In this document: one piece after another, positions 1 to 27,490 of the stretch
How positions within the stretch are numbered: position 1 is the stretch's first letter
Layout of the letters: the number at the start of each line of letters is the position of its first letter
Origin: a virus
IMG/VR virus record: IMGVR_UViG_3300020198_000076
Coordinates: 1-27,490 of that record
Strand: one strand, 5' to 3'
DNA length: 27,490 bases
Made by a program: the position numbers and the translations under genes
The notes under the pieces: generated by a model
Database searches by the model: none
Seen by the model: only the letters and a program-made list of their open reading frames with translations
What the model was told of the DNA's origin: nothing

Positions 1-402
1 CTGGACATTATTCATGGGTTTGGTAGAAACATAGTGTTTTTCCTGCCAATCATAATCTTCATCGAGATGTTCAATTAGGGCATCAATATCTGTAATTGTG
101 TCCTCGTCCATGCCGATGAACCATCGTGCTTCTTCCAATCGCTTAGGGACTATTTCCGACAGATAAGTGAATTTCTTGAAAGAAGGATCATCATGGTTGA
201 ATCGTATTATTTCAAAGTGTAAATTGTCTTTTTGAAATTTTTTGATTTCTTCTTCCAATTCGCCGATTGGTTTTTGTAAAAGCAAGACCATTTTAACTTT
301 GAATTTATTACAGTTGTGAATGCCATAATTGAGAAAGTTTTCTAGTCTGTATTTGAAGGCTTCTTTCTCAGAACACATTATGTGAAATTCTACGTCATAC
401 AT
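1..402 (-). CDS. Glycosyltransferase-like protein (partial, runs off the left edge)
   Basis: This minus-strand reading frame starts at an ATG at 402 and is open to position 1, giving 134 residues, so the C-terminus is missing. The start overlaps the last 13 nt of the upstream glf gene, which suggests translational coupling. Around residues 95-105 it has an acidic stretch WFIGMDEDT, followed by a region rich in D and E. This resembles the DxD-type metal and nucleotide-sugar site of GT-A glycosyltransferases. The position directly after UDP-galactopyranose mutase would fit a galactofuranosyltransferase, but that is inference from context. The coding call is firm; the function is tentative. Confidence 0.6.
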   Translation of the reverse strand, partial: MYDVEFHIMCSEKEAFKYRLENFLNYGIHNCNKFKVKMVLLLQKPIGELEEEIKKFQKDNLHFEIIRFNHDDPSFKKFTYLSEIVPKRLEEARWFIGMDEDTITDIDALIEHLDEDYDWQEKHYVSTKPMNNVQ

Positions 403-1535
403 TGTATTGCCTTTTTAGCTTTAGTGATTGCCGACGCCATTGATTGGTCAATGTCTAAATATTTGTATTCTCCCAGCCTGCCACCCAGAATCAGGTTGGG
501 TTGATTCTTTTTTAAGTTAGCATACTTTTCATAAATCTCAGAGTTTCTGTCGTCTCGAATTGGGTATAAAGGGTCGGGATTATCTTTGTAAGAAATTGGG
601 TAATCGTAAGAGATAATGCTTAGTTCTGTGTCCAAATTTAGGTTATAGTGTTTGGTTGCTTCACCTTGCTTGTAGAAGTGACGGTATTCAATTGATCGGA
701 TGTAAGGTACATCTTCGGAGACGTGGTTTAACACTGCGTTCCCTTGAACGTCCCCGTATTTTTTTTCTTGTTTGAACATTAGTGTGTTGTATTCTAATTC
801 CCCGTACTCGTAATTGAATAATGCGTCCACGGGGCCAGTGTAAACTATCATTTTTGCAAGATTAAACCATTTGTCTTTATCATTTAGAAAATCTATGTTT
901 GTTTCGACGGGGATTCCGTCAAGCATATTTTCAACGATCTTGGTGTATCCTTCCGCAGGCATACCTTGATATTGAGTGGTGAAATAATTCTCGTCGTAGG
1001 TGAGACGAATTGGCAATCTTTGGATAATGGAAGATGGGAGTTCTTTTGGTTCTTTCATCCATTGTTTCTTTGTGTATCCATAGAAAAATGTCTTGTATAT
1101 TTCTTCGCCTACCATCGACAATGCCCATTCTTCAAAGTTTTTTGGGTGATTGACTTTATAGGGAGCGGTTACTTCTTGGAGTTTGCGGCGAGCTTCCTCT
1201 GGTGTTTTGACTCCCCAGAGTTGATGGAGCGTCATTAAGTTGATTGGGAAGGAGAAGATGCGGTCCCCGGTTACAACTTTGGGGCGATTGGTGAAGGGCA
1301 AAAATTTACCAAATTGGTGAATAAAGTCCCAAATTTCTTTGCTATGGGTGTGGAAAATGTGTGCCCCATACGAAGAAACAAAATAGTTATTCACTTGTTT
1401 GTCGTGTGCGGCCCCAGCGATATGATCTTTTTTTTCGATTACAAGACAAGTCTTTCCTGCGTCTTTAACTGTTCTTGCAAATGAGGCTCCGAAAAATCCC
1501 GACCCTACAACTAAGAAATCAAAACGATTGTTCAT
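390..1535 (-). CDS. glf: UDP-galactopyranose mutase
   Basis: The product (381 aa, the usual family length) interconverts UDP-galactopyranose and UDP-galactofuranose using reduced FAD, supplying the donor for galactofuranose-containing glycans. The N-terminus has the FAD-binding Rossmann signature VVGSGFFGA, with the GxGxxG glycines at residues 11-16. Further family signatures are YGAHIFHT, FFYGYTKKQW, the segment ending in MPAEGYTK, and LGGRLGEYKYLDIDQ near the C-terminus. AGGAAAG lies about 10 nt before the ATG. The stop codon overlaps the start of the next minus-strand gene, a glycosyltransferase-like protein, so the two probably act together to make and transfer Galf on a host or virion glycan. 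Phage copies of glf are uncommon. Confidence 0.93.
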   Translation of the reverse strand: MNNRFDFLVVGSGFFGASFARTVKDAGKTCLVIEKKDHIAGAAHDKQVNNYFVSSYGAHIFHTHSKEIWDFIHQFGKFLPFTNRPKVVTGDRIFSFPINLMTLHQLWGVKTPEEARRKLQEVTAPYKVNHPKNFEEWALSMVGEEIYKTFFYGYTKKQWMKEPKELPSSIIQRLPIRLTYDENYFTTQYQGMPAEGYTKIVENMLDGIPVETNIDFLNDKDKWFNLAKMIVYTGPVDALFNYEYGELEYNTLMFKQEKKYGDVQGNAVLNHVSEDVPYIRSIEYRHFYKQGEATKHYNLNLDTELSIISYDYPISYKDNPDPLYPIRDDRNSEIYEKYANLKKNQPNLILGGRLGEYKYLDIDQSMASAITKAKKAIQCMT

Positions 1536-1567
1536 GTTTAACGCTTTCCTGACTCTATTATAGTATT
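1536..1567. promoter_or_regulatory. Divergent promoter region between glf and the 1568 operon
   Basis: This is a 32-nt gap between divergently transcribed genes. It contains CTATTATAG (1554-1562), an AT-rich box that reads as TATAATAG on the minus strand. It lies only 5 nt before the ATG of the plus-strand gene, which has no visible Shine-Dalgarno. The minus-strand gene has AGGAAAG between the box and its ATG. Promoter assignment is inferred from layout and base composition. Confidence 0.4.
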
Positions 1568-2197
1568 ATGGAAAAAATTGATTTATTGGATGTTCAAAGA
1601 AAAATTTCTGTTTTTTTAGATAAAGAATATGTGGGTGGCAAAGTTCTTTTAGATCGTATGGCGATGGTGAATGAGTCCTGTCGTCGCTCACCGGCTTATT
1701 CTGATCCAAGATATGCACCTTTTTACTATCATTTAGGAAAATTCTTATCCCCCAAGAATATGCTTTCTCTTAATTTTGGGCTGGGGCTGCTCGAAGGCAG
1801 TTTTCTACAGTCTTGCAAGACCGTAGAATATATCATAGCATTTCGTCCCGAAAGCAAAGAATACTATTCCCCCAGAATGGGCCTCCACAACATCAAATTG
1901 AATTATAAAGGAAGTATAGACTTCTACATAAATAATGTATACGATAACGAGTTTGTGGAGAAAATATCACCAATTAAATGGGATATGGTCATCATCAATG
2001 AAGAAATGACTTATGACGATCATTTGGCTCATTTGGAGTATATGTGGCCTTTTGTAGCTGAGAATGGCTTTATTGTGACTGAGTATGTTAAGCGGGATGA
2101 ATCTGCGAGCGATGCGTTTTTTGCTTTTAGCGAAAGTGTGAATCACCCACCTTTGTTCTTTGAAACTCGGTATGGCACAGGCATTTTACAAAAATGA
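1568..2197 (+). CDS. Class I methyltransferase-like (Rossmann fold) protein
   Basis: This protein has 209 aa. The segment NMLSLNFGLGLLEGSFL (about residues 84-100) resembles motif I of class I SAM-dependent methyltransferases, although the glycine-rich loop is not canonical. WDMVIINEEMTYDDHLAHLE followed by the 'GFIVTEYV' strand resembles the motif IV to V region seen in Methyltransf_24-type proteins. No substrate can be deduced. It is the first gene of a plus-strand operon, and its stop codon overlaps the Shine-Dalgarno of the capsid-like gene. The ATG has no ribosome binding site and lies 5 nt after a TATTATAG box, so translation may be leaderless. Function confidence is low. Confidence 0.6.
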   Translation: MEKIDLLDVQRKISVFLDKEYVGGKVLLDRMAMVNESCRRSPAYSDPRYAPFYYHLGKFLSPKNMLSLNFGLGLLEGSFLQSCKTVEYIIAFRPESKEYYSPRMGLHNIKLNYKGSIDFYINNVYDNEFVEKISPIKWDMVIINEEMTYDDHLAHLEYMWPFVAENGFIVTEYVKRDESASDAFFAFSESVNHPPLFFETRYGTGILQK

Positions 2198-2204
2198 GGA
2201 TAAT

Positions 2205-3167
2205 ATGGATGAATTGATCAAAGAAGAGATGGCCTTGCTTCGCAATATGAATTTTGCAGAAGAATACATTAAAGGTTGTTACGAGAATTGCAAAAAGTGG
2301 AGCGTGACAGGTTTATTGTGGGGGATCAAAGACCCTTTTATCGCCCGGCAAGTTTCAGAAATACTTGAAAATCAGCGGCTTTTGAATGAACAATATCAGG
2401 ACGATGCTTATCAAACCGCTCAATGGAAGCGGTGCAGTATTCCTATAATCCGTAGGGTATTCAATCAAGATTTCTTGGGTTTCAATTTGGTTTCCATTCA
2501 GACTACACGCAAACCAGAAGATTTCGTTTATTTTGTCAATGAGGATATGCGTGTTCGTTCTGCTCCATCGTCGGTAAGAACTCGATTTGTTGCTCTTCCT
2601 TGGGACGGTCCAAAGCCTACGAAGGTAGAAAACGGTCGTATTCGGGTTTTAGAATATAGAGGTCAAACTTACAAGTTGGGACTTGATGCGGAGGCTGAAG
2701 CAACCTCGAATTATTCTGAAGAGTATACCCACGAAATCAACAAAGAGATAGTTGGTGATTTATTGTCAATTTGTAATAACAAGGATTGTGTTTATCAAAC
2801 CCCAGAGCAGCTATTTTCCTTGGTTGAGGGAATGAGTGCATATATCGGCACGAAGACGCCGAATGAGGCTACATGGATTGTAGCGCATCCGAAGGTCTGC
2901 GAGCTTTTGAAACCGTTCGTGGGGGACCGTTGGGAACTTTACGAATTTGATGTGCCTCAAGAAAAGATTTTGTTGGGTTACAAAAATCCCAAAAATCATT
3001 ATGTGACTGGTTACATTTATTCACCTTATTTGCCTTTCACTTTGACCGAAAAGGGTATTCTGATTCGGTACAATAAAAAACTTACGAATGCGGCATTTTA
3101 TGGTTCGATTACTTTGTCTAATTTTGTAGAAGACACACTCGATTACAACGAAGATGAAGGAGAATAA
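2205..3167 (+). CDS. T4 gp23-like major capsid/vertex (HK97-fold) protein, probable
   Basis: This protein has 320 aa. The ATG at 2205 is preferred to the in-frame TTG at 2160 because TGAGGAT, overlapping the upstream stop, gives a good Shine-Dalgarno. Three stretches resemble gp23-type capsid proteins: IIRRVFNQDFLGFNLVSIQT (81-100), matching the 'RR..P.L...D..GVQPM' region; THEINKEIVGDLL (about 175-187) leading into WIVAHPKVCELL (224-235), like 'GNWVV.S..V...L'; and LLGYK...YVTGYIYSPYLPF (257-278), like the C-terminal 'GYKG...AGLFYAPYVPL'. It is much shorter than T4 gp23 (521 aa) and lacks the usual protease and scaffold neighbours. It may therefore be a paralogue, vertex or decoration protein rather than the main capsid subunit. 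Confidence 0.6.
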   Translation: MDELIKEEMALLRNMNFAEEYIKGCYENCKKWSVTGLLWGIKDPFIARQVSEILENQRLLNEQYQDDAYQTAQWKRCSIPIIRRVFNQDFLGFNLVSIQTTRKPEDFVYFVNEDMRVRSAPSSVRTRFVALPWDGPKPTKVENGRIRVLEYRGQTYKLGLDAEAEATSNYSEEYTHEINKEIVGDLLSICNNKDCVYQTPEQLFSLVEGMSAYIGTKTPNEATWIVAHPKVCELLKPFVGDRWELYEFDVPQEKILLGYKNPKNHYVTGYIYSPYLPFTLTEKGILIRYNKKLTNAAFYGSITLSNFVEDTLDYNEDEGE

Positions 3168-3242
3168 TTGGACAAATCTATGGCATTAAAAATGTGGAAG
3201 ACGCAATACAAGCAAGATTAAATGCAGAAGGAGAAAAATAAC

Positions 3243-3941
3243 GTGGGGTACGAAGTTACTTACAAATATCATGAGCGAAAAGATGGCGGCTACGATAAAG
3301 AAGAGTTGAAGTCTTTGAAGAAAAATGTGGGTGATCCTTTCGATGAAGTCCCACTGGAAAAATTGGCCGGAGCTGTGATGGCGCAGCTTGCTCGGCGAGA
3401 CATATTTGTTGTCGATGTAGATATTGTTGAGCTTTCCCGCAAGCAAATTAGCTTTAAGGAAACCAATGGCGGCGTGGTGATTAAAAATCGCAAATTCTTA
3501 TTTGATCAAGCATCAAGCCTCATCGTTCAACAAGTTGTCGAAGTACCAGAAAATGCTGTAGCTGTTCCCCAAGAGCGTCGTATTCAACAAGTTCAAGATT
3601 CCGCCGCAACGGGAGATTTGGGCCGACCGATAGACATGGTGATATTCTCGCCGGAATTGCCACAAATGCCAGAGATTAAGAAAAAGGGCTTGAGGCTTAC
3701 CCCTGATAAGAAGTATCCTGTCTATGGGCGGGAACAGATAGGTGCCGTTTCAATACTCAAAATCGTTGATGATGTTGGGCGTCAGCAAAATGTTTCCGAT
3801 ATTTATTTCATACCAGCCAATGTAAAATTGTTAGCTGATCGACAATTGGGATTTTCTGAAACTCAAAAAGAAAGAGACGGCGGGAAACTCAATTGGTCTG
3901 GAGCCATTGAGGATAATTCCATGCCCGTTGTTAGGAGATAA
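3243..3941 (+). CDS. Hypothetical protein in capsid-like operon
   Basis: This protein has 232 aa from a GTG at 3243. That start is chosen because AAGGAG (3228-3233) sits 9 nt upstream. An in-frame ATG at 3222, directly after a stop, has no ribosome binding site. The N-terminal half is charged and predicted alpha/beta. A proline-rich linker occupies the middle (VPENAVAVPQ and SPELPQMPEIKKKG). The C-terminal part (VSILKIVDDVG, IYFIPANVKLLADRQLGFS) looks beta-rich. I recognise no family. Its place between a gp23-like gene and a coiled-coil gene suggests a virion or assembly role, by context only. AGGAG at its end serves the next gene. Confidence 0.75.
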   Translation: MGYEVTYKYHERKDGGYDKEELKSLKKNVGDPFDEVPLEKLAGAVMAQLARRDIFVVDVDIVELSRKQISFKETNGGVVIKNRKFLFDQASSLIVQQVVEVPENAVAVPQERRIQQVQDSAATGDLGRPIDMVIFSPELPQMPEIKKKGLRLTPDKKYPVYGREQIGAVSILKIVDDVGRQQNVSDIYFIPANVKLLADRQLGFSETQKERDGGKLNWSGAIEDNSMPVVRR

Positions 3942-3944
3942 AAT

Positions 3945-4361
3945 ATGCCGAGTAAACAACAGAAGATTGCTCAAAAGAAGAAGAAGCGTGAAAAAGTTGC
4001 GAAAGAGCGTGTTCTTCGTCGTCGTGAGCAGATGCGTGCTGTTCGCAAAGAAGACAAAAGGAAAGAAATGCTTGAGCGGGAGTTATCTCCTAAGCAAATG
4101 CCGATTGTAAATGACCCTTTGGTTCGAGAGATGCGTGAGAAAGCTCGTGTTGATTCTGCCAAGGCACAAATCGAGAAAAACCTTGAATTACTCAAGGCTC
4201 TCGAAGAAGAGTATGACAAAGAACAAGCCCTACGGCAGCAAGTTAATGAAGACTTGGAATCTGAAGGTCATATGAACATGAAGGATAAATTAGACGCTCT
4301 TCATAAAAAAGCATTGTCGATGCAAGCTCAGAAAGAGGGAGAAAAGCCCTCAGAAGAATAG
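3945..4361 (+). CDS. Highly charged coiled-coil protein
   Basis: This protein has 138 aa and starts 4 nt after the preceding stop, with AGGAG overlapping that stop. The first 45 residues are extremely basic (runs such as QKKKKREK and LRRREQMR). The region from about 60 to 110 has heptad-like Leu/Glu/Lys spacing (KAQIEKNLELLKALEEEYDK) that predicts a long coiled coil. The C-terminus is acidic and lysine-rich. The composition would suit a scaffold-like or nucleic-acid-associated virion protein, but no family was recognised. Confidence 0.75.
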   Translation: MPSKQQKIAQKKKKREKVAKERVLRRREQMRAVRKEDKRKEMLERELSPKQMPIVNDPLVREMREKARVDSAKAQIEKNLELLKALEEEYDKEQALRQQVNEDLESEGHMNMKDKLDALHKKALSMQAQKEGEKPSEE

Positions 4362-4387
4362 ATAATGTTGCCACGGAAGGGAGCATT

Positions 4388-4591
4388 ATGCGATTTTTCA
4401 ATTCGGGCAAGAGCCTCGAAGACCACAAGAAGTTTTTACATATCCTTTGGTCTGATGATACTGACTTTGTAACGGCCAAAGAAAAAATTAAGGCACATCT
4501 CAAATTCCACAAGGGTGATAGGGAAGAATACCTTATCTCCCTTGTTGCTTTGTTGCTTGAGTCGGATGTACATAACAAATTTCATCGATAG
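4388..4591 (+). CDS. Small hypothetical protein
   Basis: This 67-aa protein is preceded by GGAAGGGAG about 6 nt before the ATG. It is predicted to be all-helical, with the segment EEYLISLVALLLES near the C-terminus being hydrophobic but too broken for a clear membrane span. It is the last gene of the 1568-4591 operon, 26 nt after the coiled-coil gene. Function unknown. Confidence 0.6.
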   Translation: MRFFNSGKSLEDHKKFLHILWSDDTDFVTAKEKIKAHLKFHKGDREEYLISLVALLLESDVHNKFHR

Positions 4592-4760
4592 TTTGATTGT
4601 ATATTACAAATTTTAGGAATCTCTAAAAATAAACTAAAGTCGATTGACTGGGTTGCCGATATAAATTATAACTGAAACCCGTGGACAAGACGCTGACGAA
4701 AATTGTTACGTTAACGATTACTTGTTCCAGACTTTACTTTTACTATGGAGAAGACTGAAA
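4592..4760 (+). promoter_or_regulatory. Leader region upstream of the SSB gene
   Basis: This is a 169-nt gap. It contains TATAAATT (4660-4667), one mismatch from the T4 late box TATAAATA, and an 8-bp palindrome CGTTAACG (4709-4716). GGAG at 4747-4750 is the Shine-Dalgarno for the ATG at 4761. T4 gp32 autoregulates through its own leader, so this unusually long leader could play a similar role. That is inference; I could not identify a pseudoknot by eye. Confidence 0.35.
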
Positions 4761-5777
4761 ATGAGTACTGCCTATGAAGCGCTGGATATGAACGAAGTGA
4801 TGATGGAGTCCGAGCGTGTAAACGCCGAACCCGGATTCAACAACGAAGAATATCTTGCCAAATTCGTGAGAATGCCCGAACGTGAGGGCTTCGTGTTGAT
4901 GAGATTCTTGCCCCGTAAAAAGGGCACGAAACTTTATTGTGCGACCCGCACCCACACTTTGACGAATCCCGTCACCAAGCAGAAGCGGGCCTATCACTGC
5001 CCGAAAGAGCTTTCTACCATTGAGCGGAACGGCAAGCAGGTTCCTCAATGGAAGGGCGACTGTATTATTTGCAAATATTACAGTGACCTTTGGCAGAAGT
5101 CCGAAGGCTTGAGTGGCAAAGAAGCTGAAACTCTTCAAAACAAAGCCAGAGACATTAAGCCTGTTGAACGCTATTACTACAACGTAATCGTTCGTCAGGA
5201 AAAAGACTCGAAGACGGGTGAAGTTCACAAGAATGTTGGCCCCAAGATTTATTCTTGTGGTAAGCAAGTCCACGCAAAGATTATGCGTGCGATTGTTGGC
5301 GACAAGGACGCTGGTGAAGCTCCCTTGGGCGATATTACTCACCCGGTAAATGGCCGTGATTTTAAAGTGGTCAAAAAGATCACCAAGAGCGGCAACCGTG
5401 AATTCCCGAATTACGACTTCTCCAAGTTCGAGCCAGAATCTCCTGTCGGATCGTCCGAAGATTTGGACAAATGGCTTGAAAGCATTCATGACCTCCAAGC
5501 TCTCCGCAAGGTGAAGACTGAAGAGGAATTGAAGCACGCTTTGCGTGTTCATCTTGGAATGGTTCAGGAAGGCGAAACGAAGCAAGACAATGATCTTGAA
5601 GAGTTCCGCAATGCTACTGGTCTTGGCGTTTCATCCAATTCGGCTGCGGCAGTTGTAGGGGATGACTCGGTGCGTGAAGAGTTGGTCACGCAGACCACCG
5701 GGAGTTCTTCTGGGTCGTCCGAAGAGCAAGAATTGCTTGCTGACGATGACTTCATGAAAGAACTGGACGCAGTGTAA
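4761..5777 (+). CDS. T4 gp32-like single-stranded DNA-binding protein
   Basis: This protein has 338 aa. It coats single-stranded DNA during replication and recombination. The ATG at 4761 is preferred to an in-frame upstream initiator at 4722 because GGAG sits about 10 nt before it. A zinc site typical of gp32 is visible: H79-C80 together with C101 and C104 (CIIC). The central region is basic and aromatic (VERYYYNVIVRQ), as expected for an OB-fold DNA-binding cleft. The last 25 residues form a Ser-rich linker followed by an acidic tail (EEQELLADDDFMKELDAV), the classic SSB protein-interaction tip. It is followed by a strong terminator and then uvsX, so the recombination pair is adjacent but separately terminated. 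Confidence 0.88.
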   Translation: MSTAYEALDMNEVMMESERVNAEPGFNNEEYLAKFVRMPEREGFVLMRFLPRKKGTKLYCATRTHTLTNPVTKQKRAYHCPKELSTIERNGKQVPQWKGDCIICKYYSDLWQKSEGLSGKEAETLQNKARDIKPVERYYYNVIVRQEKDSKTGEVHKNVGPKIYSCGKQVHAKIMRAIVGDKDAGEAPLGDITHPVNGRDFKVVKKITKSGNREFPNYDFSKFEPESPVGSSEDLDKWLESIHDLQALRKVKTEEELKHALRVHLGMVQEGETKQDNDLEEFRNATGLGVSSNSAAAVVGDDSVREELVTQTTGSSSGSSEEQELLADDDFMKELDAV

Positions 5778-5788
5778 GGTTGTCTCTC

Positions 5789-5834
5789 AAGGGGATGGCT
5801 GTAATATAATGTTGCAGCCATCCCCTTTTTTTTT
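5789..5834 (+). terminator. Rho-independent terminator after the SSB gene
   Basis: The arms AAGGGGATGGCTG (5789-5801) and CAGCCATCCCCTT (5815-5827) pair perfectly over a 13-nt loop. They are followed by a run of T to 5834. The hairpin lies 11 nt after the SSB stop codon. Confidence 0.92.
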
Positions 5835-5852
5835 AGAAATCGGAGTTTAATT

Positions 5853-7103
5853 ATGGCCAGAAAAAAAGCTGTCGTTGCCAACAACGACGGAGATGATTTG
5901 GATTTTTTCCAAGAGTTCGCCCAAGAAACAGGTGGCGATATTCTTGATGCGATAGATTCGGTCAAATATTTCGTTGATACAGGCAGTTTGGCTATCAACT
6001 ATATTTGCAGTGGTAAGTTTATTGATGGCGGCGTGCCGGGTGGTAAGCTCACGGAGATTTACGGCCCCAACTCTTCTTGCAAATCTCTTATTGGCACCAA
6101 TATTTTGTTTGGTTGCCAGAGAAAGAAGGGTGTCCCTGTACTCGAAGATTGCGAAAATTCTGCGAATAAAGAATTCATCAAGAAAGCATCTCACTGCGAC
6201 TTGCAGAAAATTGTTCGCCATACGCCTCAATCGCTTGAGGACGTATTCAAGAAGATGTACATATCCATTGAATATATTCGTGAAAAGAAGGGCACTGACG
6301 CACAGATCGCTATTGTTTACGACTCGATTGGCGTAAGCCCATCTGCTCGTGAATTGCGTGAAGTGCAATTGCCTGAGAAATACACGAAGGAACAATTCAA
6401 GAAGATCGTGGGCGGTAATGAACAGCCCGGCGAACGTGCTAAGATTTGTTCCAGAGAATTCCGTAAATTGAATTCTGTGATGGAGAAGCACGAAGCCACG
6501 GTCATTATCTTAAATCAAACCAGAGATAAGATCGGCGTAATGTACGGTAATCCTAAGACAACTGCTGGTGGTGGTAACGCTTTGCCTTTCTATGCCTCTT
6601 GTCGTCTTGAGACTCGTACACAAAAGAAAATCGAAAAGACTTTGACAGCCAAGAAGAAGAAAATCCTTGGGATCAATGTCTGCGTCAAAAATGTAAAGAA
6701 CAAGACTCATCGTCCATTTGTCTCAGCGGAGAATATTAGACTCCTCTTTGACTATGGAATTGATCCAATCAGTGGCTTGCTCTCCTGTTTGCTGGACGCT
6801 GGCCGGATTGAAATCAAAGGCGCTGGGAACTTTATCGTTAAAGAACCTTGGGCTGGTGGGTCCGAAATTAAGTTCAAGGCATCACTTGAACGCAACGACG
6901 TGCCGATTGAACTTCTCTACAAGTGCCCAGCATTGATTGATGCGGCGAACGAACAAGAAGTTCGGGAATATTTAGAGCCTTATATGGCCGCTATCGAATT
7001 CCAAGTTGGCGGCGACATTATCGAAACCGATGTAACTGGTTACGATGATGAAATGATTGACGACGAATTGAACGAAAGACAGGACGAAGAAAGCGAAGAG
7101 TAA
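5853..7103 (+). CDS. uvsX: UvsX/RecA-like recombinase
   Basis: This protein has 416 aa and catalyses ATP-dependent strand exchange. RecA core motifs are all present: Walker A GPNSSCKS (71-78), the catalytic-glutamate region LEDCENSAN with E102, Walker B IAIVYDSIG, and the L2 region NQTRDKIGVMYGNPKTTAGG, very close to bacterial RecA, then NALPFYAS. The last Walker A glycine is replaced by Cys76. T4 UvsX also lacks that glycine (Phe in GPSKSFKS, from memory), so this supports UvsX rather than host RecA. The C-terminus is strongly acidic. The start uses CGGAG about 10 nt upstream. A terminator follows. It presumably works with the upstream SSB. Confidence 0.95.
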   Translation: MARKKAVVANNDGDDLDFFQEFAQETGGDILDAIDSVKYFVDTGSLAINYICSGKFIDGGVPGGKLTEIYGPNSSCKSLIGTNILFGCQRKKGVPVLEDCENSANKEFIKKASHCDLQKIVRHTPQSLEDVFKKMYISIEYIREKKGTDAQIAIVYDSIGVSPSARELREVQLPEKYTKEQFKKIVGGNEQPGERAKICSREFRKLNSVMEKHEATVIILNQTRDKIGVMYGNPKTTAGGGNALPFYASCRLETRTQKKIEKTLTAKKKKILGINVCVKNVKNKTHRPFVSAENIRLLFDYGIDPISGLLSCLLDAGRIEIKGAGNFIVKEPWAGGSEIKFKASLERNDVPIELLYKCPALIDAANEQEVREYLEPYMAAIEFQVGGDIIETDVTGYDDEMIDDELNERQDEESEE

Positions 7104-7117
7104 CCTTCGTTTATCCC

Positions 7118-7154
7118 AAAAAGGGAAGAAGGATAAAACCTTCTTCCCTTTTTT
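7118..7154 (+). terminator. Rho-independent terminator after uvsX
   Basis: The arms AAAAAGGGAAGAAGG (7118-7132) and CCTTCTTCCCTTTTT (7139-7153) flank a 6-nt loop ATAAAA. The A-rich left and T-rich right ends could make it work for the convergent gene too. 7155-7253 holds only a short hairpin (GTCGC/GCGAC near 7216-7230) and no gene that I can support. Confidence 0.92.
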
Positions 7155-7253
7155 GTTTCTTTACTTGTTTATTGTTCTTATTGATCGAATTCCGATTTAA
7201 ACTATGAAAGCCTTAGTCGCACCCAGCGACCAAGTCTTCCATTAGCTGATACT

Positions 7254-7715
7254 TTATTGAATTCGATACATTCCTCCCCCGACTTTCTGGATGGTAAATC
7301 CTTCTTTTCCGAGGGTTTCTTTCACTTTCCTGACATGGTTGCACAATGCCGCATCAGATAATTCTTGTCTTTTAAATCGCTTTTTCAATTCTTTCAGTGA
7401 TACAGTTTCTTTTTTCAGGAATTTTCCATAGATGTATTCCTGAATTTTAGATGCCGCCTTTAATATTTTGGGGCGGTTTCGCTTTTCTCTTCTCAGCTTG
7501 GTTTCCAGTATTTCATACTTAAACTGCTGATTCTTGTAGTTTTGATCGCAAATAGCTGGGACCAAATCTTCGATTTTTAGCGGGTTTACTCCCTCAGCTT
7601 CAATAATTGAGATATTTGCCCCAAAAGTTTTTGAAAATTCGACTAATTGATGCAAATATTTTTCATGCGTAATAAACCGTTTTTTGTCTTTTGTTTCTAT
7701 CAATAAACACTTCAT
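7254..7715 (-). CDS. Hypothetical protein with probable C-terminal winged helix
   Basis: This protein has 153 aa with CGGAG about 7 nt before the ATG. The N-terminal 60 residues look alpha/beta (KCLLIETKDKKRFITHEKYL). The middle is basic and helical. Residues 100-153 (VSLKELKKRFKRQELSDAAL, then a second helix and VGGGMYRIQ) have the helix-turn-helix plus beta-wing pattern of a winged-helix DNA-binding domain. It converges with uvsX and diverges from the amidoligase gene. A regulatory role is possible but not shown. Confidence 0.65.
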   Translation of the reverse strand: MKCLLIETKDKKRFITHEKYLHQLVEFSKTFGANISIIEAEGVNPLKIEDLVPAICDQNYKNQQFKYEILETKLRREKRNRPKILKAASKIQEYIYGKFLKKETVSLKELKKRFKRQELSDAALCNHVRKVKETLGKEGFTIQKVGGGMYRIQ

Positions 7716-7792
7716 GTTCTTGCTCCGTGGCCAATGGACGTAGAAATCTTTTTGGGTAATACCATATAATAATTCTAAGGAGAGAAATTGTT

Positions 7793-8824
7793 ATGGACAA
7801 TCCTCAGAAAGAAAAATTAAATTTGGACTATTTTCGTAGGTACGGGGTCGAACTCGAATTGAATGCTTTTGATTTACGGAATCGACCGATTGGGCATGAG
7901 AATGGTAAATTGCCCGAAGGGATACATTATATAGGTAATTTAGTCCAAAAAACAGTAAACGAAAACGTCCTCATTCATAAGTGGGGCAATGACCACAACA
8001 ATGAACAGTGGGTTATCAAGCCTGATGCCAGTTGCGGAATGGAGGTTTGCACGCCGGTTTGCAAGGGGTGGCACGATCTTAAAAAGGTGTGTAAAGTCAT
8101 AGATGGTTTCGCTTTAGACCCAAAAGTATTGGTCGATGAACGCTGTTCTTTGCATATTCACATTGAAGTGGCCGATCTTTCCTTGGAACAGGTTGCCACG
8201 ATTTTGACTTGGTGGATTAAATGTGAGCCTGTCTTTATGGATTCTGTTCCCCGTTCTCGAAAAAGAAATCGTTATTGTCAGTTCATTGGCCTTGCCGATT
8301 TTATGAATGAAATTGAAGATGGGTTTATGCCTATGGCAGCTTTGATCCGAAACTTGGGGGAATACAAATATTATTCAGCAAATTCCTATCACATTTACAG
8401 AAAGAAAAGAAGCTCTGTTGAATTCCGAATTATGGACTACAGTGCTTGCAAAGATTCTTTGGTTGTCAAAAATTGGACTCGTCTTTTATTGCATTTCGTA
8501 GAAAGATGTGTGGCGAGAAGGATGCCGGAAAATTACGAAAAAAATAATTCATGGTCAGGCTATCAATGGCTAGATCCAATTCAGGTTTTTGAGCATTTAG
8601 GTTTCTTGCCAAACCAATACGAACTTTCCGAAGGTTTGTCTCAGACACGTTCGTGGTTTTTGTCTAAATTGCTTCAAAACACTTTGAACGCTAATTTGCC
8701 GGGCGTGATGAGCGACAAGGCAAGGTTCAAGGCATGGCAAGAAACGGTTTCTCTTTCTTCCCAAGTTCGCCATGAGATTGAACGAACAGAAGAGCAGATA
8801 TATTCCGATAACTTCAGAATCTAA
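7793..8824 (+). CDS. Putative amidoligase (Amidoligase_2 family)
   Basis: This 343-aa protein matches the amidoligase family of the glutamine-synthetase-like COOH-NH2 ligase fold, which is predicted to form ATP-dependent amide bonds between amino acids or peptides and other groups. Visible signatures are YGVELE (17-22), IKPDASCGMEVCTPV (75-89), the metal-binding SLHIHIEV (119-126), a conserved tyrosine region KYYSANSYHIY, and KKRSSVEFRI (204-213). AAGGAGAG lies 11 nt before the ATG. The next gene starts 29 nt downstream. In other genomes amidoligases sit with peptidase or cyclotransferase partners thought to reverse or process the product. The substrate here cannot be inferred. Confidence 0.85.
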   Translation: MDNPQKEKLNLDYFRRYGVELELNAFDLRNRPIGHENGKLPEGIHYIGNLVQKTVNENVLIHKWGNDHNNEQWVIKPDASCGMEVCTPVCKGWHDLKKVCKVIDGFALDPKVLVDERCSLHIHIEVADLSLEQVATILTWWIKCEPVFMDSVPRSRKRNRYCQFIGLADFMNEIEDGFMPMAALIRNLGEYKYYSANSYHIYRKKRSSVEFRIMDYSACKDSLVVKNWTRLLLHFVERCVARRMPENYEKNNSWSGYQWLDPIQVFEHLGFLPNQYELSEGLSQTRSWFLSKLLQNTLNANLPGVMSDKARFKAWQETVSLSSQVRHEIERTEEQIYSDNFRI

Positions 8825-8853
8825 ACTATATACCTTGATAGGAGAAAGGCTAT

Positions 8854-9321
8854 ATGTTTGAACAAAGCCCGTTGGATGAGATCGTGGAATCAATGCGTAG
8901 CGTTGGCGAGACACTTATTCCGTATAATTATCCTAAGTCTGTTACGCCATCTTTGGGCCAAGAAGATGAGCTTTTGTTTTTCAAAAAAAAGAGTGTAGTG
9001 GTTGATGGATATAACATTGACCTTTATTATCAAAAATCTGACTTTGACGAATATTTTGCCGAGACGTTGCAGATATACGCTCAGTACTGTCCATTCATAC
9101 CATTCAACATCGCCGTTAAATTGGCAAAAAAATTTTTGGGAGGACATAATCTTTCTTTAGTGGAAATTTATAAAGAAGGTCGCAAGATTTATGTGTGGAC
9201 AGTATACGTTGATCGTACAGGGCGACCTATAGAATTTCCCTTTGACACCCCAGTTGAGAATTGCAATTTCGAGGGGACAAAATATTCTTACATGCTTTCT
9301 ATGCAGGTCCATATTTTTTAG
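8854..9321 (+). CDS. Hypothetical partner of the amidoligase
   Basis: This 155-aa protein lies 29 nt downstream of the amidoligase gene and has a strong AGGAGAAAG ribosome binding site. It looks alpha/beta: an N-terminal helix, KSVVVDGYNIDLYYQKSDFD, and a C-terminal beta stretch (VEIYKEGRKIYVWTVYVDRT). I do not recognise a catalytic motif. Its 3' end overlaps the convergent nucleotidyltransferase gene by 23 nt. Co-transcription with the amidoligase suggests a shared pathway, by context only. Confidence 0.7.
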   Translation: MFEQSPLDEIVESMRSVGETLIPYNYPKSVTPSLGQEDELLFFKKKSVVVDGYNIDLYYQKSDFDEYFAETLQIYAQYCPFIPFNIAVKLAKKFLGGHNLSLVEIYKEGRKIYVWTVYVDRTGRPIEFPFDTPVENCNFEGTKYSYMLSMQVHIF

Positions 9322-10681
9322 ACTTCTGAAAACTCATGAACCGCATATAGGCATCTGTTTCGGCACTGGCTATTGCTTGGCTGATTTCTATCCTTTTAGT
9401 CTGGATGAATTGCACAATTTCATCTTTAGAGTTCTGTAATTCACCAGAGAATATTTTTCCGATTATCACATCAAGAGCCTTTTTAATTTCCGGTCCCTTG
9501 AATCCCAGCAATATTAGGTCGTTCCCGTCGATTTCTAATTCACCATGACTTTTTGGCATAGATGAAGCGAGGGCTTCCAAAATTTCATTCGGCAATACCT
9601 TGAGTTCTAATGAAGTGGGATGAATTTTCTTCATCCTAAAGACAGTCATATATGGGCGAATGGCCTGGGCTATATCCTTTAGGGATTTAGGGCTATCTCG
9701 TTCTTCCCAAGCAAGATATAGTGCCTTCAATTGTTTTATCGTTACATTTTCGCATTTCAATTTATTGCAGATTTTGGACGCACCTTCAAAATTGGTGACT
9801 CCGTAAAGCATTAAGAACATAAATTCAGAGATGCTTTTACTTTTTTCAAAAAGAGCAGCTTTTGGCCCAAAATTTTTGCATTGTAATTTGGTGATTTCTT
9901 GCCACAAAGAAGTTTTGCAAAGTAATTTGGCACCGATAAATTGATTGCCTTTTGAGACAATTTTTTCAATTTCGGTAAGGACTCTCTCGCCCGGTATTCC
10001 AGAAATTAGATCAACATTTTTCCTGATTTCCTCAAAAGTTGCTGGTTCTATATCAAAACCAAATCTGGCCGCAAATTGTACAGCACGCAACATTCTCAAA
10101 GGGTCTTGAGAGAATGCTTTGGGATCGACCATCTTGATTTGTTTGTTTTTTATATCTTCCATGCCACCGTGCGGGTCGATCAAATTGCCATGTTGGTCTT
10201 GGGCCATCGCATTGATTGTGAAGTCTCTTCGTTTCAAATCTTCTTCGACACCAAGACTGTGATTTGAGTTGGTTATGAAGGCTTGATAAGACGATGGATA
10301 CTTACCATATGTGGTTTTATATTGTTCCTTTTCATCTGGTGTCATCGGTCTTTCAGTGCGAGGAATGGCGATGTCCAAAGGCTCGGAGACGGGGAATTCA
10401 TTCGGTGAAAATTTGATGATTCCAAAGGATTGGCCGACTTCATTGACTTTCCCGTGCTGGGCCAAGATCGTAGCCAAAGTCTGAAGTGGTATGCCTTTAA
10501 CCATAGCGTCAATATCTTTGGATGGGCGATTTAGGTGTAAGTCTCGGACTGCTCCACCAACGAAATATATCTCACCGCCAGCGTTTCTGATGCTACGCAG
10601 GAAGTCGCTGGCAAGTATTTTTGCTTTTAGTTCCACAGCAGATTCGCTTTCTAAAAATAATCTAAATGATATTGTCAGCAT
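9299..10681 (-). CDS. cca: CCA-adding / poly(A)-polymerase-type nucleotidyltransferase
   Basis: This 460-aa protein belongs to class II tRNA nucleotidyltransferases, which add or repair the CCA end of tRNAs; related enzymes add poly(A). The head domain is clear: VGGAVRD (41-47) and the catalytic aspartates in KDIDA (D56, D58). EEDLKRRDFTINAMAQ follows, then the neck motif DPLRMLRAVQFAARFGFDI. The body is helical, and the HD phosphohydrolase motif is not evident. No tRNA gene is visible in this window, so the substrate could be host or phage tRNAs encoded elsewhere. The 3' end overlaps the convergent gene by 23 nt. A poly(A) polymerase activity cannot be excluded from sequence. Confidence 0.9.
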   Translation of the reverse strand: MLTISFRLFLESESAVELKAKILASDFLRSIRNAGGEIYFVGGAVRDLHLNRPSKDIDAMVKGIPLQTLATILAQHGKVNEVGQSFGIIKFSPNEFPVSEPLDIAIPRTERPMTPDEKEQYKTTYGKYPSSYQAFITNSNHSLGVEEDLKRRDFTINAMAQDQHGNLIDPHGGMEDIKNKQIKMVDPKAFSQDPLRMLRAVQFAARFGFDIEPATFEEIRKNVDLISGIPGERVLTEIEKIVSKGNQFIGAKLLCKTSLWQEITKLQCKNFGPKAALFEKSKSISEFMFLMLYGVTNFEGASKICNKLKCENVTIKQLKALYLAWEERDSPKSLKDIAQAIRPYMTVFRMKKIHPTSLELKVLPNEILEALASSMPKSHGELEIDGNDLILLGFKGPEIKKALDVIIGKIFSGELQNSKDEIVQFIQTKRIEISQAIASAETDAYMRFMSFQKSKKYGPA

Positions 10682-10728
10682 TATATTTCTTCTTTCAAAT
10701 CAAAAATCCTTATCACTATATACGACAT

Positions 10729-10747
10729 GAGCAATGTTAAATTGCTC
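10729..10747. promoter_or_regulatory. Perfect inverted repeat in divergent intergenic region
   Basis: GAGCAAT and ATTGCTC form a perfect 7-bp inverted repeat around GTTAA. It lies between the minus-strand nucleotidyltransferase gene and the plus-strand gene at 10773, just after an ACTATATAC box (10716-10724). It could be an operator or an mRNA hairpin. There is no T-run, so it is not a terminator. Confidence 0.4.
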
Positions 10748-10772
10748 CTAACTTTATAACGAAGAGGTCCAA

Positions 10773-11072
10773 ATGAATAAGAATAAAATCCAATCTTTGT
10801 TAGTCACACATCTAATGAAACATGGCCAAATCGAGCTTCTTTTGCCGGACGGCGTAATTCTAGAAATTGGAATTACTCAAGAAGGTAACGATGGTGAGAT
10901 TGTTAAAAAGGACGATTATTGTTGGGTCATCACAAGCAGAGGCGGTCGTTCTACCAGTATTGATTCTTATAATTTGGGCCTCAGATTTAATGACGAAAAA
11001 AATGTCCTTGTGCTAGAAGACCAGTTTGTTGACCAAAATGGCGAGCAAGTTAGGAGATTAGACGTTATTTGA
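10773..11072 (+). CDS. Small hypothetical protein
   Basis: This 99-aa protein has AAGAGGT 6 nt before the ATG. The sequence is mostly beta-strand-like (IELLLPDGVILEIGI, YCWVITSRGG, NVLVLEDQFVDQ), suggesting a small beta-barrel or sandwich. Its end overlaps the convergent minus-strand gene by 15 nt. No family recognised. Confidence 0.65.
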   Translation: MNKNKIQSLLVTHLMKHGQIELLLPDGVILEIGITQEGNDGEIVKKDDYCWVITSRGGRSTSIDSYNLGLRFNDEKNVLVLEDQFVDQNGEQVRRLDVI

Positions 11073-11417
11073 ATTATTTCCAAAATAAATATTGCCCAGT
11101 GTTTGCACATGGGATACAATTCCTTTGGTTGTAATGAGAAGTTCCGTCGTGCCGGTGGCCATACCATTATCCACTGGCACGGTAAATTCTACCCAAACAA
11201 GGAAGCCCTGTGCCGTTAATTGAAATCGGGAGAGCATAAGTTGCTTGCCTTTCATCTTCATGGTGGTATCATTGATTATACCGAAGGAATTTTTACGTAC
11301 TTTTATATTAGTTTCGATAAACTCAAACAGTTTGGAGACGTTGATGAACTGTGACCATTTTGCGATCAAAAGCTCCTCTAATTTTTCAGTATCTATGAGT
11401 CCATTTAATTGATCCAT
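11058..11417 (-). CDS. Hypothetical protein
   Basis: This 119-aa protein has TTAGGAA about 9 nt before the ATG. It has a helical N-terminus (EKLEELLIAKWSQF) and a beta-rich second half (LMLSRFQLTAQGFLVWVEF). It overlaps the 10773 gene at its 3' end and diverges from the 11445 gene with a 27-nt gap. Function unknown. Confidence 0.65.
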   Translation of the reverse strand: MDQLNGLIDTEKLEELLIAKWSQFINVSKLFEFIETNIKVRKNSFGIINDTTMKMKGKQLMLSRFQLTAQGFLVWVEFTVPVDNGMATGTTELLITTKGIVSHVQTLGNIYFGNNSNNV

Positions 11418-11444
11418 ACTTTTGTTCCTAAAAAGGACATTGCG

Positions 11445-11699
11445 ATGAAAAAGCTAGAAATTTATCTAAAAGAGTATTGCACTCGGCTTTCTGAAGACAA
11501 CCTCAAGAAACTTTACTGCTCTCTGAACGAAAGAATGTCCGGCGACTTGGCCGATTCCCTGAATTTTATGGGTTTGACCAAAGAAATGGACAAATGGTTT
11601 TCTTCGGCTGTTTCTTCTACAGAACTTTATGATATGATCGATATGATTAGTGATTTTGTTGGTAAAGAATATAAGAAGCGGAATGAAGGGGCTGCTTGA
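11445..11699 (+). CDS. Small helical hypothetical protein
   Basis: This 84-aa protein is started at the ATG at 11445, where AAAGGAC is well placed. An in-frame TTG at 11409 would overlap the divergent gene. The sequence is all-helical (EIYLKEYCTRLSEDNLKKLY, ELYDMIDMISDFVGKEYKKR). Its TGA overlaps the TTG start of the following gene, so the two are probably translationally coupled. Confidence 0.6.
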   Translation: MKKLEIYLKEYCTRLSEDNLKKLYCSLNERMSGDLADSLNFMGLTKEMDKWFSSAVSSTELYDMIDMISDFVGKEYKKRNEGAA

Positions 11700-12079
11700 A
11701 AAAACACAGTATAAAATCTGTGCCATTTAACGAAGCACGCATCTACATTGGCTCCCGGCGTAAATACAACGGAGATGCCTTTTCGTATGCTGATGTGCGT
11801 GCGTATGTGGGGGAATTTCAACTCGCACGGGGGACGGAATCTTCCAACCCCGTGCGAATTACTCCTACTGCATATGTATGGCAAGATTATCACGAGCCTG
11901 GCTGGGAAATCGCTGTGATTAATTACCCACGACATCCCAAAGCCGATTTTGTGATTCGTCAATTTGCTTATGATTTGGCGGCGGGACTTCTAAATATGTT
12001 TGAGCAGAACCGAATTAGTATTGTTTTTTCTGATGAAATTGTTATGTTGGAGGCCGATGACGCAGAAGACAAAAAGTAA
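11696..12079 (+). CDS. Hypothetical protein with TTG start
   Basis: This 127-aa protein begins at a TTG that overlaps the preceding stop. GAAGGGG lies directly upstream, and no ATG is available near the start. It has an alpha/beta pattern (ARIYIGSRRKYNGDAFSYAD, WEIAVINYPRHPKADFVIRQ) and an acidic tail. The helicase Shine-Dalgarno follows its stop. Function unknown. Confidence 0.65.
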   Translation: MKKHSIKSVPFNEARIYIGSRRKYNGDAFSYADVRAYVGEFQLARGTESSNPVRITPTAYVWQDYHEPGWEIAVINYPRHPKADFVIRQFAYDLAAGLLNMFEQNRISIVFSDEIVMLEADDAEDKK

Positions 12080-12095
12080 ACCCAAAGGTGAAAAT

Positions 12096-15000
12096 ATGCC
12101 TCCAATTGATAAGGTTTCCGATCAAAATGAATTGGTGCCATCTCAAGAATACCCTTTGGCCGCATGGGCCTTCGAGAATTTCAACCCGGTGCAGAGCCGG
12201 GTTTTTGATTATTACAAAGAAGATGCCAATACTTTAATTGCTGCTCGCACTAGTTCCGGAAAGACTGTTGTGGCCGAAATGTTTTTGGCCCACGAAATTC
12301 GTAAGCGTGGCGGAAAGGGAATGTTTCTCGCTCCGCTCCGTGCCTTGGCTCAAGAGAAAATTGACCAATGGACTGATCTTCAATATCACTTCAAAGACTT
12401 GAAGATTTCTATTTGTACGGGCGATTATCGACTCACTAAAGAGCGATCCAAAGAACTTTCAGAAGCTGATATGATTATCATGACTTCTGAAATGCTTAAT
12501 CACCGCTCCCGAAATTTCAAATCTGAACAAAACAACTGGCTGCTCGATGTTGGAACTTTGGTGGTTGACGAGTGCTTGCCTCCATCTGCTCTCATTGATA
12601 CAGATAAAGGTCTAATTTCAATTGGGGAAATAATTGACCAAAATCTTGATGTGAAAGTAGCTTCATTTAATCATAACTCAGGGTTGGTCGAATACAAAAA
12701 AATTGTAGCAAGACAGAAAAAACTCTTAAAAAGAAGGTGGCGCACTATATATTATGAAGGTGGAAACATTTCTGTGACACACAATCATTTGGTTTGGTGT
12801 GAAGGTCGTGGTTATGTTCCTTCTAAAAACATAAAGTTTGGTGATATTTTATATGTGCGAAGAACTAACTCAAAGAGAGAGACAGGTGATTTTGGGTACG
12901 TTGCTAGGAGACGGATCAATCTCTCGGCTACCCCACGGAAAATCGGCGAGATTAAGGATTCAACAATCGTCTGTCCAAAGGGCTTTTGTAGAGTGGAAGT
13001 ACAACGAGTTGAAGAGACTGGTTGGCACGCCGCCCAAAATAAAGCCAAACGGAGGTTACGGCAAAGAGGTTTGCCGATTCAATACTCTTTCGACAGAAGA
13101 GATATTGAAAATTCATGCTTTATGTTACCCAAATGGGAAGAAGACGGTGAACTCTCGTTGGCTAGAAGAGATCAACGATCCGATTGCGTTGGCAGTATGG
13201 TACATGGACGATGGGAGTCAAGGTTCAAGTCAAATGTCAATACACACAGAAGGATTTTCTCGAATGGAAGTGAAGATGTTGTCGGATTGGCTTCAAAAAA
13301 GGTGGAAAGTGCCATCCAATCCATATTTGACGAGAAAATATTGGCAAATTCGATTCTCAGCGGAGGGGAGAGACAAATTTCAAAATTTAATTCGACATTT
13401 TGTGATTCCAAGTATGGAGTACAAAGTGTTGCCGAAGATGGAGCAAATATTCTGTTCAATGTGTGGTCAGAAATTTCTTGCGAATCGTCGAGATATTCAT
13501 ATGCCACGTCATGTTATTTTGTGCAAGAACAAGGAATGTCGTCACAAATGGGACAAAATGTACGAACGAACGAGGATTTGGATTCAGAGGAATCATGGTG
13601 TTGTGATTTAGAAATTGAAGATCACAACAATTTTTTTGCTGATGGTGTTTTGGTTCACAATTGCCACCTTTTGACGGTGCCGGGTCGTGGCGATCACTTG
13701 GAAGTTGGATTGATGAAGTTTACGGAAATCAATCCCAAAGCAAGGATCGTTTTGCTCTCAGCTACTATGCCGAACGTCGATCAAATTGCAGAGTGGGTTT
13801 CATATTCTTTGACCAAGAAGCAAACCTATGTTCTAAATTCTGAATATCGTCCAGTGCCATTGAATATTCACTACGAAATATACGATGACTCGCCCAGACG
13901 ATACGATCAAATCGAAAAAAACAAAGTTGGGAAGGCATTGGAAATTATTGGCGACTGGTATTCAGATGATAAGTTCCTTGTATTTGCACATACTAAGCGT
14001 ACCGGCGAGATGATGAAGACTTCCCTGCGAGGGGCCGGGATCAAAGCAGAATTTCATAATGCTGATTTAGACAAAGAAAGTCGAGTTAATCTCGAACGTA
14101 GTTTCCGTACTGATCCCAAATTGAGAGTCATTGTGGCCACTCCAACATTAGCTTGGGGGCTGAACCTTCCTGCTCGCCGGGTGATTATTCTTGGTGTTCA
14201 CAGAGGTATTCAAGAAGTCGAAACATACAACATCACTCAAATGGTTGGACGCTCTGGCCGTCTTGGAATTGATCCGGCTGGCGATGCGTATATTCTGGTC
14301 CCCGAATCCCAAGAAGAATTGTGGCGAAAGAAACTACAGAAACCACAAAAGATTGAATCGCAGCTATTGGAGAGGGAAGGAGAACATCACAAGGTATTGG
14401 CCTTCCACTTGGTCAGCGAAATTCATCACGGATATATCAAGACCAATGACGATGTTCACCGCTGGTATGAAAGGTCGTTGGCTTACTTCCAAGACAAAAA
14501 TTTGCATGAACGTGTGGTAGATGATACTTTGGAATTGTTGAAGGATAAGGGTTGTCTCAAGTTTGAAGATGACACTTGGAAAATTACGTCTGTTGGCATG
14601 ATTGCCAGCATGTTTTATTTTTCGCCATTCGACGTTGCCGATTTGAGAAATAACTTCTGGCGATTGTTTGCGAATAATCAGCAAGACAACGACTATTTCT
14701 TGGCAATGGCTTTGGCAAATACAGATACGAATCGTTCAAATATTGTATCGAGAGCCGAGAAAGAAGAAATGAGCTTGTTCGCCAACAGGGTCAGAAATCT
14801 TTCGGGAGTCAATTACACCTATCCCGATCCCGTCATCAAAGCTGGCTACTGTTACTTCAATTTGTTATCGGGTAATAACAGTGCGAATCTGGCAGCCATA
14901 CAAAGAAATTTCCAGTTTGATTATCCCAGACTTTCGCAGGTGTTATTGGCACTTGATTCAATGAGTGGCAAATGGGAACAATCAGGCTATCTTTATACGC

Positions 15001-15227
15001 TTGAAGATAGAATCCGTAACGGTGTACCGGCATATTTGGTCAATCTTTGTCGCATTCCGAATATCGGAAAGGTTCGGGCAAAGAAGTTGTTTGATTATGG
15101 AATTAAGTCTGCGGAAGAGTTCGCAGATGTTTCAGAAGAAAAACTTCGCAAGCTGCTCAATCTGAAACAAGATGTTATTAAGGCAATGTTGGATGAAGCA
15201 AATAAATTGTCACTTACGTCTGCGTAA
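12096..15227 (+). CDS. Hel308/Ski2-like superfamily 2 helicase with intein
   Basis: This is a 1043-aa precursor (about 680 aa after splicing). The ATG at 12096 is chosen because AAAGGTGA sits just upstream, although an in-frame ATG at 12057 exists. Helicase motifs are Walker A ARTSSGKT (50-57), motif Ia APLRALAQEK, and motif II DE/CH split by the intein at residues 160-522. Then follow motif III SATMP, VIVATPTLAWGLNLPARRVII, and motif VI QMVGRSGRLG. The C-terminus has a helix-hairpin-helix-like domain (RIPNIGKVRAKKLFDYGIKS). This order matches Hel308-type DNA helicases that unwind forks and recombination intermediates. The frame is open throughout, including across the nested endonuclease gene. 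Its 3' end overlaps the convergent gene by 18 nt. Confidence 0.92.
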   Translation: MPPIDKVSDQNELVPSQEYPLAAWAFENFNPVQSRVFDYYKEDANTLIAARTSSGKTVVAEMFLAHEIRKRGGKGMFLAPLRALAQEKIDQWTDLQYHFKDLKISICTGDYRLTKERSKELSEADMIIMTSEMLNHRSRNFKSEQNNWLLDVGTLVVDECLPPSALIDTDKGLISIGEIIDQNLDVKVASFNHNSGLVEYKKIVARQKKLLKRRWRTIYYEGGNISVTHNHLVWCEGRGYVPSKNIKFGDILYVRRTNSKRETGDFGYVARRRINLSATPRKIGEIKDSTIVCPKGFCRVEVQRVEETGWHAAQNKAKRRLRQRGLPIQYSFDRRDIENSCFMLPKWEEDGELSLARRDQRSDCVGSMVHGRWESRFKSNVNTHRRIFSNGSEDVVGLASKKVESAIQSIFDEKILANSILSGGERQISKFNSTFCDSKYGVQSVAEDGANILFNVWSEISCESSRYSYATSCYFVQEQGMSSQMGQNVRTNEDLDSEESWCCDLEIEDHNNFFADGVLVHNCHLLTVPGRGDHLEVGLMKFTEINPKARIVLLSATMPNVDQIAEWVSYSLTKKQTYVLNSEYRPVPLNIHYEIYDDSPRRYDQIEKNKVGKALEIIGDWYSDDKFLVFAHTKRTGEMMKTSLRGAGIKAEFHNADLDKESRVNLERSFRTDPKLRVIVATPTLAWGLNLPARRVIILGVHRGIQEVETYNITQMVGRSGRLGIDPAGDAYILVPESQEELWRKKLQKPQKIESQLLEREGEHHKVLAFHLVSEIHHGYIKTNDDVHRWYERSLAYFQDKNLHERVVDDTLELLKDKGCLKFEDDTWKITSVGMIASMFYFSPFDVADLRNNFWRLFANNQQDNDYFLAMALANTDTNRSNIVSRAEKEEMSLFANRVRNLSGVNYTYPDPVIKAGYCYFNLLSGNNSANLAAIQRNFQFDYPRLSQVLLALDSMSGKWEQSGYLYTLEDRIRNGVPAYLVNLCRIPNIGKVRAKKLFDYGIKSAEEFADVSEEKLRKLLNLKQDVIKAMLDEANKLSLTSA
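12573..13661 (+). mobile_element. Intein in the helicase DECH box
   Basis: This is a 363-residue in-frame insertion between DE and CH of the Walker B box. Block A is CLPPSALIDTDKGLISIGEI with Cys1. Block B is GGNISVTHNHLVW with the TxxH motif. NIKFGDILYV ends the N-terminal Hint part. Block F is CCDLEIEDHNNFFADGV, and block G is LVHN followed by Cys +1. All splicing residues (Cys1, the block B His, His-Asn, Cys+1) are present, so it should splice. The middle, about residues 94-345, shows no domain in this frame because the DNA encodes an endonuclease in another frame. Confidence 0.92.
12853..13611 (+). CDS. LAGLIDADG homing endonuclease nested out of frame in the intein
   Basis: This 252-aa protein lies in the +1 frame relative to the helicase. 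LAGLIDADG motif 1 is VILGTLLGDGSI (12-23) and motif 2 is ALAVWYMDDGSQ (112-123), the style of LAGLIDADG_2-type (PF03161) endonucleases. The C-terminus carries a possible zinc-binding module: C201, C204, H215, H220, C224 and C229. GGTGA lies 8 nt before the ATG at 12853, at the end of the N-terminal Hint coding region. The stop at 13609-13611 lies inside block F. The endonuclease would cut intein-less alleles and drive homing. TTG 12838 and GTG 12841 are alternative starts. Confidence 0.88.
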   Translation: MCEELTQRERQVILGTLLGDGSISRLPHGKSARLRIQQSSVQRAFVEWKYNELKRLVGTPPKIKPNGGYGKEVCRFNTLSTEEILKIHALCYPNGKKTVNSRWLEEINDPIALAVWYMDDGSQGSSQMSIHTEGFSRMEVKMLSDWLQKRWKVPSNPYLTRKYWQIRFSAEGRDKFQNLIRHFVIPSMEYKVLPKMEQIFCSMCGQKFLANRRDIHMPRHVILCKNKECRHKWDKMYERTRIWIQRNHGVVI

Positions 15228-15938
15228 GTTACGAACCCTTTCCAACAAATTTTTTTTGTTGAGATAGTTTTTATTTGTACCGGCTTGAATATTTTTTTGT
15301 CTAAAAATAATTGGAGCGAATAGAGCATTTGCACATTCTGTTTTTACGAGACAGCAAACACAGCAGGCCATGCCCGGTGAAAGGTCAACGTCTATGTCTT
15401 CGCAAATGCCAGGGTTTGCGACAACATAACTACCTTGTGCTCCATTTACAAAAGTCATTTGTACGCCACAAGGTGTGTAGGGGGTACCTTGTGTCGAGCC
15501 GTCGTCGAAAACCGCAGTCACAGTGCCCCCGCCTACAGCGACGATGGTTTTGAGCCAGTCATTATCATCCCCAGATAATTGAAGGCAACATCCCGATGTG
15601 GTTACATGTACTTTTACTGTTTCACAAGGTATGGAGCATCCCTGAAGGGACCAGACAAATTCGTCGTCGCCCTCGTTTTCGGAATTAAAATTGGGGAATG
15701 GGACTCCTATATGTCCTTCTGCCAATTTTAATCCGGCCCACATGCCGAGATCGCCTAGGTATACTTCGGGGTTGCACTCGCAACCTTCATTTGGGTTGCC
15801 CCCTTCCCAAATGGAGTACGACGTTCCGCACTCAAAAGTTAAAGTCACTTTGGTGCAGCATCCATCTGGCGGGCAGCAGTTACAATTGCATCCACAATAA
15901 GAACCTGTGCCGTTGCAATATGGAGGATTGCAAGCCAT
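15210..15938 (-). CDS. Cys-rich hypothetical protein
   Basis: This 242-aa protein starts at an ATG overlapping the upstream stop (TAATG), with GAGGT in the upstream gene's last codons. The first 30 residues are very rich in Cys, Asn, Gly and Pro (CNGTGSYCGCNCNCC). Further Cys pairs occur in the middle (SGCCLQL) and near residue 195 (GMACCVCCLVKTEC). The rest is beta-rich (VTLTFECGTSYSIW, TIVAVGGGTVTAVFDDGS), like a virion surface or fibre domain. The C-terminus turns basic (LLERVRNLRRRK) where it overlaps the helicase end by 18 nt. No family recognised. Confidence 0.7.
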   Translation of the reverse strand: MACNPPYCNGTGSYCGCNCNCCPPDGCCTKVTLTFECGTSYSIWEGGNPNEGCECNPEVYLGDLGMWAGLKLAEGHIGVPFPNFNSENEGDDEFVWSLQGCSIPCETVKVHVTTSGCCLQLSGDDNDWLKTIVAVGGGTVTAVFDDGSTQGTPYTPCGVQMTFVNGAQGSYVVANPGICEDIDVDLSPGMACCVCCLVKTECANALFAPIIFRQKNIQAGTNKNYLNKKNLLERVRNLRRRK

Positions 15939-16210
15939 TAGTTGTTTACCTCATCATTAAAAAATCCTGCTGGATATTCAATCTTTACAGTGCCGTTGCC
16001 AGCGGTGGGTTTGCCTTCTTTGTCTTCGACCCACCATCTAACTTGTTTGACTTCTATGCCCAATTCTTCCATGTGGCATTTGTCTCTGGGGAATACGGGC
16101 ATGTGATATTCTTTGCCCTCAACAAGCACGGCGACTTTGCATTCCTTTTTATGTGGGCTGTATAGCAAGCAGTTGCCGCAGATTTCTTCTACTGGTTTTT
16201 TCTCTTTCAT
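15938..16210 (-). CDS. Small Cys-containing hypothetical protein
   Basis: This 90-aa protein has CGGAG 8 nt before the ATG. It has the pattern C-x2-C-x9-C with a later Cys-His (EICGNCLLYSPHKKECK, DKCHMEE), which could bind zinc or an iron-sulfur cluster. It shares one nucleotide with the next gene (TAATG), so the two Cys-rich proteins are probably made together. Confidence 0.65.
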   Translation of the reverse strand: MKEKKPVEEICGNCLLYSPHKKECKVAVLVEGKEYHMPVFPRDKCHMEELGIEVKQVRWWVEDKEGKPTAGNGTVKIEYPAGFFNDEVNN

Positions 16211-16294
16211 TTTATCTCCGATATTGATTTAACTACATCATAAAGCTAAAATAGACCACGTTATTATAGTTTCTTTCTGATCGGAGTCGTTGAA
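16211..16294. promoter_or_regulatory. Divergent promoter region
   Basis: This 84-nt gap separates divergent genes. GTTATTATAG (16260-16269) resembles the TATTATAG box upstream of the 1568 gene. CGGAG about 9 nt before the ATG at 16295 is the Shine-Dalgarno. The promoter call is by similarity and layout only. Confidence 0.35.
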
Positions 16295-16924
16295 ATGAAA
16301 ATAGTTTCTTTTTCTGCTCAATTAGGCATGGGAAAAGATGTGGCTGCGGACTATATTTGTCCCAAACTCAATAAGTTAAATATGGGGCAATGGGAACGTG
16401 GAGCATTTGCCAATGCCGTCAAGAATGTATATTGCGATGCTTTTGGGGTGGATAGAAAGTTCATCGAGGACTGGAAAAGAAATCCAGAGCCTCCACCCGG
16501 CATGTTGATGAATGTCCGTAAAAGCCTTCAATTTATTGGAGATGGTTTCCGACAAATTAAAGGCGATATATGGATTGAGGTTGCTTTGCGAGATGAATCT
16601 AAACAATTGGTAATATCTGATTCCAGATATATCAATGAAGCACGTCATGCACACAACAAAGGCGGAATTAATGTTGTTCTTTATCGGCCCGGATATTTGA
16701 ATGATGATCCTAATCCATCTGAATCACAAATCAAGCCAATTATTGAATGGTGCGTTCAAACACAGAAAGAGGGTCTTATCGACCACGATGTAGATGGTCC
16801 CAAAGGTTCTGAGTTTTATCATTACTTTTTGATAAATGATGGAACGCCTGCAGATTTTTATTCTAAACTGGATAGGTTGTTGATTCCCTATGTCAAATAC
16901 AAATATTCTGATTCAACCATGTAA
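16295..16924 (+). CDS. Deoxynucleoside monophosphate kinase-like protein (T4 gp1-like)
   Basis: This 209-aa protein has an N-terminal P-loop, SAQLGMGKDVAADYI (7-21), very like the start of T4 gp1 (SGVKRSGKDTTADFI, from memory), although the first P-loop Gly is Ala. A LID/NMP-binding-like region (RKSLQFIGDGFRQI) and ISDSRYINEARHAHNKGG follow. The likely role is phosphorylation of dNMPs for phage DNA synthesis, consistent with a phage thyX in the same window. The 3' end overlaps a cupin-like ORF by 35 nt. Confidence 0.72.
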   Translation: MKIVSFSAQLGMGKDVAADYICPKLNKLNMGQWERGAFANAVKNVYCDAFGVDRKFIEDWKRNPEPPPGMLMNVRKSLQFIGDGFRQIKGDIWIEVALRDESKQLVISDSRYINEARHAHNKGGINVVLYRPGYLNDDPNPSESQIKPIIEWCVQTQKEGLIDHDVDGPKGSEFYHYFLINDGTPADFYSKLDRLLIPYVKYKYSDSTM

Positions 16925-17069
16925 TTACGTCAAAAAAGGTTGGGGTTACGAAGTTTGGATTTGTAATTTCCCCAACTATTGTGGCAAAATTCTTGGCTTT
17001 AACAAAGACAAGAAATGTTCTTGGCATTATCACAAAATTAAAGATGAAGTCCTATACGTCGGAGATTAA
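16890..17069 (+). pseudogene. Truncated cupin-like ORF
   Basis: This 59-aa reading frame lies partly inside the end of the kinase gene. The segment WGYEVWICNFPNYCGKILGF followed by WHYHKIKDEVLYV matches the first half of a small cupin, including the HxH metal ligands. The frame stops (GD, then TAA) where the family normally continues with the second half of the barrel. The following ATG at 17070 opens an unrelated protein. It is most likely a 5' remnant left by recombination, though a short expressed product is possible. Its end carries CGGAG, the Shine-Dalgarno for the next gene. Confidence 0.55.
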
Positions 17070-17699
17070 ATGGGAACTTATTTAAAAAATGGCATTCTTT
17101 GTGCAAACTTTAACTCAGAAAGATCAGAAGAATATGATCTTATGGGCAGAGGTTATGTTCGAGATTTTTTCTCTATAGACCCAGAATGTTCAATATTTGA
17201 CAATGATAGGGAAAATGGTTTCATTGATTATGATAAATCAGATTTAAGGTTGGAGATTTTCAAACAGATATTTTTCATCGAGGCCGCAGTTAAAAGCAAT
17301 AGAAATTTTGGTTTTGTGTCTCAAGGTGTCGATGTAGAAGCTAGAAAATTGAAATATTACAAATCAATAATTTTAATGTTTAACAAATTATTTAGTGATA
17401 TGTTGATAATAGATGGTCGATGTTTGTTGGCTGCACAAAACCACTCTGGCAAAGAGTATTGTGGTCACTATCCGGTACGTTCAACTCCGAATTTTACGAT
17501 GCCAGCAAGTGAATGTTATCGTTTAAGGAAATGGTGCAATGAAAATGGCGAATGGGAATTACAAGATTTTTATCGCATTGCATACAGGCATGTGCCACAC
17601 TTAGAAAACAAAGGTGGTCGTTGGAAACAAGTGAATCGCAAACAGTGTAGAGTTGCTATTCCTTCGTTTATTTCTCGTGTACTTCAAATGTATGCATAG
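17070..17699 (+). CDS. Hypothetical protein
   Basis: This 209-aa protein starts directly after the cupin-remnant stop (TAAATG), with CGGAG upstream. The sequence has aromatic-rich helices (LRLEIFKQIFFIEAAV, YYKSIILMFNKLFSDMLIID) and a basic C-terminus (GGRWKQVNRKQCRVAIPSFI). The first part is more AT-rich than its neighbours. I recognise no family. Its last 32 nt overlap a convergent minus-strand ORF. Confidence 0.65.
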   Translation: MGTYLKNGILCANFNSERSEEYDLMGRGYVRDFFSIDPECSIFDNDRENGFIDYDKSDLRLEIFKQIFFIEAAVKSNRNFGFVSQGVDVEARKLKYYKSIILMFNKLFSDMLIIDGRCLLAAQNHSGKEYCGHYPVRSTPNFTMPASECYRLRKWCNENGEWELQDFYRIAYRHVPHLENKGGRWKQVNRKQCRVAIPSFISRVLQMYA

Positions 17700-17955
17700 G
17701 CCGGATTCTGTCAAAATCTTGAACAGTTTCCCAGCCTGACCATCCATGTACGAGTACGCCTAATTCTGGATGACACCCTTTAATCCATCTTCTTCCTTTT
17801 TCAAAACAGCCTTGTTTGTAGAAGATTTGTTCATCCAGAATTTCTAGGGCTTTCTCATTTCCTTCGCTGCCATTTTTAGTTTCCCGATCCCCTTCTCGGT
17901 CATTACCATAAAATTCCATCCCCTCGCTTCGCAATGTTGTTGGCAGGCTGTCCAT
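17668..17955 (-). CDS. Possible small protein overlapping the TnsA-like gene
   Basis: This 95-aa frame has AAGGA about 10 nt before an ATG that lies inside the TnsA-like gene in another frame, with a 112-nt overlap. The C-terminal 60 residues (ALEILDEQIFYKQGCFEKGR, WIKGCHPELGVLVHGWSG) look protein-like and fill the otherwise empty stretch 17700-17843. The N-terminal 35 residues look like overlap-derived sequence. Start and reality are both uncertain. Confidence 0.45.
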   Translation of the reverse strand: MDSLPTTLRSEGMEFYGNDREGDRETKNGSEGNEKALEILDEQIFYKQGCFEKGRRWIKGCHPELGVLVHGWSGWETVQDFDRIRPMHTFEVHEK

Positions 17956-18515
17956 TTCGCTGTGTTCCTTGGTAATGAGGTTTGATTGGCTGGTTTAATT
18001 TCCCATATTTCTACATGGCCATCATTAAATAAGACACTTAAATCTGGGTTATATTCGTGCGTTTCGCCCTCGAAAAAATACTGAACTTTGAATGGTTCTA
18101 CATCGTATTTTACGACTTCGGGCAGATATTCCAAGCATTCATATACTTCGCATTCATATCCACTACGGTAATGCATTTCTTTGCCGCCGTTTTTTGAGGA
18201 AATTAAATATCCTTCTCGGAATTTTGGTTTCCTTTGTTTCATTTTACCCGTGCGAGTGCTGTGGTCTTTCCATATCAGAGCTTTCATTTGCCCGATCTTG
18301 GGGACTTCTTTTTCAGAGGGGTGCTTGGCTTTAAAGTGTAGCCTTAAATCCCGAACGGGTGCCCCACAACGAGCTAAAGGGCATAAGACGTATTCTCGCC
18401 CCTCTTCATGATTTTCAATGATATGTGCTTTGTAGGGTTCGTATTCCTCGAATTCTCTCCCACAAACAAAGCACATCCATTTCCTTTTACTATTGTCCTT
18501 CTGGAATGGTAACAT
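17844..18515 (-). CDS. TnsA/T4 gp4-like nuclease with N-terminal zinc fingers
   Basis: This 223-aa protein has AAGGT 7 nt before the ATG. Two C2H2-like fingers open it: C15, C18, H31, H36 and C45, C50, H60, H65. Residues 115-210 form a TnsA-like PD-(D/E)xK nuclease: MHYRSGYECEVYECLEYLP with E121/E123, EYNPD (D158), WEIKP (E172, K174), then the helix KWTACQQHCEARGWNF. This domain aligns in order and spacing with T4 gp4 (YRSNWEKFFFEWL, FIEIKP, DKWKAAQSLAEKRG, from memory), the head-completion protein. It could finish packaged DNA ends or act as a free nuclease. The zinc fingers are not part of T4 gp4. Confidence 0.78.
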   Translation of the reverse strand: MLPFQKDNSKRKWMCFVCGREFEEYEPYKAHIIENHEEGREYVLCPLARCGAPVRDLRLHFKAKHPSEKEVPKIGQMKALIWKDHSTRTGKMKQRKPKFREGYLISSKNGGKEMHYRSGYECEVYECLEYLPEVVKYDVEPFKVQYFFEGETHEYNPDLSVLFNDGHVEIWEIKPANQTSLPRNTAKWTACQQHCEARGWNFMVMTEKGIGKLKMAAKEMRKP

Positions 18516-18533
18516 ATTTAACCTTGTGTGTTC

Positions 18534-18541
18534 TATATAAA
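18534..18541 (+). promoter_or_regulatory. TATATAAA box directly upstream of ATG
   Basis: CTATATAAAAGC ends 1 nt before the ATG at 18545, and no Shine-Dalgarno is visible. The box resembles the T4 late promoter core (TATAAATA) with mismatches. If it is a promoter, the transcript would be almost leaderless. Confidence 0.35.
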
Positions 18542-18544
18542 AGC

Positions 18545-19018
18545 ATGAAGTATTTACTGACTGGCTTTAAACATTTTTTCGAGGAAATGGATTTAGACCC
18601 TCAAAAGCGGGCCGAAAAAGGGGAAGGTGAATCTGATACCGACCCTCAATCGGAAGACTATTTTTCCGCTTTAGGGGATGAATTTGGCATTGGATGGAAA
18701 GATGTAGCAAAAATGATTTCAGCCCAGCCGTGGGTTTCTTCCCATTTTTCTTTGGGAAAACCCGGCAAGGAGATACTTTATAAATTGTCCGCTTGGGAAG
18801 TAGTCCCCGGCACACTGACGCCAGATGGTGCTGATATTCGACTTAAACCCCAAAAACATGACAGAAGCTATTTGAAAGGCAACAAACTCAACAAAGGTAT
18901 GCCAGATGAAGGTCGGTATCATCTTAGCAGAAAAGACCTCATTCAATTTTTAACAACAGGATGGACTCCACCCGCAGGAGCCGCAGGAGGAGCAGGTGCT
19001 GCACCACCCCCAATGTAA
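18545..19018 (+). CDS. Putative internal virion protein with capsid-targeting-like N-terminus
   Basis: This 157-aa protein begins at the ATG at 18545; the in-frame extension upstream to 18425 lies in the divergent gene. The N-terminus KYLLTGFKHFFEEMDL resembles the short amphipathic L-x-x-F-x-x-F-x-E peptides that target T4 internal proteins to the prohead. An acidic linker follows, then a folded-looking region (DEFGIGWKDVAKMISAQPWV, EGRYHLSRKDLIQFL). The C-terminus is low-complexity Pro-Ala-Gly (TPPAGAAGGAGAAPPPM). The coding region for this tail contains the AGGAGG that drives the next gene. Function inferred only. Confidence 0.6.
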   Translation: MKYLLTGFKHFFEEMDLDPQKRAEKGEGESDTDPQSEDYFSALGDEFGIGWKDVAKMISAQPWVSSHFSLGKPGKEILYKLSAWEVVPGTLTPDGADIRLKPQKHDRSYLKGNKLNKGMPDEGRYHLSRKDLIQFLTTGWTPPAGAAGGAGAAPPPM

Positions 19019-19178
19019 ATTGTCTTTTAAAGAATGGTTTCAATTACAAGAAGTCGGCACAGGAACTAATGCTGTTGCCGTATTTGCACGTCCAATTATG
19101 GGCGGACCAGTTACTCGTTCAGCCCCTAAATTGTTGGTAGCTGATTCTGACGAAGATAAGAAAAAGAAGGATAAATGA
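18996..19178 (+). CDS. Small protein, GTG start, capsid-targeting-like motif
   Basis: This 60-aa protein starts at a GTG preceded by AGGAGG at 5-nt spacing, inside the previous gene (23-nt overlap). Residues 9-20 (LSFKEWFQLQEV) resemble the capsid-targeting-like motif of its neighbours. The C-terminus is charged (DSDEDKKKKDK). Its TGA overlaps the ATG of the next gene (ATGA), so the set 18545-20635 appears translationally coupled. Confidence 0.6.
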   Translation: MLHHPQCKLSFKEWFQLQEVGTGTNAVAVFARPIMGGPVTRSAPKLLVADSDEDKKKKDK

Positions 19179-20635
19179 CATTAAATTACACATTGAGTGA
19201 TTATTCGCAACAAATAGACGAAGGTTTTTTTGATTCTTTGAAACAAGGGTTTCAATCAAAATATGACCAAGCTAGAGGGTCGCAGGAAAATGAACAAGAT
19301 TTGCAAAAGTATGCTCAAAAAGCTATCCCGGCTATTAAACAAGCCGGAAGTATCGCTCAAAAATACTCCAAGAAAGTTGGCATTCCGTTGCCACTTGCTA
19401 CGGCCATCGTAGCTGCTGGAATCGTTGGGGGACCAACAGCTATTCCATTTGCTGCCTTAATGTATTTTGTTAGAAAGCCAATTAACAAAATTGCGGGTAA
19501 GGCATTTGATGCAGGCGCACAAAAAATGGGTTGGCAACAACCTCAACAACAGCTTCAGCCCCAGCCTCAGCCCCAACTGGCATGGAACTTAAATTCTGGA
19601 ATGGGATTTAGAGAATATTTGGCGGCGGTTGAAATGTATGAAGAAAGTTGGTTGGGCGATAAATTTACTCAAGCGAGAACATGGTGGAATGAAAAAGGTG
19701 CAGATCGACTTGGCGGGGCCATAGGCAAAGGTGCTGGTTACGTTTCTGGTAAGACTGCAAAATATTCAGCTAACATATCTAATTTGATTAAAAGTTCCTA
19801 CTCGGCATTGTCGAAGTTTGCTAAAGAAAATAAATTGTCAATTGCTAAAACTGCATTTTTAATGGCCGTAGGTGCAGCAGTTGGAGCGGGTGTTGGTTCG
19901 GCGGTTAATGCGCTTACTCAAGGAACAGATGTTGTGGCGACAACAGCCGTCGATGCCGTTCGAGATTCAGGCACTGTTCCTGAAAATGATATGGAATGGC
20001 TCCAACAGAATTTCAAACCGGAAGTGACCGCAAATGCAGATGGTAGTTATAGTGTTACTGGCGAAGATATTTATTCAACCACTGGCAAATCGCTAGGCGA
20101 TACTGTGCAGGGAGATTATGATGGCGACGATGTGACTGATACTGCCATTCTAATGAATGGGGGAGATTTGTTGAAAACGGTAAATGATGAATTGAATAAT
20201 TCAGATATATTTAGCTCTTTTACTACCTCGCAGCCTGTTGAGGGGCCGCATCCGGGCATGATGGTTCTTCAGGTACATGCGACTATTACGCCACAACCCG
20301 GACAGGGAGCAGAAGAAGTCTTGCGAATGGCCCACGAACAATTAAGACAACAACTGGAAGAAGTGGGAGTAACAGTCCAAGATTTTAAGCCAATTAGTTA
20401 CGGACAGCCTGATGCACCAATACAAATACAAACGACATTGACTTATTCCAATGTTCCCGGCGCTGCCATAGGCGCTGCCGTAGGCGGTGCAGCGGGAGGT
20501 ATGTCTCAACAACAGCCGCAACAACAGCCGCAACAACAGCCGCAAGGACCAAATCGTTTGCAGAGGTTTGGGTCGTGGCTCCAAAAAGTGAACAAATATG
20601 GATTGCCAAGCAAAAATAAGTCTGGCTGGCAGTAA
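19175..20635 (+). CDS. Putative internal virion protein with hydrophobic segments and Gln-Pro linkers
   Basis: This 486-aa protein starts at an ATG overlapping the previous stop, with AAGGA upstream. It seems bipartite. Part one (1-130) has DEGFFDSLKQGFQSKYDQAR and a hydrophobic segment (PLATAIVAAGIVGGPTAIPF). A Gln-Pro linker leads to part two, which begins with a capsid-targeting-like GFREYLAAVEMYEESWLGDK. A second glycine-zipper-like hydrophobic stretch follows (AFLMAVGAAVGAGVGSAVNA), then a folded acidic domain. The end is Gly-Ala-rich, then a tandem QQQP repeat. The mix suggests a virion-internal or ejected membrane-interacting protein. No family recognised. Confidence 0.65.
   Translation: MTLNYTLSDYSQQIDEGFFDSLKQGFQSKYDQARGSQENEQDLQKYAQKAIPAIKQAGSIAQKYSKKVGIPLPLATAIVAAGIVGGPTAIPFAALMYFVRKPINKIAGKAFDAGAQKMGWQQPQQQLQPQPQPQLAWNLNSGMGFREYLAAVEMYEESWLGDKFTQARTWWNEKGADRLGGAIGKGAGYVSGKTAKYSANISNLIKSSYSALSKFAKENKLSIAKTAFLMAVGAAVGAGVGSAVNALTQGTDVVATTAVDAVRDSGTVPENDMEWLQQNFKPEVTANADGSYSVTGEDIYSTTGKSLGDTVQGDYDGDDVTDTAILMNGGDLLKTVNDELNNSDIFSSFTTSQPVEGPHPGMMVLQVHATITPQPGQGAEEVLRMAHEQLRQQLEEVGVTVQDFKPISYGQPDAPIQIQTTLTYSNVPGAAIGAAVGGAAGGMSQQQPQQQPQQQPQGPNRLQRFGSWLQKVNKYGLPSKNKSGWQ
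20507..20542 (+). repeat. Three tandem 12-bp repeats (CAACAACAGCCG)
   Basis: Three exact copies of CAACAACAGCCG encode a QQQP-type repeat near the C-terminus of the 486-aa protein. Exact identity at the DNA level suggests recent slippage and possible length variation. Confidence 0.9.
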
Positions 20636-20668
20636 TCGAGCTTTACTCCCTGCATTGCTTTCTTTATA

Positions 20669-20860
20669 ATGCGGGACATGGCTAAAGAGAAAATATCTGG
20701 CGATACTTGTCCTATTTGTCATCAACCCATAGATGTTGCTGTCCGCATGGCAGAGCCTTTTTTGTTTCTCAGAAAAGTCGATCAAATCTGCTTTACTTGC
20801 TATTCTGTGCCTAAGATGTGGTATCAAGAGGGCGATCAACATAAGCATAATTGTATTTGA
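20669..20860 (+). CDS. Small zinc-ribbon protein
   Basis: This 63-aa protein has two Cys pairs, CPIC and CFTC, about 25 residues apart, typical of a zinc ribbon. The ATG at 20669 sits in the right arm of a hairpin (CCCTGCATT pairing with AATGCGGG, 20648-20675), and no Shine-Dalgarno is seen. A second ATG at 20678, seven nt after TATAATGC, is an equally good start and would give 60 aa. Function unknown. Confidence 0.6.
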   Translation: MRDMAKEKISGDTCPICHQPIDVAVRMAEPFLFLRKVDQICFTCYSVPKMWYQEGDQHKHNCI

Positions 20861-20895
20861 CAAAGTTTCCGGCACTTACCATTTGAGAGAAGACT

Positions 20896-21783
20896 ATGCT
20901 TTACGATGTAATGAACAACGTACCAGAGAAAACAATTAAGTGTTTAGATCATGGGCATGTTACATTGATTGATGTTATGCCACGGATGGTTCCAGAATCA
21001 CAAAAAACTTCTGATTATGCCATTGTTCAAGCGGCACGAGTGTCATATGGCGATGGCACAAAGTCATTTAACGAAGACCGTGGATTGATTCGATATTTGA
21101 TGCGGCATGTTCACACTACGCCATTCGAGATGGTTGAATTCAAATTTCATATGAAAATGCCAATTTTTATAGCCAGACAAGCAGTGCGTCACAGAACTGC
21201 AAATATCAATGAATATAGCGGACGATATTCGGTCATGAAGGACGAGTTTTATAAGCCAGATTTGGATAACGTCCGACAGCAATCAAAAACAAATAAGCAA
21301 GGAAGTGAAGGCAAAATTGAGAACATAGACGCTCAAGGATTTCTTGCTAATTTAGATGAAATATGCCTTAAATCCTATCAAGCATACGAGCAGGGTTTGA
21401 ACAACGGCGTTGCTCGTGAACAGTCTCGTATGATTCTTCCTGTCAATCTTTATACCGAGTGGTATTGGAAGATTGATTTGCACAATTTATTCCACTTCCT
21501 TGGTCTGCGATGCGACAAGCACGCTCAATGGGAAATTCGTGTATTTGCTGATGCGATGCTGGGTTTGATTACTCCTATCGTTCCTTGGGCCGTTGAAGCG
21601 TGGGACGATTATCACGACCACCGAGGGGCCAAAAAGTTTACTCGACTCGAATTAGAAGCTTTGCGGCGATACGTTGGCTGGAATGTTGAAGGTACTGCAC
21701 CCCAGATTGAATCAGAGAATAAACGAGAACGAGCAGAGTGGAAAGAAAAGGCCGCTTTGTTGGGATTGATTGTCGGAGATTGA
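20896..21783 (+). CDS. thyX: Flavin-dependent thymidylate synthase
   Basis: This 295-aa protein makes dTMP from dUMP using FAD, NADPH and methylene-tetrahydrofolate. The ThyX signature RHRx7S is present as RHRTANINEYS, with RHR at 98-100 and Ser at 108, followed by GRY. Other family regions are AARVSYGDGTKSFNEDRGLI, HTTPFEMVEFKFHMKMPIF, and the C-terminal GVAREQSRMILPVNLYTEWY with RCDKHAQWEIR. GAGAAGA precedes the ATG. With the gp1-like kinase it supports phage nucleotide synthesis. Length is slightly above that of typical ThyX because of an insert around residues 120-145. Confidence 0.95.
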   Translation: MLYDVMNNVPEKTIKCLDHGHVTLIDVMPRMVPESQKTSDYAIVQAARVSYGDGTKSFNEDRGLIRYLMRHVHTTPFEMVEFKFHMKMPIFIARQAVRHRTANINEYSGRYSVMKDEFYKPDLDNVRQQSKTNKQGSEGKIENIDAQGFLANLDEICLKSYQAYEQGLNNGVAREQSRMILPVNLYTEWYWKIDLHNLFHFLGLRCDKHAQWEIRVFADAMLGLITPIVPWAVEAWDDYHDHRGAKKFTRLELEALRRYVGWNVEGTAPQIESENKRERAEWKEKAALLGLIVGD

Positions 21784-21788
21784 TTTTG

Positions 21789-21796
21789 TATAAATA
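21789..21796 (+). promoter_or_regulatory. T4-type late promoter box TATAAATA upstream of the Tas gene
   Basis: TATAAATA matches the T4 late promoter core exactly. It lies 29 nt before the ATG at 21826 and just after the thyX stop. TTGGAGGA follows at a normal distance. It would drive the Tas-like gene and probably the downstream array. Confidence 0.55.
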
Positions 21797-21825
21797 ATCA
21801 AAACGATATTTTGCTTGGAGGATTT

Positions 21826-22812
21826 ATGGACGACGTTAAAAATTATGCTGTGGATTGGTCACACAAAACAGACAAGTTGGCTGTGACTGATGGCAAAAAG
21901 ATTACGAAAACTTTGCCCGATCCTTCTCCTGAAATTGTGATTTGGACGGAGAACATGCCCGCCAAATACGCAAAAAAGTTTTTGGATGTTGGTGCGAAAG
22001 TTCTTCGTTGTAAGCCTAATGATACCGCCAAAGCACGAGAGCAAGTGCAGAAAAATCACAAGCCTGACTTTGAAAAAACTGACGAAAATGATGTGCGAGT
22101 AATTTGGGCGCTGTCGAAAACCCGCCCGGAGTTGTTCCGTCCGTTTAGGCTTCCCTCAGTTCTATCTTGTGCTTATGCTACTTTCAAAGATTTTCAAGAA
22201 GTTCGCATTCGCACAAACAACAGATTATTTATCGAAGAAGATAACCCTGTATTGGGTGAATTTTTTAAGACTTTTGAAAAAGCCGAAAAACAGCTATTAA
22301 AGGCCGTTGAAACAAAACTCAAGGAAGAGCCTATTTATAATGAATGGTTGTTGAAGATCAAAGGCATCGGACCTGCTATTGCCGGTGGGCTGGTCGCTTT
22401 AATTGGTGATATTGAGCGATTCAATACTGTTTCTGCATTATGGGCTTATTCAGGATATGGTGTTTATGATGGTAAGGTTCAAAAGAAAACTAAAGGCCAG
22501 CCAAATAATTGGGCGGGCAAAATTCGTTCGTTGATGTACAATGTTGTAGATATGTTTATTAAACATAGAACACCAATCTATCGGGATATTTACGACAAAG
22601 AAAAAGCATTGCAAGTTTCTCGTGGTATTTCACTTGGACATGCACACAACCGAGCAATTCGCAAGACCGCTAAAATATTTTTGCAACATTATTGGGTTGT
22701 CGCCAGAACTCAAGCTGGATTGTCGGTTTCCCAGCCTTGGGTTCTTGAACATGGTGGTCACTGTGATTATATTGAAGTGCCCAATTGGAATAAGCCAACC
22801 GGGTGCGTGTAA
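21826..22812 (+). CDS. tasR: TIGR-associated Tas protein, TasR-like (RuvC-like plus Nop/IS110-like domains)
   Basis: This 328-aa protein starts at the ATG at 21826, with TTGGAGGA 6 nt upstream. The N-terminal RuvC/DEDD-like domain shows D10 (VDWSHKTDKLAV), E42 (IWTENMPAKY), and D86 and D89 (KTDENDVRVIWAL). A helical region follows (residues 135-185). The C-terminal Transposase_20/Nop-like domain begins at LLKIKGIGPAIAGGLVALIG, then ALWAYSGYGV, WAGKIRSLMYNVVDMF, and GHAHNRAIRKTAKIFLQHYW. The IS110 serine ('QSG') is replaced by a YDGKVQKKTKG stretch, and no insertion-sequence ends are evident. Directly downstream is a 36-bp-period spacer array. This fits RNA-guided TasR of TIGR-Tas systems better than an IS110 transposase. 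Confidence 0.82.
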   Translation: MDDVKNYAVDWSHKTDKLAVTDGKKITKTLPDPSPEIVIWTENMPAKYAKKFLDVGAKVLRCKPNDTAKAREQVQKNHKPDFEKTDENDVRVIWALSKTRPELFRPFRLPSVLSCAYATFKDFQEVRIRTNNRLFIEEDNPVLGEFFKTFEKAEKQLLKAVETKLKEEPIYNEWLLKIKGIGPAIAGGLVALIGDIERFNTVSALWAYSGYGVYDGKVQKKTKGQPNNWAGKIRSLMYNVVDMFIKHRTPIYRDIYDKEKALQVSRGISLGHAHNRAIRKTAKIFLQHYWVVARTQAGLSVSQPWVLEHGGHCDYIEVPNWNKPTGCV

Positions 22813-23267
22813 TCCAACAGGTAAGTGCGAGCCATCCGATGCTTGTAACCCATCACGAATGTGCGAGCCAACGCCCGAATGAAATCCATAGTATTCGTGC
22901 GAGCCAAAGGAAAGCTGAAACCCATCCGAAGCCTGCGAGCCAATAGATACGTTAAACCCAAGGCCGATGCTGCGAGCCAGATACTGCGTGAAACCCAATG
23001 TGGAAATGCGAGCCAGAGCGCCGGTGAAATCCAACAGGTAAGTGCGAGCCATCCGATTCTTGTAACCCATCACGTATGTGCGAGCCACCCCGGAAATGAA
23101 ATCCACAGCTTGTTTGCGAGCCAAGGTCGAAATGAAATCCACGGAATACATGCGAGCCAATAGATACGTTAAACCCAAGACTTCCCTGCGAGCCAGTCCC
23201 GGCATGAAACCCACTGGCAGTATGCGAGCCACTATATAGATTAAACCCAACCTCCCCGTGCGAAATT
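22808..23267 (+). repeat. TIGR array (tandem interspaced guide RNA array)
   Basis: Two 9-bp repeats alternate: TGCGAGCCA (12 exact copies starting at 22826, 22862, 22898, 22934, 22971, 23007, 23043, 23079, 23115, 23151, 23187 and 23223) and T[GT][AT]AA[CT]CCA (13 copies from 22808 to 23249). Each pair is separated by a variable 9-nt spacer; one spacer (22961-22970) is 10 nt. The full period is 36 bp. A degenerate TGCGAAATT (23259-23267) ends the array. The first repeat contains the stop codon of the Tas gene. A terminator follows on the plus strand, so plus-strand transcription with the Tas gene is likely. TIGR arrays are reported to be cut into 36-nt guides carrying two spacers. Confidence 0.9.
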
Positions 23268-23276
23268 TTTCAAATT

Positions 23277-23316
23277 ACACTCCTTTAGAAAAGGTTCTCT
23301 TTAGGAGTGTTTTTTT
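23277..23316 (+). terminator. Hairpin terminator that contains the next gene's Shine-Dalgarno
   Basis: ACACTCCT (23277-23284) pairs with AGGAGTGT (23303-23310), with an inner AGAA/TTCT stem, followed by seven T directly before the ATG at 23317. The right arm holds AGGAG, 9 nt before that ATG. It would end array transcripts and hide the ribosome binding site in read-through RNA. Confidence 0.8.
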
Positions 23317-23913
23317 ATGTTCTCGTATATTGCTGTTTGTTTGATGGGGGCCGCTATGTTTTCCGCCGACAAAAAAGAAGATGAATCTTACGCTGTTCAG
23401 GCGTTTAAGATGATGCAAAAGCATAAGGTTGGCATGGTTTCTACCATTGCCGAATCAAAGAAAAATGTAAAGCCGAAACCTTACGGATCGGTTATGCCAT
23501 TCGCTTTGGTAAAATCCTCTTGTTGCAAGACCTATGCGGGCGCTCCATATGTCTTTATTTCTGATTTGGCAGTTCACACCAATAATATCAACAAAAATCC
23601 AAACGTCAGCGTTATGGTATTTCAGCCTGACAAGGATGGGAACATGTTTAATGGTGCCAGAGTTACTTTGTCTGGCAAGTTCGTAAAGATTACGGATGAG
23701 AAAAGTGTAAAGAAATTAAAGAAGAATTATCTGGCCGAACATCCCGATGCCAAGGAATTTATTGACTTTGGCGACTTCAACTTTTACGTTCTTGATATAG
23801 AATCCATTTATTTTATCGGCGGGTTTGGAGAAATCGGGGAAGTAGATGTGGATGAATATCGTAAAACTGCTAATAAGTTAAATTTGCGAGCCAATAGAAC
23901 CCAAAATAGATAA
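23317..23913 (+). CDS. PNPOx/HugZ-like FMN-binding split-barrel protein with signal peptide
   Basis: This 198-aa protein starts with a hydrophobic segment, FSYIAVCLMGAAMFSA, ending near residue 17 and resembling a Sec signal peptide, without a lipobox. The remainder matches the pyridoxamine-phosphate-oxidase-like split barrel: GMVSTIAESKKN, PYGSVMPFALV, APYVFISDLAVHTNNINKNP, NVSVMVFQP, GARVTLSGKFVKI, and FYVLDIESIYFIGGFGEIG. The spacing resembles HugZ/CREG-like proteins that bind FMN or heme. Export to the periplasm is inferred. The last ten codons overlap a shortened TIGR-like repeat unit. Its AGGAG lies in the upstream terminator hairpin. Confidence 0.85.
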   Translation: MFSYIAVCLMGAAMFSADKKEDESYAVQAFKMMQKHKVGMVSTIAESKKNVKPKPYGSVMPFALVKSSCCKTYAGAPYVFISDLAVHTNNINKNPNVSVMVFQPDKDGNMFNGARVTLSGKFVKITDEKSVKKLKKNYLAEHPDAKEFIDFGDFNFYVLDIESIYFIGGFGEIGEVDVDEYRKTANKLNLRANRTQNR

Positions 23914-23920
23914 TGCGAAA
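23885..23920 (+). repeat. Solitary, shortened TIGR-like unit
   Basis: TGCGAGCCA (23885-23893) is followed by ATAG, then AACCCA (23898-23903), a 10-nt spacer, and TGCGAAA (23914-23920), the same terminal motif that ends the main array. It looks like the array unit with spacer ATAGATACG plus TTAAACCCA after loss of 8 nt. It forms the 3' coding end of the PNPOx-like gene. Confidence 0.75.
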
Positions 23921-23951
23921 CTCCTATAGGCTAAGCCCATAGGAGTTTTTT
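23918..23951 (+). terminator. Hairpin terminator that contains the hldE Shine-Dalgarno
   Basis: AAACTCCTATAGG (23918-23930) pairs with CCCATAGGAGTTT (23936-23948) with one mismatch over a 5-nt loop. It is followed by T to 23951, directly before the ATG at 23952. AGGAG (23941-23945) in the right arm is the ribosome binding site of hldE. Confidence 0.82.
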
Positions 23952-25328
23952 ATGAATCTCTTTACAGAATTTCTGAAAAGAAATAAACATAAAAGAATAA
24001 CAGTTGGTGTGGTTGGCGATGCGATGGTTGACGAGTATTACTACGTCAACGTAAAGAAAATATCACCGGAATTTCCCATTCCGGTGATGCATTCAACCAC
24101 GTCAAATCCTGATTATAGTTTGCCCGGTGGTGCGGCTAATGTTGCCTACCAATTCAAGCATTTCAATGTAGACACATACCTTATCAGTGTCACTGACCCA
24201 GAGGCCGACCGTGTTTTCCGCAATCATGGAATTAACACACGGTTTTGCGGGAATCTCGACAAGCCCCTCCCCAGAAAGAAACGTTTTTACAGCGATGATT
24301 TTCCGACCTATCGTTGGGATGTAGAAATGCCGTATACATCTCATGAGATTTGGCCGCAGATTCGTCGTGATTTGGGAGCCTCAGACATATTCTTTGATGT
24401 GTTGATTTTCTCGGATTATGACAAAGGTTTTTTTAACGAAGAGGTTTGCGGCTATTTCAAAGGCTTTTGCAACACTCGTTACAAAATCGTTGACCCCAAG
24501 AAAAGCTTGATTCACTGGCGAGGTTATGACCTAATTAAGCCGAATTACAGCGAAGCCTGCGCATTGACTGGCGAACGACATTTGGAAGAACAATATGATT
24601 TGATTAAACAAATTACAGAAGCCAAAGAGGTTATGATAACTCTGGGCAGAAAGGGTGTTTACTCAAAGAATTTTGAATATACTACAAAAGAAACAAATGA
24701 TTCTCCGAATAGCGTAATTGGTGCTGGCGATTGTTTCATGGCATTTACAGCTATGGCGATGGCTCACAATTTTATGCCTCATGAAGTTGCCGAAATCGCC
24801 TTCGAGATGGGTGCTTTATATGTGCAAGAAAAGCACAATTCGCCCATTACTGTTCAGAAGATTTTACGGAAACATGCTCCCCAAGAAGCCAAGTATGTTT
24901 CTCCCGATTTACCCAGAGATTACAGTCTTTGTTTTACAAATGGATGTTTTGATATATTGCATAGAGGGCATATTGAGACTCTGAAATTTGCCAAATCAAA
25001 GGCAGAAAAGCTGGTAGTTGCGGTGAACACGGATGAATCCGTCGCCAGATTGAAGCCGGGTCGTCCCATTAACAGTTTGGCAAACCGTATGGCGGTTTTG
25101 GCCAATCTTGAATGTGTTGATTATATTGTGCCGTTTGAAGAAGACACGCCGTATGAGCTTATCAAAAAATTGAAGCCGGATGTACTTGTCAAAGGCGAGC
25201 CTTATTGCGTACATAATGTAGTAGGGGCTGATTTGGTGGACAAAGTTTATATTGCTCCTAAATTTGAAGATTTGTCAAGTACAGGAGCAATTAAAAAATG
25301 GGAAGAGTTAAAAAAGTGTTATTTGTGA
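23952..25328 (+). CDS. hldE: Bifunctional heptose kinase/adenylyltransferase (HldE-like)
   Basis: This 458-aa protein is close to the E. coli HldE length (477). The N-terminal ribokinase/PfkB domain has VVGDAMVDEYY (20-30), ISPEFPIPV, LPGGAANVAY (57-66), and the catalytic GAGD (257-260). The C-terminal nucleotidyltransferase has TNGCFDILHRGH (329-340, HxGH at 337-340), VVAVNTDESVARLK, NRMAVLANLECVDYIVPFEE and LKPDVLVKGE. Both active sites look intact, so it could make ADP-heptose from heptose-7-phosphate, given the intervening phosphatase step. ADP-heptose is the LPS core precursor in Gram-negative hosts. Its N-terminus (MNLFTEFLKRNK) also resembles the capsid-targeting-like peptides seen nearby. 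It overlaps a convergent gene by 10 nt. Confidence 0.93.
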   Translation: MNLFTEFLKRNKHKRITVGVVGDAMVDEYYYVNVKKISPEFPIPVMHSTTSNPDYSLPGGAANVAYQFKHFNVDTYLISVTDPEADRVFRNHGINTRFCGNLDKPLPRKKRFYSDDFPTYRWDVEMPYTSHEIWPQIRRDLGASDIFFDVLIFSDYDKGFFNEEVCGYFKGFCNTRYKIVDPKKSLIHWRGYDLIKPNYSEACALTGERHLEEQYDLIKQITEAKEVMITLGRKGVYSKNFEYTTKETNDSPNSVIGAGDCFMAFTAMAMAHNFMPHEVAEIAFEMGALYVQEKHNSPITVQKILRKHAPQEAKYVSPDLPRDYSLCFTNGCFDILHRGHIETLKFAKSKAEKLVVAVNTDESVARLKPGRPINSLANRMAVLANLECVDYIVPFEEDTPYELIKKLKPDVLVKGEPYCVHNVVGADLVDKVYIAPKFEDLSSTGAIKKWEELKKCYL

Positions 25329-25627
25329 CAGCAACATTTTTCGCACTTTTCATTTTTGCAGCAGTTGCCACAGTGTTGTGGGCATTTGCAGGCGTCACAG
25401 CATTTCTTGTCAGCGGTGCATTTGCAGTCAGTACCGCATTTGCAGTCATCGCAGCACTTGCAAACTTTGTCTTTGCAGCAGACACAGCAACCATCTTTGC
25501 AACAACCGACATCTTTGCAACAACCGACATCTTTACAGCATGGGCAGAATAGAGTAAAACAGAGTCCCAAGCTGGCTACAACGCCAAGTAGGGCACCCAT
25601 AAACGATCCTAAAAAGCAACATTTCAT
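25319..25627 (-). CDS. Cys-rich membrane-anchored protein (metallothionein-like composition)
   Basis: This 102-aa protein has TAGGAG 8 nt before the ATG at 25627. An N-terminal hydrophobic segment (FLGSFMGALLGVVASLGLCF) predicts a membrane anchor or signal. The rest is about one third Cys (32 Cys in total by count) in CC-K-D and C-K-C patterns with many Lys and Asp, like metal-binding proteins. No metallothionein family match is claimed. The stop of the upstream minus-strand gene overlaps its ribosome binding site, so the two are coupled. Metal sequestration or a disulfide-rich surface layer are both possible. Confidence 0.72.
   Translation of the reverse strand: MKCCFLGSFMGALLGVVASLGLCFTLFCPCCKDVGCCKDVGCCKDGCCVCCKDKVCKCCDDCKCGTDCKCTADKKCCDACKCPQHCGNCCKNEKCEKCCCHK
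25492..25539 (-). repeat. 18-bp tandem repeat coding the CCKDVG units
   Basis: CATCTTTGCAACAACCGA occurs twice exactly (25492-25509 and 25510-25527), followed by a diverged partial copy. On the minus strand it encodes CCKDVG repeats of the Cys-rich protein, suggesting growth by slippage. Confidence 0.85.
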
Positions 25628-25637
25628 GTTAGTTCTC

Positions 25638-25901
25638 CTATTGTTGTTGTTTTTCAATTTCTTTGGCGTCTAGTCCAGTGAGTACCTGACCTAATTTTCC
25701 GGCATTCTTTGGATCTGCTTTTACCAAATCCATAGCGGCTTTATCCTTCATAATATTTGGTAATTCTTGCGGAGCAGTAGCGCCAATTACAGCAGATTTG
25801 TTTTTTTTGCTGATATTAGTGGCTGCTTTCATAATTTCGGGTGGAGCTTCGCCTTGTTCCACGATCCGTTTTCTTTTCATGAATTGTTCAAAAGTTATCA
25901 T
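25638..25901 (-). CDS. Small protein with capsid-targeting-like N-terminus
   Basis: This 87-aa protein opens with MITFEQFMKRKRIVEQ, similar to T4 internal-protein targeting peptides (for example MKTYQEFIAEA, from memory). The remainder is charged, alanine-rich and helical, with a Gln-rich end (KEIEKQQQ). TAGGAT lies upstream of the ATG. Its TAG overlaps the AGGAG of the Cys-rich gene. Likely a virion-internal protein; function unknown. Confidence 0.65.
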   Translation of the reverse strand: MITFEQFMKRKRIVEQGEAPPEIMKAATNISKKNKSAVIGATAPQELPNIMKDKAAMDLVKADPKNAGKLGQVLTGLDAKEIEKQQQ

Positions 25902-25940
25902 AATAGTATATATCCTAGTCCCATTATTTTAATTTTCCAC

Positions 25941-25948
25941 TCTAAATA
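25941..25948 (+). promoter_or_regulatory. TCTAAATA late-promoter-like box
   Basis: TCTAAATA differs from TATAAATA at one position and lies 4 nt before the ATG at 25953. That gene has no Shine-Dalgarno. If used, the transcript would be leaderless. Confidence 0.4.
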
Positions 25949-25952
25949 CGGT

Positions 25953-26138
25953 ATGATGACTTTCCGTCAATTCCTAGAAGCCAAAAAGAAGACTGTGAAG
26001 CTGTATGGCACGGGCAGTGGTCACACTCCGGGCAAAATTATCTCCCGTGGTGCGGTAAGACCCGCCAAACTGTCTGTTGGCTCCACATATACAGGTATGC
26101 TAGTACCGGGGAAAATTTATTCCCGTGAGGGAAAATAA
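25953..26138 (+). CDS. Small basic protein with capsid-targeting-like N-terminus
   Basis: This 61-aa protein begins MMTFRQFLEAKKKTVKLYGT, again like a prohead-targeting peptide. The rest is basic and Gly-rich, with two similar PGKI segments (HTPGKIISRG and LVPGKIYSRE), suggesting an internal duplication and possible DNA binding inside the capsid. No ribosome binding site is visible; ATG 25953 or ATG 25956 may be used. Confidence 0.55.
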   Translation: MMTFRQFLEAKKKTVKLYGTGSGHTPGKIISRGAVRPAKLSVGSTYTGMLVPGKIYSREGK

Positions 26139-26158
26139 TCTGATTACTCAATTAGTGC

Positions 26159-26773
26159 ATGATTACAAATACCGGGAAGAATCTCAGCATACTCATCGTA
26201 TGCGATTACACGCCATGTCATCATTGGATGAGTTTTTTGGCGTGGTATTCCTTTTATCGAAATATTCCAGAAGCGAAGGTGGCTGTAGTCTGCAATCGTT
26301 TTTTGATGAAACATCAGTTATTTGACTGGACCAAAAGATGCGATGTTCCTTTTGCTTTGCGAAAAACAGACACCCCTTTGTCTCATGCCAAATATTTCAT
26401 TGAAAAAAATATCCTTTCTTTTCCTCTTTTAATCTTATCTCCCGACGTAGTGGCAGTTAGAGAATTGTCGGACGTTTTCGTTTTCAACAAATCGTTTTCT
26501 GTGCCAAAAGCAACTTTTTTAACCGAAATGACAGAACCAGTAGATCGTTACGACAAGTTATTGGTTTTTGACGTTAAGGGGAAAGATTTTGAAACTTTTA
26601 TGACATATGAAGATGGATGGGGAAAGTTTGTTACAAGCTCATGGATAAATAAAGAGATTCATCCAATTACGCCGATTTGGAAATACGAGGACGTAGACAT
26701 GAGTTCCAATGAAAGGCGTTTGGCTGAACTGTGGAAGGATTCTACACCTTTATTTTTAGCTGTGAGAGGATAA
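26159..26773 (+). CDS. Possible glycosyltransferase-like protein
   Basis: This 204-aa protein has a first half resembling GT-A transferases: a beta strand SILIVCDYT, a helix HHWMSFLAWYSFYRNIP, a strand KVAVVCNR, and FPLLILSPDVVAVRELSDVF in the place of the usual 'DADV...' element. The true DxD is not evident. The start is uncertain because no Shine-Dalgarno is seen before the ATG at 26159. It ends 5 nt before the next start. Confidence 0.55.
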   Translation: MITNTGKNLSILIVCDYTPCHHWMSFLAWYSFYRNIPEAKVAVVCNRFLMKHQLFDWTKRCDVPFALRKTDTPLSHAKYFIEKNILSFPLLILSPDVVAVRELSDVFVFNKSFSVPKATFLTEMTEPVDRYDKLLVFDVKGKDFETFMTYEDGWGKFVTSSWINKEIHPITPIWKYEDVDMSSNERRLAELWKDSTPLFLAVRG

Positions 26774-26778
26774 TCACC

Positions 26779-27066
26779 ATGAGAAGATTTGATTATGATG
26801 ACAATGATCGAGATGATATTGACAATTTTTTTAACGACCCAGATTCTATTTTGACGCCTGAAGAATACAAAAAGATTGCCGAAGAAGAACAAGCAATTCA
26901 GCACGCACAAATTGCTATAGTTAGTCGTGACTTAAATCGCAAGTTGTTATCCCGTGCCATAGCGATGTGTGAAAAGTCTTTTTGGTGGAAATTTCTGAGC
27001 CTCGAAGCTCAATTAGAGCGTGTAGATGAGGTTTACAAAAAGTTGAGAAAATTAGAGGAAGAATAG
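26779..27066 (+). CDS. Small acidic/helical hypothetical protein
   Basis: This 95-aa protein has GAGAGGA upstream of the ATG at 26779; the longer in-frame version back to 26731 overlaps the previous gene. The N-terminus is very acidic (YDDNDRDDIDNFFNDPDS). The remainder is a long helix with coiled-coil-like spacing (LEAQLERVDEVYKKLRKLEE). Function unknown. Confidence 0.65.
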   Translation: MRRFDYDDNDRDDIDNFFNDPDSILTPEEYKKIAEEEQAIQHAQIAIVSRDLNRKLLSRAIAMCEKSFWWKFLSLEAQLERVDEVYKKLRKLEEE

Positions 27067-27104
27067 CAAAAAAATATTTTCCTTCAAAAAAAAAGAGGTG
27101 TGTT

Positions 27105-27455
27105 ATTCCACGTTATGAATTTGAATGCAAAAAATGTCAGTGTGTTTATGATATTTGGTCGCTTATGGCCGAGAAATACCAGAATGTAAAGAAGGGCAAA
27201 TGCCCCAAATGCAAGTCTAGGAAGAAAAAGGAAATTATAGGTTGCCCGAATTTCACGTTCGGCAATCCAATCGGCACAGATAGATGGAATAGCGAATCCA
27301 GCGGGCACGATTACCGTTTTCATCATGAAATGGAAAAGCCCGGTGGTGTTATAGACCAGCGTAAAAATGCCGAGGATAAGTCCCATGTTGGTGCCACGCC
27401 TTATCGAAAAATAAACGATTTGGGCAATGACAAAAATTGGGGCGAAGTTAAATAA
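27105..27455 (+). CDS. FmdB-type zinc-ribbon protein with probable ATT start
   Basis: This protein has about 116 aa. The family normally begins M-P-x-Y-E; here the frame reads I-P-R-Y-E-F-E-C, with ATT at 27105 where ATG is expected. GAGGT (27095-27099) lies at ribosome-binding distance from that ATT. No ATG, GTG or TTG occurs in frame between the upstream gene and this point. The zinc ribbon is C-x2-C (ECKKC) and C-x2-C (GKCPKCKS). The C-terminal part (NFTFGNPIGTDRWNSES, AEDKSHVGATPYRKIND) is like phage FmdB-like proteins. An ATG at 27165 gives a shorter protein lacking the first Cys pair. 27456-27490 holds no gene. Confidence 0.72.
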   Translation: MPRYEFECKKCQCVYDIWSLMAEKYQNVKKGKCPKCKSRKKKEIIGCPNFTFGNPIGTDRWNSESSGHDYRFHHEMEKPGGVIDQRKNAEDKSHVGATPYRKINDLGNDKNWGEVK

Positions 27456-27490
27456 ATTTGCTTTTCAAGACTTGAATATATTTTTTTCGT

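Follow-up and report, generated by a model that had tools for sequence, protein, structure and literature searches.

The locus described here raises the question of what an amidoligase does when its gene lies directly ahead of one of no recognised family, within a block of phage replication and recombination genes. The window that we analysed is the whole 27,490-nt IMG/VR virus record IMGVR_UViG_3300020198_000076 (positions 1 to 27,490), and a megablast search of it against phage records returned no match. The ligase gene, designated AMID, occupies 7793..8824 on the plus strand and encodes 343 aa; its partner, P155 (8854..9321, plus strand), encodes 155 aa. The arrangement claimed in a preliminary description of this DNA, an amidoligase 29 nt ahead of a 155-aa gene with its own ribosome-binding site, is borne out by the ORF list, in which both frames are present and the spacing is exactly 29 nt, and by a purine-rich AGGAG at 8840..8844 (+). 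Another purine-rich site, AAGGAG at 7777..7782 (+), precedes AMID; both ribosome-binding sites were read by eye in the sequence. A comparison with the nearest relative (L002) gave dN/dS values of 0.063 for AMID and 0.114 for P155, from which it follows that both genes are under purifying selection; in comparisons with L004 and L005, synonymous change was saturated. No description of the AMID-P155 pair was recognised in the literature (open-licence PMC articles).

It is nearly certain that AMID is an Amidoligase_2 enzyme with the glutamine-synthetase/YbdK fold. The family assignment, which had been made from the letters alone, is upheld by a score of 42.7 bits against PF12224 (cut-off 22), in a local match that spans only profile positions 73-162 of 245, and by matches to PHROGs amidoligase families. 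The AlphaFold2 model of AMID, based on an alignment of 48 sequences, has a pLDDT of 94.3 and a pTM of 0.94. The best solved structure in a Foldseek search was YbdK (E 1.4e-5, probability 1.00), with glutamine synthetases and glutamate-cysteine ligases ranking lower, and a second structural aligner placed GmaS/glutamine synthetases at Z 12.8 with an rmsd of 4.2 over 229 aligned residues. YbdK, glutamate-cysteine ligase, and glutamine synthetase match AMID in fold at a low sequence identity (8-15%), and the E.E, H.H, and E.R motifs follow the same order in AMID as in these enzymes.

The putative catalytic residues of AMID are E20, E22, D78, E84, H121, H123, R156, N197, E210, and R212, whose catalytic role we assume from their likeness to those of glutamine synthetase and glutamate-cysteine ligase. 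The E.E, D, E, H.H, and E.R residues among them, which we take to correspond to the residues of glutamine synthetase that bind metal and phosphate, do not vary across the 48 aligned sequences (E20, E22, D78, E84, H121, H123, E210, and R212) and are also kept in all four of the second amidoligase paralogues described below. D78, E84, H121, H123, E210, and R212 are retained in 9/9 outgroup amidoligases, comprising these four paralogues and five sequences from other phages, with one outgroup misaligned at E20 and one at E22. The preliminary description had proposed structure prediction as a check, with the loss of ATP- or metal-binding residues as the outcome that would overturn its proposal; with putative catalytic residues invariant in 48 sequences and a glutamine-synthetase/YbdK fold in the model, this check does not refute it. 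AMID is apparently an intact enzyme, its catalytic residues being putative.

P155 is a conserved megaphage protein without a known family. Its earlier characterisation as an unrecognised gene stands: it has no Pfam or NCBIfam family, its PHROGs entries are weak (E 0.046 and 0.07), and nothing convincing was returned by Pfam, PHROGs, NCBIfam, PDB-sequence, or fold searches. The AlphaFold2 model (52 sequences; pLDDT 92.7, pTM 0.87) runs from a helix through beta strands to another helix and more strands, and residues G52, Q73, P83, Y113, and W115 are invariant. The best fold matches are all weak (Foldseek E 0.013 with a probability of 0.23; Z 4.1 with an rmsd of 3.9 over 93 residues; BFVD E 0.0058). 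As candidates for a known fold, small ribosomal subunit chains (Z ~4) and phage neck and terminator proteins (Z ~3.2) were within noise and were rejected, and such weak matches do not show that the fold is new. A relative of P155 was also seen in L156, a 39.7-kb scaffold of a Neisseriaceae MAG; this is the sole bacterial-side contig, and it probably belongs to a phage that was binned with the MAG.

The Pup ligase PafA belongs to the same fold superfamily as AMID, and Foldseek matched AMID to the PafA-Pup structure 4bjr (E 0.017, probability 0.60). Pup is a small, disordered tagging protein that ends in Gln or Glu, with GGE/GGQ as its tail motif. P155 differs from Pup in that it is predicted to be well folded and has no tail of this kind; it ends in Y or F in 41 of the 65 distinct sequences and in Q or E in six, a few rows of the 65 being truncated by the contig. 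The conserved C-terminus is alike in the presence and absence of AMID and thus gives no sign of an AMID-specific substrate tail. Pup-like tagging by P155 was ruled out on the basis of the predicted order of the protein and a C-terminus that looks alike whether or not the ligase is present.

A co-occurrence analysis, which had also been proposed as a check, was based on relatives sought with the ligase and with P155 in IMG/VR and GenBank phages. Many contigs, some as long as 527 kb, carry the pair, and so does the 595-kb record LR756511.1. A reduced set of 62 loci was drawn by k-mer identity of the ligase and P155, with a few loci added by hand; it retains near relatives (L016/L017, L080/L153), and most of its records are fragments. 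Of 108 confirmed relatives, 80 were retained in the ligase search, so that it may have missed distant ligases that lack P155. L144 was left out of the set for its closeness to L143, and L148 for its broken ligase frame (~6950-8302), a stretch in which its P155 match is also partial.

In these 62 loci, the ligase is present in 55, P155 in 60, and both in 53. AMID is followed by P155 at a gap of -11 to 62 nt in 50 of the 53 loci holding both, and extra ORFs lie between the two genes in the remaining three (L019, L020, and L149). These extra ORFs, which belong to a related lineage, are located at 5141-5992 in L019, 4100-5978 in L020, and 6252-8695 in L149. Where at least 200 nt of sequence lie downstream of the ligase, 52/53 loci hold P155, the sole exception being L128, in which P155 is found nowhere in the whole 54-kb record; where at least 1,000 nt lie upstream of P155, AMID is present in 53/59. 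No AMID-P155 fusion occurs among the loci examined, the tightest cases overlapping by a few bases. Since the order recurs with a gap of no more than 62 nt in 50/53 loci, the adjacency is more than chance, and the AMID-P155 pair is a well-supported, conserved two-gene unit of a large T4-like megaphage clade.

The usual gene order in this clade is major capsid, two unknown genes, a gp32-like SSB, UvsX, M153 on the minus strand, the ligase, P155, small genes, and a DEAD-box helicase. In the window, the gp32-like single-strand DNA-binding protein is encoded at 4722..5777 (+, PF08804), the UvsX/RecA-like recombinase at 5853..7103 (+, PF00154 and phrog_97), and the helicase, with an HHH domain and an intein-like insert, at 12000..15227 (+, PF00270 and PF00271); PF14520 scores below its cut-off in this helicase, as does the intein-like insert with PF14890 (27.9 bits, cut-off 35.8). 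A CCA-adding tRNA nucleotidyltransferase gene (9299..10681, minus strand, PF01743) occurs at this place only in the group of the window and in some related groups. M153 (7254..7715, minus strand) is a conserved divergent gene that lies within 150 nt of the ligase in 51 of the 52 loci holding both. Other neighbouring pairs are found within 150 nt of each other less regularly (SSB-UvsX 41/57, UvsX-M153 19/54, P155-S99 33/51, S99-S111 9/50, and S111-helicase 23/52), so that the tight core of the block comprises the divergent M153, the ligase, and P155. In L016/L017, the ligase-P155 pair points the other way from UvsX (in L017 also from the helicase) and M153 is missing, yet the two genes are still together.

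Several observations on these neighbours may be recorded. In the alignment, M153 reads by eye as a short N-terminal domain followed by a winged-helix-like C-terminal half, and it has no Pfam family above its cut-off; L061 and L064, neither of which has the ligase, lack this C-terminal half. The helicases of L065, L072, and L128 (~1,040-1,110 aa) look enlarged in a similar manner to that of the window, and the UvsX of L149 (2240-4471) reads 744 aa with what appears by eye to be an intein/homing-endonuclease insert. Elsewhere in the window are genes for a UDP-galactopyranose mutase (390-1535, minus strand, PF03275) and a TnsA-like endonuclease N-terminal domain (17844-18515, minus strand, PF08722), and in a row at 20896-25328 for a ThyX thymidylate synthase, an IS110-type transposase match, a CREG/PNPOx-like protein, and a PfkB plus cytidylyltransferase protein.

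A TATAAT at 7765..7770 (+) is the probable -10 box of an AMID-P155 transcript. The exact motif occurs within 60 nt of the AMID start in 23/48 loci, mostly 20-32 nt upstream, against a mean of 4.6 and a maximum of 11 in shuffled sequences, and ahead of P155 in 3/47 loci, which is about the shuffled mean of 3.9; shuffling was by mononucleotide, and a rule fixed the choice of start codons. This pattern fits one promoter for both genes and suggests that AMID and P155 share a transcript. Ahead of the -10 box in several loci, L007, L009, and L094 among them, is an element resembling TTGCTACT or TTGCCACT that, by eye, recalls a phage middle-promoter element.

The preliminary description treated the 155-aa gene as a partner of the ligase, and this holds insofar as it is a conserved neighbour, but it is more than an accessory. 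L061, L064, L065, L066, L072, and L073 retain P155, UvsX, and the helicase with no ligase beside P155, and PF12224 had no match anywhere in these six records, which are fragments of 52-102 kb. The retention of P155 in these loci is the ground on which it appears to have a ligase-independent function. Because it survives the loss of the ligase in 6/59 loci, P155 is a core gene of the megaphage clade and not merely an accessory of the ligase. The presence of the ligase changes three times on the P155 tree (40 rows) and three times on the UvsX tree (37 rows). In partial distance correlations across 37 loci, for which the distances were simple and partly saturated, the strongest value for P155 was with the helicase (r 0.57), while AMID-P155 (r 0.27, permutation p 0.0005) was the strongest for AMID and the second for P155.

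These correlations and the six loci in which P155 outlives AMID, with three changes on each of the two trees, are what may be expected if AMID and P155 are unrelated core genes that are co-inherited in an SSB-UvsX-AMID-P155-helicase block, the entirety of which is conserved, with P155 serving the helicase/recombination machinery. We regard such an explanation from synteny alone as less likely than not, though nearly as probable as the reading preferred below, because UvsX-M153 (19/54) and P155-S99 (33/51) are looser within the same block than AMID-P155 (50/53), the pair stays together even when flipped in L016/L017, and AMID is without P155 in just 1/53 loci. Another explanation is that AMID acts as has been proposed for amidoligases elsewhere. 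Linked genes for a cyclotransferase (GGCT), GATase, and ATP-grasp protein are reportedly part of the phage amidoligase pathway that Iyer and colleagues described in 2009. Vibrio phage 1.293.O, Cronobacter phage GAP52, Bacillus phage 055SW001, and Arthrobacter phage Salgado have genes for a cyclotransferase, glutamine amidotransferase, or ATP-grasp protein in the vicinity of the amidoligase, whereas the neighbours of AMID are P155, M153, and recombination genes; no such companion is annotated in the stretch seen of the Porphyromonas phage 016a amidoligase locus. The amidoligases of the four phages with such companions belong to the Pfam family of AMID or to its phage relatives and have E84, H121, H123, R156, N197, E210, and R212 (window numbering) in common with it. 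Four of the five large related records (259 to 527 kb) also carry a second, more canonical amidoligase (L169 5861-6829, L170 5813-6886, L171 5534-6574, and L172 5831-6844), which is of the same family as AMID and ~26-30% identical to it, but is located in a different region, by eye with PhoH-like and sigma-like genes nearby and without P155 beside it. A single branch with a support of 100/99 splits the P155-linked ligases from these second ligases.

Wall modification against superinfection has been proposed for phiEco32, as cited in the available parts of PMC10580990 and likewise of PMC11318856, and nitrogen metabolism has been suggested as a role of amidoligases in PMC10945688; the P155-linked ligase sub-family is not treated in the available parts of these three articles. 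By analogy with phiEco32-like phages, AMID may make a small metabolite or modify host wall peptides, with P155 as a minor helper. The family that AMID shares with the phage amidoligases found near the companion genes is consistent with this, as are the cited wall proposals and the cyclotransferase gene carried elsewhere by 3/5 large related records. We nevertheless consider it unlikely, since AMID sits in a DNA-metabolism block and a Pfam scan of 26 window ORFs found no cyclotransferase, glutamine amidotransferase, ATP-grasp protein, or peptidase. The claimed absence of a peptidase is thereby confirmed for the ORFs scanned, and that of a cyclotransferase is true locally but not of three of the large relatives, in which the gene is far from either amidoligase; similarly, GGACT and GATase_6 are each present in 3/11 related records, always away from the ligase. 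The setting of AMID, between a recombinase and a helicase and without the usual pathway genes, does nothing to favour modification of the wall or of the virion. Its place beside UvsX, SSB, and the helicase may also be read as a sign that it modifies nucleic-acid-linked carboxylates or amines in a DNA or RNA hypermodification step. Genomic position is the one point that speaks for this, none of the 26 window ORFs scanned was recognisable as a base-modification gene, and we know of no member of the fold of AMID with nucleic-acid-modifying activity, which makes it very improbable.

Our tentative preference, held at somewhat below even probability, is that AMID is an active carboxylate-amine ligase that acts in a P155-dependent process of the replication module, perhaps by modifying P155 itself. 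AMID would be an ATP-dependent enzyme of the glutamine-synthetase fold, encoded by the first gene, with P155 as the second, of one transcript in the replication/recombination block of the T4-like megaphage clade. ATP would phosphorylate a carboxylate in the glutamine-synthetase-type cleft, and an amine would then displace the phosphate, leaving an amide or isopeptide bond. The likeliest target would be a protein of the P155-dependent process, P155 being either the substrate or a subunit that presents it. We infer catalysis by AMID, a protein target, and this role of P155; what the data show is the modelled fold, residue conservation, gene adjacency, the distribution of the TATAAT motif, and the unequal occurrence of the two genes. 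Action on or through P155 is favoured because AMID is almost never present without P155, whereas P155 can exist without AMID. Counted against a partnership are the stronger correlation of P155 with the helicase (r 0.57 versus 0.27), the six ligase-less loci, the exceptions L019, L020, L149, and L128, the lack of a fusion, and a P155 C-terminus that does not differ between loci with and without AMID. A narrower version, a megaphage-specific protein-modification pair in which AMID covalently modifies its operon partner P155, which works with the recombinase and helicase, and thereby provides an optional post-translational switch on DNA metabolism, is rather improbable.

Amidoligases are widely annotated in phages, and the roles given to them in the available parts of the above articles are proposals and not tested functions. 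The P155-linked ligase comes in a compact unit of two genes that lacks the usual pathway companions and belongs to a clade that includes some very large phages. The lineages in which the ligase was lost and P155 was kept provide a natural experiment, and AMID and P155 form a small, expressible pair on which the question of the substrate could be settled.
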